Shown here: positions 1 through 64,000 of the stretch, piece after piece | How the letters are laid out: every line of letters starts with the position of its first letter | How positions within the stretch are numbered: the stretch's first letter is position 1 | Assembly: GCA_013152945.1 (NCBI GenBank) | Contig: JAADFL010000158.1 | Span: 1 to 64,000 of the forward strand | Origin: Deltaproteobacteria bacterium | Lineage (GTDB): Bacteria > Myxococcota_A > JAADFL01 | Direction: 5' to 3' | Length of the DNA stretch: 64,000 bases | Notes under the pieces: model-generated | Told to the model about the DNA's origin: nothing | Seen by the model: the letters and a program-made list of their open reading frames with translations, nothing else | Database searches by the model: none | Translations under genes and position numbers: made by a program

Positions 1-163
1 CTCGAATCTCAAATCTGTATGTAGATTTTTATTTTGATTGAGCATGGTGCGAGTGACCAATGTTTGTATGTTAATGGATTTTTTGTTGATGCGAAACTTT
101 ATGAAATAACAGCATTTTTTTGATGCCCTGAAAATCGGGGAGGCTGGGGCTGAAGATGCAAGG
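1..163. other. AT-rich non-coding left edge
   Basis: This is the stretch beyond the 3' end of the leftmost minus-strand gene. It is AT-rich and I see no gene, RNA gene or convincing terminator in it. Confidence 0.5.
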
Positions 164-367
164 TCAACCACCGAAGGCAGGAAGGATGACCTCTATTTCG
201 TCTCCATCAACCAAGACTGCTTGCGCCAGGTCTTGCTTCCTGACAAGTGTTTTATTCAGTTCCACAAGTCCTGCCTCATAAGGTTCGTCTTGACTGCGAA
301 GAAGATCGATAAGCCTTGTCCGGTTAGGGACGGTAAGTATCTCGCCATTTAACATCACCTTTGCCAC
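164..367 (-). CDS. ThiS/MoaD-like ubiquitin-fold sulfur carrier
   Basis: A 67-residue protein ending in Phe-Gly-Gly. The small size, the early MLNGEIL strand and the acidic VDGDEIEVILPAFGG end are the hallmarks of the MoaD/ThiS beta-grasp family, whose C-terminal Gly-Gly is adenylated and thiocarboxylated to deliver sulfur. I chose a GTG start because GGGAGG lies 5 nt upstream; a longer reading frame begins at 409 but has a non-family N-terminus. It is the last gene of the molybdenum hydroxylase operon, so a role in making or sulfurating the molybdopterin cofactor is the natural inference. A generic sulfur-carrier role cannot be excluded, and no E1-like MoeB/ThiF partner is visible here. Confidence 0.75.
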   Translation of the reverse strand: MAKVMLNGEILTVPNRTRLIDLLRSQDEPYEAGLVELNKTLVRKQDLAQAVLVDGDEIEVILPAFGG

Positions 368-468
368 CAGGGCCTCCCAGTCACCTGAATTCCATATCCA
401 TATCAACACATTGTTTTATTGTACCACTTTCTATAATAGCAGACCAAGCCGAATGAGGAAACAGCATC

Positions 469-2844
469 CTATTCGACCAACTTGGGTACCAAGGTCTTTT
501 CGCCCTTTATGGCCCTGAGCACCTCTTCCGCCGTAACAGGAACTTTTTCGAACCTCACTCCTATGGCATCGTACAAGGCATTTAATATTGCCGGGATGGT
601 GGGCATTATAGCTCCCTCGCCGACCTCCTTGGCGCCGAACGGTCCGTTGGGTTCGTTCGTCTCCACTACAACCGTGTTGACACAGGGCATGTCCATTGAT
701 GTAGGAATCTTGTAATCCGCAAGGTTTGCATTCAACACGCGGCCCTTTTCATCGAACTTGACGGCTTCCAGCAATGCCTCGCCCAGGCCCATGCTAAGCG
801 ACCCCTGCATCTGTCCTTCCACTGACGTCTTGTTGATTGCCCTTCCACAATCGTGTGCATCGGTCATTCGGTCCACCGATACCCGGCCGGTTTCCATGTC
901 GACCGAAACCTCCACCACCTGAGCGGAACAGCCATAGGCAGGGGACGTCCCCACTGTGGCGCCCTTGTACTTGCCGCCTAAAGGAGGCGGCTTGTACTTG
1001 CCTGTTCCGACAATGGTTCCCTTTTCGAGAAACGCCAACCTTGAAGCCTCCCTGAAGGTGAGTGGCCCGTCTTTCGGATTGTCGCTCCATCCCCTGTGTT
1101 CCTTGGTATATTTCGTTCTCAAGCCGGCAATATCCAGGTCCCTGCCTTCACGATGCAATATTAATCCGTCTTCTATGGTAAGATCATCGGCCGGGATTCC
1201 AAGGATATTTCCAACAACATCAAGGACTTGGGCTCTTACCGATTCAGCCGCCTCCTTGACCGCGTGGCCGCTCATCAATGTCTGTCGTGATGAGTACGCG
1301 CCAAGATCCACACCGTAATCAGTATCACCGGACAACACCCGTACAGCATCGAGAGGGATACCCAGGGCTTCGGCTGCAATCATTGCCAGGGCCGTGTCAG
1401 AGCCCTGTCCTATCTCTGCCGAAGCCGTCTCAAGCAAGACCGTGCCTCCATCCTCCTGTAACTTGATCTGTGCTGTGGAATGGAATGTGTCGGAACGGTA
1501 TATGGGGTAACCGGCACCGCTCACGAAAAATCCGCAAGACATGCCGATTCCCTTACCCTTCGACAAATTGCCCCTCTTCTCTTTCCAATTCGATCCGTCC
1601 CGGACAGCCTCGATGCATTCTTTCATGCCAAGAGACGACATGTTGAAGTCGTTGCAGGTAACATCCCCTGCCTCCATCATGTTCTTGAGCCTCAATTCCA
1701 TCGGATCCATGTCCAGTTCTTCCGCCAATTCATCCATGAGTCTTTCGAACAAGGCCCTGGCCACTACACCCCCATGCCCTCTCTGGGCCCCGGATGCAGG
1801 CTTGTTGGTAACAGCCCGTATTCCATGGTACCTCATGTTGGGAAGCTTGTACGGACCACCAAGCAATGAACCGGCATAATAGACCGTGGCGATTCCAAAA
1901 CTGGAATAGGCTCCGCCGTCAAGCAAGGCATGGTGATCCAGGTATAACAACCGGCCCTCCTTGTCCGTGCCGATCTCCATTTGGTGCACGAACTTGTGGC
2001 GGCCCCTGGAGTGCAGGAAAACCTGTTCCCTTGAAAATGTCATCTTGACCGGCTTACCTGTCTTCATGGAAAGGAAACAGGCAGCAAGTTCCAGGGTGGA
2101 TGTTCCGGCCTTTGGGCCGAAGCCTCCACCCACGTAAGGTTTCACAACCCTTACCTTGCCTATGGACAGGCCGAGCACCATGGCAACTATTCTTTGCACA
2201 TAATGTACTGATTGAGTCGAGGAATAGAGCGTGAGATTGCCGTGAAGATCGTAGTTTGCAACAACCGCCTGCGGCTCCAGGAAAGCGCCCTCGGTCATTT
2301 CGTTCTCCATTACGCCGTTTTTTACGACCTGAGCCGCCGCCTTGGCCGCTTCCACGTCACCGAATTCCTGGCTCACCTCGGCACTTACATTGCCGGGATA
2401 TTTTTCGTGTATCTGCACGGCACCTTGTTCCAGGGCCTTGCGCGCATCCAATATCACGGGCAATTCTTCGTAATCGATTTCTACGAGTTCGGCTGCTTTC
2501 AACGCTGTTTCCCTGTCAACTGCTGCGACAGCAGCGATTTCATCCCCAAAGTAGAGCACTTTATCCCGGACGAACATTTTTTCATCGTACCTGGCCGGGC
2601 TGACGCCGAACCACACGTCAGGCGCATCATCTGCAGTGACCACCGCCTCGACGCCCGGCAGTGCCCCGGCCTTTGTAACATCGATTTTATTTATCCTGGC
2701 ATGACCAACCGGACTCTGGACCAATGCGCCGTACAACATGCCCGGTAATTTTATATCGTCCGTGTACACGGCTTGACCCGTTACCTTTGCAGCGGCATCC
2801 AACCTGGGAGGCCTCGTGGAAAGCACCCTGAATCGATTTTCCAT
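469..2844 (-). CDS. Molybdopterin-binding subunit, xanthine dehydrogenase family hydroxylase
   Basis: The 791-residue large subunit of a molybdenum hydroxylase, the family that hydroxylates aldehydes, purines or aromatic acyl-CoAs with water. The N-terminus has the a/b hammerhead pattern (AKVTGQAVYTDDIKLPGML). A GGGFGPK loop contacts molybdopterin, and a C-terminal GAKEVGEG carries the probable catalytic glutamate. The active-site arginine motif reads GAQRGHGG rather than the AFRGFG of xanthine dehydrogenases, so substrate cannot be assigned. Length is normal for a CoxL/HcrA-type separate subunit. It starts two bases after the stop of the iron-sulfur gene, so the two are surely co-transcribed. 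No XdhC/CoxF maturation gene is in the operon. Confidence 0.92.
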   Translation of the reverse strand: MENRFRVLSTRPPRLDAAAKVTGQAVYTDDIKLPGMLYGALVQSPVGHARINKIDVTKAGALPGVEAVVTADDAPDVWFGVSPARYDEKMFVRDKVLYFGDEIAAVAAVDRETALKAAELVEIDYEELPVILDARKALEQGAVQIHEKYPGNVSAEVSQEFGDVEAAKAAAQVVKNGVMENEMTEGAFLEPQAVVANYDLHGNLTLYSSTQSVHYVQRIVAMVLGLSIGKVRVVKPYVGGGFGPKAGTSTLELAACFLSMKTGKPVKMTFSREQVFLHSRGRHKFVHQMEIGTDKEGRLLYLDHHALLDGGAYSSFGIATVYYAGSLLGGPYKLPNMRYHGIRAVTNKPASGAQRGHGGVVARALFERLMDELAEELDMDPMELRLKNMMEAGDVTCNDFNMSSLGMKECIEAVRDGSNWKEKRGNLSKGKGIGMSCGFFVSGAGYPIYRSDTFHSTAQIKLQEDGGTVLLETASAEIGQGSDTALAMIAAEALGIPLDAVRVLSGDTDYGVDLGAYSSRQTLMSGHAVKEAAESVRAQVLDVVGNILGIPADDLTIEDGLILHREGRDLDIAGLRTKYTKEHRGWSDNPKDGPLTFREASRLAFLEKGTIVGTGKYKPPPLGGKYKGATVGTSPAYGCSAQVVEVSVDMETGRVSVDRMTDAHDCGRAINKTSVEGQMQGSLSMGLGEALLEAVKFDEKGRVLNANLADYKIPTSMDMPCVNTVVVETNEPNGPFGAKEVGEGAIMPTIPAILNALYDAIGVRFEKVPVTAEEVLRAIKGEKTLVPKLVE

Positions 2845-2846
2845 TG

Positions 2847-3356
2847 TTATGCCCTCCTCTTGTCCGCAGTGTTCCCGGTCTTACCCGTGCCCATCTTTTC
2901 GGCAGCGTCAAGAACAGCCTCCACTATTTTCTGGTATCCCGTGCAACGGCAAAGGTTGCCGGAAAGGGCTTGTCTCACCTCTTCTTCCGTAGGCTTTGGA
3001 TTGCTTTGGAGCAGGCTGACGGCGGAAATGACCATTCCGGGCGTACAGAAACCGCACTGTATCGCGCCCAAGTCCACGAAGGATTGCTGGACAGGATGAA
3101 GTCGGTCGTGATCCGCCGCCACGCCCTCGATGGTAGTGACTTCCCTCCCATTTGCCTGTAAAGCCAGAACCAGGCACGAATTTACAGGCTGGCCGTCAAG
3201 AAGGACCGTACATGCGCCGCAATCGCCTTCTCCGCATCCATGCTTGGTTCCAGTCAGTCCCAGGTCTTCCCTAAGTACATCCAGCAATGTTTCGGTCGGT
3301 TCAACTGCGATTTGGCGTTGAACCCTGTTTACGGTCAGTTCCAGCAATTTTTTCAA
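2847..3356 (-). CDS. [2Fe-2S] subunit of molybdenum hydroxylase
   Basis: A 169-residue electron-transfer subunit carrying two [2Fe-2S] clusters. The N-terminal plant-ferredoxin domain has CGEGDCGAC followed by a fourth Cys in VNSC; the C-terminal helical domain has CGFC and CRC. This is the CoxS/HcrC/XdhC-small-subunit architecture and usual length. It passes electrons from the molybdenum centre to the FAD subunit. Its start codon overlaps the stop of the FAD-subunit gene (ATGA-type), and the large-subunit gene follows at once. Family assignment is secure, substrate is unknown. Confidence 0.95.
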   Translation of the reverse strand: MKKLLELTVNRVQRQIAVEPTETLLDVLREDLGLTGTKHGCGEGDCGACTVLLDGQPVNSCLVLALQANGREVTTIEGVAADHDRLHPVQQSFVDLGAIQCGFCTPGMVISAVSLLQSNPKPTEEEVRQALSGNLCRCTGYQKIVEAVLDAAEKMGTGKTGNTADKRRA

Positions 3357-4234
3357 AATTCGCCTCCCCGGGCTCTTTCAAAAGCAGAACGTAGTGCGCG
3401 CATAGTCAAACTCTGTACGAGCCATTTTCTGAATTGGGAAGTTCCTCTGAAATCGTCTATGGGCTTGCTATCTTCGATTGCAGCAATGGCGGCCTTCTTG
3501 AAAGTCTCCGGGCCGGGTGATTTTCCAATAAGCTGTGAGACCGCCTTTGGCGCAGTCAGGGGAACAGGTCCTACAGCACCGAGGCACAACGACGCATCCT
3601 TGATTTTGCCGTCCAAAGATTCGAGCGTGATCCTGGCAGTCACCGATGTTACGGTGATCTCCGCCGATTTCCTGTTGGTCATTGTAACAAAGGCTGTTCC
3701 GGTATTCGGCGGTAACCGGGGGAACCTTATGGCCCGCAACAGGTCGCTCGACCTCATCACGGTCTTGCCCGGCCCGAGGAAAAACTTATGGCTGGGAACC
3801 GTCTTGCTCCTATCCTTGCCTATCAGTTCCATTATTCCACCCGCAACTATTGCGGGCGGCGCCGTGTCCGCAGCCGGCCTGGCATTGCAAAGGTTGCCCC
3901 CAAAGGTCGCCCTGTTCCTAACCTGAGGTGTTCCCATCCTGGATGCAGCTTCCTTGAGCGCAGCCAGCCTTGTTTTAACTTCGCTGCTTTTTGCTATTGC
4001 GCTCATTGTTGTCAATGGGCCAATTATCATTTCACCCGCTTCCACCCTGATGCCTTGAAGCTCGCCGATTCTGGCAAGTGAAACAACCAGCGTTGGTTTC
4101 TTCTTACCAAGGTCGATGTCTCTAATCAGGTCCGTTCCTCCGGCAATGGGAATTGCACCATCATTTTCGAACAAGGCATCCAATGCCTCGTCCAGGGTTT
4201 CGGGTTCCAGGAAATCGAAGTTGGCTGCCAGCAT
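3353..4234 (-). CDS. FAD-binding subunit of molybdenum hydroxylase
   Basis: A 293-residue CoxM/HcrB-type FAD subunit. AGGTDL near the N-terminus and TFGGNLCNARPAADTAPP in the middle are the FAD pyrophosphate-binding motifs of this family. The ATG chosen has AAGGAG 7 nt upstream and gives the typical MLxxFxxxxPxTLDEAL start; an upstream ATG at 4291 adds a non-homologous extension. The roughly 40-residue, four-cysteine [4Fe-4S] insertion that marks 4-hydroxybenzoyl-CoA reductase beta subunits is absent. It is the first gene of the FAD / 2Fe-2S / molybdopterin / sulfur-carrier operon. Confidence 0.93.
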   Translation of the reverse strand: MLAANFDFLEPETLDEALDALFENDGAIPIAGGTDLIRDIDLGKKKPTLVVSLARIGELQGIRVEAGEMIIGPLTTMSAIAKSSEVKTRLAALKEAASRMGTPQVRNRATFGGNLCNARPAADTAPPAIVAGGIMELIGKDRSKTVPSHKFFLGPGKTVMRSSDLLRAIRFPRLPPNTGTAFVTMTNRKSAEITVTSVTARITLESLDGKIKDASLCLGAVGPVPLTAPKAVSQLIGKSPGPETFKKAAIAAIEDSKPIDDFRGTSQFRKWLVQSLTMRALRSAFERARGGEF

Positions 4235-4353
4235 TTCAATATCTCCTTGTTCCGATGCACGATGAGAGCATATATCTTTTTCAGGTGTCAAGGCGTGATA
4301 TCGGAGCGCTTCGGGCTGGCAATTTTAAAATCAGAGGGCCAAATTGACGCCGA

Positions 4354-6318
4354 TTAGGATCCTTTTCGATATTTCCGGCCGAGAGTTCGTCCGGTGTAAC
4401 TGGACCGTTTTTTCTCTAGCCTTGCAGCAAGCATGAAAAAAGCCGCAACAAGCAAAGTCCAAGATACCTGACCCTGACCGGACACGCTGCAACCGGAATC
4501 CCTATTTGAGCCGGTCTTGCCTGTGTCGGTGTTGCTGTCCGTATCCAGATCCGTGTCACTGTCCGTATCAGCATCGGTATCTGCGTCTCCCGCAGGATAG
4601 CCGCCTACGGGCATGTGAGTCCGTGCATTGGGTGAAAGGTGCACATCCCCGGGGACGGTTCGCTCCATGAACCTGCCGATCCAGTAAGTTGCGAGCAGGT
4701 CACCGCCAGGGTTGAGCAGGCGGCCGTTTCCGCCCCCGTTCACCACGAATGGATGGGACCTGGAGTCGAAATTACTCGGCGGCCTGATGCGTGGATCCAG
4801 TGCCTCGCTTGCAAACCACTCTCCGTTTGCATTTTTGCCTATGAGATCAAGCTCTGTCTTCCCGTCCACTGCAATACAGTGCCTGGCTGCGATCTCTTGT
4901 TCGTCGCAGTTGATCCTCTTGTCGTTCCAGTAAGGTCCAAGCGAAAAGCCTTCCAGTAGATGGGCGGTGGCATCTATCAATTCTTGGGTCGTACCCTTGT
5001 CGGTAGAGGTCATGTACAGCATGTTCCACAAGGGTTGCTTTGCCTTGCCGGCCGTGAAGACCTCGCCTTTCTTGTTCCACCAGCCCTTTTCGAGGTATTG
5101 CCGCAGCACATTGCTCACCTCGGGGTCCTTTTCCACGAATAGTGATATCCACAGGGCCACGCCGACCATGTCCGGGTCGTCGATGTTCGTTTTCATTCCC
5201 ATGTACACGTAATCGATGACATTTCTGTCATTGAGAACCTTGTCTAGAAATCCACGGTCGTGCAGGAGATCCTTGTACAGGTACTCTTCTATCACCGGGT
5301 CGCCTGTAACATGAAAGAGTGCTTCAAATACGCCAATCGTGAGCAGCAGGTTGAACCTGTTGAAGCTGGTCTCCATGTACCAGGACTCGAGCGACGCCGG
5401 GTTTAGATCGTGATACTTGGTGGGCCTGCCGTCTGCATCCATTATGATCAGGTCATACATGCCCGGTTTTCCACTGAGCTGGCCCGACTCGATCCACTTA
5501 CCAATGTCACGCTTGGTCATCAGGGATGCCGCCACTTCCTCTGCGTCCTGAACAAGCTCGCTCACCAGGGACCGGCTTATATCCGGGTCGTCCTTCATTG
5601 CCTCGTACAGCACGACCATTGCGAACATCTGGCCTATGAGCTGGTCCTTTGAACAACTGTCGATCCATTCCCACCCGCCTTCGGGCAATGCGCCATTCGA
5701 GTTGTCGGCCCGCAGCACTCCGTTGTTCTTGGGCTCGGGCAAGGGGTTGCCATTCTTGTCGAACAGGGGCACCACATCTTCCTGGTTCATGGGAATTTCA
5801 GGGGCGCCCGGTTCGTCGCTGTTGAGCTTTCTGATGCCCCGGGCAACCACACCGTGGCCGCCGGTCACCACGTAGAAAACGTGGCAGGCCTTGGCCGCCC
5901 TTATGAGTCTTTCCCTGGCCTTTTTGATAACTTTCTCTGGAGCGCCGTCCCTTTTCAGTACCATGTACTCGAAGGCAGTACCAGCCATGGCAACACCACC
6001 AAAGAAACCCAGGTCTCCGAATTCACCGTACATGGATATCAAGTCGTACGGATGCACACCTGTGACTGCCTCAAAGTCTTCCGATTCTTCCTGGGCCAAG
6101 AACTCTTCTATTTTCTTGCGGGCTTCCATGTCCTTGACGTGGACGTCCAGGGACCAGCCGAACGGCCGGGCGTTCAAGGTATAAAACTGCCGGCTGTGGC
6201 GGGCCATATCAGCGTCAAGGCCGGGATACTTGCCCCTTGGAAAAATAGGCTCTGCACGAGCCTCGACACCTGCAGTGAATGTATAGATCAATAGTAACAA
6301 ACCGACTTTGCCGCGCAT
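4354..6318 (-). CDS. Secreted protein with MYXO-CTERM-type C-terminal tail
   Basis: A 654-residue exported protein of unknown function. Residues 1-22 form a signal peptide (MRGKVGLLLLIYTFTAGVEARA). The body, about 30-570, is rich in helices, with repeated Trp/Phe/Tyr-rich segments suggestive of an alpha/alpha-barrel or toroid fold, though I recognise no catalytic motif. After residue 580 comes an Asp-Thr/Asp-Ser repeat linker, then GCSVSGQ, a hydrophobic helix and a basic tail: the layout of MYXO-CTERM sorting signals, in which the cysteine is processed and anchored at the surface. AAAGGGG lies a few bases before the start. It is upstream of, and co-directional with, the molybdenum hydroxylase operon, but with a gap over 100 nt, so linkage is uncertain. 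Confidence 0.8.
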   Translation of the reverse strand: MRGKVGLLLLIYTFTAGVEARAEPIFPRGKYPGLDADMARHSRQFYTLNARPFGWSLDVHVKDMEARKKIEEFLAQEESEDFEAVTGVHPYDLISMYGEFGDLGFFGGVAMAGTAFEYMVLKRDGAPEKVIKKARERLIRAAKACHVFYVVTGGHGVVARGIRKLNSDEPGAPEIPMNQEDVVPLFDKNGNPLPEPKNNGVLRADNSNGALPEGGWEWIDSCSKDQLIGQMFAMVVLYEAMKDDPDISRSLVSELVQDAEEVAASLMTKRDIGKWIESGQLSGKPGMYDLIIMDADGRPTKYHDLNPASLESWYMETSFNRFNLLLTIGVFEALFHVTGDPVIEEYLYKDLLHDRGFLDKVLNDRNVIDYVYMGMKTNIDDPDMVGVALWISLFVEKDPEVSNVLRQYLEKGWWNKKGEVFTAGKAKQPLWNMLYMTSTDKGTTQELIDATAHLLEGFSLGPYWNDKRINCDEQEIAARHCIAVDGKTELDLIGKNANGEWFASEALDPRIRPPSNFDSRSHPFVVNGGGNGRLLNPGGDLLATYWIGRFMERTVPGDVHLSPNARTHMPVGGYPAGDADTDADTDSDTDLDTDSNTDTGKTGSNRDSGCSVSGQGQVSWTLLVAAFFMLAARLEKKRSSYTGRTLGRKYRKGS

Positions 6319-6355
6319 GCCGTCAACCCCTTTACGATCGTTGAAGCCTTGTCTC

Positions 6356-6384
6356 CTTGTACATTAGAGTTACTTTGTTGGCAA
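6356..6384 (-). promoter_or_regulatory. Candidate sigma-70 promoter for the MYXO-CTERM-type protein
   Basis: On the minus strand TTGCCA (-35) is followed after 17 nt by TACAAG (-10), about 40 nt upstream of the start codon. Match by eye only. Confidence 0.4.
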
Positions 6385-6553
6385 ATTCCCCTGGCCGGGA
6401 GAACGTGTCCCCTTATTGTTCGAGGCCCATGGATCGAGCAAAAAATTATAATCCTGCAACTGTCAGGTTGACCGATGGCGCCTGAATGCAAACAGAGCGA
6501 TAATTACGGGAGAAGAAAGGAACCGGGACAGGCGAATCACACGGAGGGACCTG

Positions 6554-7423
6554 GTGAAAGCAGGAATAAAGGCTTTAATCAACTGGTACACAAAGAAGAG
6601 GCCCCTGTCCGACGATGACGGCCAGGCCGCAGTCGAATCCGCACTCGTTTTACCGCTCATGACATTTCTGGTGCTTGGCACCATACAGATGACCATGATG
6701 CAACAGGCCAGGATAATGAACGAGTACGCGGCATTCCAGGCATGCCGGGCCGGTATAGTGTGGAACGCGGACCGGGACAAGATGCGAAAGGCGGCTACGG
6801 TCGCCTTGCTGCCGACCCTGGCCAATACGAGTGATGCCGTCCACCTTGCAAAAACATGGGCCATGTTCGAGGCTGCAGGCACGCTTGGAGATGCGCTTTC
6901 CAAGCTGCTTGGCTTTCTGCCCGGCGGCATTTCTAATGCTGTAAAAATAGTTGATGTAGACATCATGCACCCGACCAAGCAGGAGTTCGACAGCGCTGGG
7001 CCCCTTCCCGGCGGCAAGGAACTGGACTTCGACAAAGTAGACGACGACAAGGCAAGAGACGCAAACAGGCTGCAGATAAGGGTTACTTACCTTTACTGGA
7101 TGAAGATACCGTTCGCCAACTGGATAATTCACGATGCATGGATGGCCACTAGGGCGGGTATACGATACTCCGGGCCTGTGGATAAACCCATGAGCAGGCC
7201 GGATCCGAACCATTGGTACAATCCTTCAGGAGGCAGGAACAGGAATGCTACATATGCTGCGGCCCTTGCAAAAGAGGCCATGAGCAAGGACTGGGAGAGA
7301 TTGGCAAGGATGACCGCAATAGCATTGCTGGCCACAAAGGCAGGCGTTTACCTGATTCCTTTGGAAAGCACTTATTCCATGAGGATGCAATCAAACGTTT
7401 ACAGGGATAACTTGCAGTACTGA
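6554..7423 (+). CDS. TadE-like pseudopilin (first)
   Basis: A 289-residue TadE-family protein, a minor pseudopilin needed for Flp/Tad pilus assembly. Residues 22-28 read DGQAAVE: cleavage after Gly23 leaves Glu at +5, as in prepilins, followed by a hydrophobic helix (SALVLPLMTFLVLGTI). The rest is a larger periplasmic domain than in classical TadE (about 190 residues). The start is GTG with GGAGGG 5 nt upstream. It is the first gene of the plus-strand Tad locus. A perfect TATAAT occurs at 6447-6452, but I find no convincing -35 element with it. Confidence 0.85.
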   Translation: MKAGIKALINWYTKKRPLSDDDGQAAVESALVLPLMTFLVLGTIQMTMMQQARIMNEYAAFQACRAGIVWNADRDKMRKAATVALLPTLANTSDAVHLAKTWAMFEAAGTLGDALSKLLGFLPGGISNAVKIVDVDIMHPTKQEFDSAGPLPGGKELDFDKVDDDKARDANRLQIRVTYLYWMKIPFANWIIHDAWMATRAGIRYSGPVDKPMSRPDPNHWYNPSGGRNRNATYAAALAKEAMSKDWERLARMTAIALLATKAGVYLIPLESTYSMRMQSNVYRDNLQY

Positions 7424-7491
7424 AGAAAAAAGGGAGTTGGATTGTTACTCGGATTGCATGAACCATCGGGCACAGGGAAGACCCGGATGCC

Positions 7492-9177
7492 ATGAATAAG
7501 GCGGCAAGACTCAAGAGGAGCCTGCGAAAACGCAACAAGGGCCAGGCCATGGTGCTTGCTGCGGTAAGCATGCTGATCCTGGCTCTCGGCATACTCGTGA
7601 CGGTGAACCTTGGCCATGCTGTTCACCAGAGGATCAGGCTGCAGAATGCCGCAGATGCGGGTGCGTACTCGCTTGCAGCAATGGAGGCAAGGACTTTCAA
7701 TTACTTTGCCTTCACTAACAGGGCACAGGTGGTGAACTACAATGCCATGATGACATTGAACGCATACATCGCACTGCTGACAAGGGCGGAATCGATGTTC
7801 GGTGTTGCGTCCGACAACATGTACTACATACACACTTATTTATGTTGGTTGTGCAGGGTCGGATGCAAGCCTCCCATAACTACGTTCGGTTGCTGGGCCT
7901 GCCCGTTGAAGAGTGTCGTTGCCGGACTGGGAAATGCTGCCAGGGCTGTTGCAAACGGGTTTGGAGCCATGTTGAACGTGGCGGATCCCGCCCTGGCCAT
8001 GCTTGTCTCTTTGTCCTCCATGGCAAACTATGTGGGTACGTTCACTTCCCAGTACGTCATGGGATCGGCGGTCTTGAGCCACATAGCAGACTCCATGAAG
8101 AGCATAACGAGCAAGGACAGCGAGGAAGTGGATTTCAATGCGTTCCAGATGCTGGTCGGTGCATATAACTACAACGAATACAAAAAGGCCTTTGACCCGG
8201 CAGTGGGCTCCCCTCCGGCCTGGCCGAGAGGCTGGACCCCGCCGGCAAGCGATTCGAATGTGAAAAAAGCAAAGAGGGTCATGGCGGAAATTGTCAATGC
8301 CACGCGGTATCCTGCAAACCACCTGACATGGCAGACCATTCCGGGTTTCGCCTTCTCTGCTTCATGGATAGGCGGCCAGACAAAGCTTATAGACGAGGCA
8401 AAGTTCAATCCGTCCACGGACTTGAGAGGAAAGTACATCGGCCCCGGCCCGGGCTGGGGGGTAAGGGACACCAGGACAAAGGCCCAGGATGAATCCAAGC
8501 TGAGTCCCGGAGATACGCTGGCAAGCGACTCGTGGTACAGGTTTTCCCTCCCTGCGCCGGGCGGTTTCAATGCAGGAACCATGTATTCCCTGTACGTGGT
8601 TGCGAGTCACGATAAGAACAAGAGGAGACATCTTAGGTGGAAGGCACACACGTTCAACCAGGCAGCTTGTAACTATACCTACGGCATGATACAGGTCGGT
8701 CATTTCGGGCTTGCAAAAGACCCGCATCCAAAGGCAGGTTCGAATGACGATATAGATACGCGCCATGCATTCCAGGGCATAACGCCCTTCATGAAGTTCG
8801 CTGCACTGGCCGATGCAAAGCAGGACTTTCACCAGCCGAGTGCGTACGTGATGCTGAACAAGAAGCCGGAAAAGCTGAAGAGGATCTTTACAAAGAAATT
8901 TAACTACAGGACAGGCGCAGGCTCTTCAACCAAGGTGGACATGAACATAGGAAGGAAAGGACTCATGGGTACGGGCGCTTTCAAGGGCTTGACGTCCCTG
9001 TCCAGGGCCATGGCGTACTACCACAGGCCGGGTGACTGGCAGGAACAGCCCAATTTTTTCAACCCGTTCTGGCGGGCAAAGCTGGCGCCGCTAGCAACAG
9101 ACAAGGAACTGGCCGGGCTCTTGGGCTCGGTTCCGGGCCTGGGAAACCTGCTGAAAGACAACCTATTGCTCCATTGA
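7492..9177 (+). CDS. TadG-like Flp pilus assembly protein
   Basis: A 561-residue membrane-anchored protein. Near the N-terminus KGQAMVLAAVSMLILALGIL is a TadG-type N-terminal helix that follows a Gly-Gln junction but lacks Glu at +5, as is usual for TadG. It is followed by the conserved RLQNAADAGAYSLA segment of TadG/TadE-like proteins. The long C-terminal part is presumably periplasmic; no von Willebrand domain is evident, unlike some TadG proteins. It lies 68 nt after the first TadE-like gene and 34 nt before the second, so probably one transcript. Confidence 0.85.
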   Translation: MNKAARLKRSLRKRNKGQAMVLAAVSMLILALGILVTVNLGHAVHQRIRLQNAADAGAYSLAAMEARTFNYFAFTNRAQVVNYNAMMTLNAYIALLTRAESMFGVASDNMYYIHTYLCWLCRVGCKPPITTFGCWACPLKSVVAGLGNAARAVANGFGAMLNVADPALAMLVSLSSMANYVGTFTSQYVMGSAVLSHIADSMKSITSKDSEEVDFNAFQMLVGAYNYNEYKKAFDPAVGSPPAWPRGWTPPASDSNVKKAKRVMAEIVNATRYPANHLTWQTIPGFAFSASWIGGQTKLIDEAKFNPSTDLRGKYIGPGPGWGVRDTRTKAQDESKLSPGDTLASDSWYRFSLPAPGGFNAGTMYSLYVVASHDKNKRRHLRWKAHTFNQAACNYTYGMIQVGHFGLAKDPHPKAGSNDDIDTRHAFQGITPFMKFAALADAKQDFHQPSAYVMLNKKPEKLKRIFTKKFNYRTGAGSSTKVDMNIGRKGLMGTGAFKGLTSLSRAMAYYHRPGDWQEQPNFFNPFWRAKLAPLATDKELAGLLGSVPGLGNLLKDNLLLH

Positions 9178-9211
9178 CGGGAAACGGCATGAAAGTGACG
9201 AGAGAAAGAAA

Positions 9212-10396
9212 ATGAAAAGGCGGCAGGAAAAACAAGAACCCGGTATTGGGCGAATTTTCCCGCCACGGCTCTGTACCGCCGTGTATACAGGAATTGTTCG
9301 CGTATCCAGGCGGTTTTCCTGCAGGGACCATGGTCGATCGAAGGTGCGTGCTCCTTTGGTCCGGGGCAGCGCTGTGACAGAAATGGCCCTTCTCTCGATC
9401 GTGCTGGTTCCTGCATTGCTTTATGCAGTGTACTTTTTCGATATCATACACGTGATGCTCAAGGTCCAGGAAGCGGCCAGATATGCTGTATGGGAGTTCA
9501 CGGGGTATAATCTGCACGATTACAATTCCAGCAAGGGCAAAGGTCACAAGGCAAAGTTCGACTCGGCCAAGTCTGCAATAGAGCAGGATGTAAAAGATAG
9601 GTTCGCAAACCTGGTCTCAACAGACAAGGAGGCAAAAAGCAAGTCCAAGAAGCTGGCCATAGACTGGAATCTAAGCAAGGTGGACATTTCGTCTTCAAAG
9701 ATTCCGGTGGTTTCCAAGAACCTGGCCGACGTGTTTCAAAACAACGGCGGAGGTGCTGGCTTTGGTCAGGTGCTGGACAGATTCAACATGGGAATGAACA
9801 AAATTCTTCAGGACCAGATGAACTTCAATTCCGGGGGCCAGGTTACAGCCAAGATTACTATTCAGGCCAGGGCTACGATTTTTCCGCAGAGGTACTTGAG
9901 CAGGCAGTGGGGCCTTGCTGATTCTATGCTTCCGAGGAAACTTGCAAGGCTGGATTTCACAGAGGATGTTACGCTTGTGGCGGATTCGTGGAAGCTCTTC
10001 GATGGTTCCAACTATGTGACGGCAGGCAAGGGTAAAGATGATCAGAGCAACAAGACGTACTTCAACCAGCTTAAAAACGTGGCCTTTTTCGGACTCGAGG
10101 CAGGTCTGACAAACCAGATGCAGCAGGCCTTGGCCGTGATGGATACCAACCATATACCAAACCCGTGGACCGTGGTGCTTCGTTCCAGGGCCTACAAGGG
10201 AGGAGACCACAATTCAGGCAGGTTCAAATTCAAATCAGGGTACTATTCCGGCGACATAGACGGAGGTATAGACACATACAACACGAGTCCCATGGAAGAC
10301 GGCCCGGGCCAGAGCGAGTACATGAAGACATTCGACAAGCGGGGTGATTATTACATGGGATGCAAGAGCGCAGGAGAAAAGGAATGCTCCTTTTAA
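9212..10396 (+). CDS. TadE-like pseudopilin (second)
   Basis: A 394-residue protein with a TadE signature: RGSAVTEMALLSIVLVPALL, where cleavage after Gly52 would leave Glu at +5. The 52-residue basic leader is unusually long for a prepilin; an internal GTG near residue 45 is a possible alternative start, but the ATG has a purine-rich GAGAGAAAG upstream. The extra C-terminal domain of over 300 residues is presumably periplasmic. Having two TadE-like proteins flanking TadG mirrors the TadE-TadF-TadG trio of classical loci, so this one may play the TadF role. Confidence 0.82.
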   Translation: MKRRQEKQEPGIGRIFPPRLCTAVYTGIVRVSRRFSCRDHGRSKVRAPLVRGSAVTEMALLSIVLVPALLYAVYFFDIIHVMLKVQEAARYAVWEFTGYNLHDYNSSKGKGHKAKFDSAKSAIEQDVKDRFANLVSTDKEAKSKSKKLAIDWNLSKVDISSSKIPVVSKNLADVFQNNGGGAGFGQVLDRFNMGMNKILQDQMNFNSGGQVTAKITIQARATIFPQRYLSRQWGLADSMLPRKLARLDFTEDVTLVADSWKLFDGSNYVTAGKGKDDQSNKTYFNQLKNVAFFGLEAGLTNQMQQALAVMDTNHIPNPWTVVLRSRAYKGGDHNSGRFKFKSGYYSGDIDGGIDTYNTSPMEDGPGQSEYMKTFDKRGDYYMGCKSAGEKECSF

Positions 10397-11148
10397 GAGA
10401 AAGGCCCAGCAGAATAACGGGTGCCGGGTTTTATTTCGTTGCCTTGCTTTCCGCATTCGTATTATTTTTAGCAAGCATTGCACAGGCCAAAGACGCGGAA
10501 GATACACCCGGGTTCGCCTACCCGGGAGCAATGGAACGGCCCCTTGCGGATGACATGCGGCTGAACGGCCTGCCGGTTCTGGAAACGTATTTTTTCACGA
10601 GCGATGAAATAGACCATGTTGCCGACTACTACTTTGAAGCCATGACCAGGTCGGGATTGATGGTGGCTGAATCCGGTTCCAAAGGCAGGAGAACATTGAT
10701 TGGAGTAAGGCCTAACGGAAGTATGGTATTCAGCGTGAACATGTACGATTACGGCGGGAAGGTGGCTGTCTTTCCCTCCAGGATGCCAATGCATCTTCTT
10801 GCACGAAAACAAGATGCACGAAACAAGTCGTCCGGTTCAACCCTGGTCCCGATATTTCCGGGTGCCGATGGGGTTTCGAACCTTGAAACGAACGACCGGC
10901 AAATGGTCACACAAACAATCGGGTACCAAGACAGGCGAAGTCTAACGGATAATATAAGGTTCTACCTGTCCCAAATGAGAGCCAAGGGCTGGAAAGTGGT
11001 TCCACGGGCAAGCCGCGTACAGGGCAATGTCGCTGTAATGTCTTTTGAGAGAACCCGCATGTCCTGCACCATTACAGTGACAAGGGACGAGAAAAAGAGG
11101 TTGACCCTGGTGACAGCCGTATTGAACAAAAGATTGGCGGGAGAGTAG
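10384..11148 (+). CDS. Secreted protein of the Tad locus, function unknown
   Basis: About 254 residues with an N-terminal signal or anchor helix (GAGFYFVALLSAFVLFLASIAQAKDA). I picked the ATG preceded by AGGAGAAAAGGA, which overlaps the end of the TadE-like gene by 13 nt; an ATG 24 nt earlier also exists. The mature part appears alpha/beta, with a segment (YFFTSDEIDHVADYYFEAM) resembling a repeated substrate-sensing or ring-building fold, but I recognise no named family. Translational coupling to the pseudopilin gene and the pilin gene just downstream imply a role in the pilus, possibly periplasmic. Confidence 0.7.
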   Translation: MLLLRERPSRITGAGFYFVALLSAFVLFLASIAQAKDAEDTPGFAYPGAMERPLADDMRLNGLPVLETYFFTSDEIDHVADYYFEAMTRSGLMVAESGSKGRRTLIGVRPNGSMVFSVNMYDYGGKVAVFPSRMPMHLLARKQDARNKSSGSTLVPIFPGADGVSNLETNDRQMVTQTIGYQDRRSLTDNIRFYLSQMRAKGWKVVPRASRVQGNVAVMSFERTRMSCTITVTRDEKKRLTLVTAVLNKRLAGE

Positions 11149-11160
11149 CAGGAGAATAAT

Positions 11161-11367
11161 ATGAAAGACCTGTATTTCTTGCTGGCATCATTACCGGGCC
11201 GGGCTGCTGGAGAAAAAGGCCAGTCCATGGTGGAATATACATTGATTACATTTTTCCTGCTCATTGCCGCGGGCGGCGTGGCCTTTGCCTTCTTGCCCGA
11301 TATGTTGAGTGCGTACCAGGACTATATCGACAGTTTCTCGTTCGTGCTCAACCTGCCCATCCCCTGA
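11161..11367 (+). CDS. flp: Flp-type major pilin
   Basis: A 68-residue prepilin. The 20-residue leader ends EKG, then QSMVEYTLITFFLLIAAGG: cleavage after Gly20 puts Glu at +5 and Tyr at +6, exactly the Flp signature. The mature pilin would be only 48 residues, typical for Flp pilins. AGGAG lies 7 nt before the ATG. It sits inside the Tad locus downstream of the pseudopilins rather than at its head. No prepilin peptidase (TadV/CpaA) is encoded in the window, so processing depends on a gene elsewhere. Confidence 0.9.
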   Translation: MKDLYFLLASLPGRAAGEKGQSMVEYTLITFFLLIAAGGVAFAFLPDMLSAYQDYIDSFSFVLNLPIP

Positions 11368-11392
11368 ATTATCGAACCTGTTCAATCTGGCA

Positions 11393-12256
11393 TTACGGGG
11401 GTAATCGTGATCCCTTGCTCTCGTCCCGCACTCCTGTAGGAGGAGTTTTTGGATTTACCATTTTTTTGGGCATGGGCATTTTTTCGAGCCGGGGCATTGC
11501 CAAAGTTTTCACCACCGGGCCGTTAATGGCTGACTTGGCGCCTTTCCCAAAGCCCTTCAAGATCCAGATGCCTATGGCACTGTCGGACTTGACTATTCCC
11601 ATAACAGGAACCTTTTTCGAGAACCAGTAATGCATGTCCGAGCCGTCCATGAACTTTGTGACTACGTGCCTGGCCTTGAAAGTGCCCGCCGGAACCTTTA
11701 TGGTCTGGACACCCAGGTTTCTTGTCTTGGACCCGGCTGCTTCCTGACCACATTGGGAAGGGCCGGAAAATCCCGAGTTATTCCTGGTATCGATTTCCAT
11801 GGCAGGCCCGTTTTTGAAACTAATCAGTGATTTCACAGCTCGCAGCCCCCCCTTCCCGTCATTTACCAAAAGCGTCTTTGTTACAATGCCGCCCATGGGG
11901 CCGGTCGTCCTGAACTCGAACCAGGCACCCTTTGCATTGTTTTCCAACCTTTCCTTGGCAACAACGCCCATCCAGATTATAAAAGGGCTTGGTTTTGGGT
12001 CGCCGTGCGTCCGGATTTCGTACTCTACCCATGTTCCGAGAGGAATGTCGGTTATGGCTTTCCCGATTCTTACGGGCAGACTCCAAAGACCCGTGGATGG
12101 CAGGCACCGGCTCTCACCAGGGACCTTCTTGTCTGACATTTTATTAGGAGTTTCACGCTCTCTCGCATACGTGTTCGGGATTGTTACAGGCAACAAGAGA
12201 AACAGCCAGGAAGCAATTATAAAAAATACTAAAGCTCTGGTGGAAGCTGTACCCAT
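11393..12256 (-). CDS. Secreted DUF3108/LolA-like protein
   Basis: A 287-residue exported protein lying in antisense orientation between the Flp pilin and cpaB. An N-terminal signal peptide (LVFFIIASWLFLLLPVTIPNTYA) is followed by a beta-rich domain. The string VPAGTFKARHVVTKF and the later YWFSKKVPVMGIVKSDS match the recurring pattern of LolA-like/DUF3108 proteins, in which a half-barrel binds lipid-like ligands. The C-terminus is basic and proline-rich. Function is unknown; its position breaks the Tad locus into two transcripts. A related domain seems present in the gene ending at 20308. Confidence 0.65.
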   Translation of the reverse strand: MGTASTRALVFFIIASWLFLLLPVTIPNTYARERETPNKMSDKKVPGESRCLPSTGLWSLPVRIGKAITDIPLGTWVEYEIRTHGDPKPSPFIIWMGVVAKERLENNAKGAWFEFRTTGPMGGIVTKTLLVNDGKGGLRAVKSLISFKNGPAMEIDTRNNSGFSGPSQCGQEAAGSKTRNLGVQTIKVPAGTFKARHVVTKFMDGSDMHYWFSKKVPVMGIVKSDSAIGIWILKGFGKGAKSAINGPVVKTLAMPRLEKMPMPKKMVNPKTPPTGVRDESKGSRLPP

Positions 12257-12575
12257 ATCCTGATGAAAACGGAAAAGAAGATCAAAGTAAATCGGTCAAT
12301 CCGCCATGTAAAAGTACCGGCCTCGAGATAGCAACCATAGCATGCTTGAAGATGCCACTCGATTACTGTGACCGTGAATGCCTCCCGGCCCGGAAAATCA
12401 CCAATACCAATATTTTCCGTATTTGACAGTGACCCATGCTCGTGTTATTAAAATTCCTTGAATTATAGGCGGTTCGGCCGTTCTGGCCAAAGGGGTACAG
12501 AAGCGTACCTAAAGCCGTCTTGGAATTTTTAGGGCCGGATGGTTGCAGATCCGGGTAATGTGAGGTTTTCCAGTC
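12257..12575. other. Intergenic region upstream of cpaB
   Basis: This 319-nt gap separates a minus-strand gene from the divergent cpaB operon. It contains one good sigma-70 promoter (12423-12451) and a long leader of about 118 nt with two small inverted repeats: GGCC-GTTCT-GGCC (12476-12488) and GGTAC-AGAAGC-GTACC (12494-12509). I do not see conserved c-di-GMP riboswitch motifs in the leader. Confidence 0.5.
12423..12451 (+). promoter_or_regulatory. Sigma-70-like promoter for the cpaB-tadBC-FHA operon
   Basis: A perfect TTGACA is followed after 17 nt by TATTAA (4 of 6 with TATAAT). Transcription would begin near 12458 and leave a leader of about 118 nt before cpaB. Confidence 0.55.
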
Positions 12576-13397
12576 ATGCTCAAGGGTCGCACACCACTAA
12601 TTCTTGCCGTTGTGCTGGCCGCCATGGCCGGGCTTTTGGCATATGTTTCTCTGGTCAGTTCGGAAAAGGCGGTACGTGCAGGGTGGGAACTTGTGCCGGC
12701 TGTGGTGGCGAACGAGGATCTTGATGCCGGGACAGAAATAGACGTTGATAACATTGCTGTACGCAAAGTTCCCGAAGACTTTGTGACCAAATCGGTAATA
12801 AGGCCTGAAAATGTGCAGCACATCCTGGGACAAAGGCTTGCAGTAACGATAAAAAGAGGAGATCTCCTTCTCTGGTCGCACTTCCAGGAATCCAGGGAAT
12901 TTGAAAGATTATCCACGCTGGTACAGCCTAAGTACAGGGCCATATCAATACGGGTCAGTGAAGAATCTTCTGTCAGCCAGTGGATAAGACCGAACGATCA
13001 CGTAGATATTCTCGGGACCTTCCGGGATCCCCAGAACAACGAGATGATGACTGTCACCCTGTTACAGAACGTAATCGTCCTGGCAACCGGCAAGATTGCG
13101 CCCACTACTGCTACAGCAGGACTCATGACCGGTGAAAAGAAATATCCATCGATTACCCTGTTGGTCCTTCCGGAAGAAGCGGAGATTCTCACCCTGGCCC
13201 AGGACATGGGTAACATCTATGCCACGTTGAGAAACCCGGACGACATCTCGGTTCAAAGAGAACGCGGTAAGGCTACAATAAAGACACTACTGACCGGCGA
13301 GAGATTGAACACTCTCGGAAGAATAAGGCAAAAGGACCAGGTGATAATCATCCGGGGAACCCAGGCCAAGAGGGCCAGAGGGGCCACAGGGGAGTAG
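12576..13397 (+). CDS. cpaB: Flp pilus assembly protein CpaB/RcpC
   Basis: A 273-residue periplasmic or inner-membrane-anchored protein. An N-terminal helix (LILAVVLAAMAGLLAYVSLV) is followed by a SAF domain: the segment AVVANEDLDAGTEIDVDNIAVRKVPEDFV is the usual CpaB/RcpC beginning, and GQRLAVTIKRGDLLLWSHF continues it. CpaB modulates or stabilises the outer-membrane secretin of the Tad machine. In most loci it is followed by the secretin gene cpaC; here tadB follows 3 nt later. Start ATG has a weak GTGAGG upstream. Confidence 0.9.
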   Translation: MLKGRTPLILAVVLAAMAGLLAYVSLVSSEKAVRAGWELVPAVVANEDLDAGTEIDVDNIAVRKVPEDFVTKSVIRPENVQHILGQRLAVTIKRGDLLLWSHFQESREFERLSTLVQPKYRAISIRVSEESSVSQWIRPNDHVDILGTFRDPQNNEMMTVTLLQNVIVLATGKIAPTTATAGLMTGEKKYPSITLLVLPEEAEILTLAQDMGNIYATLRNPDDISVQRERGKATIKTLLTGERLNTLGRIRQKDQVIIIRGTQAKRARGATGE

Positions 13398-13400
13398 AGC

Positions 13401-14258
13401 GTGCTTTTTCAGACAGCAGCAGTGCTGGTTTTCATATTGGTGGCTGCGTCGGTGTTTTTTGTTGTTGCGGTTGTCCACAACATTCTTGCAAGGGCGTGGG
13501 ACAAGTACCAGGATAGGTACACGGTCAGGACCCTGGATGATTTCAGTGAACTGGTCCTGGTTCTCGAACCCAGGCAAATTGCAGTTCTTTCCGTATGTGG
13601 GGCTGTCCTTGGATTGATGCTTGGAATACTGTTCTTCGGCAAGATTTGGACAGGCATGTTGACTGTAGCAGGTGCTGCCGTACCTCCATTGCTGGTCAGA
13701 AGGTACAGAATAAAAAGGCTGGAGAAGTTCAACCGGCAACTGGTGGATGCATTGAACCAAATTGCAAATGCACTCAAGGCCGGCCTGACCCTGCCCCAGG
13801 CTGCGGAGGATGTGGCCGCCGAGTCACAGGCCCCGCTCGCTCAAGAGTTCGGAGTAATGGTCAGGGAACTGAAACTTGGAGTTTCATTGGACAATGCCAT
13901 GGAAAATATGGCCCGGCGGGTGGGAAGCGAGGATCTCGACTTGGTGGTGACCTCGACCACTGTGGCCAGGACCCTGGGGGGAAACATGGCCGAGATGTAT
14001 GAGACAGTAGCCGGCACGATTAGGGAACGATTCAGGTTGGAGGGAAGGATCAAGGCCGTGACTTCCCAGGGCAAGCTCCAGGGCTGGATCGTGGCATCGC
14101 TTCCCTTTGCGCTCTGGCTCGTAATGGATTACATGCGGCCCGATTTGATGGAACCCCTGTTTTCATCCTGGCACGGTTACATCGTCATCGGCCTGATCCT
14201 GTTTTTCGAAGGTATCGGTATCATGCTGATCAGAAGGATTGTAAATATAGACGTGTAA
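13401..14258 (+). CDS. tadB: Tad inner-membrane platform protein TadB
   Basis: A 285-residue GspF-like (T2SSF) membrane protein. N-terminal membrane segments (about 1-25 and 55-85) precede the cytoplasmic helical bundle (NRQLVDALNQIANALKAG, then GVSLDNAMENMARRVGSEDLDLVVT), and two helices close the protein. TadB and TadC form the inner-membrane platform on which the TadA ATPase acts. A GTG start lies 3 nt after the cpaB stop, with GGGGAG upstream, so translation is probably coupled. The gene order lacks the TadZ and TadA genes that usually precede tadB. Confidence 0.92.
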   Translation: MLFQTAAVLVFILVAASVFFVVAVVHNILARAWDKYQDRYTVRTLDDFSELVLVLEPRQIAVLSVCGAVLGLMLGILFFGKIWTGMLTVAGAAVPPLLVRRYRIKRLEKFNRQLVDALNQIANALKAGLTLPQAAEDVAAESQAPLAQEFGVMVRELKLGVSLDNAMENMARRVGSEDLDLVVTSTTVARTLGGNMAEMYETVAGTIRERFRLEGRIKAVTSQGKLQGWIVASLPFALWLVMDYMRPDLMEPLFSSWHGYIVIGLILFFEGIGIMLIRRIVNIDV

Positions 14259-14276
14259 GATAGGAGGAAGGCCCCG

Positions 14277-15170
14277 GTGATCTTCAAGGTGCTATTAGGA
14301 ATATCCGCCCTCTTGTTCGGCGTGGCGGTTTATTACTTTGTAATATGGGCCTGGACCAAGGTACTGGGAACACTGTCAGGCGGTCCTGAAAAAAGGGATA
14401 AGGTCCGTGTCGGAGGCGGGCAAATCGTCCGGAAACTGATCAAGATGACCGGCGGGCTGGTTGCCGGTTTTCTAAAGCAGGATTATGAACAGCGAATAGC
14501 CGCCAAGCTGGTAATGGCGGGAGAGCCCGAGGGTGTGGGGCCATTGGACTTTTTCGCAACCCAATTTCTGTCTGCCGTGGCCTTTCTTATCTTTGCACTT
14601 ATCTTCAGCCTGTTTTTTGCATTCAGACCGGTAAATTTCGTGCTTGTAGTCGTAACATTGACTTTTTTCGGATTTACCTTCCCCCATGTGTGGTTGCGGG
14701 ACAAGGTGGCGCAAAGGCACCAGGAAATAGCAAGGGCCTTACCATATGCGCTCGACCTGTTGACCTTGTCGGTGGAGGCGGGGATGGATTTTGCGGCTGC
14801 TGTGTCAAAGGTGGTCGAAAAGGGACGGGCCAGCGCCCTGGTCGAAGAATTAAGATTGATGCTCAACCATCTTCGCATGGGAAAAACAAGGGAGGAAGCC
14901 CTCAAGACGCTGGCCGATCGTGTCAATATGCCCCAGTTACACCAGTTCACGAGTGCCTTGATCCAGGCGGACCGAATGGGAACTTCACTTGGACATATAT
15001 TACGCATACAATCCAACCAGCTTCGCATGGACAGGACACAACGCGCGGAAAAATTGGCAAACGAGGCTCCGGTTAAGATGCTGTTTCCCTTGATATTTTG
15101 TATTTTCCCAACGGTTTTTATAGTACTCTTCGCCCCGATAATCTATCAGTTCGTCGTGGGCGGAGTGTAA
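14277..15170 (+). CDS. tadC: Tad inner-membrane platform protein TadC
   Basis: A 297-residue T2SSF-family protein paralogous to TadB. The core helices carry RALPYALDLLTLSVEAGMDF and the conserved MLFPLIFCIFPTVFIVLFAP membrane end characteristic of TadC. GTG start with TAGGAGGAAGG upstream. It follows tadB by 18 nt and precedes the first FHA gene by 10 nt, so all are one operon. It is expected to pair with TadB in the inner membrane. Confidence 0.92.
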   Translation: MIFKVLLGISALLFGVAVYYFVIWAWTKVLGTLSGGPEKRDKVRVGGGQIVRKLIKMTGGLVAGFLKQDYEQRIAAKLVMAGEPEGVGPLDFFATQFLSAVAFLIFALIFSLFFAFRPVNFVLVVVTLTFFGFTFPHVWLRDKVAQRHQEIARALPYALDLLTLSVEAGMDFAAAVSKVVEKGRASALVEELRLMLNHLRMGKTREEALKTLADRVNMPQLHQFTSALIQADRMGTSLGHILRIQSNQLRMDRTQRAEKLANEAPVKMLFPLIFCIFPTVFIVLFAPIIYQFVVGGV

Positions 15171-15180
15171 GAAACCAAAG

Positions 15181-16611
15181 GTGGCCGGACAAGTGAGCTA
15201 CTTGGACACAGGCGAAGGCAGCGCACCCGAATTCTCCTTGACCATTACCGAAGGGGATGGCAAGGGAGAAAAATTCGAGTTCGACCGGGTGGAAATCAGT
15301 GTTGGGAGAAATCCGGAAAACGACATGGTTCTCTCCAGCTCCAAGGTATCAAGATGCCATTTCAACATTAGGTATGCAGGGACCAAGTACATAATCAGGG
15401 ATGAGGGCAGCAGCAACGGCACCCTTGTAAATGGTAAGCCTATCAAGAAGGCCCTTCTGTCCAACGGCGACAAGATCAGGGTCGGGCCTTTCGTTCTGCT
15501 TTTCGGTACCGGCCAACAAACACCCGAAGGAGATCTCTACGGTTCCAAGTCCGACACCAACAGGACTCCCACGGGCGCAAGAACTCTTCCTCCCGGAGGT
15601 GTCGGCTCGGTGAGAGGAGCCAAGCCCTTGGCCCGCGCAGGTGAAAGGCCTGGAAGAATACCCGGCAGGGTGGCAAAAATAGAGCCGATAAGACGGAGAA
15701 GGGTTTCAGGCAGAATACGGGTCGTGGTGGAACGCGCGGGCGTGTTCTTCGGTCCATTAAAGCAGTGGCTGGACAGGCAGGACAAGCTGACCCGCATGTT
15801 GTTCTATTCAACGGCCGGTGCGATTGGATTTCTGCTCCTGGTATTATTGGTAATAGTATTCGTTCAATCCATCGGGGAAGAGGAGAATCTTTCGGCCCGG
15901 GTGTACGAGGCTCCGCTGTCCGGTCCTCTTGGTTATTGTGACGAGGATCGGTCTCATCCTGACGAATTGAGGATTCGCTTCAAGTACGGTAGTGGACGGG
16001 CCACTCTGGAATACTCTGTTTACAATGTCACATCCGGAGGAGAGATTAAAATAAAGGTTAATGGCGTGGATGTTTCCGAGGCGCCTTTGAGCCCGGGTAA
16101 ATGGACGGAAGGGATCAGGATGGTTATACCGAAAACTCACCTGCTCGAAAATGCGGACAATCTGCTTGTGTTCGACAACACGTTCAATCCTCCGAAACGC
16201 AGAGAATGGGCGGTAGGCGATATCAAGGTTACGGAAGAACCTCTGCCTAAGGGCAATATCCGCAAGGCGAGGGAATACATGGAAAGAGCCCGGAAACGGT
16301 ACCAGAGCAGGAAGATAGGGTTCGAAAACCTGTACAGAGCATGGGAATACTTCAGATTGGCGAGGGACTACATGGAGAACCTCGAAAACAAGCCCGATCT
16401 CTATCAGGAAGCCGATACAATGGTGGAAACATGCCGCCGTGAACTCGAAGAAGAATATTCAGGTGGCATGTTTAGGATCCACAGGGCTTTGGAATATGAT
16501 AACCTGGATGAGGCTCGTCGTGAGGCGGAACGATTGCTCAAATTCTTCCCTGAGCCGGATGATCGCCGACACAGGGAAATCAAGCAGCTCTTGGAGCAGT
16601 TGAATGAATAA
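15181..16611 (+). CDS. Membrane FHA-domain protein (first)
   Basis: A 476-residue protein with a cytoplasmic forkhead-associated (phosphothreonine-binding) domain at about 20-108: VGRNPENDMVL (Arg43), SRCH at 57-60 and SSNG at 77-80 are the key binding residues and all are intact. A basic linker leads to a single membrane helix at about 205-230 (FYSTAGAIGFLLLVLLVIVF), then a C-terminal domain with a beta part and a helical, TPR-like part. Cytoplasmic FHA, one helix and an external domain is the topology of T3SS ring proteins such as PrgH/YscD, but no homology is claimed. Start GTG has little Shine-Dalgarno support. Confidence 0.82.
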   Translation: MAGQVSYLDTGEGSAPEFSLTITEGDGKGEKFEFDRVEISVGRNPENDMVLSSSKVSRCHFNIRYAGTKYIIRDEGSSNGTLVNGKPIKKALLSNGDKIRVGPFVLLFGTGQQTPEGDLYGSKSDTNRTPTGARTLPPGGVGSVRGAKPLARAGERPGRIPGRVAKIEPIRRRRVSGRIRVVVERAGVFFGPLKQWLDRQDKLTRMLFYSTAGAIGFLLLVLLVIVFVQSIGEEENLSARVYEAPLSGPLGYCDEDRSHPDELRIRFKYGSGRATLEYSVYNVTSGGEIKIKVNGVDVSEAPLSPGKWTEGIRMVIPKTHLLENADNLLVFDNTFNPPKRREWAVGDIKVTEEPLPKGNIRKAREYMERARKRYQSRKIGFENLYRAWEYFRLARDYMENLENKPDLYQEADTMVETCRRELEEEYSGGMFRIHRALEYDNLDEARREAERLLKFFPEPDDRRHREIKQLLEQLNE

Positions 16612-16644
16612 TATCAATCGCGACGGTTATGCTGGAGTAATGCA

Positions 16645-19323
16645 ATGACCAGGAAACCAGGAGACAAGGACGACGACCTGTTTGATACTCTCTTCGGAGA
16701 GGAAGATCACAAACAACGGCCGGACGAAAAAGGGGATATCGATCTGGAAGAACTGGACCGCAAGGTCGGTATCAATTCTGATGAGGATGAAAGCGACGGC
16801 TTTGGGCCTGAAGATTTAATAGACGACTTGGAAACACAAGACGAGCCTCAAGGTGAAATAGAGGATGAAACAGTCGATGAATTCGAAGAAGTGTCCGACG
16901 ACGATGTAATGTTTGCCGATGAAGGTGATGTTCAACTTATAGATAGCGACGAGCTGGAAAAGACTGATCCGCAGACCCGCAGGTCAGCGCCAATCAAGGC
17001 GGAGAAAATAAAAGAAGAAGATGAGCAAGAAGAGGGACAAGATCAACAGATTAGTGATGAACTTCTTGGTGACGATTTTCTGGATGATGAGATGAAAGCC
17101 TTGGCCGAAGGCTCACTGGAAACAAACGACGATATAAGCGGAACAGCAAAAAGTGACATTGCCGATACAGGTGAAGACCTGGAACCTGCCGACGAAGAAG
17201 AGATATTTGGGGAGGTGTCTTCAGGTCCCAAGAATTCACCTGTCCGCCCGGGAGGCATGGCGCCTACCATGGAGATGGAATATCCGGAAGGGCGGGATAT
17301 TCCCGGCTTTGAAGAAAGTCCGGAAGATAAAGCGGCCCAGGAAGATATCAAGGTCGCTGGTTTCGGTATTTCCCATCGGAGAGAGATTGATGAGCAACCG
17401 CTATTCGGCGCACCTGATCCGGAAATGGAAGAACAAGAGCCACGGGATGCAAATGATGATTTCCTTTTGGGCCCAAGTAGCCGGCAAGCCAGGCCCGTTG
17501 GTAGAAGAAAAGGCGGACTGGTGGATGATATCGTGGGTTACGAAGCATTCAAGGATAAACCGGGAGCCGCGGGTGGAAGAGGTCCCGGCGGTGCGAAATC
17601 CTCTTCCGAGTCGGAATTGGCTGACGAGGCCACACAGATAATAGATATTCGTGAAGCAAGAGCCAGGACCGATTTGCCGAGGCTTGTGGTACATACATCT
17701 GACCGGGGGGATGTGGAGTACATGGTCGAGGATGGGGGACTGACAATAGGTCGCGGAGTAGACAATGATGTAATCATTTCGGATTTGGCGGCTTCAAGGC
17801 AACATGCGATTGTTCAAGTCAGGGACGGTAGTTACTTTCTTGCCGATCTGGGCAGTGGAAACGGCACCCGCGTAAATGGACGGAGGATAGACGAGGTGCC
17901 GTTGAAGGGTGGGGAAGAGATAGAGATCGGGACGGTAAGATGTCATTTCGTTATTCCGTCTGCAAAAAACGGACAACCTCATGTTTTCACGCCAAAGAAG
18001 AAATCAGGGAGCATGGCAAAGGCGCTGCTGGCATTGTCATTGGTGTTGTTACTTGCCATCGGGATCGGCTTGGTCGTCAAGTTCGGTATGAAGAAAGGAT
18101 GGTTCGGGAAGAGGGGAAATACAGGAGTGACCGAGCTAGCCAGGAAGAATGATAGCGGTACAGCCAAAAAATTCTTCGACCAGGGTGTGGTGAAATTCAG
18201 AGAAAAAGAGTGGAAAGAGGCATTGAACAAGTTCCAGGTCGCTGCTCAATTGGACCCCCGGTTTCCGAACATTGACAAGTACCTGCAACGTTGCAAGGAA
18301 GAGGAGGACAATGCTCGCTGGTTCGAGGAAGGCAAAGCCGCTTTCAAAAAAAGAGATCTCCGGAAAGCCAGGGAATTTTTGTCCAAGGTTACATTGGAGA
18401 GTGTATATCGTACCGATGCTCAACAATTTCTGGCCAGAACCGAAGATGCCTTGGTGGATCAAATGCTGAAAAAGGCCGAGCAGATTCTCGACGCAAATCC
18501 TTCAGAAGCATTGAAGCTTGCAAAGGAAGTCATCGAGATTATGCCGACCAATACGCGGGCCTTCAACATACAGACAAAAGCCGAAGATCGCCTGGACAAG
18601 AAGGGAACCAGGGTGGCTGCGGTGGAAAGGCCTTCATCAACGAACAGATCTTGGCATCCAAGACGGCATTACAGGCCCAAAAGCAAGGTGGAAACAAGAC
18701 CGGTCAAAACCGAGAAAAATACAGAAGAGGAGGCGCCCGGCCAGTCATCGGCTACTGGAGGCATTGCCGATGGTTTACGCCTTTTCGACCAGAAGAAATT
18801 TTCAGATGCCATTGCGTTCATGAACAACCTGAGCCGGTCATCCAGGAGAAGGGCAACAAGGCGCAAAGCATCCAAGCTTGTAAAGAAATTGAAGGCATTC
18901 AATGCAGCATGGAACAGTGGAACAAATCAATTGAAGAAAAGATCCTTTGGAGGAGCCATAAGGGCATTCGAGAAGGCACTGAGGATTGGGAAAACCATCA
19001 AGTCGAGCAGCCCCATAATCGACGAGGTCAAGAAACGACTCGCACCATCCTATGTCCTGTACGGCAATGCTTCCCTCAAGAATACAAAGTATTCCGAAGC
19101 ATATCAGAGCTTCAAGAAAGCCTTGAAGTACAGGCCTGGATATACGCTGGCAAAAAGAGGTATGCAGCAACTGGCCTCAAAAGCCAAGAAGCTCTACTAC
19201 GAAGGTTATGTTGCCAAGTACTCGGATCCGGACACGGCAAAGAAAAAATGGCGTATCGTGGTCCAGATAACGCCGCCTGACAACGAGTGGCATCAAAAGG
19301 CGGAGAAACGCCTGGAAGAATAA
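16645..19323 (+). CDS. Membrane FHA-domain protein with acidic N-terminus and TPR tail
   Basis: An 892-residue protein. Residues 1-200 are very acidic and probably disordered. An FHA domain occupies about 345-440: IGRGVDNDVII (Gly-Arg at 369-370), SRQH and SGNGT carry the expected phosphopeptide-binding residues. A membrane helix follows at about 457-480 (MAKALLALSLVLLLAIGIGL). The rest is tandem TPR-like helices (AKKFFDQGVVKFREKEWKEAL and later repeats) in a basic, Lys-rich tail. GGAG lies 8 nt before the ATG. It closes the Tad operon. With the preceding FHA protein it suggests control of pilus assembly by threonine phosphorylation or an inner-membrane scaffold; that is inference from context. 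Confidence 0.82.
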   Translation: MTRKPGDKDDDLFDTLFGEEDHKQRPDEKGDIDLEELDRKVGINSDEDESDGFGPEDLIDDLETQDEPQGEIEDETVDEFEEVSDDDVMFADEGDVQLIDSDELEKTDPQTRRSAPIKAEKIKEEDEQEEGQDQQISDELLGDDFLDDEMKALAEGSLETNDDISGTAKSDIADTGEDLEPADEEEIFGEVSSGPKNSPVRPGGMAPTMEMEYPEGRDIPGFEESPEDKAAQEDIKVAGFGISHRREIDEQPLFGAPDPEMEEQEPRDANDDFLLGPSSRQARPVGRRKGGLVDDIVGYEAFKDKPGAAGGRGPGGAKSSSESELADEATQIIDIREARARTDLPRLVVHTSDRGDVEYMVEDGGLTIGRGVDNDVIISDLAASRQHAIVQVRDGSYFLADLGSGNGTRVNGRRIDEVPLKGGEEIEIGTVRCHFVIPSAKNGQPHVFTPKKKSGSMAKALLALSLVLLLAIGIGLVVKFGMKKGWFGKRGNTGVTELARKNDSGTAKKFFDQGVVKFREKEWKEALNKFQVAAQLDPRFPNIDKYLQRCKEEEDNARWFEEGKAAFKKRDLRKAREFLSKVTLESVYRTDAQQFLARTEDALVDQMLKKAEQILDANPSEALKLAKEVIEIMPTNTRAFNIQTKAEDRLDKKGTRVAAVERPSSTNRSWHPRRHYRPKSKVETRPVKTEKNTEEEAPGQSSATGGIADGLRLFDQKKFSDAIAFMNNLSRSSRRRATRRKASKLVKKLKAFNAAWNSGTNQLKKRSFGGAIRAFEKALRIGKTIKSSSPIIDEVKKRLAPSYVLYGNASLKNTKYSEAYQSFKKALKYRPGYTLAKRGMQQLASKAKKLYYEGYVAKYSDPDTAKKKWRIVVQITPPDNEWHQKAEKRLEE

Positions 19324-19547
19324 TGGCTTTTTGCTTCTTTTGTTTTTTTTAAAGCAGTTCGAGTCATTCGTTTTATTCGGCCGAGCGTCAACAGGAAAGC
19401 TCCCGGTTATTTCAGAGTCGTTGCCGATAGTTCCTTTCAGACGAATTTTCAGGCAAAGACCGTGTAATCATGAACAGGTTCGTATGATTATTTGATAAGC
19501 CTGACAATAAGATTGGAATGTACTATTGAACGAGCTGTTTACTATGT

Positions 19548-20249
19548 TCAGTGAGCCTCATGCAGGCGCTTTCCCATTTTTTTGCCTGCTTCTTTTAGCT
19601 TTTTCTGTTGCTTTTTCTGGTGTTTCTTCTTTTTGTCGTCTTTTTTCGGCACTACCCTTAGAGTCGGCGGCTGTTTAATCTTCAATTCCGGTTTCTTCCA
19701 AGTGTAACAATCATGTGCTGAATCCTTCTTGTAGTTCTCGGGCCAGCCTGGAGGATCGCCTATCCAATAATGACGATTCTGTTTTTTATACATTTTCCTA
19801 TACATTTTCCTGCCCTTGATCGGATGCTGGCCGCAAAGCCAGTGCAAGGGCCTGCTGAAATGGTAACATTTCTTATCATTGTCAAATTGGTAGAAAGACG
19901 GGAACTTCGGTGGTCTCTTGAGCAGCATGTGTTTATCGTTCATTTCGTACAGCTTGTTCCTGTCCAATGGATGCCGGCCACATACCCAGTAAACCTTTCC
20001 CCTGAATTTGTATGCCTTGATGTACCTTGTTTTGTACTGTCCTTTTGACGGAACCGGACCATAATCATGAAAGTGAAGGCCCTGTTCGGAACACCATCCA
20101 TTGCCTTTGGCGGGATGAGGTCCATCGTACAGCACTTTGGTTTTTTTCAATTTCAGTAATTTGGGTTCCTTTGCCTGTGAAGCAGCCGGGTAAACCACTG
20201 CACAAAGAAAGAATGCCGATGCGAACATAAGTAGAATGTTTTTTCTCAT
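19548..20249 (-). CDS. Secreted Cys/His-rich repeat protein, unknown function
   Basis: A 233-residue exported protein. I chose the ATG with AAGGAGG 5 nt upstream; it opens a clean signal peptide (MRKNILLMFASAFFLCAVVYPAASQA). The mature part has three related units around a Gly-x-His-Pro core: GPHPAKGNGWCSEQGLHFH, WVCGRHPLDRNKLYEMN and WLCGQHPIKGRKMYRKM. Five Cys and many His suggest metal binding or disulfides. The C-terminus is a Lys-rich tail ending in several KKxQKK-like repeats. I do not recognise the family. It is 58 nt downstream of the thioredoxin-like gene on the same strand and may be co-transcribed. Confidence 0.72.
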   Translation of the reverse strand: MRKNILLMFASAFFLCAVVYPAASQAKEPKLLKLKKTKVLYDGPHPAKGNGWCSEQGLHFHDYGPVPSKGQYKTRYIKAYKFRGKVYWVCGRHPLDRNKLYEMNDKHMLLKRPPKFPSFYQFDNDKKCYHFSRPLHWLCGQHPIKGRKMYRKMYKKQNRHYWIGDPPGWPENYKKDSAHDCYTWKKPELKIKQPPTLRVVPKKDDKKKKHQKKQQKKLKEAGKKMGKRLHEAH

Positions 20250-20307
20250 GCTAACCTCCTTGACGGTTTGGACCCTTTCGCAAGGGTTCCTATTCAATAA
20301 ATTTAGA

Positions 20308-22341
20308 TCAGCGACTCAATTTGGCCTGGACCAGCCTTACATAATTCAAGGCCAATCGATTCTCGTCGTTGATCTTCAAAACGGTTTGGAATTCTTTGAG
20401 GCTGGCCTTTAACTTGTTTTGAGTATAGTAAACGAGGCCCAATCCCAAATGTGACTCTTCGTTACGCGGGTATTCTTTCAAGATGGCCTTGTATAGTTCA
20501 ACGGCATCATCGAGTTTCCCCTTTTTTCTATGTTCATGGGCCTCTTCTACAAGGGCCGACGGCTTCAAATCGTCGTATGCCTGCCTTGGATTCCTGATAA
20601 AGCTCCTGGCTGTCTTCCGGAGCTTACCTCTTACATTTCGCCACGATGCCTTGGCAGCCCTTTGTCTCCCTAAAATAAGATAGGCATTACCCAGTTGGAA
20701 AGCTGTTTCATCATCATCGGGTACTTCTCTGATTTGAGCCTCGAAGGCGGTTGCCGCTCTTTTGATAAGAGATTGATTATTTTTCTTCAGGCCCACCTTC
20801 ATACATGCCATGCCGAGCCAGTAGTTGGATCTCATGAATCCATGAGACGGGAACATCTCGGATATTGCGGAAAATGTCTCGAATGCTTTTTCATAGTCCC
20901 TGGTTTCGAACTGTTTTTGACCCTGGGCCAGGAGTTTGATAGCCCGTTTTGCATTCCGAACCTTGGCCCTTATGGAAGCATCAGTGGATTCCATGTAAGA
21001 GCCTGATTTGAAATTCTTGTTGCCAATCCTGTACATAACCAGGGAATAATCCCGTCTTGCCTTGATATTGGGAGCATACTGGGAAAAACTTACGAGTCCG
21101 ACACCTGGGCAAAAGACGTATTCATCTCTCCGGGGATTGCTCTTTCCTCCGGATGCTATCAAAAGGCAGCGGGTCAGCCTCCTCCCCGACCAGTTGATGG
21201 TCTTGCTGACAGTGGCGACTCTTAAAGAAGCATTGCCTGAAAAGCCCGGGCCCAGTTCAGTTCCTGGTCTTATCGGTATCTTCAGGATGTATCTTCCGCT
21301 TTCCTGTATTTTTAGACCATTAGAAGACAGCTTCCAGGTTTCCTTGTGGCTGTCCTTGTTCGGGGTTTCCGTGTAATAACGAAGCCTTGTTCTTTGTACA
21401 CTGAAATCCCTGCCCGCGCCGGCCGTAATTTCAATAATGACCTTTTCATAAATATCACCCGGCTTTTTAGGCCTGTGAAAGTATTCCCAGCGGTTGCCCG
21501 ACTCAAGCGGAAAGAAAAGTTTCAACTGTTTTTCCTCGGGAGTCTCCCTGGGAGCCGCTGGCGGTGGCGGTGGTGGCGGAGCAGTTGGAGGAGGCGGCTT
21601 GTAGCTCAAAGGGCTGGTTTCCTGTTGTTGTTGTGGTGGTGAAACAGGGGTCACGACCCTGCCCTTTGGTTCATTTATGTTGGCCGGCTCCGCGTCTCCC
21701 CGGGGCAGGCCTGAATAATTATCGGAAATGGCGTTTTGTGGAGGATAAGGTGGTGGTGGCGGTGGCGGCGGAGTGATTGGAGCAGGCTGGTTTACCGACA
21801 TTCCTCCAGAAGGGTTTTCTCCCCTTAACGTCTTTTTGACTGCGGACATGAGAAACTCGTCAAGGTCTTCTTTGAAACCGGCTGCGCTGAATGTAATTTG
21901 CCCGTCATTGTTTATTACGAAAACGCCAGGTGCCGAGTTTACGCCGTATCTCCTTGCAACCTTCTTATTATGATCATGCAAAACAGGTATTCGAATGCCA
22001 CGAATCGCCCCACGGAGCTTGGACGTCCTGCCCCTGTCCATGAGTATGACCACGGTCCTTAAGCCCTTCTTTTTAAGTCTTGCCATTGCATAGGTGATGA
22101 AATCCATATCTTGCTGCCATCCTGGATCGGAAAATGACATGAAGTATAGAACAAGAGCCTTCGTATTCTCCAAGGCGTCTTCTCCGATATACATGGACAA
22201 AGAAACCATGGGAGGAATTCCCCTTCCGGGATTCAATGTTTTTAAGAGAAATTCAGGCGCCTCTGTTGCGACGGATACGCTGGATGCCGAACACAAAGAC
22301 ACAGCAATGAATGCTGAAAACAACCATCTTGCAGGTTTCAT
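20308..22341 (-). CDS. Exported thioredoxin-like/TPR protein without catalytic cysteines
   Basis: A 677-residue exported protein. Signal peptide at 1-26. Residues about 27-165 follow a TlpA/peroxiredoxin-like thioredoxin fold (ALVLYFMSFSDPGWQQDMDF, then RRYGVNSAPGVFVINNDGQI with the cis-Pro). Where a CxxC or Cys would stand there is SFSDPGW, so redox activity is unlikely. Two poly-proline stretches and a Gln-rich linker span about 190-270. A DUF3108-like beta domain lies at about 280-440 (SGNRWEYFHRPKKPG), then TPRs at about 465-677. It may act as a scaffold or partner-binding protein at the envelope. It is upstream of, and co-directional with, the Cys/His-rich secreted protein. Confidence 0.75.
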   Translation of the reverse strand: MKPARWLFSAFIAVSLCSASSVSVATEAPEFLLKTLNPGRGIPPMVSLSMYIGEDALENTKALVLYFMSFSDPGWQQDMDFITYAMARLKKKGLRTVVILMDRGRTSKLRGAIRGIRIPVLHDHNKKVARRYGVNSAPGVFVINNDGQITFSAAGFKEDLDEFLMSAVKKTLRGENPSGGMSVNQPAPITPPPPPPPPYPPQNAISDNYSGLPRGDAEPANINEPKGRVVTPVSPPQQQQETSPLSYKPPPPTAPPPPPPPAAPRETPEEKQLKLFFPLESGNRWEYFHRPKKPGDIYEKVIIEITAGAGRDFSVQRTRLRYYTETPNKDSHKETWKLSSNGLKIQESGRYILKIPIRPGTELGPGFSGNASLRVATVSKTINWSGRRLTRCLLIASGGKSNPRRDEYVFCPGVGLVSFSQYAPNIKARRDYSLVMYRIGNKNFKSGSYMESTDASIRAKVRNAKRAIKLLAQGQKQFETRDYEKAFETFSAISEMFPSHGFMRSNYWLGMACMKVGLKKNNQSLIKRAATAFEAQIREVPDDDETAFQLGNAYLILGRQRAAKASWRNVRGKLRKTARSFIRNPRQAYDDLKPSALVEEAHEHRKKGKLDDAVELYKAILKEYPRNEESHLGLGLVYYTQNKLKASLKEFQTVLKINDENRLALNYVRLVQAKLSR

Positions 22342-22530
22342 TTATTACTCCGACCGTAACAACCCGGAATGATGCCCGGGAGGATAATATGTCGATAAGT
22401 TGCTCATTGCGGATGGAGAATAAAAAAAACCGGTGTCAGTGTCAATCACGTCTGTTCATTTGGTGAATATGAGGCAGGGTTCGTGTATTACCGCGGTTCC
22501 GTAAGAGTCTTTTCCCCAGCTTTCTTTTTG

Positions 22531-22559
22531 TTGCCAACTGAAGAAAATCAGGTTATAGC
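22531..22559 (+). promoter_or_regulatory. Sigma-70-like promoter for the Nudix gene
   Basis: TTGCCA and TATAGC are separated by 17 nt. Transcription would start near 22566, which supports the ATG at 22586 rather than an in-frame GTG at 22562. Confidence 0.45.
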
Positions 22560-22585
22560 TTTTGTGCAATAGGGATGATAATTTT

Positions 22586-23074
22586 ATGGGCGTTAAGGGA
22601 AAAACACAGGTAGGGCAACGTGACATATTGGTTGCACATCAACAAACTAGCCGGATAACGGTAGTAGCCGGCGTGATAATAAAGAATGGCCTGGTGCTGG
22701 TAGCGAAAAAGGCCGGAGGTGAACTTGCAGGTAAATGGGAGTTTCCCGGTGGCAAGGTGGAGCCGGGAGAAACACTCGAGGAGTCTTTGGCCAGGGAACT
22801 CATGGAAGAACTTTCTATTGACGTATCAGTCAAAAGGCGGCTCAATACTACTCTATTCGATTATTCACATGTATCGATCGAGCTGAATACATATTTGTGT
22901 GAAATAAAATATGGCGAGCTGCAAGGAAACGGTGACCATATGGAGATTCTATTCGTACCCTGGTCGAGGTTGAAGGAAATGGATCTTGCAGACGCGGACA
23001 GGATTGCGGTTGAGAAAATAAACGACTCGCTTGGAGAAGATTTATTATTGAATGTTTTAGGGGTTGTCTGGTAA
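22586..23074 (+). CDS. Nudix hydrolase, MutT-like
   Basis: A 162-residue Nudix protein. GKVEPGETLEESLARELMEEL is an intact Nudix box (positions split here: Gly, the Glu after five residues, then REx2EE), and WEFPGGKVEPGE is the MutT/8-oxo-dGTPase-type approach. These enzymes hydrolyse oxidised nucleoside triphosphates so they are not built into DNA. The protein is a little longer than classical MutT (about 130). An ATG with AGGGA upstream was chosen. The next gene begins within its last codons, so the J-domain gene is probably co-translated. Confidence 0.85.
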   Translation: MGVKGKTQVGQRDILVAHQQTSRITVVAGVIIKNGLVLVAKKAGGELAGKWEFPGGKVEPGETLEESLARELMEELSIDVSVKRRLNTTLFDYSHVSIELNTYLCEIKYGELQGNGDHMEILFVPWSRLKEMDLADADRIAVEKINDSLGEDLLLNVLGVVW

Positions 23075-24284
23075 CGATTTGAATAAGTCTGACACGAAGA
23101 CATTGCCCGATGGTATTATCCCGCTGATGGTCAAGTCGGCCGATCTCATGAAGCGCCGTCTCGAGCCCAGGGAGGCCTTTTTGTTGAGTCGCTTGGATGG
23201 CGTATCATCACTCAAGGATATTTGCTTGATGACCGGCATGTCCGCCTCTTCCGTGTCAAAGATACTTTTGAAGCTCAACAGGCTGGCCCTCGTATACTGG
23301 GAAGGTTCTCCCCTGCCGTACTCGAGCATGGATCTGGAGGAGGAAAGGGAAGATGTGGAGCCGCCTCCTGATGTACACTCCACAGATGATAGAGACATAG
23401 AACTGGATGCCGATACCAGAAACATGATCAATTCCAAGTATTGGGATATCATTGGCCAGGATTTGTACCGCGTGCTCGAGATAAGAAAGAATGCAACAAA
23501 GGAAGAAATACGTAGAGCATATAGGAAATTGGCCGCTCTTTATCATCCTGATCATTTTTTCAGGATGAATATAGGCTCTTATCGTCCCAAATTGGAAGAA
23601 ATATGCAGAAAGCTGAGGGTTGCAAGCGAGTTGCTCGGGGATGATCGTGCAAGAAGGATATATAATGAAAAACTCAAAGAAGCCAGAAAAACCAGTATAA
23701 TCCGGCCAAACCGGACCAGGCGCAAGAAAGGCGGTATCTCGGCACATCCTGTGGCGAAAAAGGTAAAAAAGGCAAAGCGGCTCTATGAGAGCGCAATCGA
23801 GGCCAACAGGTCGGGTAATATCAAGGAAGCATACAATGCGATCAAATTGGCCTTGATGAATGATCCGAAAAAGCCCGAATACAAGGAGTTCGCGGCTATC
23901 CTCGAAAAAGAAGTCAACAAGGGAAAGGCCCAATCTTACTATGCCAGGGCAAAAAACGCTTCAATCCAGGGAGACATGGAGCAAAGCTTGGAACTTCTTC
24001 GACATGCGGCAAAGCTGGATCCTGATTCCTGGCAGTACAGTTACGAACTGGCCGGGGCAATCGTGGATATGGGCGGCGATTTGGAAGAAGCGGTCAGGAG
24101 GGCAAAACGTGCTGTTTTCCTGTCAGGTGGGAACCCGGATTGCAGGTATTTTTTGGCAATGTTATTGGAAAAGACTGGAAGGTCCGGGGACGCGGAGATG
24201 GAATACAAGAAACTGGTAAGCAAGAAGCAAAAAGTCCAGGAAGCCAAGGAACGTCTTGCCATAATCGGCAAGGGCCGAAAATAG
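23064..24284 (+). CDS. J-domain protein with N-terminal helical and C-terminal TPR domains
   Basis: A 406-residue protein. Residues 30-80 look like a small winged-helix or DUF4388-like module (LDGVSSLKDICLMTGMSASS). A J-domain follows at about 132-205 with HPD at 161-163, so it should stimulate DnaK ATPase. From about 230 on there are TPR repeats. No Gly/Phe or zinc domain is present, so it is not a canonical DnaJ. Such wHTH-J-TPR proteins are frequent in Myxococcota, but the client is unknown. The start is uncertain: TTG at 23064 (overlapping the Nudix stop) or TTG at 23079; no ATG is near with a good ribosome site. Confidence 0.75.
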   Translation: MSGNDLNKSDTKTLPDGIIPLMVKSADLMKRRLEPREAFLLSRLDGVSSLKDICLMTGMSASSVSKILLKLNRLALVYWEGSPLPYSSMDLEEEREDVEPPPDVHSTDDRDIELDADTRNMINSKYWDIIGQDLYRVLEIRKNATKEEIRRAYRKLAALYHPDHFFRMNIGSYRPKLEEICRKLRVASELLGDDRARRIYNEKLKEARKTSIIRPNRTRRKKGGISAHPVAKKVKKAKRLYESAIEANRSGNIKEAYNAIKLALMNDPKKPEYKEFAAILEKEVNKGKAQSYYARAKNASIQGDMEQSLELLRHAAKLDPDSWQYSYELAGAIVDMGGDLEEAVRRAKRAVFLSGGNPDCRYFLAMLLEKTGRSGDAEMEYKKLVSKKQKVQEAKERLAIIGKGRK

Positions 24285-24298
24285 TTTTTTCTTTTTTT
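24265..24298 (+). terminator. Weak candidate intrinsic terminator after the J-domain gene
   Basis: TCGGC-AAGG-GCCGA forms a 5-bp hairpin, followed after 6 nt by a T-rich run (T6CT7). The stem overlaps the last codons of the gene and is short, so this may be only a pause. Confidence 0.3.
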
Positions 24299-24391
24299 CA
24301 CAGCCCCCACACACAGCCAGGCTTGGGTGGGGAGGCTTGGAAGCTATGGACATGATTTTCTTCCTCTGCTAATGTTACCTCGCTTTTAACA

Positions 24392-25087
24392 ATGTTTCGT
24401 TCAGGTCGTGCCATGGAACTTAAACAAATGGGGACAAATGATTCGACGAGACGATTGTCTGCTCACTTGTTGGAACTCAAACTGCATTTGATGCATTTGA
24501 AGAGGTTGGGCCTCTATGGTCTAAAAAAGGGAGGCCTGTCCGGTGTGCGGTCCAGCCTCGGAGAATGTCATAGATGTGAATTGGCGCAGACCAGGAGAAA
24601 CATCGTGTTCGGTAACGGTAATCCCAGGGCAAGAGTGGTCCTGGTAGGTGAGGCTCCGGGCGCGGAAGAAGACAGGACCGGGATAGCGTTCGTCGGTGCT
24701 GCCGGGAAGTTACTTACAAGAATGCTGGCTGCTATCGGTCTGGACAGGGATGATGTCTATATTTGCAATGTCTTGAAATGCAGGCCTCCCAACAACCGTG
24801 ACCCATTACCGGAAGAGGTCGCGGTATGCAGCCCGTTTCTAAAGGCTCAATTGGAAACGATACACCCCGATCTGGTATTGACGCTTGGTGCCTATGCTGC
24901 AAGGACTCTTTTGGGCAGGGAAGGGGCCCTATCCAGGTTGAGGGGCCGCCGACTGCAATACAGCGGCATGAAATTGATTGCAACCTATCATCCGAGCTAC
25001 CTGCTGAGAAATCCTGGGGCCAAGGCCGAGGCATGGAAAGACCTGAAGCTTGTGGCCGGCGAGTTGGACAGGAGAAAAATGACATGA
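24392..25087 (+). CDS. Family-4 uracil-DNA glycosylase (4Fe-4S)
   Basis: A 231-residue uracil-DNA glycosylase of the thermostable/family-4 type, which removes uracil from deaminated DNA. It has the motif GEAPGAEEDRTGIAFVGAAG and the C-terminal TYHPSYLLRN. Four Cys that would bind the cluster are in place: C59 and C62 (CHRC), C130 (NVLKC) and C146 (VCSPF). The N-terminal 50 residues are basic and variable. The ATG at 24413 (AGGT upstream) is another possible start. The stop overlaps the start of nfeD by 4 nt. Confidence 0.9.
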   Translation: MFRSGRAMELKQMGTNDSTRRLSAHLLELKLHLMHLKRLGLYGLKKGGLSGVRSSLGECHRCELAQTRRNIVFGNGNPRARVVLVGEAPGAEEDRTGIAFVGAAGKLLTRMLAAIGLDRDDVYICNVLKCRPPNNRDPLPEEVAVCSPFLKAQLETIHPDLVLTLGAYAARTLLGREGALSRLRGRRLQYSGMKLIATYHPSYLLRNPGAKAEAWKDLKLVAGELDRRKMT

Positions 25088-26481
25088 AACCATCAATCGT
25101 CATAGCAGTTCTATCCGCGGTTTTAACAACAGGCCAGTACCAGGCAACCAACAAGGACCAGGATGGGAGCCGAAACGTAATACAGACTTTCGAAGGCCAT
25201 GAAGGCGTATTGTTGCTCGATGTGGCCGATACCATCAACCCCGGGGTGGCGGAATATATTTCCGACGGCATATCAAAGGCATCAAAAGGAAATATGGCTG
25301 CGGTCATTATAAGGTTGGATACACCGGGAGGCCTGCTTGATGCTACGAGAAGCATAGTGCAATCCATCATGGAATCCCCTGTCCCTGTGATAGTCTATGT
25401 GGCGCCCGGTGGGGCCAGGGCCGGATCGGCCGGCACATTCATAACACTTGCGGCCAATATTGCCGCAATGGCTCCAGGTGCAAATATCGGGGCGGCCCAC
25501 CCGGTTGGAGGCGGAGGAGAAGATCCGGAAAAAGGGGGAAAACACATAGCACAAAAAATCGAGAACGATGCAGTTGCATTCATTGAGTCGATTGCCGAGC
25601 GCCGCGGAAGGAACAAAGAATGGGCAAAGAAGGCGGTTACACAGTCGGTGTCGGTGCCGACCAATGAGGCTCTGAAGCTCCACATAATCGACCTGACTGC
25701 ATCAACTCTGGATGAGTTGTTGAAAAAGGCGGACGGTATGATCGTAGAGCTTAACGGGAAAAAGTATCGGCTGGGTCTGGGGTCTCAGGTTATTCACCGT
25801 TTTCCAATGAGTTCGGTGCAGAGATTCGTATCCACTTTCTCCCATCCAAACATACTGTATATCCTCATGATGATCGGCGTACTTGGAATACTTGGAGAGA
25901 TTTACCATCCAGGGGCGATCTTCCCGGGTGTCATCGGCGGTATTTGCTTGATCCTTGCATTTATTGGAATGCAAACGCTTCCAATCAACCTGGGCGGCCT
26001 GGCTCTCATCCTGTTGGCAATTGCAATGTTCGTCGGGGAACTATTCGTAACCTCGCATGGGTTACTTGCCATAGGTGGTTCCATAGCCCTGGCCATCGGA
26101 TCGATTTTACTGATTGACTCCGAGGATCCCGCTTTGAGAATTTCCCGTTCCGCCATATTCGCGGCAAGTGGAACCATGCTCGCATTTTCTTTGTTCATAG
26201 TATACAAGGTGTTGAAAACCCATGGCATGAGGTTCGCAACAGGCATACAGGGCCTGGATGGTGAAGAGGGAATAGTAAAGAAATCTTTAGAGCCCGGAGT
26301 GGAGGGAACGGTCCTGGTTCACGGGGAGTATTGGCGTGCAAAAGCCGATCGGGAAATCAAGGAAAACGACAAGGTAATCGTGACTGCGGTGCACGGAATG
26401 GTCTTGGATGTGACTGCAAAGAAAGCATTATCCAAAGGTGACGACCAGGGAAACGGCAAAGAGGGAAATAATAAAGATTAA
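25084..26481 (+). CDS. nfeD: NfeD-family membrane serine protease
   Basis: A 465-residue long-form NfeD. The N-terminal ClpP/crotonase-like protease domain follows a signal helix and has DTPGGLLDATRSIVQSI, AGSAG (Ser115 nucleophile) and HIAQKIENDAVAF (Lys158 as general base), spaced as in the archaeal PH1510 protease. Several hydrophobic helices lie at about 255-380, and the C-terminal OB-like NfeD domain ends it. These enzymes cleave stomatin-type proteins; the adjacent SPFH gene is the expected partner, so proteolysis of its C-terminus is a fair inference. ATGA overlap couples it to the UDG gene. Confidence 0.92.
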   Translation: MKPSIVIAVLSAVLTTGQYQATNKDQDGSRNVIQTFEGHEGVLLLDVADTINPGVAEYISDGISKASKGNMAAVIIRLDTPGGLLDATRSIVQSIMESPVPVIVYVAPGGARAGSAGTFITLAANIAAMAPGANIGAAHPVGGGGEDPEKGGKHIAQKIENDAVAFIESIAERRGRNKEWAKKAVTQSVSVPTNEALKLHIIDLTASTLDELLKKADGMIVELNGKKYRLGLGSQVIHRFPMSSVQRFVSTFSHPNILYILMMIGVLGILGEIYHPGAIFPGVIGGICLILAFIGMQTLPINLGGLALILLAIAMFVGELFVTSHGLLAIGGSIALAIGSILLIDSEDPALRISRSAIFAASGTMLAFSLFIVYKVLKTHGMRFATGIQGLDGEEGIVKKSLEPGVEGTVLVHGEYWRAKADREIKENDKVIVTAVHGMVLDVTAKKALSKGDDQGNGKEGNNKD

Positions 26482-26532
26482 TAAATCTGGAAAAAGATAA
26501 CGGGTTGTCCACGGAACAAGGGAGGTTTCAAT

Positions 26533-27273
26533 ATGGTACCCATAGTAATCGTTGCCGGGTTCGTTCTTTTTTTCTTTTTCATGGGAGTAAGAGTCCTCAA
26601 TGAATACGAGCGAGGAGTAATATTCAGGTTGGGCAGAATTTCGGACAGCAAGATGCCAGGATTTCGCTGGATCATTCCCTTCATCGATCGAATGGTAAAG
26701 GTTTCGCTTAGAACCGTCGTTATGGATGTGCCCCCGCAAGATGTAATTACCAAGGACAATGTCTCGGTCAAGGTGAATGCTGTTGTATATTTCAGGGTCA
26801 TGGATGAGCGCAAGGCCATCCTCGAGGTGGAGAATTTTCTTTATGCCACATCACAGCTTTCACAGACCACGTTGAGAAGTGTCCTCGGCGAGTCAGAGCT
26901 GGATGAATTGCTCTCTCACAGAGAAAAGATAAACATGAAGCTTGCAGCCATTCTCGATCAACATACAGACCCTTGGGGCATCAAGGTATCCAATGTCGAA
27001 GTAAAACACGTGGACCTGCCGCAGGACATGGTCAGGGCCATGGCGCGTCAGGCCGAGGCCGAGCGTGAAAGACGGGCCAAGGTCATTGCTGCACAAGGGG
27101 AGTTTCAGGCTGCAGCCAATTTGAATGAAGCATCAGGCGTCCTGTCGCAGAATCCAATGGCATTACAACTTAGATACTTGCAAACCCTGGTGGAAGTTGC
27201 TTCCGAAAACAGCTCCACAATCGTGTTTCCCTTGCCGATGGATCTGTTGAAACCATTGCTGACCAAGGATTGA
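26533..27273 (+). CDS. SPFH/stomatin-family membrane protein (slipin)
   Basis: A 246-residue stomatin-like protein: one N-terminal membrane hairpin ([21 protein letters not shown]), then the SPFH/band-7 domain ([10 protein letters not shown] and [17 protein letters not shown]-type pattern) and a short coiled coil ([17 protein letters not shown]). Slipins form membrane rings and are paired with NfeD in bacteria and archaea. It lies 51 nt after nfeD with AAGGGAGG upstream of the ATG. The C-terminal segment ([15 protein letters not shown]) resembles the hydrophobic region cleaved by NfeD in the archaeal pair. Confidence 0.92.
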
Positions 27274-27403
27274 TTTCTGGGCGGCATGACTCGAATGTCG
27301 TAAAATTGAAACATAAACAACCCGGAAATGCCTTTAATTCGTGTATATGAAGGAGGTCTATACTCGCATATGTATATTTTTCAAGGGTGATATGATTTTA
27401 TGC

Positions 27404-27433
27404 TTGACAAAACCCGCTTGTTGTCTCAATATT
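27404..27433 (+). promoter_or_regulatory. Sigma-70-like promoter for the HU-like gene
   Basis: A perfect TTGACA is followed after 18 nt by AATATT (4 of 6). It leaves a leader of about 65 nt containing two hairpins. Confidence 0.45.
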
Positions 27434-27440
27434 CTTGACC

Positions 27441-27491
27441 AACTGGATGCCGAATGGACGGCATCAGTTCGAGACCCCGAGGGGGGTTTTT
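27441..27491 (+). promoter_or_regulatory. Two-hairpin leader in front of the HU-like gene
   Basis: The first hairpin has arms AACTGGATGCCG and CGGCATCAGTT around AATGGA (one bulged G). The second has arms ACCCC and GGGGT with a GAGG loop at 27474-27487, followed directly by a short T run, and ends 1-2 nt before the TGGAGGGAG ribosome-binding site. It looks like an attenuator or a site that blocks ribosome access, but this is a prediction. Confidence 0.4.
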
Positions 27492-27504
27492 GGAGGGAGT
27501 TAGT

Positions 27505-27783
27505 ATGACGAAGGCAGAGCTTATTGAAAAGGTGCTTTCTGCAAAGGGTATGCCCGAGCTTTCCAAGAAGGCGATGGGCCAGGTGGTAGACCAGGTATTC
27601 GACACCATCAGCGTGGCAATCAAGAAGGAAAAGAAGTTCAGCTACCCCGGCTTTGGAACCTTCAAGGTAAGGACCCGTAAGGCCCGCACAGGCCGTAACC
27701 CCAAGACCGGAGAAAAAATCCGGATCAAGGCCAGCCGCACCGTGGCTTTCAAGCCGGCGCCGAAGTTGAAAAAACGCGTCTGA
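27505..27783 (+). CDS. HU-family DNA-binding protein
   Basis: A 92-residue histone-like protein: N-terminal helices (MTKAELIEKVLSAKG), the FSYPGFGTFKVRTRKARTGR beta-ribbon with the GRNPKTGE turn typical of HU/IHF, and a Lys-rich end (FKPAPKLKKRV). It binds and bends DNA as a dimer. The ATG with GGAGGGAG upstream gives a normal length; an upstream in-frame ATG at 27454 falls inside the hairpin leader. It has its own promoter and terminator, so it is a monocistronic unit. Confidence 0.93.
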   Translation: MTKAELIEKVLSAKGMPELSKKAMGQVVDQVFDTISVAIKKEKKFSYPGFGTFKVRTRKARTGRNPKTGEKIRIKASRTVAFKPAPKLKKRV

Positions 27784-27812
27784 TTTCAGATCAAGGCTTG
27801 ATGTAGCAGATG

Positions 27813-27842
27813 AAAAGCCGGTCCGTTTGGGCCGGCTTTTTT
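27813..27842 (+). terminator. Intrinsic terminator of the HU-like gene
   Basis: AAAAGCCGGTCC and GGGCCGGCTTTT pair with a GTTT loop, including one T-G pair, followed by a T run. It is the clearest rho-independent terminator in the window. Confidence 0.85.
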
Positions 27843-27890
27843 CTCTGAATCTGTTGACGCTCCACCCGGGCGTATGGTCTCATTCAAGAC

Positions 27891-28760
27891 ATGGCGATGT
27901 ATATCAAAGTTGCTTTGGCTGTATTGGTGTGGACATCAACTGCAGGTTCGAAAGACTTGAACCGTGGACCGTTTTTAAAGGTTCTTTATAGAAATAAAAC
28001 AATTTCAATTTCCATGGAAAGCTATCTCGAACGGGTTGTATCGGCCGAAACCTGGCCCGGTTGGCACATAGAAGCATTAAAGGCCCAGGCTGTAGCATCC
28101 AGAAGTTATGCTCTTCGAAAGCTTCTCCACGCAAAGGGCGGTTTTGACTTGAAGGCAACCGTGCAGGATCAGGTGATGTCGAAGAAAGTAAGGCCGGATG
28201 CCGTTCAGGCCGTCAGGCTGACAAGAGGTTTGGTATTGACATACAAGGGTGTACCTATAAGGGCCTTGTTCCATTCCACTTGCGGGGGCAAGACAACCTA
28301 TGCAGAACGTGTTTGGCCCGGAGAGGGCGTTCCTTACCTTCGCCCGGTTGAATGTCATTATTGTGAAATTTCTCCAAGGTTTCTATGGCAATCGCGCGTA
28401 CCGGTCGGCAAGGCCAGGAAAAAACTCGCAAGATTGGGCCTGTCACCAGGGTCTCCAATTAAAATCGAACCATTGGATCCGGATGAGGCAGGCAGGTGCA
28501 GTAAGGTCAGGTTGGGCGGGAAAGATGGGATAATAGTACCTGTCCAGAAGCTTAGGAAGGTCCTTGGATTTGATGTCTTGCGCAGCGCTATATTTTCAGC
28601 CAAGGTTAAAGACGGGTACCTGGTCCTGGAAGGAAGGGGTGCAGGCCATGGCGTCGGCATGTGCCAATGGGGTGCGGAAGGCATGGCGCGTAAAGGGAAG
28701 AATTTCAGGGAAATCCTGGAACATTACTATCCCGGGACCAGAATCAGGCGTGCCTACTGA
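27891..28760 (+). CDS. SpoIID/LytB-family lytic transglycosylase-like protein
   Basis: A 289-residue exported protein of the SpoIID family, which cleaves denuded peptidoglycan strands in spore formers and occurs widely in other bacteria. After a signal sequence come MESYLERVVSAET, WHIEALKAQAVASRSYAL, the CGGKTTYAE segment and the closing GAGHGVGMCQWGAEGMA, which are the conserved blocks of the family. The glutamate in the VVSAE block is the expected catalytic residue. Two ATGs six nt apart are possible; neither has a good Shine-Dalgarno. The next gene, a diguanylate cyclase, follows 23 nt on. Confidence 0.88.
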   Translation: MAMYIKVALAVLVWTSTAGSKDLNRGPFLKVLYRNKTISISMESYLERVVSAETWPGWHIEALKAQAVASRSYALRKLLHAKGGFDLKATVQDQVMSKKVRPDAVQAVRLTRGLVLTYKGVPIRALFHSTCGGKTTYAERVWPGEGVPYLRPVECHYCEISPRFLWQSRVPVGKARKKLARLGLSPGSPIKIEPLDPDEAGRCSKVRLGGKDGIIVPVQKLRKVLGFDVLRSAIFSAKVKDGYLVLEGRGAGHGVGMCQWGAEGMARKGKNFREILEHYYPGTRIRRAY

Positions 28761-28783
28761 AAAAAGAGGAGGAGGGGGAAAGA

Positions 28784-29878
28784 ATGGAAAAAGAAAAGAT
28801 TCCCAGAGAAGAGCTGGAGACAAGGATAAGAGATCTTGAAAAGAGAGTCGTCGAACTCTATACCTTGTACAACATCAGCAGGAATTTAAGCGTTACCTTG
28901 CAGTTGGACGAATTGTTCAAGAGATCCATGGATCTCATAGCCGATTCGCTTAGTCTGGAGCAATTTTTCCTGGTGCTCCTGGAAGAGGACGGCTTGAACT
29001 TGTCTGTCCAGGCGTTTCACGGCTTCGCGGCGGAGAAGCTCGCCGGCTTGCGTTTCAAGCTGGACGATGGATTACTTGGAAAAGCCGTGTCCACAGGTGA
29101 AACACTGTCATTGAACGAGGGGGAGCGCGATAAAAAAGACCCTTTGACGGAACTGGGTTGCAATGGATCATTGTTGATACTTCCGTTGAAGGTGGAGGAC
29201 CAACCGGCCATCGGAGCACTTGTTGCCCACAACAAAGATGGCAGTGGATTTTCCGCGAAGGACCGCAGCCTTATAGCCGAAATAGCCGGCCAGGTAGCCA
29301 ACGCGATACACAAGGCCAGGATTTATCAAAAGGCAAGGGATCTTTCATATCGTGACGAACTGACCGGCTTGTTCAACAGGCGGTACCTTTTTGAAAGACT
29401 CGAGGCAGAGGTCGAGAGAGCAAGGAGATACAAGAGAAACCTGTCCTTCATCATTTTCGATGTTGATCATTTCAAGCGTTTCAATGACAACTATGGTCAT
29501 CTTGTAGGGGACGATGCACTTAGAGCTGTTGCAACTGCCATGGCCGGGGCTTTACGGCGCCATGATGTAATAGCACGATTCGGGGGCGAGGAATTCGTCG
29601 TACTCTTACCGGAGACTAAAGGGCCGGCAGCCAGGGCAGTGGCCGAAAAGCTGAGAAAAAGGGTCTCTGGTATTGAATTGCGGGATCCGAAGGGAGAAAA
29701 ACTACAAGGTCTCACAATTACAGCAGGCGTTTCAGTGTTCCCTGATAATGCGCCGGAAGCCCTTCTCTTGATCGGTGAGGCTGACAGGGCGCTTTATGCA
29801 GGAAAGAAAGGCGGCAGAAATCGCGTGACGGCTGCGGACGACCTCGGAGACGAGGCAGGAGAGGATATGCCGATTTGA
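28784..29878 (+). CDS. GAF-GGDEF diguanylate cyclase
   Basis: A 364-residue soluble protein that should make cyclic di-GMP. An N-terminal coiled coil (LEKRVVELYTLYNIS) leads to a GAF sensor domain at about 30-175, then a GGDEF domain at about 185-355. The active site reads GGEEF (267-271), an allowed variant, and the product-inhibition site RxxD is present as RRHD at 258-261, five residues before it. DELTGLFNRRYLFERL and DVDHFKRFND are the usual flanking motifs. It could regulate the Tad pilus in the same chromosome, but no direct link is visible. It shares its stop with the next start (TTGA). Confidence 0.94.
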   Translation: MEKEKIPREELETRIRDLEKRVVELYTLYNISRNLSVTLQLDELFKRSMDLIADSLSLEQFFLVLLEEDGLNLSVQAFHGFAAEKLAGLRFKLDDGLLGKAVSTGETLSLNEGERDKKDPLTELGCNGSLLILPLKVEDQPAIGALVAHNKDGSGFSAKDRSLIAEIAGQVANAIHKARIYQKARDLSYRDELTGLFNRRYLFERLEAEVERARRYKRNLSFIIFDVDHFKRFNDNYGHLVGDDALRAVATAMAGALRRHDVIARFGGEEFVVLLPETKGPAARAVAEKLRKRVSGIELRDPKGEKLQGLTITAGVSVFPDNAPEALLLIGEADRALYAGKKGGRNRVTAADDLGDEAGEDMPI

Positions 29879-30933
29879 GTTCAAGGCTCCACGATTATGA
29901 CTATCACCTGCCGGAAAATTTGATCGCCGCCTATCCTCTCCAGCATCGCGATTCCTCGCGAGTCCTCTTGTTGGACAGGAAATCTGGTGAAATCAGGCAT
30001 AAACGGTTCAAGGAAATTCCCGACTTGGTCAGGCCCGGTGATGTGGTGGTAGTGAACAATGTACGGGTAATTCCCGCCAGGATAGAAGCCAGGAGGCCCG
30101 GAGGCGGCAAGGTTGAAATTCTGCTCGTAGAACGAAGGGAACAAGAAGGAGCCGTGGAGGAACGATGGACTTGCCTGATCAATCCTTCCAGGAGATTGCG
30201 CAGTGATCTGAAATTGACATTGCCAGGGGGATTCACGGCTACATACGCCGGGCCGGGAACAGAGAAAGGGACTCATGTTATCGATATTGCAGGCCCGGGC
30301 ATTTTCATGGACATGTTAATGGAAAAGGGAAGGGTGCCTCTCCCGCCGTATATTATTAGAAGACGCGGATCAAAGGATGAGCCCTTGGATCGCGAGAGAT
30401 ACCAGACAGTATATGCACGTACCGGTCTTGCGGTGGCGGCCCCTACGGCAGGGCTGCATTTCACCAGGAAAATCATGGCGAAGATCGAGGAAAAGGCACT
30501 GATCAGGGAAATTACCCTGGATGTCGGTCCCGGTACATTCCTGCCGGTAAGAACCGAGGATATTCGACAGCATGACATGCATTCCGAAAGATACCATATA
30601 CCAAAGGATACGGCAGAAACGATCACAGAGGCCAAAAACACGGGGAAACGGGTGGTTGCCGTGGGAACCACCGTGGTCAGGACTTTGGAGTCGGCATGGA
30701 AAGCCGATAACTCCATCAGGGCCGGGGCGGATCAAACCAGGCTGTTTATCTATCCGGGATATGAATTCCATGTTGTTGATGCCTTGCTGACCAATTTTCA
30801 TCTTCCGAAATCAACCTTATTGATGCTGGTCTCTGCATTTGCCGGCAGGGAGTCTATCCTTGAAGCATACAAACAAGCCATAAAGCAGGGATACAGGTTC
30901 TACAGCTATGGTGATGCCATGTTCATTGCATGA
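29875..30933 (+). CDS. queA: tRNA queuosine biosynthesis enzyme QueA
   Basis: A 352-residue S-adenosylmethionine:tRNA ribosyltransferase-isomerase, which transfers the ribose of SAM onto 7-aminomethyl-7-deazaguanine in tRNA to give epoxyqueuosine. DYDYHLPENLIAAYP at the start, VGPGTFLPVRTEDIRQHDMHSE and TLLMLVSAFAG near the end are diagnostic. The start is TTG overlapping the stop of the diguanylate cyclase gene (TTGA), with AGGAGAGG about 10 nt upstream; no alternative ATG gives the conserved N-terminus. tgt and queG are not in the window. Confidence 0.95.
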   Translation: MSSRLHDYDYHLPENLIAAYPLQHRDSSRVLLLDRKSGEIRHKRFKEIPDLVRPGDVVVVNNVRVIPARIEARRPGGGKVEILLVERREQEGAVEERWTCLINPSRRLRSDLKLTLPGGFTATYAGPGTEKGTHVIDIAGPGIFMDMLMEKGRVPLPPYIIRRRGSKDEPLDRERYQTVYARTGLAVAAPTAGLHFTRKIMAKIEEKALIREITLDVGPGTFLPVRTEDIRQHDMHSERYHIPKDTAETITEAKNTGKRVVAVGTTVVRTLESAWKADNSIRAGADQTRLFIYPGYEFHVVDALLTNFHLPKSTLLMLVSAFAGRESILEAYKQAIKQGYRFYSYGDAMFIA

Positions 30934-31051
30934 TGGAATCCGATTGGCTGGAGAAACGCCGGTGATAACAAATTGCGGATTGACTTGTGGTCCGGCCGGT
31001 GATACGCCGAATCAAAGAAAGAAAGCTTCGTAAAAAGTCGGAGCATGCACT

Positions 31052-32599
31052 ATGGATCGTACGATTCCGGTTCCTGACAAAAGCTTGGTGACAGCGCTCC
31101 GCCGGAGCCTCGGACAACATCAGGTATCCGTATCTGATACGGACATTACCGCCTATTCCAGGGATCTGTGGCCAAGGGGAATGATATGGGCCATGCACGG
31201 CCGTCCTGCTGTTCACAAACCGGTTGTAGTCGTATGGCCCAAAGATTTGGAACAAGTCAGGGCCGTGATGAAGATTGCCTCCAGGCATTCCGTGCCTGTT
31301 ATTCCGTACGGCGCCGGTTCGGGAGTGTGTGCCGGTACATTGGCGTTGGCACCCTCGATAATGATGGACTTGAAAAAACTCGACAAGGTGAGCTTGGACA
31401 AGGATTCGTGGACCGTCCATGCAGGCGCTGGATGTATGGGCCAAGTATTGGAAGATTTTCTCAACCAGGCCGGATGTACTCTCGGCCATTTCCCATCTTC
31501 CATTTACTGTTCTTCTGTAGGCGGTTGGTTGGCGACCCGCTCGGCAGGCCAGATGTCGGGCAAGTACGGAAAGATAGAAGACATGGTCCTTGGTTTCGAG
31601 GCAGTAACATCCGATGGTGAAGTGATCGATATTCGTGACGAGCAGGAGGCCCCGGGCCTGGTTCAGCTTCTCATTGGAAATGAAGGAATCCTTTGTGCCT
31701 TTACAAAGGCCAGGCTTCGGGTCCATCCTTTGCCGGAGAGCAGAATATTCCAGGCCTTTGGCTTCGATGGAATCGAGGCGGGCTTGGAAGCGATAAGGCT
31801 CATATACCGGGCCGGATTAAGGCCCAGCGTCACAAGGCTGTACGATGAACTGGATTCGCTCGTGGCTCGCTCGTACGGCATTGGCAGGGGAAAGGAATCG
31901 AGGTTCCGTGACGTGAAACTTCCCGGTGTTTTGGCCAGGGCGCTTCCCGACCTGTCCATGAAGGCGGTAAAAGCCGTGCTGGGAAGACCGGTTGTAATAA
32001 ACAAGGCGATAAGGCTTCTTCCTTCTGATTGCATGTTGATACTGGGAAGTGAAGGGGCAAAGGCATGCTCTGATGAAGAATCACGAAGCATGGCAAGTAT
32101 TTGCGAATCCCTTGGCGGAAGAAATTTAGGACCCGAACCGGGAGAACACTGGTTCAAGCATAGGTATTCGGTGTCTTACAAACAATCCAAGGTTTTCAGG
32201 TCAGGCGCATTTGTCGATACCATGGAGGTGGCCGCACCATGGAACAAAGTGGCTGATGTCTATCACGAGGTCAAGAAGGCGCTGGAACAATCCGCTTTCA
32301 TAATGGCCCATTTTTCGCATGCATACATGGATGGCTGTTCCATCTACTTTACATTTTCTGCAGCGCCGTGGGGAGGGGCTACTCTCGAAGAAGTTTACAA
32401 GCAAGCATGGCGGACGGCCCTTGATGCGGCCAGCAGGGCCGGTGCCACCATCAGCCATCATCACGGAATTGGTTACAGCAAATCAGCCTTTATGAAAGAA
32501 GAGGTTAAAGGCGGGCAGGTCCTGTTATCAGCCCTGAAAAGGGAATTGGATAAGAGAGGAATCATGAACCCAGGCAAGTTGGGAATGGATTTTGATTAA
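31052..32599 (+). CDS. AGPS-like FAD-linked oxidoreductase
   Basis: A 515-residue flavoprotein of the VAO/PCMH fold. The N-terminal FAD-binding half has VVVWPKDLEQVRAVM, PYGAGSGVCAGT and GHFPSSIYCSSVGGWLATRS; the last resembles alkyl-dihydroxyacetonephosphate synthase (AGPS). The C-terminal half has SIYFTF and SHHHGIG at about 468-473, the active-site triad region of AGPS. AGPS exchanges an acyl for an alkyl chain and needs no electron acceptor. Here two redox-type partner genes follow, so a GlcD-like dehydrogenase role is also possible. GGAG is 8 nt before the ATG; the stop overlaps the next start. Confidence 0.8.
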   Translation: MDRTIPVPDKSLVTALRRSLGQHQVSVSDTDITAYSRDLWPRGMIWAMHGRPAVHKPVVVVWPKDLEQVRAVMKIASRHSVPVIPYGAGSGVCAGTLALAPSIMMDLKKLDKVSLDKDSWTVHAGAGCMGQVLEDFLNQAGCTLGHFPSSIYCSSVGGWLATRSAGQMSGKYGKIEDMVLGFEAVTSDGEVIDIRDEQEAPGLVQLLIGNEGILCAFTKARLRVHPLPESRIFQAFGFDGIEAGLEAIRLIYRAGLRPSVTRLYDELDSLVARSYGIGRGKESRFRDVKLPGVLARALPDLSMKAVKAVLGRPVVINKAIRLLPSDCMLILGSEGAKACSDEESRSMASICESLGGRNLGPEPGEHWFKHRYSVSYKQSKVFRSGAFVDTMEVAAPWNKVADVYHEVKKALEQSAFIMAHFSHAYMDGCSIYFTFSAAPWGGATLEEVYKQAWRTALDAASRAGATISHHHGIGYSKSAFMKEEVKGGQVLLSALKRELDKRGIMNPGKLGMDFD

Positions 32600-33560
32600 G
32601 ACCGGTACAAGACACGGGCTTTTAGACAAGGATATAGGCGCCCTGGAAGCGCTCCTCGGTCCTGAAAATGTGGAGGCCGGCACAAAAGGAAACTGCGTTT
32701 GGGTCAGGCCCGGTTCATCCGCAGAGGTGTCTGCCTTATTCAGGTTTTCCGCAACATACAGGTTGCCGATTAATGTGAAGGCCGGGAAGGGGAAAAAGCC
32801 CGTCGCTTCGAGTGCCCTGGTCTTGAGTCTCGAACGCTTCGACAAGGTGAAACGTGTGGAGCCCAGGTCCATGCTCATGGAAGCCGGTGCCGGAGTAACC
32901 GGAAGTACCATTGAAGATGAAGCTGCATCGTTCGGTTTGGTGCCGATTCAACGACTGGCGCCTGTTGATTCGATAGGTGCCTTTCTCTCGAGGACACCCG
33001 TAATTCCCTCGGCATACAGAGGAGGAGAATCGGAATTCTGTTGCGCCTTGAATGCCGTGTTGGCCGACGGCAGGGAGGTGAGGACACGTATTACTCCCAG
33101 GTCTGCAACCGGTCCGGATATTAAACATCTCCTGCTCGGGACAAGGGGAATGATTGGAGTAATCCTGCATGCAGTCATAAGGTTGGAACCGGTCGGTCTT
33201 GGCAGGGCCGACCTTTTGTGGAGTTTCGAAGATAAGGAGTCCGCGCTCGGAACAGCCGCCAAGTTGCAGGGCGACGGCATCCTGTGGCCCGGCGCATATA
33301 GACTTACCCAGGAATCGAAGGAAACCGTTCTTGCCATCAGGCTGAAGGGTGACAAGGCCGTGGTATCGGTCATTGCATCAAGGATTGCCGAAACCGCCCG
33401 TGCAAACAAGGGCAAGGAAGTAAGGCCCGGCAAGGAGAAGACTCTTGAAAGGTATTTTGATGCCCCCCGTTTAAAGTATGAGGGATTTTTTGCCTTGGCC
33501 AGGAGGATAAAGAGGCAACTGGATCCTTCGAACCTGCTGAATGCCGGGGAATCATCTTGA
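32592..33560 (+). CDS. GlcE-like FAD-binding subunit
   Basis: A 322-residue protein with one FAD-binding PCMH-like half: VWVRPGSSAEVSALFRF, MEAGAGVTGSTIEDEAASFG and GTRGMIGVILHAVIRL. It lacks the second catalytic half of a full-length oxidase, as GlcE lacks it relative to GlcD. The sequence DSIGAFLSRTPVIPSAYRGG is a degenerate form of the usual TVGG FAD-contact loop. Start is TTG overlapping the preceding stop by 8 nt; no ATG is close. It forms the middle gene of a three-gene unit. Confidence 0.75.
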   Translation: MIKTGTRHGLLDKDIGALEALLGPENVEAGTKGNCVWVRPGSSAEVSALFRFSATYRLPINVKAGKGKKPVASSALVLSLERFDKVKRVEPRSMLMEAGAGVTGSTIEDEAASFGLVPIQRLAPVDSIGAFLSRTPVIPSAYRGGESEFCCALNAVLADGREVRTRITPRSATGPDIKHLLLGTRGMIGVILHAVIRLEPVGLGRADLLWSFEDKESALGTAAKLQGDGILWPGAYRLTQESKETVLAIRLKGDKAVVSVIASRIAETARANKGKEVRPGKEKTLERYFDAPRLKYEGFFALARRIKRQLDPSNLLNAGESS

Positions 33561-34705
33561 AAAGTAAGAAAGATATTATTCCCGGCCCGGATGGATTGAG
33601 GACATATCTCGACCAGATCGAAACATGTGCCTATTGCCCGAAGTTGTGCAGGTTTTCTTGCCCGGTGGCTGAAGCGGACAAACGTGAGACAACGACGCCA
33701 TGGGGAAGGCAGTCCATGTTGCACCAGGTCTTGCTGGGCGGAATCAAGCTGGATAGCGAGCTGGCCGGGCTGTCGTACATGTGCCTGTCTTGTGAAAGGT
33801 GTGCAGAATTTTGCGAACACGGCGATGTCCTGGTGCCGCAGGTTATGAGGGTTGCCAGAGAGGTGTTTAGAAAACAAGGGTTTGAACCCGAACCTGTCAT
33901 GGAATTGCGTTACACGTTCAAGAAATACGGCAATCCAAAGGGAAAGAATCTTTCTGCAAGGGTGAGGAGCCTCGTTCCGGATCGATTTTTGGCGGAAGGC
34001 GCAAAGGCAGGGCTTTTTCTTGGCTGTGAAGTGCTGACCGGCGCATCAGACATGATTGGGCCTGCATTGGAGTTGCTGGATGCAGCTTTGATAGACTACG
34101 TGGCAGTGCATGAAGGCAATGAGCAGTGTTGCGGTCTTCCCTTGTATGAGGCCGGTGATAAAGATGCGTTTTATGAACACGCCGAAAGGGTCTTGTATGA
34201 ACTTGCAGGCTATCGAATGGTCGTGAGCCTTTGCCCTGCGTGTACATATACATTAAAGGTGCTTTATCCGGAGCAAGGGCTTGATCACAAAATAGAAGTT
34301 TTGCATATCACGGAATTGCTGGCCAGGCATGGCTCCAACCTGAAAATCTCGGCTGAAGCCGGGAAGGCCGTGTATTTCGATCCTTGTTACCTTGGGCGTT
34401 ACCTCGGCGTGTACGACCAGCCGCGCGCATTGGCGGCCAAGGCCCTGGGCGGGGAACCCATGGAGTTGTTCAGGAACAAGAGAGAGGCTTACTGTTGCGG
34501 TGGAGGTTCGCTTTTGAACCTTGTGTCACCCGGGACCGCATCCGCTGCATCTGCAGAAGTACATCGTCAGGCGGACCTGGTGGAGGCCGACAAGCTGGTA
34601 ACCGCGTGCCCCAGGTGCAGGTCTATGCTGAAAAAGGAGTCAAAGGGAATCGAAGTCGAGGACGTGGTAGAATTGCTTGCTTCGAGGCTCACATCGGATC
34701 CGTAG
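33557..34705 (+). CDS. GlcF-like CCG-domain iron-sulfur protein
   Basis: A 382-residue electron carrier. Two N-terminal four-cysteine clusters are visible: CAYCPKLCRFSCPV and CLSCERCAEFCEHG, as in GlcF and HdrC-type proteins. Two CCG domains follow, each with a CCG box (EQCCGLPLYEAG, YCCGGGSLLN) and a downstream CPAC or CPRC. Such proteins take electrons from the flavin subunits to a membrane quinone. Start TTG overlaps the previous stop (TTGA) with GGGGAA upstream. The presence of this carrier argues that the trio acts as a dehydrogenase. Confidence 0.88.
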   Translation: MKSKKDIIPGPDGLRTYLDQIETCAYCPKLCRFSCPVAEADKRETTTPWGRQSMLHQVLLGGIKLDSELAGLSYMCLSCERCAEFCEHGDVLVPQVMRVAREVFRKQGFEPEPVMELRYTFKKYGNPKGKNLSARVRSLVPDRFLAEGAKAGLFLGCEVLTGASDMIGPALELLDAALIDYVAVHEGNEQCCGLPLYEAGDKDAFYEHAERVLYELAGYRMVVSLCPACTYTLKVLYPEQGLDHKIEVLHITELLARHGSNLKISAEAGKAVYFDPCYLGRYLGVYDQPRALAAKALGGEPMELFRNKREAYCCGGGSLLNLVSPGTASAASAEVHRQADLVEADKLVTACPRCRSMLKKESKGIEVEDVVELLASRLTSDP

Positions 34706-34777
34706 TCCATGCCCCGGCTCTTGCAAAGCCGTCAATCCCCGCAGCACGCCTCATTATCACTGGAACAATGATTCATA

Positions 34778-36952
34778 TTGAATTACAACATATTCAACAG
34801 GACACGGAGGCTTGGGAAAATCTTGCACCGCGAGTATTCTAACGGACAATTGCGGAACCCGGGTTCAATCCTTGCCTCGTTGTTGTTTCTAATGCTCGCG
34901 GATGTCGTAGTGACATCTGAATGCCCGTTGATTGAATTTTCCTTCAACTATGGATTTCACTTGCATTCCAACCCAAGATCCCTGCTGTTGTTTATTCAGC
35001 ATCCTTCGGTATCGGCCCTGGAATTCGGACTTTTCCTGCTTGCAGGCCTGCTCTGGATTACGTGGGCGGCTTTCGTATCATGGATGTCAAGACATCTAAA
35101 ATTAATCAAGGGGCATCCTGTCTTGTTCAATATGCTCCAATTATTCATACCAATCGCGACAATCCTCGGTTTTTTCTTTAGGCAGGACGGTTACACTACA
35201 AACTATTGGCCTGCCTGGTCCTTGTTGTTCGGCCTGGCCCTGTCGGTTTTCTCAATCATCCTTTCTACTGTTGGAAACAGGATTCCGTCCGGCGGCGCAA
35301 ATACCATCCAGGCTTTCATGTTGCTCCTGCTGTCATTGATTGTCCTTTGGCCTGTTGCAGGATTCAGGGCCGGCCAGTACGTGGCGCCCAGGGCTCTTGC
35401 ATGTGTCTTAGCCCTGGTCCTGGCATATTCGGGAATAGATTCACTGGTCGCAGGCATTCGACCGCATTTCATTGAAATTCAACCCGGATTTCTGCTCAAG
35501 GTGATAACACCGTGCTTGCTGATTCTGATCGCTATCGGCCTGGGCCCCTTGAAAGATCCGGGAGCAAGGGCATCAATCCTTACCCGTACCATGGTGGGTC
35601 AACGACTTGCCGATCTCTTTGCCTTTGTTGCTGGCTGCCGCCAGGAACGACTCGAGGACGATACCTGCCACTGGCTAGGAAAGAGCGGGATAAAGGGCGG
35701 GATAAAGGGCGGGATAAAGGGCGGGATAAAGAGCGGGATAAAGAGCGGGATAAAAAAAAATAAAAAAGGGATGCTGGACAACGGGCCCGGGAACATGGGA
35801 TCAGGCAATTACGAGCAGCAGGAAGAAATCGCAGGGATCCTGCTCGTCAGCATCGATGCATTGAGACATGATAGGATGTCAGGCGGAACAGCCACGGCAA
35901 GGTACCTGAAAAGCTTGGCGGAACGTTGCATAAATTTTACCAGGACTTACGCATATTTTCCCAATACCATTGGATCTTTAATGTCTCTTACCAGGATGAA
36001 GCCGCTTGTAGATTACACGAAGATCGAGGATTTTGGGGAAAGGGGCGGGGGAAAAAACGCCAGTATCTTTGAACTGCTGGACAAGGAAGGCTTCGTAACT
36101 GCCGGTGCTTTTCCAATGAAGTACTTTACTCCAGACTCTCCTGTCCTGAAGGGCATGGAGGAATTGCAATTGGCACCGGGATTCGACATCAGGCCGGGAG
36201 AATCATCCCATGCACCGTGGCAGGTCAAAAAAGCCTTGTCCGACATCCGCAATATTGCTGAATCCGGGAATAAGTTCCTGTATTGGGTCCATTTGTACGA
36301 GCCTCACTATGGATACGTTGTCCACCATGATTTTTCCTATGGTAACCGTTTGGCACAGAGGTACGATTCAGAGGTTGCATATTCGGATTCGAATCTGAAG
36401 AATCTCATTAAGGGTATCGAAGATTTGCACCTGGTAAAAAGGACCGTGATCGCGGTTTTCGCAGACCACGGAGAGGAACTCTTCGACCATGGAGGACAGT
36501 TTCACGGCAAGAGTCTGTACGAGGAAGAAATTCGTGTACCCATGGTCATGTGCCTTCCCGGTCTCGGCCACAAAAGCATCGAGACTCCTGTATCATTGTT
36601 GTCTCTGTTTCCCACAATTCTAGACTTTATGGGCATTGGTATTCATCGCGATGTGGATATCATTGCGGGATCCTTGCTTCCACTCGTTCTGGATATATCT
36701 TCTCCGGGTTTGAAAAGGCCGGCCTGCATTGTGTCCTATTGCTACAACGCGCCTGTACTGAACGCAGGCGGCGCGTCTTTCGCTGCTGTACGCGACCGGT
36801 ACAAGCTGGTCGTTCATCACAGGTTTGCAGGCAGGGAACTGTACGACCTTCAGGAAGATCCGAAAGAAAGGGAAAATCTCGCAGGACGTGGCCTTGATGT
36901 GGAAAACAAATTGTTCGGCTGCCTCATGGATTTTCTCGGGAGGCAGCAATAA
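34778..36952 (+). CDS. Polytopic membrane protein with sulfatase/alkaline-phosphatase-fold domain
   Basis: A 724-residue protein. About seven hydrophobic helices fill residues 20-280. A Gly-Ile-Lys repeat linker at about 303-328 leads to a periplasmic sulfatase-fold domain: LLVSIDALRHDR binds metal, FADHGEELFDHGGQFHGK supplies the second metal site, and VHLYEPHYGY is conserved. The nucleophile region reads FPNTIGSLMSL, so Thr or Ser rather than a formylglycine Cys would act, as in LtaS or EptA-type phosphotransferases. A role in modifying lipid or glycan head groups is inferred. The start is probably TTG; it is not coupled to either neighbour. Confidence 0.75.
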   Translation: MNYNIFNRTRRLGKILHREYSNGQLRNPGSILASLLFLMLADVVVTSECPLIEFSFNYGFHLHSNPRSLLLFIQHPSVSALEFGLFLLAGLLWITWAAFVSWMSRHLKLIKGHPVLFNMLQLFIPIATILGFFFRQDGYTTNYWPAWSLLFGLALSVFSIILSTVGNRIPSGGANTIQAFMLLLLSLIVLWPVAGFRAGQYVAPRALACVLALVLAYSGIDSLVAGIRPHFIEIQPGFLLKVITPCLLILIAIGLGPLKDPGARASILTRTMVGQRLADLFAFVAGCRQERLEDDTCHWLGKSGIKGGIKGGIKGGIKSGIKSGIKKNKKGMLDNGPGNMGSGNYEQQEEIAGILLVSIDALRHDRMSGGTATARYLKSLAERCINFTRTYAYFPNTIGSLMSLTRMKPLVDYTKIEDFGERGGGKNASIFELLDKEGFVTAGAFPMKYFTPDSPVLKGMEELQLAPGFDIRPGESSHAPWQVKKALSDIRNIAESGNKFLYWVHLYEPHYGYVVHHDFSYGNRLAQRYDSEVAYSDSNLKNLIKGIEDLHLVKRTVIAVFADHGEELFDHGGQFHGKSLYEEEIRVPMVMCLPGLGHKSIETPVSLLSLFPTILDFMGIGIHRDVDIIAGSLLPLVLDISSPGLKRPACIVSYCYNAPVLNAGGASFAAVRDRYKLVVHHRFAGRELYDLQEDPKERENLAGRGLDVENKLFGCLMDFLGRQQ
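35685..35756 (+). repeat. Six tandem copies of a 12-nt unit
   Basis: Copies 1-3 read GCGGGATAAAGG exactly, copies 4-5 GCGGGATAAAGA, and copy 6 decays into an A-run followed by TAAAAAA. Because 12 nt is four codons, gain or loss of a unit keeps the frame and changes the length of the Gly-Ile-Lys-Gly/Ser linker; the A9 tract next to it could instead shift the frame. Confidence 0.9.
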
Positions 36953-36997
36953 AAGGCGGGACCAGGCTTGGTTAAACACGATTTTCGGCTCACTTCC

Positions 36998-37025
36998 ATG
37001 ACACAAGCCTGTTATCGGTTATACT
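36998..37025 (+). promoter_or_regulatory. Candidate sigma-70 promoter for clpB
   Basis: ATGACA (5 of 6) is followed after 16 nt by TATACT (5 of 6). The leader would be about 155 nt. I see neither a CIRCE element nor a convincing sigma-32 promoter. Confidence 0.45.
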
Positions 37026-37185
37026 GCCGAATTCCCCCTTGTCGAAAGGTGTTTGTGTGCTTAATTTATTTATTGAAAAGATCAGCCGGCCGAAAATCAG
37101 CGACCCGGAGCAGTGCATCCGGTTCTGATGAACGGTCAAATCGCTTCATTGGTCTGGTGATGACGGAACAAGGGAGGAAACATAA

Positions 37186-39879
37186 ATGGTTAACTTCGAT
37201 AAATTGACGATAAAGGCAAGAGAGGCCCTGGCGACCGCACAGGATTTGGCACGTGCCAGGGGACATCAGGCACTCGAGCCCGAGCACCTTCTTCTGGCGC
37301 TTATTGGTCAGCCTGATGGAGTCGTGCCCGGTCTTCTCGGCAAACTTGGATCCGACGCCGGGAACATCAGGTCCGACCTGGAATCGTACCTCGACAGGCA
37401 GCCCAAGGTTAGCGGCGGAGAACTCTATCTGGACAACCGTACCAGATCGGCAATCGAAAAGGCTCAAAAAGAGGCCGACCGAATGAAGGACGAGTACGTC
37501 TCCACCGAGCACCTGTTCCTGGGGGTGTTCGAGTCAGGGGGCGCGGCAGGTACGGCCCTGAAGAACGCAGGAGTAACAAAAGACAGGCTGTTTGCTGTTT
37601 TAAAAGACGTGAGGGGAGGCACCCGGATAACCGACGAAAACCCGGAAGGAAAGTACGAGGCATTGAAAAAATACGGGCGTGACCTTACCGAAGAGGCAAG
37701 AAAGGGAAAACTCGATCCTGTGATAGGCAGGGATGAAGAGCAGAGGAGGGTTATGCAGGTCCTGTCCAGGAGGACCAAGAATAACCCTGTATTGATAGGC
37801 GATCCCGGGGTGGGCAAAACAGCCGTGGTCGAGGGCCTGGCCGGAAGAATAGTCGATGGTGACGTGCCCGAACCTCTGAAAGACAAGAAACTCATTGCAC
37901 TGGATCTCGGTGCATTGATAGCAGGCGCAAAGTACAGGGGAGAATTCGAAGACAGGCTCAAGGCTGTTCTCAAGGAAATCCGGGCTGCAGAGGGTAATAT
38001 CATACTGTTCATCGACGAGATGCACACCCTGGTCGGCGCAGGCAGTGCAGAAGGCGCTATTGATGCAGCCAACCTGCTGAAACCCATGCTCGCAAGGGGA
38101 GAGCTTCACTGCATCGGCGCCACTACGCTCGACGAGTACAGGAAGTACGTTGAAAAGGACGCGGCACTGGAGCGCAGATTTCAGCCGGTCCCCATAGGCG
38201 AGCCCACAGTGGAAGACACCATATCCATCCTACGGGGCCTAAAGGAGCGGTACGAAGTCCACCACGGCGTGAGAATACGCGACGAAGCCCTGGTTTCGGC
38301 TGCAACCTTGTCGAATAGGTACATCACGGACAGGTTCCTGCCGGACAAGGCTATCGACCTTGTCGACGAGGCAGCGAGCAGGCTTAGGATGCAGATAGAC
38401 TCGATGCCGGTCGAGATAGACGAGCTTATTAGGAAGAAGACTCAGCTCGAGATGGAGAAAACCGCGCTCAAGAAAGAGCGGGGAAAGAAATCAAAGGACA
38501 GGCTCGCCAAGCTGGAAAAGGAAATAGCCGACCTGACAGAGAAGATGGACGGTCTGACAGCTTTGTGGCAGAAGGAAAAAGAACTTATTGGTTCCGTAAG
38601 GGACATCAAGGCTCAAATCGAAGCGGCCAGATCGGAACAGGAAAGGGCATTGAGGCAAGGCGACTATGACAAGGCCTCGGAACTCAAGTTCGGAACCATA
38701 GTCAGGCTGGAGCAGGAACTCAAGGATAACAGAAGCAAGCTCGAATCGCTCCAGTCGGAAAACAGGATGCTCAAGGAAGAAGTCGAGGCTGAAGATATAG
38801 CCGAAGTGGTTGCCAAGTGGACCAACATCCCTGTGTCCAAACTGCTGGAAGGCGAAGTGGAAAAGCTCCTGAACATGGAGGAACAGCTCCAAAAAAGGGT
38901 TATCGGCCAGGATGAGGCGTTGAAGGTGGTTGCTTCCACGGTCCGCAGGGCCAGGGCCGGAATCCAGGATCCAAACCGGCCCCTTGGCAGCTTCATCTTT
39001 CTCGGTCCCACAGGGGTGGGAAAGACCGAGACCGCCCGTGCGTTGGCGGATTTCCTGTTCGATGACGAGCGGGCCATGATTAGGCTGGACATGAGTGAAT
39101 TCATGGAAAAGCATGCAACGGCCAGGCTCATCGGTGCGCCGCCGGGTTATGTCGGTTACGAGGAAGGCGGGTACCTTACTGAAGCAGTGCGCCGAAAACC
39201 TTACTCTGTTGTACTGCTGGACGAAATAGAAAAGGCTCATCCGGATGTGTTCAACGTGCTTCTGCAGATACTCGATGACGGCAGGCTTACAGACGGCAAA
39301 GGAAGGACGGTGGATTTCAGGAACACCATTGTGATCATGACCAGCAACCTGGCAGGCCGTGAAATATACGATGCGGCCAGGCTTGGAAACAACCAGGCCG
39401 ACATCAAGGAACAGGCGGTCGAGGCGTTGAAGGCGCATTTCAGGCCGGAGTTCCTGAATAGGGTTGATGATGTAATATTGTACAGGCCGCTCAAAAAGCA
39501 GGATCTCGTGAGAATTGTAGACCTGCAAATGGAGCAACTAAGACACAGGTTGGAGGAACGGAGAATCAGAATCGAGCTTACTGAAAAGGCAAAGGAATTT
39601 ATTTCTGATGCAGGTTGGGATCCGGCATTCGGCGCAAGGCCCTTGAGGCGGGCCATCGAAAGGTTGGTCCAGGATCCCCTGGCGGTGAAATTACTGAAAG
39701 GCGACATACAGGAAGGCTCCCACGTAAGAGTAGACCGTTCAGGAGACAATCTCGTGTTCGAGATCGAGGCCCAGGACCTTGATGAATCAAGTAACGGCGA
39801 TAATCATGATGATCGTGACATGGATGAAACTTCGGCAGAAGAAGAGGAAGAGGTTGTACAAGGCGAAATCGTGGAGTGA
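37186..39879 (+). CDS. clpB: ATP-dependent disaggregase ClpB
   Basis: An 897-residue AAA+ chaperone that pulls proteins out of aggregates with DnaK. It has the N-terminal Clp repeat ([21 protein letters not shown]), a first AAA domain with Walker A GDPGVGKT at about 206, Walker [13 protein letters not shown], the coiled-coil M-domain (about 400-520, which distinguishes ClpB from ClpA and ClpC), and a second AAA domain with [14 protein letters not shown] at about 607 and [14 protein letters not shown]. The C-terminus carries an acidic extension ([18 protein letters not shown]) longer than in the E. coli protein. GGGAGG lies 6 nt upstream of the ATG. Confidence 0.98.
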
Positions 39880-39940
39880 TGCGCGCACATGAACATGCCT
39901 TATTCGCGCTGAATGCTAAAAAGTACTATTGGCGGCGGCT

Positions 39941-41323
39941 TTAGTAGGTATATCCGTACCTCTTCAAGAGTTCGGGGTAGGGCATGGTCCTGACCTCTTC
40001 CTTGATGCCTTCCTTTTCTCCTTCCTTTGGAGGCCTGCCCGGACAAACCCATGTCACATCCGGAGGCTGGGAGGCCTTTGCATAAGTGTCTTTCAGGATC
40101 TTACGATCCTCAGCCGTAAGGGTACGCAGTTGTTGGTAAGATACGCTTTTAAGGTCTCCCAACCTGGTGATCACCTTTGCGATGACTTTTTCCACGTCGA
40201 ATACCGGACCGGAGGCGCCGTTCGTAACCGTACCATCCAGTTGCTCGTAGTTTCCGTATCCCTTGGCCCAACCTCCCGCCTTGTTGTTTTTTCCTTCTTT
40301 CTTTATCTTTTCTGTTTGAGGTTCGACTGCGAGTTCGTCTTTCAATAGAGGGTAACGCATGGCTCCATCTTTAAAAATTCTGCCCTGATCATCCCTCAAG
40401 CCCGTTTTGAGTGAAAAAGGAAATTCCTTGGCCGTAAGCGGTTCCTTGAACATCTTGTTTGCCTTGAGAGTGAGGAGGACGCCCTTTTCAATAGTATAGT
40501 CATTGAAACAACGAACCGGAAAATCCACGCTGGGCTCAAGTGTCAACTTGTTGTACATGCCGAGAAGAAAGTTGACATCCGCCATGGACAAATTTTTTGC
40601 ATCATCAAGGGTGAACGGCCGCCCCGAAAGGCTCTCGACAAATCCAGCCAATGTGACCGCCGGAAGGAGTGCTCCGTTTTTCTTAACCCTTGGATCTGCA
40701 TAACGTCCAATATGAAAGCCTGCTTTCGGCATATCAAGAATAGCCTCTTTCCTGCCGTCCTCTGTTCCCCTCGGCAGAGTAACCTTGAACTTTCCCGTAA
40801 AACCTTCCGGTTTGTTTTTCTTTCCCCAGACCTTGCCCGGGGTGTTGAGTTGCTTGAAATCCTGCCTTGCCGCCTTTTGTGCAAGCCAAACGAGAAAATT
40901 ATAATCTACTGCATAAAGATCGCCGACCATCTTTGGGGTGGGATTTTTCTTGCCTGCCAATTCGTACAGCAGCCCGGTTATGTAATACAATTTTTTTGCC
41001 CTCGGGTTCTTTTTTACATCAGGATTGATGACGTACCTGGCCTCCTCGTTCACCCTTGGAATACGCATTATACCGGTATTACCGTCTTTGGTTCCTATGG
41101 GCAGTATGAATCTCACGGCTATGCCGGGATCCTTTGCCTCGAGTTTCTTGATCTCGCTCTTGGTCAGGATGATCTTATCGAAGGGCTGTTCTTGATTTTT
41201 GTTGCTGCATCCTGCGAGCAACAAGAGTATTGTCGTGTACATGCTGATAGACAAGATAATTGAGAACCGATTACGCGATATCAGAACTTTTTTCAAGCTT
41301 TTTTCACCGTGCATGTATATCAT
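39941..41323 (-). CDS. Lipoprotein with repeated phage-tail-assembly-like domain
   Basis: A 460-residue lipoprotein. The signal ends LLLLAGC, with Cys39 as lipidation site (an ATG at residue 4 is equally possible). Two similar blocks can be seen. Block 1 (about 65-155) has FILPIGTKDG, ITGLLYELAGK, MVGDLYAVDYNFLVWL; block 2 (about 185-280) has VTLPRGTEDG, LAGFVESLSGRPFTL and LSMADVNFLLGM. A shorter related segment lies at about 380-420. The pattern 'LP.GT.DG ... LtGL ... DY/DvnFL' resembles phage tail assembly chaperone/41-14 proteins (Phage_TAC_7-like), which is a weak structural analogy. The function is unknown. It is divergent from the TPR gene and has a palindrome in between. Confidence 0.6.
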   Translation of the reverse strand: MIYMHGEKSLKKVLISRNRFSIILSISMYTTILLLLAGCSNKNQEQPFDKIILTKSEIKKLEAKDPGIAVRFILPIGTKDGNTGIMRIPRVNEEARYVINPDVKKNPRAKKLYYITGLLYELAGKKNPTPKMVGDLYAVDYNFLVWLAQKAARQDFKQLNTPGKVWGKKNKPEGFTGKFKVTLPRGTEDGRKEAILDMPKAGFHIGRYADPRVKKNGALLPAVTLAGFVESLSGRPFTLDDAKNLSMADVNFLLGMYNKLTLEPSVDFPVRCFNDYTIEKGVLLTLKANKMFKEPLTAKEFPFSLKTGLRDDQGRIFKDGAMRYPLLKDELAVEPQTEKIKKEGKNNKAGGWAKGYGNYEQLDGTVTNGASGPVFDVEKVIAKVITRLGDLKSVSYQQLRTLTAEDRKILKDTYAKASQPPDVTWVCPGRPPKEGEKEGIKEEVRTMPYPELLKRYGYTY

Positions 41324-41373
41324 CTTAATCCTCCCTGGGCTAAAAAAGGATAATGCTTGATTGTTTTCTTAAC

Positions 41374-41386
41374 ACAATGACATTGT
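41374..41386. promoter_or_regulatory. Perfect 13-bp palindrome between divergent genes
   Basis: ACAATG-A-CATTGT lies in the 109-nt gap between the minus-strand lipoprotein gene and the plus-strand TPR gene. It could be an operator for either direction; no binding protein can be named. Confidence 0.35.
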
Positions 41387-41432
41387 TGACTCAAGGTAAT
41401 GATTCGCGCCACAATCCCGGGGTGGAGGTCAA

Positions 41433-43322
41433 ATGTCCCAGGAAAAAATACATGACTCGTCCGCAAGCTCCATGTTTACGCTGGCGCTTATACTGATATT
41501 TACGTTTCTCTCGTTATCGTCGTCAGGGCTTGGTTGCAGTTTGGCAGCAACAAGGCAGGACCTGCATTCCAAAAACGGGAAAGATTCGGCTGATAAGGCT
41601 GCGTCCGAAAACCCAACCGACTATGAGTCACCTGAAATGTTGCCCAATCCCAGGGCCTATTCCCATTATTTAAGGTCAAGACTTTTTGATCTGGACGGAA
41701 AGCCGGACCCGGCGATAAGAGAAATGAAAACAGCGCTCCTATACGATGACAGAGCAGCCCTGCATGTTGCGCTTGGCAGGTTGTACTGGAAGAAAGGCGA
41801 TGATAAAAAGGCACTCGAAGAAGCAGGCCTGGCAATTTCCAGGGACCCAAACTACCCGGAAGCATTCAGGCTGTTGGCTGACTGCAACAGGGACCTCAAG
41901 GAATTCGCAAAAGCGGTGAAGGATTATGAAACAGCACTTGATTTGACGATTAGGCGAATTGAAAATTTAAAAAACTGCTCATGTAAGGCCACGCCCGGAA
42001 ACGGCACATGTGCCGAATCATGTCAACTTGCAAATTCCTTGTTCTTCGATCTCGGCAGATTGCACATGGTTCTTTCCGGCTTCAATGAGGCCGAAAAGGT
42101 TTACAAGAGGTGGGCAAATTTCAGCCCTGAAAGGTCGGAACCCAGGTTCCAGCTCGGACGGCTTGCAGAAGAAAAGAAGGATTTCGATGCGGCTGAAAAA
42201 TGGTATCAAGAGGCACTGGATGCGGATCCGTATGATTCCATGGCCTTCACGGCATTGGCCTCCCTGCTCGAAAGAAAAAAAGAATACAAAAAGGCTATTG
42301 AACTATATCTGGACAACCTCCAGAGAGGAGGAGATGAAGTCCAAACCAAGTTACACATCGGCGAGCTTTATTTGAAGCTTAAGGATAACAAAAATTCAAA
42401 TGCCTATTTCGAGGACGCGGCGAGCTCGATGCCGGGATCGAGCAACATCAGGTTCAAGATAGGCGCAATCCTTTACGACTCGGGCCTCTTCGAGAAGGCC
42501 GAGCAGGAATTCAGGAAAGGTTTGGCTCTGACGGCAAACGACTACAAGGGCCGGTACTTGTTGGCGTTGACACTGTACCAGATAGGAAGATTCAGCGATG
42601 CGCTCAAGGAGGTTTCCAAGATAGACAAGTCCGCAGGTGACGTGTACATCGATTCAGTACGGCTGCAGGCGGAACTTCTTCGCAGGTCGGAAAGATCCCG
42701 TGAAGCAGTCGAGTTGCTGGTCCCGGTATACGAAGAACACAAAACAAACGTGGATGTCGCATCAGACCTTGCAATGGCATTGTTCGACCTGGGGAAAACA
42801 GATGAGGCCCTGAAAAAGATTGAAAGGCTTATGAGCCTTCCATCATTGGAACGTGACGACCTTCGATCCTTGAGCTTCACATACTCCATCCTCCTGGAGC
42901 GGGCGGGAAAGAAAGCAAAGAGTCTGGCCCTCCTGAAGAAGCTCCTCGCCCAGTCGCCGGACGACCCTGTTGCCTTGAATTTCCTAGGTTACACATTGGC
43001 GGAACGCGGCCAGGACCTGGACAAGGCCGAAGAATTGATTCGCAAGGCTTTGGAGAAGAAGCCGGAAAGCGGATATATAATTGACAGCCTGGGATGGGTA
43101 TTGTTCAAAAAGGGCAAATTGGAACGAGCTCTCCAAACCTTCGAGGAGGCGGACAGAAAGGCCCCGCGAAACCCGGAAATCCTGGAACATATTGCGGCAT
43201 GTAAGCTTGCACAGGGAAAAAAGTCAGAAGCGGCGAAGATATTGAAAAAGGCGTTGAAGTTCTGGCCCGAGCCGTTTGTCAGGACCAGGATAAAGTCAAA
43301 GCTCAAGGAACTTGTACATTGA
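41433..43322 (+). CDS. Exported TPR-repeat protein
   Basis: A 629-residue protein with an N-terminal signal or anchor helix (SSMFTLALILIFTFLSLSSSGLGC) and about 12-15 TPR units through the rest, for example ALHVALGRLYWKKGDDKKALEEA and AVALNFLGYTLAERGQDLDKAE. The Cys at about 35 lacks a perfect lipobox, so lipidation is uncertain. GGAGGT lies 4 nt before the ATG. It is likely periplasmic and to serve as an assembly scaffold, partnered by the LolB-like lipoprotein that starts inside its stop codon. Confidence 0.82.
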   Translation: MSQEKIHDSSASSMFTLALILIFTFLSLSSSGLGCSLAATRQDLHSKNGKDSADKAASENPTDYESPEMLPNPRAYSHYLRSRLFDLDGKPDPAIREMKTALLYDDRAALHVALGRLYWKKGDDKKALEEAGLAISRDPNYPEAFRLLADCNRDLKEFAKAVKDYETALDLTIRRIENLKNCSCKATPGNGTCAESCQLANSLFFDLGRLHMVLSGFNEAEKVYKRWANFSPERSEPRFQLGRLAEEKKDFDAAEKWYQEALDADPYDSMAFTALASLLERKKEYKKAIELYLDNLQRGGDEVQTKLHIGELYLKLKDNKNSNAYFEDAASSMPGSSNIRFKIGAILYDSGLFEKAEQEFRKGLALTANDYKGRYLLALTLYQIGRFSDALKEVSKIDKSAGDVYIDSVRLQAELLRRSERSREAVELLVPVYEEHKTNVDVASDLAMALFDLGKTDEALKKIERLMSLPSLERDDLRSLSFTYSILLERAGKKAKSLALLKKLLAQSPDDPVALNFLGYTLAERGQDLDKAEELIRKALEKKPESGYIIDSLGWVLFKKGKLERALQTFEEADRKAPRNPEILEHIAACKLAQGKKSEAAKILKKALKFWPEPFVRTRIKSKLKELVH

Positions 43323-44095
43323 AACACAAACCTGCAGCCAGGATGATGATAGTGATATCATGCATTATTTGCATGGGATGCTCCGGGGTCCAGGTAAGTC
43401 AAAACAGGGATGTCCCGGCTTCCCGGGTCGACTTGGCCAAGGCCCTCGAAGCCCGCCGACTGGCAATACAAACGCTGTGGGCCAGGGCCTCGGTGCAGAG
43501 AACCAAGTTGAACAGGAGACGCAGGATAGTGGTAAAAATCTGGGTCCAACGCCCGGATCATATCCGTATGGAGGCCACGGGGCCCCTGAATCAGGCTATA
43601 GGGGTCCTTGTCGCACATGACGGATTTTTCCAGATGCTCTCGGCTGAAGAGGGCGTGCTGTACGAAGGCCCTGCGACTTCGAACAACATGGCCCGGTTGT
43701 TCGGACTGGCTGTACAACCCCCGCAGATAATCGATATTCTGCTCGCCCAGGCCCCGTCCCCAAAGGGGGAGGTATCAAGGGATTCGAACGGCCTGTTTCG
43801 ATACCGGGAAAGGCTCGGATCCAATCTAATCGAAGTATGGTTGGACCCCAAAAACATGTGCATGAAGAAGGCTATGTTCCTTGATTTTGAATCCAAGCCC
43901 TTTTACGAGGCCGAGGTGACTTCTTTTTATTCGGTACAGGGCAGGAACATACCCAAGAGACTCTCTTGCAGGGCTTTTCAAGACGATGATGTTGTAAAGA
44001 TAAAAGTTCGGAAGGCCAAGCTGAATATGTCCTTTCCACCAGGCACGTTTCAAATCGAGCAGCCCGAGGGCGTACGCATCGAGGAAGTTCCTTGA
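43319..44095 (+). CDS. LolB/DUF4292-like outer-membrane lipoprotein
   Basis: A 258-residue lipoprotein: the signal ends ISCIICMGC, with Cys21 lipidated. The body follows the LolB/LolA half-barrel pattern (RRRRIVVKIWVQRPDHIRME, then TGPLNQAIGVLVAHDG). LolB receives lipoproteins from LolA and inserts them in the outer membrane. Because classical LolB is rare in deltaproteobacteria and the sequence is not close, a LolB-like or DUF4292 role is assigned only by pattern. Start is TTG overlapping the TPR gene stop (TTGA); the upstream residues are needed to supply the basic n-region of the signal peptide. Confidence 0.7.
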   Translation: MKHKPAARMMIVISCIICMGCSGVQVSQNRDVPASRVDLAKALEARRLAIQTLWARASVQRTKLNRRRRIVVKIWVQRPDHIRMEATGPLNQAIGVLVAHDGFFQMLSAEEGVLYEGPATSNNMARLFGLAVQPPQIIDILLAQAPSPKGEVSRDSNGLFRYRERLGSNLIEVWLDPKNMCMKKAMFLDFESKPFYEAEVTSFYSVQGRNIPKRLSCRAFQDDDVVKIKVRKAKLNMSFPPGTFQIEQPEGVRIEEVP

Positions 44096-44117
44096 CCCGA
44101 TGTTACAAATTGGGCAA

Positions 44118-44135
44118 AGTTGCATACTTGCAACT
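44118..44135. promoter_or_regulatory. Perfect 7-bp inverted repeat upstream of the ECF sigma gene
   Basis: AGTTGCA-TACT-TGCAACT, 13 nt before the proposed sigma-factor start. It could be an operator or a translational hairpin. Confidence 0.4.
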
Positions 44136-44147
44136 GTGTAAAGGTGT

Positions 44148-44861
44148 ATGGCACATCAATTGTCTGCACCGAAGGAGCCATGCTTTCAGGGAGCTGTCGA
44201 GTTGAAATCGAAAAAAAACAGGATCAAAAAGCTTCCCAAAGCGTCAGTGCATATAGAGGACCTGTCCGGGATGGAGGACGAGGACCTACTGGAGATGTTC
44301 GTGCGAGGAGAACAACTGGCTTTCAACGTGCTGTTGGCCAGGTACAAGCGGCCGTTGATGGGTTTCATATTTCGCTTTCTCCAGGATAGGGAGGCGAGTG
44401 AGGACATATTCCAGGAGACATATCTGAAAATCATTAAGAATGCCGCCACGTTCAAGGGGCAAAGCAGGTTCAAGACATGGTTGTTCAAGATAGCCAGGAA
44501 CCTTTGTATCGACAGGCTGAGGCATCTCGGGGTGCTTACCATGGTGTCTGCGGACCAGCCTTTATCAGGAGATGACGGTGCATCCATCCTGGACAGGCTT
44601 CAAAGTCCTGCAATGGGTCCCTTGGACGAGGTCGAGCAGCATAATTTGGTATCAAGGATAGAGGCTGTCCTTACTGATGTTCCCATTGAACAAAGGGAGG
44701 TATTTATTTTAAGGGCGGTCCTGGATATGCCGTTTGCAGAGATAGCGCATGTAACGGGTGTTTCGGAAAACACTGTTAAAAGCAGGATGAGGTACGCCAT
44801 GGAAGGCTTGCGTAAGAGGCTTGCCGATTTGGGCGCCCAATCCGCTTCGGAGGCAAGGTGA
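44148..44861 (+). CDS. ECF-type RNA polymerase sigma factor
   Basis: A 237-residue sigma-70 family factor of the ECF group. Region 2 carries NVLLARYKRPLMGFIFRFL and FKTWLFKIARNLCIDRLR, and region 4 carries VFILRAVLDMPFAEIAHVTGVSENTVKSRMRYAMEGLRKRL (shown in part by the HTH-like ENTVKSRMR), while region 3 is absent. ATG was taken, but a TTG at 44202 has AGGGAG 8 nt before it and gives a more usual ECF length. It overlaps the anti-sigma gene by 4 nt (GTGA), the classic arrangement for a sigma/anti-sigma pair. Confidence 0.92.
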   Translation: MAHQLSAPKEPCFQGAVELKSKKNRIKKLPKASVHIEDLSGMEDEDLLEMFVRGEQLAFNVLLARYKRPLMGFIFRFLQDREASEDIFQETYLKIIKNAATFKGQSRFKTWLFKIARNLCIDRLRHLGVLTMVSADQPLSGDDGASILDRLQSPAMGPLDEVEQHNLVSRIEAVLTDVPIEQREVFILRAVLDMPFAEIAHVTGVSENTVKSRMRYAMEGLRKRLADLGAQSASEAR

Positions 44862-46075
44862 GCGACTGCAGCCGATTCAGGGACCTGATGGTCGAGAAGT
44901 TATACGGAGAACTCGACCCGCGGGACCAGGAGGCATTGTCCTTACATTTAGCTGTATGCGAAGACTGCGAAAAAGCCTGGACTGATTTTTCAGCCATACG
45001 CGATGCTTCTTCCAGGCTCGTTCAACCCGAACCGCAGGATGGTACTGTTTCTTTTCTTCTTGAGCAGGCGGGAGCCGAAACAAAAGCAATCAATAACCGG
45101 CGATATCGGACATATTTCAGGAAGGTAACGCTGTCCGGCCTCGCACTTGCAGCAGGTGCACTGCTTGTGTACGGCGTGACCGGCAAGCTCCTTTCCGGCG
45201 CGGTTCAACCATCCCGGGAACCGGCGCGAAAATGGGCGACCTCGATTAAGACAGCGCAAGAAAAAGCGGTAAAGAAAGCCGAAGCAGAAAAGATACATAC
45301 GGTACAGAATGTGCTGAATGAACGAACGGCTGTTGTTGGACCAAAAAAGAAAGAACAAGCGGCGGGCAAAGGTGGGATTTCCATAGGAGGCGAAATCGAA
45401 AGTCGCACAATAGCCAGTGTCAAAAGCGGCAAGCTTGTTTCCAAAGGGGTGTTCGAACCTGAAAAGAAAAGAAAATACAAAACAAGGACCGGGAGAACAG
45501 GCAATAAGCCAAGAGCATCTACGAGATCAAGGGCGACAAGGAGAAAAATTCTACTTGAGAGACCGGCACCAAAGGCTGAAAACAAGGCCAAGAGCAGGCC
45601 AAAAAAAAATATCGACAAGACACTTTCTCTGGCAGTGAAAGAGTCAGAACCGGCGGTGTCCAGGGGGGCTGCGATGCCTCCGGCAGCCCCAAGTATGACA
45701 CCTGCTGCAGCAAGCGGGATCAAACGGGACGAAGAGACTACCGGAACAGCCAGGTACAGAAGGAAGAGAAGAAGGAATGCGCCCGTGTCAGCCGACCGAG
45801 AGCAAGCTGAAGAGGGCTTTCTTGGAACAGATTATTCAAACCTGTTGTCCATGGCAAGAAAGGCCGGGAAATCAGGTGATTACGAAAAGGCTCTATCCTT
45901 GTACTTGAAAGCGCTTGGTGGGCTTGAAGGTAAAGACGAGGAGGACGCGTACTTCGAAGCTGCAACCTGCGCCCTGAAATTGAAGAAAAAAAGCCAGGCA
46001 AAGAGACTGTTGAACAACATGGTGAAGAAATTTCCGGAATCCGGAAAAAGGGCCAAATCACTTGGAATAGAGTAG
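44858..46075 (+). CDS. Zinc-finger anti-sigma factor with basic linker and TPR tail
   Basis: A 405-residue protein. Its N-terminus has the anti-sigma zinc motif HLAVCEDC (His30, Cys34, Cys37; HxxxCxxC), which binds the sigma factor. A membrane helix follows at about 85-110 (VTLSGLALAAGALLVYGV). A long, basic, Arg/Lys/Ala-rich linker leads to a C-terminal TPR-like region (LSMARKAGKSGDYEKALSLYL and the following). A TPR tail on an anti-sigma factor is unusual; it would sit in the periplasm, as a sensor or partner-binding domain. GTG start overlaps the sigma stop. Confidence 0.88.
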   Translation: MSDCSRFRDLMVEKLYGELDPRDQEALSLHLAVCEDCEKAWTDFSAIRDASSRLVQPEPQDGTVSFLLEQAGAETKAINNRRYRTYFRKVTLSGLALAAGALLVYGVTGKLLSGAVQPSREPARKWATSIKTAQEKAVKKAEAEKIHTVQNVLNERTAVVGPKKKEQAAGKGGISIGGEIESRTIASVKSGKLVSKGVFEPEKKRKYKTRTGRTGNKPRASTRSRATRRKILLERPAPKAENKAKSRPKKNIDKTLSLAVKESEPAVSRGAAMPPAAPSMTPAAASGIKRDEETTGTARYRRKRRRNAPVSADREQAEEGFLGTDYSNLLSMARKAGKSGDYEKALSLYLKALGGLEGKDEEDAYFEAATCALKLKKKSQAKRLLNNMVKKFPESGKRAKSLGIE

Positions 46076-46184
46076 CTATGTAGATTATGAAAGGCTACCG
46101 GTAATTCTCTTTATCTATCGGTAGAATCCGGATTTCAACCCTTGGGCAGGATGATTTTTTACCAGTGAAAAGCGGGATTTGTCC

Positions 46185-46212
46185 TTGACAAGCGTTTCAT
46201 CGTTTCTAGGAT
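46185..46212 (+). promoter_or_regulatory. Sigma-70-like promoter for the gcv operon
   Basis: TTGACA is followed after 16 nt by TAGGAT (4 of 6). The leader would be only about 53 nt, too short for a glycine riboswitch. Confidence 0.5.
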
Positions 46213-46271
46213 ACGATCAAATGTGCGATCAGAGGAGAATATGGTTTGAAGTCGAAAAAGGGAGAGAGCAA

Positions 46272-46685
46272 ATGAATATTCCCGAGGATTTGAAGTACAG
46301 CAGGACACATGAATGGGTGCGGATCGAGAATGACGAGATTGCCGTTGTGGGCATTACAGACCATGCCCAGGAACAACTGGGGGACGTTGTCTACTTGGGC
46401 TTTGAGGACGAAGAAGGCCTGACCATTGAGGAGGGGACGGAAATCGTGAAAGGAAGGCAATTCGGCGTGGTGGAGTCCAGCAAGACCCTGGCCGAGCTAT
46501 ATGCCCCGGTTGGGGGAGAAGTCGTTGAGGTCAACCATACCCTGACCAACAACCTGGAGACTATAAATGACGATCCTTACGAGGATGGTTGGATGGTCAA
46601 GATAAGGGTCAGCGATCCCGGGGACCTGGATGATCTCATGAATGCCGCGGAATACAAACAGTTCCTGGAAGAAGAAGCTCACTGA
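46272..46685 (+). CDS. gcvH: Glycine cleavage H protein
   Basis: A 137-residue lipoyl carrier protein of the glycine cleavage system. The lipoylated lysine is K71 in GVVESSKTLAEL, with the preceding acidic and following GGEVVEVN segments typical of the fold. It carries aminomethyl groups between the P, T and L proteins. The ATG with GGAGAGAG upstream was chosen over an in-frame longer start at 46179, which would fall within the promoter. gcvPA follows 48 nt on. Confidence 0.96.
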   Translation: MNIPEDLKYSRTHEWVRIENDEIAVVGITDHAQEQLGDVVYLGFEDEEGLTIEEGTEIVKGRQFGVVESSKTLAELYAPVGGEVVEVNHTLTNNLETINDDPYEDGWMVKIRVSDPGDLDDLMNAAEYKQFLEEEAH

Positions 46686-46733
46686 AAAGGCCGGACAGCC
46701 TTAAGCCGCCCGGGTCTTAAGGGAAAACCAGAA

Positions 46734-48080
46734 ATGAGATACCTGCCGCACACTACTCAAGATATTTCAATCATGCTCCACGAACTGGGATTTGAAGGCA
46801 TAGAAGACCTGTTTGCCGGGATCCCGCATAGCTTGATGTTGCAGAGAGACCTGCACCTGCCCGGTCCCATGAGTGAGCCGGAGCTTAACCGGCACCTGGA
46901 AAACCTGGAAAAAGCCAACCCTGCTGCTTCCTGCATATCTTTCCTGGGAGCCGGCGCGTATAGCCATGCTGTTCCGGCGGCGGTGGACGCAATCGTATCC
47001 AGGTCGGAGTTCAGCACTGCCTATACTCCGTACCAGCCCGAGGTGAGCCAGGGCACATTGCAGTCCATATTCGAATTCCAAACCGTAACCGCCGGGCTGC
47101 TGGGCATGGACGTAGCCAATGCCTCAATGTACGACGGTGCATCCGCTGCTGCGGAAGCTGTTCTAATGGCCAAACGCGTACGCCGAAATATTACCAGGAT
47201 AGTTCTTTCCGCCGGATTGCTTCCAGAGGTTGGACGGACCATTGAGACATATGTGTCTGCCTTGGACCTGGAAATAATTGAGGCACCTCTTTCTGGTGAA
47301 GGCATTCTGGATTTGGGCGCCCTTTCCGCGGCGCTTGACAAAGACACGGCACTGGTGGTGCAAACACCCAATTTCCTTGGTTGCATAGAGGACATGAGGA
47401 GCCTCGCCGGCTTGGCCGGGGAGAAAAATGCATTTTTTATTTCATTCACTGCAGAACCTTACTCACTGGCCGTGCTCGAGCCGCCGGGAAGTTTTGGAGT
47501 GGACGTGGCGACCGCCGAGGGACAGGCATTTGGTAACCCTGTATCATTCGGCGGCCCTTACCTGGGCCTCTTTGCCACGAGTAAAAAATACGTTCGCCGC
47601 ATGCCGGGTAGACTTGTCGGACTCACAAGGGATGGTGCCGGAAAACAAGGTTTCGTGCTGACCCTGGCCACCAGGGAGCAGCATATCAGGAGAGCAAGGG
47701 CCACCAGTAACATATGCTCAAACGAGGGACTCTGCGCCCTTGCATCGCTCGTGCATCTTTGTTGCCTCGGCCCGGAAGGCTTGGCCCGGGCCGCGCGTAT
47801 CTCCAGGGCAAACGCGGAATACCTGAAAGCCGGCATTGCAGAAATTCCCGGGTTTTCAATTCCGTACAAGGCGTCCACCTTCAACGAGTTTGTTGTGGAA
47901 ACGCCGGTTCCTGCAAATGACCTGGTACAGGAATCAACACGCCATGGCATACTTCCGGGAGTTCCCCTCAACAGGTTGAAAAACGGCAACGAGAACCGGC
48001 TCTTGATCTGTACCTCGGAATTGCACACCAGGCAAGACCTGGACAATCTAATCCGGGTCCTGAAACAAAGGGGGGCTTGA
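46734..48080 (+). CDS. gcvPA: Glycine dehydrogenase (decarboxylating) subunit 1
   Basis: A 448-residue P-protein alpha subunit. The split P protein (two subunits) decarboxylates glycine and passes the aminomethyl group to lipoyl-GcvH. Recognised by the N-terminal RYLPHTTQDISIMLHELGFEGIEDLF, CISFLGAGAYSHAVPAAVD, TAYTPYQPEVSQGTLQ and the region ANASMYDGASAAAEA, all P-protein blocks. It lacks the PLP lysine, which is in subunit 2. The end overlaps the gcvPB region (TTGA/ATG). Confidence 0.96.
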   Translation: MRYLPHTTQDISIMLHELGFEGIEDLFAGIPHSLMLQRDLHLPGPMSEPELNRHLENLEKANPAASCISFLGAGAYSHAVPAAVDAIVSRSEFSTAYTPYQPEVSQGTLQSIFEFQTVTAGLLGMDVANASMYDGASAAAEAVLMAKRVRRNITRIVLSAGLLPEVGRTIETYVSALDLEIIEAPLSGEGILDLGALSAALDKDTALVVQTPNFLGCIEDMRSLAGLAGEKNAFFISFTAEPYSLAVLEPPGSFGVDVATAEGQAFGNPVSFGGPYLGLFATSKKYVRRMPGRLVGLTRDGAGKQGFVLTLATREQHIRRARATSNICSNEGLCALASLVHLCCLGPEGLARAARISRANAEYLKAGIAEIPGFSIPYKASTFNEFVVETPVPANDLVQESTRHGILPGVPLNRLKNGNENRLLICTSELHTRQDLDNLIRVLKQRGA

Positions 48081-48082
48081 AC

Positions 48083-49576
48083 ATGGCTAAAGTTCCGGGA
48101 ACCAAGGGACTCAACTTGGACGAGTCCTTGATATTCGAGAGATCGCGAAAAGGCCGCACAGGTTTCTCTCTGCCGGTTGAGGACCAGGATTTGCGAGAGA
48201 TAAGCACCTCCCATGTTCCTGCTCCGCTCGAGAGGAAAGACGGCCTGGACTTTCTTCCTTCTGTAAGCGAAGTGGACGTGGTCAGGCATTTCACCAGGCT
48301 TTCCTCCTGGAATTACGGCGTGGACAGCGGTATGTATCCCCTCGGCTCGTGCACCATGAAGTACAATCCAAAGATAAGCGAGGCCGCCGCCAGGAGGCCT
48401 GGATTCGCAAACCTCCACCCGCTTGCACCCGAAAGTCTTTCCCAGGGCGCCTTACAACTCATGTACGAGTTGCAACAATTTTTGGCAGAGATAGGAGGAT
48501 TCGCCGCGGTTACGCTCCAGCCCGCAGCCGGTGCTCACGGCGAATTAACAGGAATAAAAATGGTGCGGGCCTTCCACCTCGATGTTCACGGACGTCCCAG
48601 GAAAAAGGTCATTATTCCGGACACAGCTCATGGCACCAACCCGGCCTCGAGTGCGCTGAACGGGTACGAAGTAGTCGAAATCTCTTCCGGCGATGACGGA
48701 GTTCTTCATGCTGAACAAGTAAGGGAGGCCATGGACGAAGAGGTGGCGGCCTTGATGCTGACAAATCCGAACACCCTTGGTCTCTTCGAGGAGCACATCG
48801 CTGAAATAGCCGGGATCGTCCATGAAAAGGGAGGATTGTTGTATTGTGACGGGGCCAACATGAATGCACTCTTGGGCAAGGCCAGGCCGGGTGACATGGG
48901 GGTCGATGTACTGCAGTTCAACTTGCACAAGACTTTTTCAACACCTCATGGAGGAGGCGGACCAGGCTCGGGTCCGGTAGGAGTGGGCAAGGTCCTAGAA
49001 CCCTATTTACCCGTTCCCGTGGTCACGCACAAGGGCGATCGTTATCATCTCGACAATGACCGGCCCAAGTCCGTGGGCAAGATGCGCTCCTTTTTCGGCA
49101 ATTTCGGGGTAATGGTCCGTGCCTACACCTATCTGCTGGAGATGGGGCCGGCCGGTTTGACTCGTGCCGCGGAATTGGCTGTTTTGAATGCAAATTACGT
49201 GAAATCCAGGCTGGAGAAATATTACCACCTTCCTTACAAGAAAATCTGCATGCACGAGTGCGTATTAAGCGACAAGATGCAAAAGGCAAACGGTGTAAAG
49301 ACCATTGATATTGCAAAACGCTTGATCGACCTGGGCTTCCATCCTCCTACGATATACTTCCCATTGGTTGTGGACGGCGCCATGATGATAGAGCCGACCG
49401 AAACAGAATCCCTGGAAAGCCTCGAGTCGTTCGTGTCTGCAATGAAGCAAATAGCAAAAGAGGCAAAAACAGATCCCGGGATCGTGAAATCCGCGCCACA
49501 CAATACCAGGTTATCGAGGCTGGACGAGACCCTTGCCGCAAGGAATCCCGTGCTCACGTGGTCCAAGCACGATTAG
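48083..49576 (+). CDS. gcvPB: Glycine dehydrogenase (decarboxylating) subunit 2
   Basis: A 497-residue P-protein beta subunit. SGMYPLGSCTMKYNP and LQFNLHKTFSTPHGGGGPG (K283 binds PLP) are diagnostic. An in-frame TTG at 48077 overlaps the gcvPA stop, but the ATG at 48083 sits 7 nt after a GGGGG tract, so I take the ATG. With gcvH and gcvPA it makes a glycine cleavage unit; gcvT and lpd are not in the window. Confidence 0.96.
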   Translation: MAKVPGTKGLNLDESLIFERSRKGRTGFSLPVEDQDLREISTSHVPAPLERKDGLDFLPSVSEVDVVRHFTRLSSWNYGVDSGMYPLGSCTMKYNPKISEAAARRPGFANLHPLAPESLSQGALQLMYELQQFLAEIGGFAAVTLQPAAGAHGELTGIKMVRAFHLDVHGRPRKKVIIPDTAHGTNPASSALNGYEVVEISSGDDGVLHAEQVREAMDEEVAALMLTNPNTLGLFEEHIAEIAGIVHEKGGLLYCDGANMNALLGKARPGDMGVDVLQFNLHKTFSTPHGGGGPGSGPVGVGKVLEPYLPVPVVTHKGDRYHLDNDRPKSVGKMRSFFGNFGVMVRAYTYLLEMGPAGLTRAAELAVLNANYVKSRLEKYYHLPYKKICMHECVLSDKMQKANGVKTIDIAKRLIDLGFHPPTIYFPLVVDGAMMIEPTETESLESLESFVSAMKQIAKEAKTDPGIVKSAPHNTRLSRLDETLAARNPVLTWSKHD

Positions 49577-49617
49577 GTTCATTGCCGGTAGTTCTCTTCC
49601 CGGTGTTCCATCCAAAC

Positions 49618-49705
49618 AGGCGAAGCCAAAGTGATTGCCAGGGCGCGACGGCGAAGCCGCACCCTACGACGAAGCCGTACCTTACAGTATTCGCGTAGGA
49701 GCAAA
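49618..49705. repeat. Degenerate 18-nt tandem repeat between convergent genes
   Basis: Units GGCGAAGCCGCACCCTAC (49650-49667) and GACGAAGCCGTACCTTAC (49668-49685) differ at 3 of 18 positions; a further partial match AGGCGAAGCC is at 49618-49627. The opposite strand reads GTAGGGTGCGGCTTCGCC. This looks like a dispersed extragenic element of the REP kind, which only a genome-wide count can show. Confidence 0.45.
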
Positions 49706-49797
49706 GCAGCCCCAAGCATTTCGAAAGCCGGTAGGATGCGGAAATTGTTTTTGGTGACAGCTCCAGCCAATCAGTTCGGGACGGTGCTCCTCCTCGC

Positions 49798-51075
49798 CTA
49801 TCGCGGCGGCAACAGTCCCCGCCTGTAAGGGTTAAGCCATCCCTCTGCAGCAGGACTTAATGTCAACTGAAACAACGGCCTCGAGGCCCCGGCCAGGAGC
49901 AAGGCAAAGGAAAAGTTAAATCTTATCATGCCGTCAGGGCCTTTGATTTTCGGCGGAGGGTTTGGAAACGAGCCGGCTTCCTCAAAAGCTGAAAGGCCTG
50001 CCTGGTCGAATTCGTCGATTCCAGAACCATTGGTCAGGCTAAGCTTGTGCAAACTGCCGTCCGGGTTCAGTTCCACGTACAGCTCTGTTACATAGTCTCT
50101 TGGTGAAAGGATTTCTCTGTTCCTTACCGCCTTGTACAACGCTGCTCTCGGCCTCCAGAACTGACTTACAGTTCGTTTGACCCTGTTTATGTATGCGGCC
50201 AGGTAACTTTTCCTCGTATTCAGCCTGGTGGCCTCATCTTCATCAACGTCCGGAAGATAGTCGTTTGCCGGGTCTCCCCGGATGTGATCCAGCACCTCAA
50301 GATCAGGCATGAGATCGGCCAGCTTGGGCATGTTGTCCCGGTCGACTCCTCCCTTGCCTTCGGGGTTGGGCTTTTCGAACAGGTTTGGACTGATCTGTAG
50401 CTTGTTCCTGTTGTTTCCCTCCAATCTTTCCGATGGAGTCCTGTTTGCAAGCTCTCCGTTTTCTTTGTTCTCTATGTCAAGGGCGCTTCTTTGTTCCTGC
50501 ATTGGAATCAGGAGTCTCTTTTTCTCTTCTTGTAGTCCTTTTTTCTTGTGTTCCTGCCTGGCGCCCAGGACAATTCGATTATTGTCACCCCCGGAATTCA
50601 ATCGCATCGCCTCCTTAACCTCCTGCTTGGTCCTGGACGGTTTTTCAGTGGCGTTTTGATAGTCCTTTTTCCTGTACCTGCTCTTGGTTTCCTTTTCCAC
50701 CCTGGATGCATATTCGCTTACATACTTGGATTCTTCAGGCTCTTCTTCCTTTGCAGGCTTCTGGATGTCCACGACTTGGCCATGAAGGCCCTGTTCTTCA
50801 TTGTCTTTTTTTTCCTTTTTAACTTTTTGCCTCTGAAGAACCTTTGTACTTGCAATGCTGGTGGACTTGATTTCCCGGTTTTCCTTCCATTGTTTTCTGG
50901 ATAACGCAAGGGTTTCTACTTCACTGAACGGCCCGGCCCCTTCGATTCTAGGTAAAAGATAACCGGCCCATGGCAAAAAAGCGGCATGAATCACCAAGGC
51001 AATCCCGATGTAGAGAATCAGCCTCCTGGTTCCTTGTCGCCTATCTTGCAAAACAGGCCTCCTTTTTAGCCCCAT
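49798..51075 (-). CDS. TonB/TolA-like energy-transducer protein
   Basis: A 425-residue protein with an N-terminal membrane helix at about 15-40 (LILYIGIALVIHAAFLPWAG), a long charged coiled linker rich in Lys/Glu, and a C-terminal TonB-like domain: YVTELYVELNPDGSLHKLSLTNGSGIDEFDQAGLSAFEEA... The closing FPNPPPKIKGPDGMIRFNFSF is the typical TonB/TolA end. It spans the periplasm and would energise an outer-membrane receptor or drive an Agl/Tol-like system; the matching ExbB/ExbD is not nearby. The start is uncertain: a longer frame begins at 51174, and AAAGG abuts the chosen ATG. Confidence 0.85.
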   Translation of the reverse strand: MGLKRRPVLQDRRQGTRRLILYIGIALVIHAAFLPWAGYLLPRIEGAGPFSEVETLALSRKQWKENREIKSTSIASTKVLQRQKVKKEKKDNEEQGLHGQVVDIQKPAKEEEPEESKYVSEYASRVEKETKSRYRKKDYQNATEKPSRTKQEVKEAMRLNSGGDNNRIVLGARQEHKKKGLQEEKKRLLIPMQEQRSALDIENKENGELANRTPSERLEGNNRNKLQISPNLFEKPNPEGKGGVDRDNMPKLADLMPDLEVLDHIRGDPANDYLPDVDEDEATRLNTRKSYLAAYINRVKRTVSQFWRPRAALYKAVRNREILSPRDYVTELYVELNPDGSLHKLSLTNGSGIDEFDQAGLSAFEEAGSFPNPPPKIKGPDGMIRFNFSFALLLAGASRPLFQLTLSPAAEGWLNPYRRGLLPPR

Positions 51076-51227
51076 CCTTTCAATATCATAGCATAAGCCT
51101 TGTTTGAGCCCGAGGCAACCCCGGTAAATCATTGGTGTTGTATATTTTGAAAATGTTGATAGCCTTTGAAGCATTAAGTGGCAAGAAATCTTTTGTTCTA
51201 TGGCTCATCGCGTCCTAGAATGCGGCC

Positions 51228-52514
51228 ATGAAGATGAAACTCTCACCAAGATTGCTATATGCCGATGAAAAAGGCCGGATCTATGATCACCCCGAACTGC
51301 TGGCTTTGGGTGAGACCAACGACACCTTGTTTCCACTTGGTTCCGCTGATCTCATAGATGTTCCTCAAGGCAGCGAGTTGTTCACTCTACCCGGAAGATT
51401 GCCTGTAGGTTTGAATCCTGTAACAGGAAAAAATGTAATCCTGAAAGAGGATCCATTGCATCCCGGGCATCCTGTTTCCGCTGTATCTGCATTCCTGTCC
51501 CCTGCATATACAAGGATTCTCAACCCTGCATATGCCATTACCCCAAAATCGGTTCATCTCCCCTTATTTGCATACACTGCTGTTGGATTCGCTAATGGCA
51601 ATTTCGTGGCGCCTGCTTGGAGAGTCGATCCGGATCAAAGGCAGGATTTCAGACACTTTGAAAACAAGGATTATAAAAAAGCAGTGGTTGAAGCGCTTGA
51701 TGAACTTCCGGGCAACAAGCTGGTCGAGCAACTTTCGACCTGTGTGCTGGAATATGGATGTGCAGCGGCAAAGAACTATGTACTGCACCGGTGGGAGTGC
51801 CCTCTTCCCACTTCACCGGCCTGTAATGCCGAATGTCTTGGTTGTGTGTCCAGTCAGCCGTCGGGATGTTGTCCCGCGCCCCAGAGGAGACTTCAGGCTC
51901 CTCCGGGGGCAAAAGACGTGGCGGATGTGGCTGTGCTTCATATATCCAGGGCGAAAAGGCCGGTGGTATCGTTCGGCCAGGGATGTGAGGGCGAGCCGCT
52001 GCTCAAATTCGACGTCCTGGAGAAGTCAATAGGTCTCATAAGGGAAAGCACCAAAAAGGGAACCATCAACCTTAACACCAATGCTAGTCTCCCCGGAAAG
52101 GTTCGGGCCCTGGCAGAGGCGGGGCTGGACGCCATGCGTGTCACCATGATTTCCGCCAGGCGGAAAGTTTACAATGCGTACCATAAACCCAGGGGTTACA
52201 CCCTGGATGATGTGTTCGAATCCATCAGGATCGCTGCTTCAGCCGGTGTCCACGTGTCGTTGAACCTGTTGACATTTCCCGGGTTGACAGACTCGACGAT
52301 CGAATTAGACAAGCTCCGCGCGCTCCTGGACAAGGGATGGATAAAAGGCATTCAGCTTCGTAACCTGAATATCGACCCGGAGTTGCTCAAAGCCGAACTC
52401 GGGCGTTTCCTTCCGCCTGGAAAGCCGGGTGGAATGAAAAAAATCGCCGGGAAGTTGAAACGCTCATATCCCGGCCTCTGGCTGGGATACTACAATCCCT
52501 ATCTTGGTGAATAG
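51228..52514 (+). CDS. Radical SAM protein of unknown substrate
   Basis: A 428-residue protein. The Fe4S4 site is ACNAECLGC: Cys199, 203 and 206, the CxxxCxxC signature. It is followed by SFGQGCEGEPLL, a family-wide GGE-like SAM-binding motif in the form GxGEPL, and INLNTNASL. The N-terminal 190 residues contain no known domain; the cluster is more C-terminal than in most radical SAM enzymes. Another Cys-rich stretch (SGCCPAP) follows the motif. The gene is divergent from the TonB-like gene, with 152 nt between, and has no partner that hints at substrate. Confidence 0.85.
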   Translation: MKMKLSPRLLYADEKGRIYDHPELLALGETNDTLFPLGSADLIDVPQGSELFTLPGRLPVGLNPVTGKNVILKEDPLHPGHPVSAVSAFLSPAYTRILNPAYAITPKSVHLPLFAYTAVGFANGNFVAPAWRVDPDQRQDFRHFENKDYKKAVVEALDELPGNKLVEQLSTCVLEYGCAAAKNYVLHRWECPLPTSPACNAECLGCVSSQPSGCCPAPQRRLQAPPGAKDVADVAVLHISRAKRPVVSFGQGCEGEPLLKFDVLEKSIGLIRESTKKGTINLNTNASLPGKVRALAEAGLDAMRVTMISARRKVYNAYHKPRGYTLDDVFESIRIAASAGVHVSLNLLTFPGLTDSTIELDKLRALLDKGWIKGIQLRNLNIDPELLKAELGRFLPPGKPGGMKKIAGKLKRSYPGLWLGYYNPYLGE

Positions 52515-52687
52515 CCGTTCAAAATTACATTTGGATATATTCCTAAACTCTTTGACGACGACAACCAAGTGAGATTCCCCGGGGGATAGAAATAACGAAC
52601 ACTTGAGAACTGACAAGAAACGATTACACCGGGTCCGGTTTTCCAAATGTCAATACATGGGAAACACAATCACCCGGGATTATTTCT

Positions 52688-53083
52688 CTAATCCATGAGC
52701 TGAATGTCTACAAAAGGCTGGAGATCTCCATCTATATCCTCGAATTCCAGGACGTGTTTCTTGCACCCCTTTCTCATGCATACCTGTATGTACCCGCCAC
52801 TGGCCAACTTCATCTTGGCCATGGGAGCTCCGCACAGGTCGCATTTCCTGGTGCTCTCCAGACTCTTACCGCAGGACCTGCAGTATAAATTGACGAGAGA
52901 TCCTTGTGGTATGGGAAATTCCGATTCCAAATTGTAGCTTCCGTACAAGGTCGAAAGCCTAATGAAACCCTTCCGGCCGTCGACTTCCATTTTCAAAAGT
53001 ATGCTGGGAAAATCGTCTATCAGGTGCGAAGGGTCATTGAAGCTGGTATCACAATGCGGACATCCGACATGAAGACGTAACAT
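52688..53083 (-). CDS. Zinc-ribbon protein
   Basis: A 131-residue protein with several Cys pairs: CPHC near the start, CRSC and CDLC in the middle, and CMRKGC near the end, suggesting two zinc ribbons. A beta-rich segment (DVDGRKGFIRLSTLYGSYN) lies between. Start was taken at MLRLHVGCPHC because GGGAG lies about 10 nt upstream; an ATG at 53116 is the alternative. No family is recognised. It is divergent from the glycan-type gene cluster and 173 nt from the radical SAM gene's end. Confidence 0.65.
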   Translation of the reverse strand: MLRLHVGCPHCDTSFNDPSHLIDDFPSILLKMEVDGRKGFIRLSTLYGSYNLESEFPIPQGSLVNLYCRSCGKSLESTRKCDLCGAPMAKMKLASGGYIQVCMRKGCKKHVLEFEDIDGDLQPFVDIQLMD

Positions 53084-53189
53084 GTTAAATTGTTCTCCCT
53101 GTTTTCCAAGTTCCATGGTTAAAGAAAATTATCACTGAATTTCGAAACAGGCAAGTGAGGAATTCAAGAATCGCAGCAATCAAAGAATG

Positions 53190-53217
53190 CAAACAGGGTG
53201 ACAGAAAGACCTGTTTG
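53190..53217 (+). promoter_or_regulatory. 8-bp inverted repeat just upstream of the GT2 gene
   Basis: CAAACAGG and CCTGTTTG are separated by 12 nt; the 3' arm ends 17 nt before the ATG. No Shine-Dalgarno lies between. It may be an operator or an mRNA hairpin affecting translation. Confidence 0.4.
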
Positions 53218-53234
53218 TCGTATTGTAATGCTCC

Positions 53235-54224
53235 ATGAAGAGGATAGATATCATAGTGCCGGCCTACAATGAGGCAGAGGGCCTGGATGATTTTTACAAA
53301 GCCTTGTGTATGACTATAGACAACCTGGCCTATGATTTCAGGATCCTGTTCGTGGATGACGGAAGTACAGACTCTACCCTGGAAAAGTGCAAGGCAATCG
53401 AGGCAGCAGACAAAAGGGTGGGGCACATCAGGCTGTCCCGGAATTTCGGTCACCAGGCCGCGCTTACTGCAGGCCTGGACAAGGCGGGTGGAGATGCGGT
53501 CATCACCATGGATGCGGACCTGGAACACCCACCTTCCACGATCCCAGCATTCCTCGATGCATGGGAAAAAGGGGCCATGGTGGTTACGGGGATAAGAAAA
53601 GGTCAACTGCATGTCCGGGCTTTCAAGCGAATATCTTCCAAGGGCTTCTATGCACTTTTCAACAGGCTTTCGAATGTACCCGGCACCATAGAGTCTGCAG
53701 ATTTCAGACTCCTGGATCGCCGTGTCGTCGAAGCAATAGGCAGAATGAGGGAGCAGAGCAGGTTCCTGCGTGGAATGTTCGCGTGGGCAGGGTTCAGGCA
53801 GGCAGTTGTCCAATATGAGCAGGGACAAAGGAGGGTAGGCACACCGGGTTATACTCCGGCAAAGAGCTTCAAGTTGGCACTTGAAGCTTTGCTTAGTTTC
53901 TCAAGGACTCCTTTGCGTATTTCGATATACCTGGGAATAACCGTATCCATGCTTGCCTTTTTATATGGGATCTACGCCATGGCCCAGTACTTCGTGTTCC
54001 AAAGAGCTCTGCCGGGCTGGACGTCACTTGCTGTGTTGATCTCCTTTCTTTCCGGAATCCAGCTTTTCACCATAGGTGTTCTCGGAGAGTACCTGGGGCA
54101 AGTATTGGAGGAAGTAAAGCAAAGGCCCCTTTACATTGTCGAAGAGGAAAGCCTGCCCGGGGAAGAAAAACAAACAGGAAATGCTGCCCATACCCGGGGA
54201 CGGATACGAGTTGAAGATCGATAG
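53235..54224 (+). CDS. Family-2 glycosyltransferase, polyprenyl-phosphate type
   Basis: A 329-residue glycosyltransferase of the GtrB/DPM1/ArnC type that moves a sugar onto a polyprenyl phosphate. DDGSTDSTLEKC and TMDADLEHPP (the DxD metal site) are present, as is GHQAALTAGLDKA. Two C-terminal membrane helices follow at about 230-300 (ISIYLGITVSMLAFLYGIYAM and LAVLISFLSGIQLFTIGVLGEYL), typical of GtrB. No Shine-Dalgarno is evident, so the gene may be leaderless or controlled by the hairpin upstream. Its end overlaps the methyltransferase gene by 44 nt. Confidence 0.93.
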   Translation: MKRIDIIVPAYNEAEGLDDFYKALCMTIDNLAYDFRILFVDDGSTDSTLEKCKAIEAADKRVGHIRLSRNFGHQAALTAGLDKAGGDAVITMDADLEHPPSTIPAFLDAWEKGAMVVTGIRKGQLHVRAFKRISSKGFYALFNRLSNVPGTIESADFRLLDRRVVEAIGRMREQSRFLRGMFAWAGFRQAVVQYEQGQRRVGTPGYTPAKSFKLALEALLSFSRTPLRISIYLGITVSMLAFLYGIYAMAQYFVFQRALPGWTSLAVLISFLSGIQLFTIGVLGEYLGQVLEEVKQRPLYIVEEESLPGEEKQTGNAAHTRGRIRVEDR

Positions 54225-54906
54225 AAAAGCCATGTATTTCGAACGCATGGCCGAAAGCCATGAATGGGATGACTTTGCAAATCCCAGGGAAACAACAAGG
54301 AGATTGCAAATAATATTCGATTTTTTCCTGAAAGATCTGGATTTGAAAGGATTGCTTCTGCTGGATGCCGGGAGCGGCGGCGGACATTTCTCGGCTCGTG
54401 CCCGAAAAGGCGGTGCTCATATCGTGGCCATGGACCTTGGCAAAAGCCTGCTTACAAAAGTGCGGGCCAAAACCGGGTGCAGAACGGTTCTCGGCGACTT
54501 GGCCGAGCCGCCCTTTTCCCCCGGTTGTTTCGACGTGGTCCTGTGTACCGAAGTAATCGAGCACACAAGGCATCCCGAGTCTGTACTGATTTCGCTTTCT
54601 TCCCTGGTTAAACCAGGCGGAAGACTCGTATTGACCTCTCCGGGCAAACCCTGGCAGCCGGTTGTCCGATTGGCTACCAGGTTGGGTTTCAGGAGACACG
54701 AAGGTTACGAAAATTTCTTATGGCCGGGTAGATGCGTTTCTGTACTGGAATCAACCGGTCTTATGGTAAAGGAGGTGCAAGGTTTCAACATCCTGCCTTT
54801 GTTCCACCCGTGGCTCGATCCATTGCATACATGGTGCGAGATGACTGCAGGAAAAAAAATCCCCTGGTTGTTCGTCAATTACGGGATTTTGGCGTACAGG
54901 CCTTGA
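54181..54906 (+). CDS. Class I SAM-dependent methyltransferase
   Basis: A 241-residue methyltransferase with the SAM motif LLLDAGSGGGHFSARA, then AMDLGKSLLTK (motif II) and DVVLCTEVIEHTRHPESVL (motif of Methyltransf_11). It would act in the cytoplasm on a small molecule or glycan. ATG with AGGAA upstream overlaps the GT2 gene; an internal ATG 51 nt on is less likely. It lies in one operon with the glycosyltransferase and the following membrane protein. The substrate is unknown. Confidence 0.88.
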   Translation: MLPIPGDGYELKIDRKAMYFERMAESHEWDDFANPRETTRRLQIIFDFFLKDLDLKGLLLLDAGSGGGHFSARARKGGAHIVAMDLGKSLLTKVRAKTGCRTVLGDLAEPPFSPGCFDVVLCTEVIEHTRHPESVLISLSSLVKPGGRLVLTSPGKPWQPVVRLATRLGFRRHEGYENFLWPGRCVSVLESTGLMVKEVQGFNILPLFHPWLDPLHTWCEMTAGKKIPWLFVNYGILAYRP

Positions 54907-54919
54907 TAAAGAGGAATTC

Positions 54920-56629
54920 ATGAACCGATCTAAAATGGATCGAAGTACTTATCTCTGGATAGTATTCGGATCCATCGTGATCATGCTGGGCAAGGGATTA
55001 TTTTTTCTTCATTCCAACCAGCATCAATACTTTTTGCTCGGCCTGCGGTTATCTGATCCGGGGTTCCTGCCAAAAGATTGGTTCACGTGGCATACGACTC
55101 ACTATCACCAGGCCTTTGGTTATCTTTTGTGGCTGTTGAACCTGGTCGGCCCGCTCAAGGTCACAACCTTGGCCGCACAATTTGGTTTAACTCTTCTCTT
55201 GTGCTTCGGCCTGGTTGTCTTGTCTCGAACCATTGCCGGCGCCGGATGGCGGCTGGTGTTCATGGCAAGCGTGCTCTGGATTGCAATTGCATCGATTTTC
55301 GACATGGACCTGGGATTTCTCAACTTTTTTTCAGGATACCTCCAGCCTTCCGAAGTAGCGGCGGCTTTTCTGGTTGCAGGCGTGGCCTTGTTCGCCACGG
55401 ACAGGATGCTGGCGGCCGGTATCCTGACCGGGCTGTCCGGGCTCTTCCATGGCAGTTTTTTGTTGTCCCTTTCTCCTGTCGTGGCCGTATTGGCGCTTGT
55501 AAGGGCCAAGGACCTTGGCCTGCGTAAAACAGTCTCGTTCCTCTTGCCGGTGGCTCTTCTATGGGGAATAAACGTTACATTCGTCCTGTGGGCAAGGGCC
55601 GGTATGTCAAGTGTGGACGACAGGTTCCTGAATATTCTTTTTCATTTTCGCTCACCCCATCACTATGATGTATCTTACTGGCCCCTGGCCCAGATCGCCG
55701 GTTATTTCCTTTTCGCCGTTTTGGGCGGCATCGCCTTATTGATGATTTATTTAAAGAACAGGCAACCCGGTTTGAAGGTTTTGCTGGCAGCCGGTGTCAC
55801 GTCGATCATCGTCACAACTCTTGGCATGTTGGCGGTGATGATTCACTTGAATAAGACGATAACTCTGGCCGTGCCCTGGAGGATAGGCCCCTTGGCCTTC
55901 CTTTTGGGCCTCATGGCTTTGATCCATGTATTCGACAAGCTTGGAAATTATACGAACAGGTCTTCCGTCGTAAAAACAATGGGAAAGGTTTTCGCCAGGA
56001 CCGGCATCCTGGCTGCAGGCGGTTTTTGGGCATGGAGGGCGCCGAAGGGATTGGAATCGCTATTGAGGTTCGGTTGGCTCGCTTTCGTTCCTGCCTGTAA
56101 TGCTCTCAAGACATGGATGGGAAAGAAGGGAATAACTTTCAAACCCGTTCTATCAGTAGAATTGGTTCTTGCCGTTTCTCTGGCCTCGGGAGCCGCCTAC
56201 AATGGACTAAAAAACAGGTCGAACATTTTCAAAGCCAACCAGCCAAAGGCTATAGAACTGGTGGAGCCCGTGAAAAACATGCTCCCAAAAGATGCTGTGT
56301 TGGTGGTTCCCCCTACAGCCGATTTCGTAGTCTTGAGGATCCTGGCGAGACGTGCCTTGGTGGTGGATTTCAAGTGTTTTCCGGTAGTACCTTCCCAAAT
56401 CAAGGAGTGGTACAAAAGACTCTCCGATGTGTGTGGGATTTCCGGAGCGGCTCCACCGTGGCGATTCCTGCTTGGTTATTTGAACATGGATACGAACCGG
56501 GCGGTCATGCTCAGGAGGCTCTATGGCGCCACACATGTAATCGTGTTCTCCCAAGGGCACAGGGGAGACTTGTCAGGCATGGAGGAAGTTGTCAAGACCA
56601 GGCATTTCCGGATCTATAAAATTCCATAA
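54920..56629 (+). CDS. Polytopic membrane protein, putative glycan-related
   Basis: A 569-residue integral membrane protein with about 11-12 hydrophobic helices in the first 420 residues and a soluble C-terminus that includes NMLPKDAVLVVPPTAD and HVIVFSQGHRGD. The His-rich loops (WFTWHTTHYHQAF, FHFRSPHHYD) are conserved-looking, reminiscent of GT-C-like glycosyltransferases, but no DxD or WWDYG motif is seen. It is 13 nt after the methyltransferase, with GAGGAA 4 nt before the ATG. Function is inferred only from context. Confidence 0.7.
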   Translation: MNRSKMDRSTYLWIVFGSIVIMLGKGLFFLHSNQHQYFLLGLRLSDPGFLPKDWFTWHTTHYHQAFGYLLWLLNLVGPLKVTTLAAQFGLTLLLCFGLVVLSRTIAGAGWRLVFMASVLWIAIASIFDMDLGFLNFFSGYLQPSEVAAAFLVAGVALFATDRMLAAGILTGLSGLFHGSFLLSLSPVVAVLALVRAKDLGLRKTVSFLLPVALLWGINVTFVLWARAGMSSVDDRFLNILFHFRSPHHYDVSYWPLAQIAGYFLFAVLGGIALLMIYLKNRQPGLKVLLAAGVTSIIVTTLGMLAVMIHLNKTITLAVPWRIGPLAFLLGLMALIHVFDKLGNYTNRSSVVKTMGKVFARTGILAAGGFWAWRAPKGLESLLRFGWLAFVPACNALKTWMGKKGITFKPVLSVELVLAVSLASGAAYNGLKNRSNIFKANQPKAIELVEPVKNMLPKDAVLVVPPTADFVVLRILARRALVVDFKCFPVVPSQIKEWYKRLSDVCGISGAAPPWRFLLGYLNMDTNRAVMLRRLYGATHVIVFSQGHRGDLSGMEEVVKTRHFRIYKIP

Positions 56630-56642
56630 CGAGAGAATAATA

Positions 56643-57692
56643 TTAATCTTTTGGTCCTGTTACCTTGATGTATTCGTTGCCGTCCGTTATCATGCCGTTC
56701 AATAGGGTTTCTTTTTTAATCTTGGAACCGGAAAGAATCACAGAGTCCATTATCGAGCAGTCCCGGCTAACCTGGCACCCGTTGCCCACAATTGCGCCCG
56801 GTCCCAGACGCGTTCCCTTGCCGATTTTACAGTTGGTTCCGATCATCACGGGTGGTTCGAAGGATGCGGTTTCCTCCAGGGTGACGTTCTTCCCGAGAAT
56901 GATCATTCCCGCTTCTTCTGTCTTGGGTTTGAACTCCGCATCGGCAAGTGGATCGAAATGATTCAATATTATCTTTCTCGACAAGACATCTAGGTTGGCC
57001 TGCAGCAGGCGTTCCGGAGTACCCAGGTCGCACCAGTAACCGTTCATCCTCCAAACATATACCGGTTCATTGTTGGCGATCATCTTTGGGTATGCGTATT
57101 CGTTGATACAACTATATATGTCCGGAGGTATGTACTCGAGCGCCCTGGGCTCGAGAACGTGCACTCCCGTGAAGACGGCTTTTTGAAGCAAGCCTTCGAA
57201 TACAGGAGGGCTTGATATTTTTCCTGCCAGTTGAATGAGCCTGAAATGTTCATCGTACTCGATGGCACCGAATTCATCAGCCTGTGGAGATTCCTTGACC
57301 ACCATGGTAGCAAGTGCGCGGTGTTCCCTGTGGGCGCGTATCGCTGCCGTCAAATCCGCATCGGAAATGATATCTGCATTCATTACGACGAACGTCGATG
57401 GTCCCAGCAAAGATTCGAGTTTTTTTATACCTCCACCGGTTCCGAGGAGCTCTCCCTCATGGGAATAGGTGATAGAAACTTCGTACCTGGAGCCATCTCC
57501 GAGATAGTCTTCGATATCATCGCCCAAATGAAAGAGGTTGATGAAAACCTTGTCTATTCCGTGACTCTTCATGAGTCTTAAATTGTACTCGATTACCGGT
57601 ACATTGACCACGGGCATAAGCGGCTTTGGTGTCTTTTCGGACAAGGGTCTAAGCCTGGTCCCCAGTCCTGCCGCCAGTAACATTCCTTTCAT
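56643..57692 (-). CDS. Sugar-phosphate nucleotidyltransferase with beta-helix tail
   Basis: A 349-residue NTP_transferase-fold enzyme that activates sugar-1-phosphates. GMLLAAGLGTRLRPLSEKTPKPLMPV is the signature (shown in part), followed by ADIISDADL and EGELLGTGGGI. The C-terminus has hexapeptide-like repeats of a left-handed beta-helix (IGTNCKIGKGTRLGPGAIVG). MurU, the muramate-alpha-1-phosphate uridylyltransferase, is similar but only about 225 residues and lacks the helix, so a GDP-mannose-type enzyme is another option. Its ATG overlaps the stop of the kinase gene (ATGA). Confidence 0.82.
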   Translation of the reverse strand: MKGMLLAAGLGTRLRPLSEKTPKPLMPVVNVPVIEYNLRLMKSHGIDKVFINLFHLGDDIEDYLGDGSRYEVSITYSHEGELLGTGGGIKKLESLLGPSTFVVMNADIISDADLTAAIRAHREHRALATMVVKESPQADEFGAIEYDEHFRLIQLAGKISSPPVFEGLLQKAVFTGVHVLEPRALEYIPPDIYSCINEYAYPKMIANNEPVYVWRMNGYWCDLGTPERLLQANLDVLSRKIILNHFDPLADAEFKPKTEEAGMIILGKNVTLEETASFEPPVMIGTNCKIGKGTRLGPGAIVGNGCQVSRDCSIMDSVILSGSKIKKETLLNGMITDGNEYIKVTGPKD

Positions 57693-58819
57693 CTGTCTTT
57701 TGCTCCCTCGGCCATGCCGCCAGCATCTTTCTTTGCGCCAGTGGCCCTGTTTTTTTCCAGGTCTCCCCATTTCAGGTCTTTGCCCAACTTTTCCTCAAGC
57801 AGGTAATGGAGATCATCGAATCCCTCAATAGAGTTGAGGGCCCAGTTCACATATGAAAGGCTGGTTGGAATGTGCTTTAAAAAAGACGGGTTATTTTTTA
57901 CCTTGTCGATAAAGACGAACCGGCCTGCGTCCTTGAGCTTTCTTTGGAGCGTCACCAGTGCGAACTGTTCAAAAAACACATCTTTGTCTAAAAGGTTTCC
58001 TTCTCTTGCAGACAGGTCGATATAGGTTCCAATCAGGTTTTCCAATTCCACGGCCGTTAATTCCACGTATGAATCACGCAACAAGGCTACCAGGTCGTAT
58101 GGCAGCGGGCCCAACAAGGCGTCCTGGAAATCCAGGATTCCGATAGAACCGCCGGGTTGTACCATCAGGTTGCGACTCTGGAAATCACGATGGACCAGAA
58201 CTTGGTCCATTCGGTAAATCTTTTGTACCAGTGATGCAAAGGATTCCTCCATGAGTCCGGATTCACCCGGCGTCAAAGGGATATTTCTTTTTTCCAGCAT
58301 CCATTCCCTGAAATGATTCAGCTCCCAGAGTAGAAGTTTCGGATTGAATTCCCGCTTGAAGGCAATACAATTTCGCCTTTGATCCATCCTGGTCGTTTTC
58401 TGGAAATCAACGAGAAGAGAAACCGCCTTTTTATAAATGGCGAGAGTGTCTACGCCACGGGTAATTGCCATGGACTCCAGCGTTACATCTCCAAAGTCTT
58501 CAAGGTATAGGAGTCCATTTTTACGGTCGGTTGCGTACAATCTGGGAACAGGCAGGCCCTGGTCTTCGAGGTACTGCCTTATTTCCAGAAAAGGAGGTTC
58601 TGCCGGGTCGGGTCCATCCGTAACCTCTTCCGCTGACATTCCCATGCCCGGTCCCAGTTCCATCACGATCATGGATGAAGGGTCATTATTGTCCCCGAGT
58701 AATGACAACCGGTAATAGGTTCTCGCGGATGCATCTTTCGGCAGCCTGACTATCTCCACCCTTTGTTGCATTTTACCGGTTATACGGGCGGCCTCTGCTT
58801 TCACTACTTCGATATCCAT
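57689..58819 (-). CDS. AmgK-like aminoglycoside-phosphotransferase-fold sugar kinase
   Basis: A 376-residue APH-fold kinase. HRDFQSRN at 210-217 is the catalytic loop (Asp212) and ILDFQDA at 228-234 the metal-binding DFG equivalent; the middle has LYLEDFGDV. In pseudomonads, AmgK (anomeric kinase for MurNAc and GlcNAc) is next to murU, as here. The similarity of the two neighbouring genes supports an AmgK/MurU-like pair for recycling peptidoglycan sugars. The alternative is a kinase in glycan synthesis. 60 nt separate it from the MidA-like gene upstream. Confidence 0.82.
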   Translation of the reverse strand: MDIEVVKAEAARITGKMQQRVEIVRLPKDASARTYYRLSLLGDNNDPSSMIVMELGPGMGMSAEEVTDGPDPAEPPFLEIRQYLEDQGLPVPRLYATDRKNGLLYLEDFGDVTLESMAITRGVDTLAIYKKAVSLLVDFQKTTRMDQRRNCIAFKREFNPKLLLWELNHFREWMLEKRNIPLTPGESGLMEESFASLVQKIYRMDQVLVHRDFQSRNLMVQPGGSIGILDFQDALLGPLPYDLVALLRDSYVELTAVELENLIGTYIDLSAREGNLLDKDVFFEQFALVTLQRKLKDAGRFVFIDKVKNNPSFLKHIPTSLSYVNWALNSIEGFDDLHYLLEEKLGKDLKWGDLEKNRATGAKKDAGGMAEGAKDR

Positions 58820-58879
58820 TCGGCCTCCCGGGATAGGTAGGTTAGCATGCAGGGCAATGCAGGGTCAAACCATGCCCGT

Positions 58880-59980
58880 TTAGAGCTTGCTCTGAGTCGG
58901 AAAACCACTTTGCATGCCCTTGTCCGCGATAAAAACCTTGAAGTATGCACCAAGGCCCCGAGGAAAGACCAAGGACATGAGAGACATCTTTGCCCGGATC
59001 GAATCCCGGTCTGATTTCAAGGCCAAGCCTGCAGCCATTTCAACCGCGCCCAAGACCATTGCCGCCTTGGTAAGAGATAGGCAGGCCACCGGGTGCCAAC
59101 CCGCCAGGACAGCCTCATTTTTCAATGCAGTGAAATCCACACTGGCTGTGATATCTCTCGAACCGGGATTTTCAAGCGGGTCTGCCAAACGGTGTTTCTC
59201 ATATGCCCGCACCGTTCCATTCAAGCGATTGGGGCCATACAACAATTCAGCTTCATCCCCATAGTCTATGAGCATCAGCACACCTTGGCCGGTAACTCGC
59301 GAAAGCTCACCCATGACATCTTTCAATCCGGGCCGGCTTTCGAACATGCAGTTGTCAGGCAGGTACGAAAAGGCTTGTCCTATGGTCATGTTTTTATTTT
59401 CGTCTGCCTCGCATTCCACCATCTCCAACCTGCCGTCGTCCCTGGCTGCGACAAAGATCTCCATCAATTTGCCGCCCTTCCTGACGAATCGTTTAACCGG
59501 TAATGCATCGATGAACTCGTTGCCGAAAATAAACGAGGGTTTTGTAGAATTTTTCATATCACAAAGCTCTAACCAAGATATCCTGGATTCGAATTTATGG
59601 AGAACTTTTTTTTGGCTCTCGAGCATGGAGCGGCCCTTTTCTATTGATAGCACTTCCAGATTTTCGAACAGGTTGGGATCATTCTTGAGGATTATGTCGA
59701 GAATACCGGCCAGGACCTTGCCCGAGCCGGGTCCGAGTTCAATGATTCTAATACCTCGCTCCGGCCTGAACAACTTCATTATCTGGTTCGCGAGAAGTTG
59801 CGACAGTCCCGGGCCAATATCCGCAGCCGTAAAGAAATCTCCCCTTGTTCCAGGCGGCCGGTTGTTTTGGTAATAACCATGCTCCCTGGAAAAAAGCGCC
59901 TTTTCCATGAACACGTCAAAAGGCACGGGACCTGTTTCAGCTATTTCGCAAACGATTGGATTATGTAAAGCCGCGTCCAA
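58880..59980 (-). CDS. MidA/NDUFAF7-type methyltransferase
   Basis: A 366-residue SAM-dependent methyltransferase of the MidA family (DUF185), whose mitochondrial member NDUFAF7 methylates an arginine of complex I. EHGYYQNNRPPGTRGDFFTA, IIELGPGSGKVLAGIL and NEFIDALPVKRF are its blocks. I place the start at a TTG with GGAGG 4 nt upstream; the next ATG upstream (60088) would overlap the SGNH gene by over 90 nt. It lies 16 nt after the SGNH stop. The target here is unknown. Confidence 0.88.
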   Translation of the reverse strand: MDAALHNPIVCEIAETGPVPFDVFMEKALFSREHGYYQNNRPPGTRGDFFTAADIGPGLSQLLANQIMKLFRPERGIRIIELGPGSGKVLAGILDIILKNDPNLFENLEVLSIEKGRSMLESQKKVLHKFESRISWLELCDMKNSTKPSFIFGNEFIDALPVKRFVRKGGKLMEIFVAARDDGRLEMVECEADENKNMTIGQAFSYLPDNCMFESRPGLKDVMGELSRVTGQGVLMLIDYGDEAELLYGPNRLNGTVRAYEKHRLADPLENPGSRDITASVDFTALKNEAVLAGWHPVACLSLTKAAMVLGAVEMAAGLALKSDRDSIRAKMSLMSLVFPRGLGAYFKVFIADKGMQSGFPTQSKL

Positions 59981-59996
59981 AGAACCTCCACGGTTT

Positions 59997-61127
59997 TCAA
60001 CGGGTATGCTCGGATTGCAAATCTTTGGACTTCTCAATGAAAGGCCCGAGGAAACCGTACAAGCGTTTTGCAACAACACCGCATCCATGCTCGTTCAAAT
60101 GTGTATTTCGTTTGAGGTACAACACTTCGCCCCTTTCGATCCTCTGCCTGAATTCATCAGAGAAATCGACAAACGGAACCTGCAGTTCTTTAAATAAAAC
60201 AGCCAATCTTTTTTGCACCAGGGTCAAATCGATACCATCCCTTTTAGTACCCGGAAATCGTTTAAAAAATCGAATCAATAAACTGTGATCTACTTGGATC
60301 TCGGCCGGAATGATACATGTCAAGAAACGGATTCCCTTGGCTTCGAGCAACCCGGCCATGCGCCTGAATGAACGGGCGGTCTTTTGCCAGGCCTTTTTCA
60401 AGTACCTCGGTTGATCCTTCTTAAAAGATTCCAGGATGGTTTTTTGAATATCCAGAAAAGTCTCTATCGAAAAACCATCTTTCAAGCCATGGTTTTTTTC
60501 CAACGAGAGCCGGTACCTGTATAGATATTCAGCGAGTCTTACCAGGTGCATTTTCCTTGCCGCTGAAAGAAACCTGCTCTTTTGTGAATTGGCGGAAACG
60601 AGGTGGCCGTTGAATACGCCAAGTTCCCGCCCACTGTCATAGATATCATTCCCGGCATAGAAACACAGCAATACCATGTCAGGAGAAAGATTCAGCCCTG
60701 TTTTTTCAAGGAGAGCCAATTCCTGACTGGTGCCGAACCCGGGCACTCCGGCCGGAATCACCTCGAACTTCCAGGGATTCTTTGACCACGGCGAGGAATT
60801 TTGATTCAGCGACGATTCCAACAATGAAGGAAAATTGTCTTTGACATCAACAGCGCCGAAGACGAATGAATCGCCAAGCACCAATATCCTGTAGGTGCCT
60901 TGGGGCTTTTTCCGCATCCTGGGCCTGTCCCTGAATCCAAAGGAGTTGATACTAATCGCGCCTGATTTGAAACCCGGCTTCAACAATGCTCCACATTTTG
61001 AATCCGGGACAAACAGTCCGCCCTGACCTGCGAGCCTTTCATAAACCCTTACTCCCGCCTCCAGCAGGGCTATCGTTACAACTACCAAGACGAAAGTCAG
61101 AGCCGTTTTTTTGATTACAAGCTTCAT
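59997..61127 (-). CDS. SGNH/GDSL-hydrolase-like membrane-anchored protein
   Basis: A 376-residue protein with an N-terminal membrane helix (ALTFVLVVVTIALLEAGVRVY). The SGNH blocks are present: GDSFVFGAVD (nucleophile Ser), SQELALLE after a Gly, FYAGNDIYD (block III Asn) and, where DxxH is expected, NTHLNEHG, so the acid residue Asp is replaced by Asn. This may reduce hydrolytic activity or indicate acyl transfer to a glycan. An ATG at 61142 is possible. It precedes the MidA-like gene and lies 29 nt after the response regulator. Confidence 0.8.
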   Translation of the reverse strand: MKLVIKKTALTFVLVVVTIALLEAGVRVYERLAGQGGLFVPDSKCGALLKPGFKSGAISINSFGFRDRPRMRKKPQGTYRILVLGDSFVFGAVDVKDNFPSLLESSLNQNSSPWSKNPWKFEVIPAGVPGFGTSQELALLEKTGLNLSPDMVLLCFYAGNDIYDSGRELGVFNGHLVSANSQKSRFLSAARKMHLVRLAEYLYRYRLSLEKNHGLKDGFSIETFLDIQKTILESFKKDQPRYLKKAWQKTARSFRRMAGLLEAKGIRFLTCIIPAEIQVDHSLLIRFFKRFPGTKRDGIDLTLVQKRLAVLFKELQVPFVDFSDEFRQRIERGEVLYLKRNTHLNEHGCGVVAKRLYGFLGPFIEKSKDLQSEHTR

Positions 61128-61170
61128 ACAAAACCACATCATGTCAAAACAGGAATCGAGCTTGAACAGC

Positions 61171-61836
61171 CTACAATTCTATCAGGCCATGTCTCAAACC
61201 TTCAGTTATTGCTTCCACCCGGTTGGTAACATCCAACTTCTGGTATATGTGCTCCAGGTGGGTCCTGATCGTGGCCCGGCTGACCCCCAAAACCCTTGCC
61301 GCCTCCTTGTTCGACAACCCCTTTGCAATGAGTTCCAGGACTTCCCGCTCCCTATTGGTCAGCTTCGGCACCTCCTCGGCCACATCCGCCTTTTGAGCAG
61401 CCTCGGCCGCCCTTCTGAAATGCTCGAGCAGACTTCTTGCAAGATTAGGCTGTATTACACTTCCGCCGCTTCGAATTTCTTCGATGGCTTCTATTATTTT
61501 ATCCGTCGGAACTCCCTTGAGCAAATAGCCGCTGGCCCCGGCCCTTACAGCTTCCATGACCCTGACCTCGTCGTCGAACACAGTGAAAATCAGAATCTCC
61601 AAGTCCGGAAGCTTATTCTTTACCCTCTTTGTAACTTCTATCCCATCGATTCCCGGAAGGCCGAGATCCAGTATCATTACTTGTGGCTTGAGCTTGAACG
61701 CAAGCTCGATAGCCTCCTCGCCGTTCATGGCGCTGCCCAGTATTTCGATTTCCTTTTTTCTGCCCAGCATTCTTAAAAGTTGTTTCAAGACCTTGGGCTC
61801 GTCTTCCACCACCAACACAGTAGTTTTTTCCTGCAT
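61171..61836 (-). CDS. NarL/LuxR-family response regulator
   Basis: A 221-residue two-component regulator. The receiver has Glu11-Asp12, phospho-acceptor Asp57 (VMILDLGLPGIDG) and a Lys in GYLLKG. After a linker, a LuxR-type helix-turn-helix follows: LTNREREVLELIAKGLSNKEA... with the recognition helix near RATIRTHLEHIYQKL. It should bind DNA after phosphorylation by the kinase encoded upstream. AAGGAT is 7 nt before the ATG, right next to the repeated hairpin block. The downstream SGNH gene may belong to the operon. Confidence 0.95.
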   Translation of the reverse strand: MQEKTTVLVVEDEPKVLKQLLRMLGRKKEIEILGSAMNGEEAIELAFKLKPQVMILDLGLPGIDGIEVTKRVKNKLPDLEILIFTVFDDEVRVMEAVRAGASGYLLKGVPTDKIIEAIEEIRSGGSVIQPNLARSLLEHFRRAAEAAQKADVAEEVPKLTNREREVLELIAKGLSNKEAARVLGVSRATIRTHLEHIYQKLDVTNRVEAITEGLRHGLIEL

Positions 61837-61847
61837 CCCGGGATCCT

Positions 61848-61895
61848 TTCTTGTTCCGGCCGGTTCTTGTTCCGGCCGGTTCTTGTTCCGGCCGG
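61848..61895 (-). repeat. Three perfect 16-nt tandem repeats able to form alternative hairpins
   Basis: On the transcribed sense (minus) strand the unit is CCGGCCGGAACAAGAA. CCGGCCGG is self-complementary, so any two copies can pair into an 8-bp hairpin. Only one pair of adjacent copies (1-2 or 2-3) can form at once. The block fills the 66-nt gap between the kinase stop and the regulator's ribosome-binding site. Confidence 0.9.
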
Positions 61896-61902
61896 CCGAT
61901 TA

Positions 61903-63162
61903 TCAATCAGGCGCGGGAGATATTTTCGGATTCGGTTGAGAATTATAGGGTATTTTGACCTTCACCTGAGTGCCCTGTCCCGGCCTTGATTCCAACTCAA
62001 AAGAACCATTAACCTGTTTCGCCCGTTCACGCATGTGTAAAAGACCGAAGTGGCCCGATGCAACGTTCTCGGGAATAAAACCTTTTCCATTGTCCTTCAC
62101 GACAAGGACCACCTCTTCTTCAAAGAATGTAATACTCACTTCAACAATGCAGGAACCGGCATGTTTGTGCGCATTGTTCAGTGCCTCCTGGAGAACCCTG
62201 AAGATTCCGAGTTGAGCATCGGGTTCAAGGAGCCTTTCCCTGCCGATTCTCTTGAACTCCACGTCAAGACCTGTACGTTCCCTGAAGGAGGCGCAATAAT
62301 CTTCCATTGCGTCACCCAGTGCAAGGCCCTCACGCATCATCTGGACGGAACGTCTAAGCTCGTCGATGCTCTCCTCTACCGTGGTCTTCAATTCCTGTAT
62401 TTCATCGGTAAGTTCCTCGATGGAACCCGAGGACGCCAACTCGGCCAAGTAGTCAGCCTGGAGCACGACAGACGACAAATTGGCGCCGAGTCCGTCATGG
62501 ATTTCCCTTGCTATACGGTTGCGCTCTTCCCTGACCTCCATCTCACGCAGTTCTCCCTGCAGTTTGATAATCTCCCCTGTCTGACTCTGGTCCCGCTCGT
62601 TGAGGTACACGATAACGTACACCACAATAAAATTTAACGCAGTGTAATACAATAATATAAAGATATCGGATACAGGCATTTGAACCGTTACAAAGAGCTG
62701 TTGGATCCGGGCCACCACGGGCAGCGTAAGCAATGGCGGTAGTATGGCCAGGGGCTTTGGAAACAAGAGTGCGAAGAAAATGGTAAACACCACTTGTGTG
62801 GGCATAACAGGACTTCTCAGGCCGCCGGATGCGCTGATAAGGTAAACCAGGGTAATCAAATCCAGGCATAATGTGACAAAGGTCAACGGCCTGGCAAACC
62901 TTCTGCCTATAGCCAGGAAACAGGCAGATGAATAAGCCAGCATGATGCCGTACCATATAAAAGAAAACGGCCCCAAGACTCCGAGTTCGGCTGCCCATGG
63001 TCTAATGGCAAGAACCCCCAGGCCGATTGCCAAAAAGGCCATCCTTGCAAAGAACAACGCCCTGCTCCTTGTGGCGAACCTGTAGATAACACTCGCTTCC
63101 AAATCATCAGAAGCGGTTTCCCTTGCCGCCAAGCCCTTGAGCCTTGCAGTCAAAGTCTTCAT
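61903..63162 (-). CDS. NarL-type sensor histidine kinase
   Basis: A 419-residue membrane kinase. Six or so hydrophobic helices lie in residues 35-190, with little periplasmic part, so it may sense a membrane or intramembrane signal. A coiled coil leads to a HisKA_3 domain with His222 in RNRIAREIHDGLGANLSS. The ATPase domain has EALNNAHKHAG, DNGKGF and GLLHMRERA. It should phosphorylate the downstream response regulator. ATG with AGGAGAG 5 nt before it was chosen over one 30 nt upstream. Confidence 0.95.
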   Translation of the reverse strand: MKTLTARLKGLAARETASDDLEASVIYRFATRSRALFFARMAFLAIGLGVLAIRPWAAELGVLGPFSFIWYGIMLAYSSACFLAIGRRFARPLTFVTLCLDLITLVYLISASGGLRSPVMPTQVVFTIFFALLFPKPLAILPPLLTLPVVARIQQLFVTVQMPVSDIFILLYYTALNFIVVYVIVYLNERDQSQTGEIIKLQGELREMEVREERNRIAREIHDGLGANLSSVVLQADYLAELASSGSIEELTDEIQELKTTVEESIDELRRSVQMMREGLALGDAMEDYCASFRERTGLDVEFKRIGRERLLEPDAQLGIFRVLQEALNNAHKHAGSCIVEVSITFFEEEVVLVVKDNGKGFIPENVASGHFGLLHMRERAKQVNGSFELESRPGQGTQVKVKIPYNSQPNPKISPAPD

Positions 63163-63291
63163 GACTCTCCTGTTCCATGTCGATCCCTGCACCCATTCAC
63201 ATGGATCATATTATTACATGATGTTCCGCTTATTCGAAAGGCAAGAAGAAAATCTTCCGTTGCCGGGACATATAGCCCCGGACGATCATGT

Positions 63292-64000
63292 TTAAGCAGC
63301 AGGCTCGTTTCCAAGCCAGGCGTTTAGGCCCCGGGCCTTGCAAAAGGATTGGTATTTTGCCATTGCTGCAATCGCCCTGACTCCACGCTCCGGGGAGGAG
63401 TACACAACTAGTCTTTGTCCGCTGGAAGAACCATCCTGGAGATCCTCGTTCTTCATGGACACGCCGATGATGGGTTTCCTGGATTTTTCTATCAAATCTG
63501 AAATACGTTCCCTGAAGGCTGCATCAGCAGCCTCGGCCGCAGCTATTAGCGCCCTGCCGAACACCGACCCTGAAGAGTTCTTGATCAGGGTGGCTCCCCC
63601 AATGGTTCCCAGAGTCAATACAGCATCCACATTGGGTGAAAGGGCCACAGCTTCCAATGCCTTCATGTGCGCGTTCAAATCGAGGGAACCGACAAGGTCC
63701 ACCGGGTTTCCCCTGCTCCAGTACTCGGGCAGCACCTTGTCCAATTTCTCCAGTGTCTCCTGATCCAACCGGGGAACTTGTAGGCCGGCTTTCCGGCACA
63801 GATCTGTTGTTACCACGCCCCAGCCTCCGCCCCAGCTCACTATTCCCACTCTCAAGCCCTTGGGTAACGGCAAGTACAGGAAAGCCCTTGCAAAGTCCAC
63901 TATGTGTTCAGTGCCATAGGCCCTGACAATTCCGGCTTGGTCGAGAGCACCCTGGAATATCCTGGGACTGCTTGCCATGGCACCGCAATGTGAACCCGCG
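63292..64000 (-). CDS. ADP-forming acyl-CoA synthetase-like protein (partial)
   Basis: The 3' part of a gene running off the right edge. Reading continues to the last base, and the visible start of the protein includes GSHCGAM, matching the SHTGALAGS segment of ADP-forming acetate-CoA ligase alpha/acyl-CoA synthetase (NDP-forming) domains. GLRVGIVSWGGGWGVVTTDLC and GNPVDLVGSLD are further conserved blocks. Such enzymes make ATP from acyl-CoA. The N-terminal CoA-binding part lies outside the window, so full domain structure cannot be told. A gap of 129 nt separates it from the kinase start. Confidence 0.8.
   Translation of the reverse strand, partial: AGSHCGAMASSPRIFQGALDQAGIVRAYGTEHIVDFARAFLYLPLPKGLRVGIVSWGGGWGVVTTDLCRKAGLQVPRLDQETLEKLDKVLPEYWSRGNPVDLVGSLDLNAHMKALEAVALSPNVDAVLTLGTIGGATLIKNSSGSVFGRALIAAAEAADAAFRERISDLIEKSRKPIIGVSMKNEDLQDGSSSGQRLVVYSSPERGVRAIAAMAKYQSFCKARGLNAWLGNEPAA

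Follow-up and report, generated by a model that had tools for sequence, protein, structure and literature searches.

FHA1 and FHA2 are the last two genes of a Tad operon

The window, i.e. the whole 64,000-nucleotide stretch of DNA that was analyzed, carries two consecutive genes for FHA-domain proteins on its + strand. FHA1 (15181..16611) is a GTG-start ORF of 476 amino acids with a Pfam FHA match at residues 39-102 (E 1.4e-19), and FHA2 (16645..19323) is an ATG-start ORF of 892 amino acids with a match at residues 367-429 (E 2.4e-17). The FHA1 start lies 10 nt from the tadC stop and the FHA2 start 33 nt from the FHA1 stop, and the pair closes the gene order cpaB-tadB-tadC-fha1-fha2. Upstream on the same strand lie CpaB/RcpC (KilB-like; 12576..13397; Pfam RcpC 3.5e-24) and the inner-membrane platform proteins TadB (13401..14258; Pfam T2SSF 2.9e-17) and TadC (14277..15170; Pfam T2SSF 6.6e-17; 52% identical to its counterpart in the predator Myxococcus xanthus). 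The same cluster also encodes three minor pilins, of the TadE type (6554..7423, +; Pfam TadE 2.3e-9; phmmer 2e-45 to M. xanthus minor pilin 1/3), the large TadG type (7492..9177, +; Pfam Tad 4.7e-7; phmmer 3e-49, M. xanthus minor pilin 2/3) and the TadF/E type (9212..10396, +; no Pfam match; phmmer 3e-30, M. xanthus minor pilin 3/3). A single cluster that combines CpaB, TadB, TadC and minor pilins of the TadE/F/G types, with FHA1/FHA2-type genes 3′ of tadC, fits a Kil-type Tad system. TadA, secretin and TadZ are absent from this operon. Despite 27 FHA matches in the whole genome, the placement of the pair after tadC exceeds chance, since two such genes are consecutive here and since, of the 76 related loci that could be assessed, 68 have an FHA gene immediately behind tadC. 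These loci were gathered via a two-row TadC alignment.

Domain architecture and membrane topology

The original prediction described two proteins with an FHA-membrane helix-extracytoplasmic layout at the end of a pilus operon, and ORFs, Pfam matches and hydropathy all agree with it. In FHA1, a cytoplasmic FHA domain (residues 18-110; 15232..15510, +), defined by the AF2 model and by the conserved residues R43, S57, R58 and N79, is followed by a disordered linker, one membrane helix (residues 210-228; 15808..15864, +; hydropathy 2.72; AF2 helix 202-232) and two predicted extracytoplasmic domains. These are a beta-sandwich of nine strands (residues 241-353; 15901..16239, +) and a TPR-like domain of five helices (residues 360-475; 16258..16605, +). 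The AF2 model has a mean pLDDT of 84.5, reaching about 95 or more for residues 21-110. Foldseek searches with full models were dominated by the FHA domain, and the beta-sandwich found no placement among known folds. Within the FHA1 tail the five-helix domain is the most widely conserved part, and its profile matches distant Myxococcota families (E 1e-15 to 3e-6). A first scan of genome contigs for the FHA1 tail yielded no relatives.

FHA2 begins with about 340 acidic, presumably disordered residues. They precede the FHA domain (residues 346-436; 17680..17952, +; AF2; conserved GR, SRxH and NG), a single membrane helix (residues 460-478; 18022..18078, +; hydropathy 2.94) and an extracytoplasmic tail (18121..19317, +). 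As had been proposed, this tail consists of TPRs: it matches Pfam TPR_2 (PF07719) at 2.4e-17, and AF2 predicts two solenoid blocks with a low-confidence linker between them (mean pLDDT 86.9 for residues 340-892). The hydrophobic segments also bear out the count of one membrane helix per protein.

Charge bias over the orthologues supports an N-inside orientation of both predicted helices. FHA1 orthologues have a K/R excess on the N side in 26 rows versus 11, and FHA2 orthologues in 22 rows versus 2; FHA2 of the window itself shows a tie across the helix (5 versus 5).

The phosphothreonine pocket is conserved

The phosphothreonine-binding residues had been predicted to be intact. Arg43, Ser57, Arg58 and Asn79 are indeed present in FHA1 and near-invariant in the alignment (R43 in 44/44, S57 in 46/46, R58 in 43/46 and N79 in 43/46), and FHA2 keeps its GR, SRxH and NG residues in 32-33 of 33 rows. 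The FHA fold together with G-R, S-R-x-H and N-G residues is characteristic of phosphothreonine-binding FHA domains, and the best PDB matches of both domains, by sequence search and by Foldseek, are the ligand-binding GarA and OdhI. Four loci of a distant Myxococcota group (L063, L070, L075 and L077) encode an FHA-like domain that lacks the G-R and S-R-x-H residues; phosphothreonine binding is thus not essential in all relatives.

Near-invariant pocket residues and 27 Pkinase matches in the whole genome make a connection of FHA1/FHA2 to Ser/Thr kinases plausible. The FHA1 linkers are enriched in acidic-Thr-x-x-[ILV] motifs, with 48 observed versus 13.9 expected, an enrichment partly looked for after the sequences had been viewed. 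The motif occurs in 20 of 49 FHA1 rows versus 9.6 expected, and Ser controls are flat. The FHA1 linker of the window itself has no such motif, and the enrichment in FHA2 linkers is weak and confined to T.[ILV]. In M. xanthus, DATRPI occurs twice in the FHA1 linker.

An FHA gene after tadC follows the TadC tree

The TadC tree consists of two clades, separated with full support. The first includes Myxococcota, Bdellovibrionota, Verrucomicrobiota, Kiritimatiellota and others, and 85 of its 89 classified rows have an FHA gene immediately behind tadC, versus 0 of 17 in the second. Mapped on the tree, the trait requires 4 changes, versus 19.5 in shuffles. A lack of co-occurrence with tadB/tadC in other genomes had been named in advance as evidence against a link to the Tad machine; co-occurrence proved strong in both the loci and the tree. 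Because of the split in the TadC tree, we count FHA1 and FHA2, as judged from phylogeny, among the parts of the Tad machine. The FHA gene after tadC can serve as a genomic marker of a Tad subclade that reaches Verrucomicrobiota, Kiritimatiellota and Lentisphaerota. Five loci from Myxococcaceae MAGs have no FHA1 and carry FHA2 directly after tadC. FHA-domain matches in relatives that were initially considered as FHA1/FHA2 pairs turned out to be pairs of FHA-TadA and a KilD-like protein, and were rejected.

The operon corresponds to kil cluster II of M. xanthus

Kil cluster II of M. xanthus (MXAN_4648-4661) has the same order of three minor pilins, CpaB, TadB, TadC, FHA1 and FHA2. In M. xanthus AM003 the FHA1 counterpart lies directly 3′ of tadC and is followed by the FHA2 counterpart (tail phmmer 9e-29 and 4e-16, respectively). 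Judged by gene order, FHA1 is the orthologue of MXAN_4649 and FHA2 that of MXAN_4648. Identity to the M. xanthus pair is about 29% for FHA1 and 23% for FHA2, and the acidic N-terminal region of FHA2 is longer here. The Kil machine of M. xanthus is known to kill prey on contact.

Both genomes split the Tad genes over two loci. Among eight T2SSE loci checked in the present genome, the sole CpaF-type TadA is FHA-fused and lies outside the window operon. It is encoded on contig C167 (locus L039) alongside a secretin and a homologue of KilD, a separate cluster as expected of a Kil system; likewise, M. xanthus kil cluster I (MXAN_3102-3108) unites an FHA-fused ATPase, a secretin and a KilD-type protein. 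The KilD-like protein of the present genome has an FHA-FHA-helix-TPR layout, equal to that of M. xanthus KilD (MXAN_3108). KilD differs from FHA1/FHA2 in having two FHA domains and in the place of its gene, which neighbours the ATPase gene instead of following tadC, but its tail is related to that of FHA2: the FHA2-tail profile picks up a KilD-like protein in locus L190 at 1e-19. KilD has been published as a cytoplasmic protein. The M. xanthus sequence contains a clear hydrophobic helix (residues 294-312), and KilD looks like a membrane protein with an FHA-helix-TPR layout.

In M. xanthus, prey killing depends on the core genes of kil cluster II and on KilD (PMC8460266). KilD still gathers in foci where the cells touch prey when the core Tad parts are missing (PMC8460266), in keeping with a recruiting role. 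The original prediction took the association of FHA proteins with a Tad system to be undescribed. This was mistaken, as FHA enrichment, the FHA-fused KilF ATPase and the essential KilD have been published for Kil (PMC8460266, PMC10433427), to which the window adds a counterpart of kil cluster II. Of the FHA proteins noted in the Kil papers, KilD alone has been characterized. For the last two genes of the cluster, the present analysis adds the domain layout, fold predictions and a conserved position within the machine.

Proposed role and alternative explanations

From the observed layout, the position after tadC, the pocket residues, the kil kinship and the predicted folds, we lean towards FHA1 and FHA2 being inner-membrane scaffolds that depend on phosphothreonine and serve to recruit or license a Tad machine of the Kil type. 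Phosphothreonine binding, partners, periplasmic contacts and recruitment are the inferred parts of this role. As bitopic inner-membrane subunits, the two proteins would bind threonine-phosphorylated partners, either a kinase target or further subunits of the machine, through their cytoplasmic FHA domains, and the extracytoplasmic beta-sandwich/helical and TPR scaffolds may touch CpaB, the secretin or the TadB/TadC platform from its periplasmic face. FHA1, FHA2, the FHA-fused ATPase and the KilD-type protein could then act together as a multivalent hub, controlled by phosphorylation, for recruiting or licensing pilus assembly at the right place and time. FHA1/FHA2 thus probably couple the site and timing of pilus assembly to protein-kinase signals. 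This link becomes directly testable in M. xanthus and bears on how Tad pili switch on at prey or surface contact. The T6SS Fha/TagH with PpkA likewise ties an FHA protein to an envelope-spanning machine and, by analogy, offers a precedent for phosphothreonine control: Fha binds a phosphothreonine of the inner-membrane protein TssL (PMC3953482). Unlike FHA1/FHA2, Fha resides in the cytoplasm and lacks a scaffold in the periplasm.

The original prediction likened the proteins to T3SS ring components. Its placement of them in the Tad machine stands, and its alternative of a connection to Ser/Thr kinases is plausible; the T3SS-type ring finds no support. In that reading FHA1/FHA2 would oligomerize into an inner-membrane ring around the Tad platform like SctD (PrgH/YscD), with their FHA domains as packing modules, which we regard as unlikely. 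The order of an FHA-fold domain, one membrane helix and an extracytoplasmic tail does match SctD/PrgH/YscD, Foldseek does find YscD cytoplasmic domains (ranks 29 and 34; E 4e-8 and 1.5e-7), and the distant relatives without pocket residues would suit a packing function. However, the pocket is near-invariant across the close family, and YscD stands behind GarA/OdhI in the structural search and is absent among the sequence matches listed. The predicted tails have other folds than those of SctD and lack its alpha/beta ring-building motif, and a Pfam search of FHA1 and FHA2 gave no match to the YscD periplasmic domain (YscD_ppl). A PF16693 search of the window's genome and M. xanthus had no match, but as all controls were silent too, this absence carries no weight. 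We set aside PF16697 (Yop-YscD_cpl) as an argument for a T3SS link since it also matches the cytosolic FHA-TadA and is not diagnostic.

We give similarly little credence to the idea that the TPR tails do the secretin/pilotin-type work of TadD, with the FHA domain as a regulatory addition. It draws on the TPR lipoprotein resembling TadD that follows tadC in six loci of the no-FHA clade read by eye, on the reported lack of TadD in Kil (PMC8460266) and on the all-TPR outer side of FHA2. Yet two loci (L068 and L074) have both FHA1 and a TadD-like lipoprotein, and an inner-membrane anchor is ill-suited to an outer-membrane pilotin; FHA1 and FHA2 have no N-terminal lipoprotein signal, their helix being internal. 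A tentative extension of the scaffold proposal is that an FHA-helix-scaffold gene after tadC defines a multi-phylum Tad clade whose machine would be assembled on demand via a phosphothreonine FHA hub, the gene occupying the genomic place of TadD. Finally, the wealth of FHA and kinase genes in the genome might suggest FHA receptors that are merely cotranscribed with tad and serve another envelope pathway. This is highly improbable, given that the position directly after tadC is conserved over several phyla and tracks the TadC tree.

FHA1 and FHA2 in the window and in the Kil system

We analyzed the plus-strand run of cpaB/rcpC (12576-13397), tadB (13401-14258), tadC (14277-15170), fha1 (15181-16611) and fha2 (16645-19323), which are closely spaced throughout. 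The two FHA-membrane helix-tail proteins originally predicted at 15181-19323 were correct in coordinates and layout. FHA1 consists of an FHA domain, a disordered linker, a single membrane helix and a tail, and FHA2 of a long acidic N-terminal region, an FHA domain, a single membrane helix and a TPR tail. A second plus-strand group (6554-11148) encodes a small exported protein along with minor pilins of the TadE, TadG and TadF types, and a minus-strand gene (11393-12256) separates the two groups. Elsewhere in the window, a sulfatase-like membrane protein (34778-36952) carries a mid-protein run of GIKG/SGIK repeats.

No TadA, secretin or TadZ is encoded in the cpaB-fha2 operon. The window genome (4.84 Mb, 218 contigs, 94% complete; the window is contig C158) contains 27 FHA and 27 Pkinase domain matches. 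The window TadB/TadC pair was the only one found, and one of eight T2SSE loci checked was CpaF-type, with an N-terminal FHA domain. The gene for this ATPase lies on contig C167, flanked by a secretin and an FHA-FHA-helix-TPR protein. The Tad system is therefore divided over two loci.

In a TadC-based scan of named genomes the top matches were mostly Myxococcaceae and other Myxococcota, and a TadC tree placed the window TadC among Myxococcota. The TadC of M. xanthus AM003 is 52% identical to it, and the surrounding locus has the same content and order (three minor pilins, CpaB, TadB, TadC, FHA1, FHA2), including a protein at the position of the small exported one. A Flp-like gene precedes CpaB there, and an xseA-like gene follows FHA2. 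Kil cluster II, part of the Tad-like contact-killing apparatus of M. xanthus, spans mxan_4648-4661, with KilK at mxan_4655, KilL4 at 4658, KilN4 at 4659 and KilM4 at 4660 (PMC12075869). From these anchors and gene order, rather than annotation, FHA1 and FHA2 correspond to MXAN_4649 and MXAN_4648, the final two genes of the cluster. The M. xanthus partner locus resembles contig C167: it carries an FHA-fused ATPase (54% identical to that of the window genome), a secretin, and KilD as the gene after the ATPase. A further M. xanthus FHA protein of 286 aa (L189:9098-9958, minus strand), with a C-terminal FHA domain and no membrane helix, is encoded just upstream of the KilC-like secretin.

The original prediction noted no known description of such proteins for Tad systems. 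FHA proteins of the Kil system are in fact known, some already by name, and the window pair belongs to them and is not a new type. In the open-licence literature searched, no mention was found of how widely such genes are conserved behind tadC, of the folds predicted for FHA1 and FHA2 or of the KilD membrane layout.

In the window genome, genes resembling SctL, SctN and other T3SS parts also come after the gene for a non-flagellar SctJ-like lipoprotein (contig C127, L194:10140-15825), and a separate SctV-like gene is present (contig C25, L179:11125-13095). These are possibly the counterpart of the needleless T3SS that works with Kil in M. xanthus.

FHA genes after tadC

Relatives often have, immediately 3′ of tadC, a gene for an FHA-helix-helical-domain protein. 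A tail profile seeded with eight sequences retrieved five more proteins (E 1e-15 to 3e-6), all adjoining tadC. Among 80 named TadC loci, an FHA gene directly followed tadC in 68 of 76 assessable loci and lay further downstream in three; since the loci were selected by TadC motifs of the window subfamily, this is no unbiased frequency. The TadC tree (114 rows), which was built quickly and has some long branches, split into clades of 96 and 18 rows (SH-aLRT 100). An FHA gene followed tadC in 85 rows of the larger clade, with 4 lacking it and 7 unjudged; in the smaller clade 17 lacked it and 1 was unjudged. The FHA label, set by hand for L060, L074 and L075 after reading these loci, required 4 changes compared to 19.5 in shuffles, and none of 500 shuffles was as low. 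Co-occurrence with tadB/tadC, the lack of which was to count against the original prediction, extends to other genomes and follows TadC clades.

Several loci deviate in FHA1. Five from Myxococcaceae/Archangium MAGs (L107, L112, L116, L120, L121) are without FHA1 and have FHA2 directly after tadC. Four from Corallococcus and Myxococcus dinghuensis (L101, L104, L136, L143) have FHA1 frames of 960-1391 aa, in which a very long linker of low complexity runs from the FHA domain to the membrane helix. At L096:2896-4187, FHA1 is present as two ORFs, FHA-only (136 aa) and membrane-plus-tail (294 aa), overlapping by 4 bases, a gene fission or frameshift.

Predicted folds and phosphothreonine pocket

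The AlphaFold2 model of FHA1 (46 aligned sequences, mean pLDDT 84.5) comprises an FHA domain (18-110), disorder (112-177), helices to 232 including the membrane helix, a nine-stranded beta domain (241-353) and five helices (360-475). FHA2, modelled from residue 340 (33 sequences, mean pLDDT 86.9), shows the FHA domain, the membrane helix and an all-helical tail of two solenoid blocks. GarA/OdhI was nearest to both FHA domains by Foldseek, and for FHA1 also by sequence profile. The FHA1 pocket residues R43 (44/44), S57 (46/46), R58 (43/46) and N79 (43/46) and their FHA2 counterparts (32-33 of 33) are conserved, though picking sequences by FHA match may favour high values. A distant group (L063, L070, L075, L077) retains an FHA-like domain in which the pocket residues are gone.

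The proposed likeness to the T3SS ring proteins PrgH/YscD was not borne out: Pfam gave no YscD periplasmic domain in either protein, the predicted tail folds differ and the phosphothreonine pocket is kept. A Pfam YscD_cpl match was rejected as evidence for a T3SS ring, as it is not diagnostic.

Possible recruiting role

Three points favour phosphothreonine reading by the FHA domains of FHA1 and FHA2: their pockets are conserved, the genome is rich in kinases, and T6SS Fha sets a precedent (PMC3953482). M. xanthus KilD, assigned by position in AM003 (L189:2787-5009, minus strand), has an FHA-FHA-helix-tail layout; its clear hydrophobic helix (aa 294-312) and the long tail behind it are present, yet KilD is described as cytoplasmic. 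In the window-genome homologue the tail is TPR (Pfam). Killing depends on KilD, and KilD foci arise at prey contact without core Tad parts (PMC8460266). Given this layout, the killing requirement and the core-independent foci, the most economical reading is that FHA-helix-TPR proteins would be one family of contact-triggered recruiting scaffolds.

The window FHA1 linker has no acidic-Thr-x-x-[ILV] motif. Across FHA1 linkers, in a partly post hoc test, these motifs numbered 48 compared to 13.9 in shuffles and occurred in 20 of 49 rows compared to 9.6; Ser control motifs were not above shuffles. The enrichment is a hint that phosphorylated linkers in sister subunits may serve as ligands of the FHA domains.
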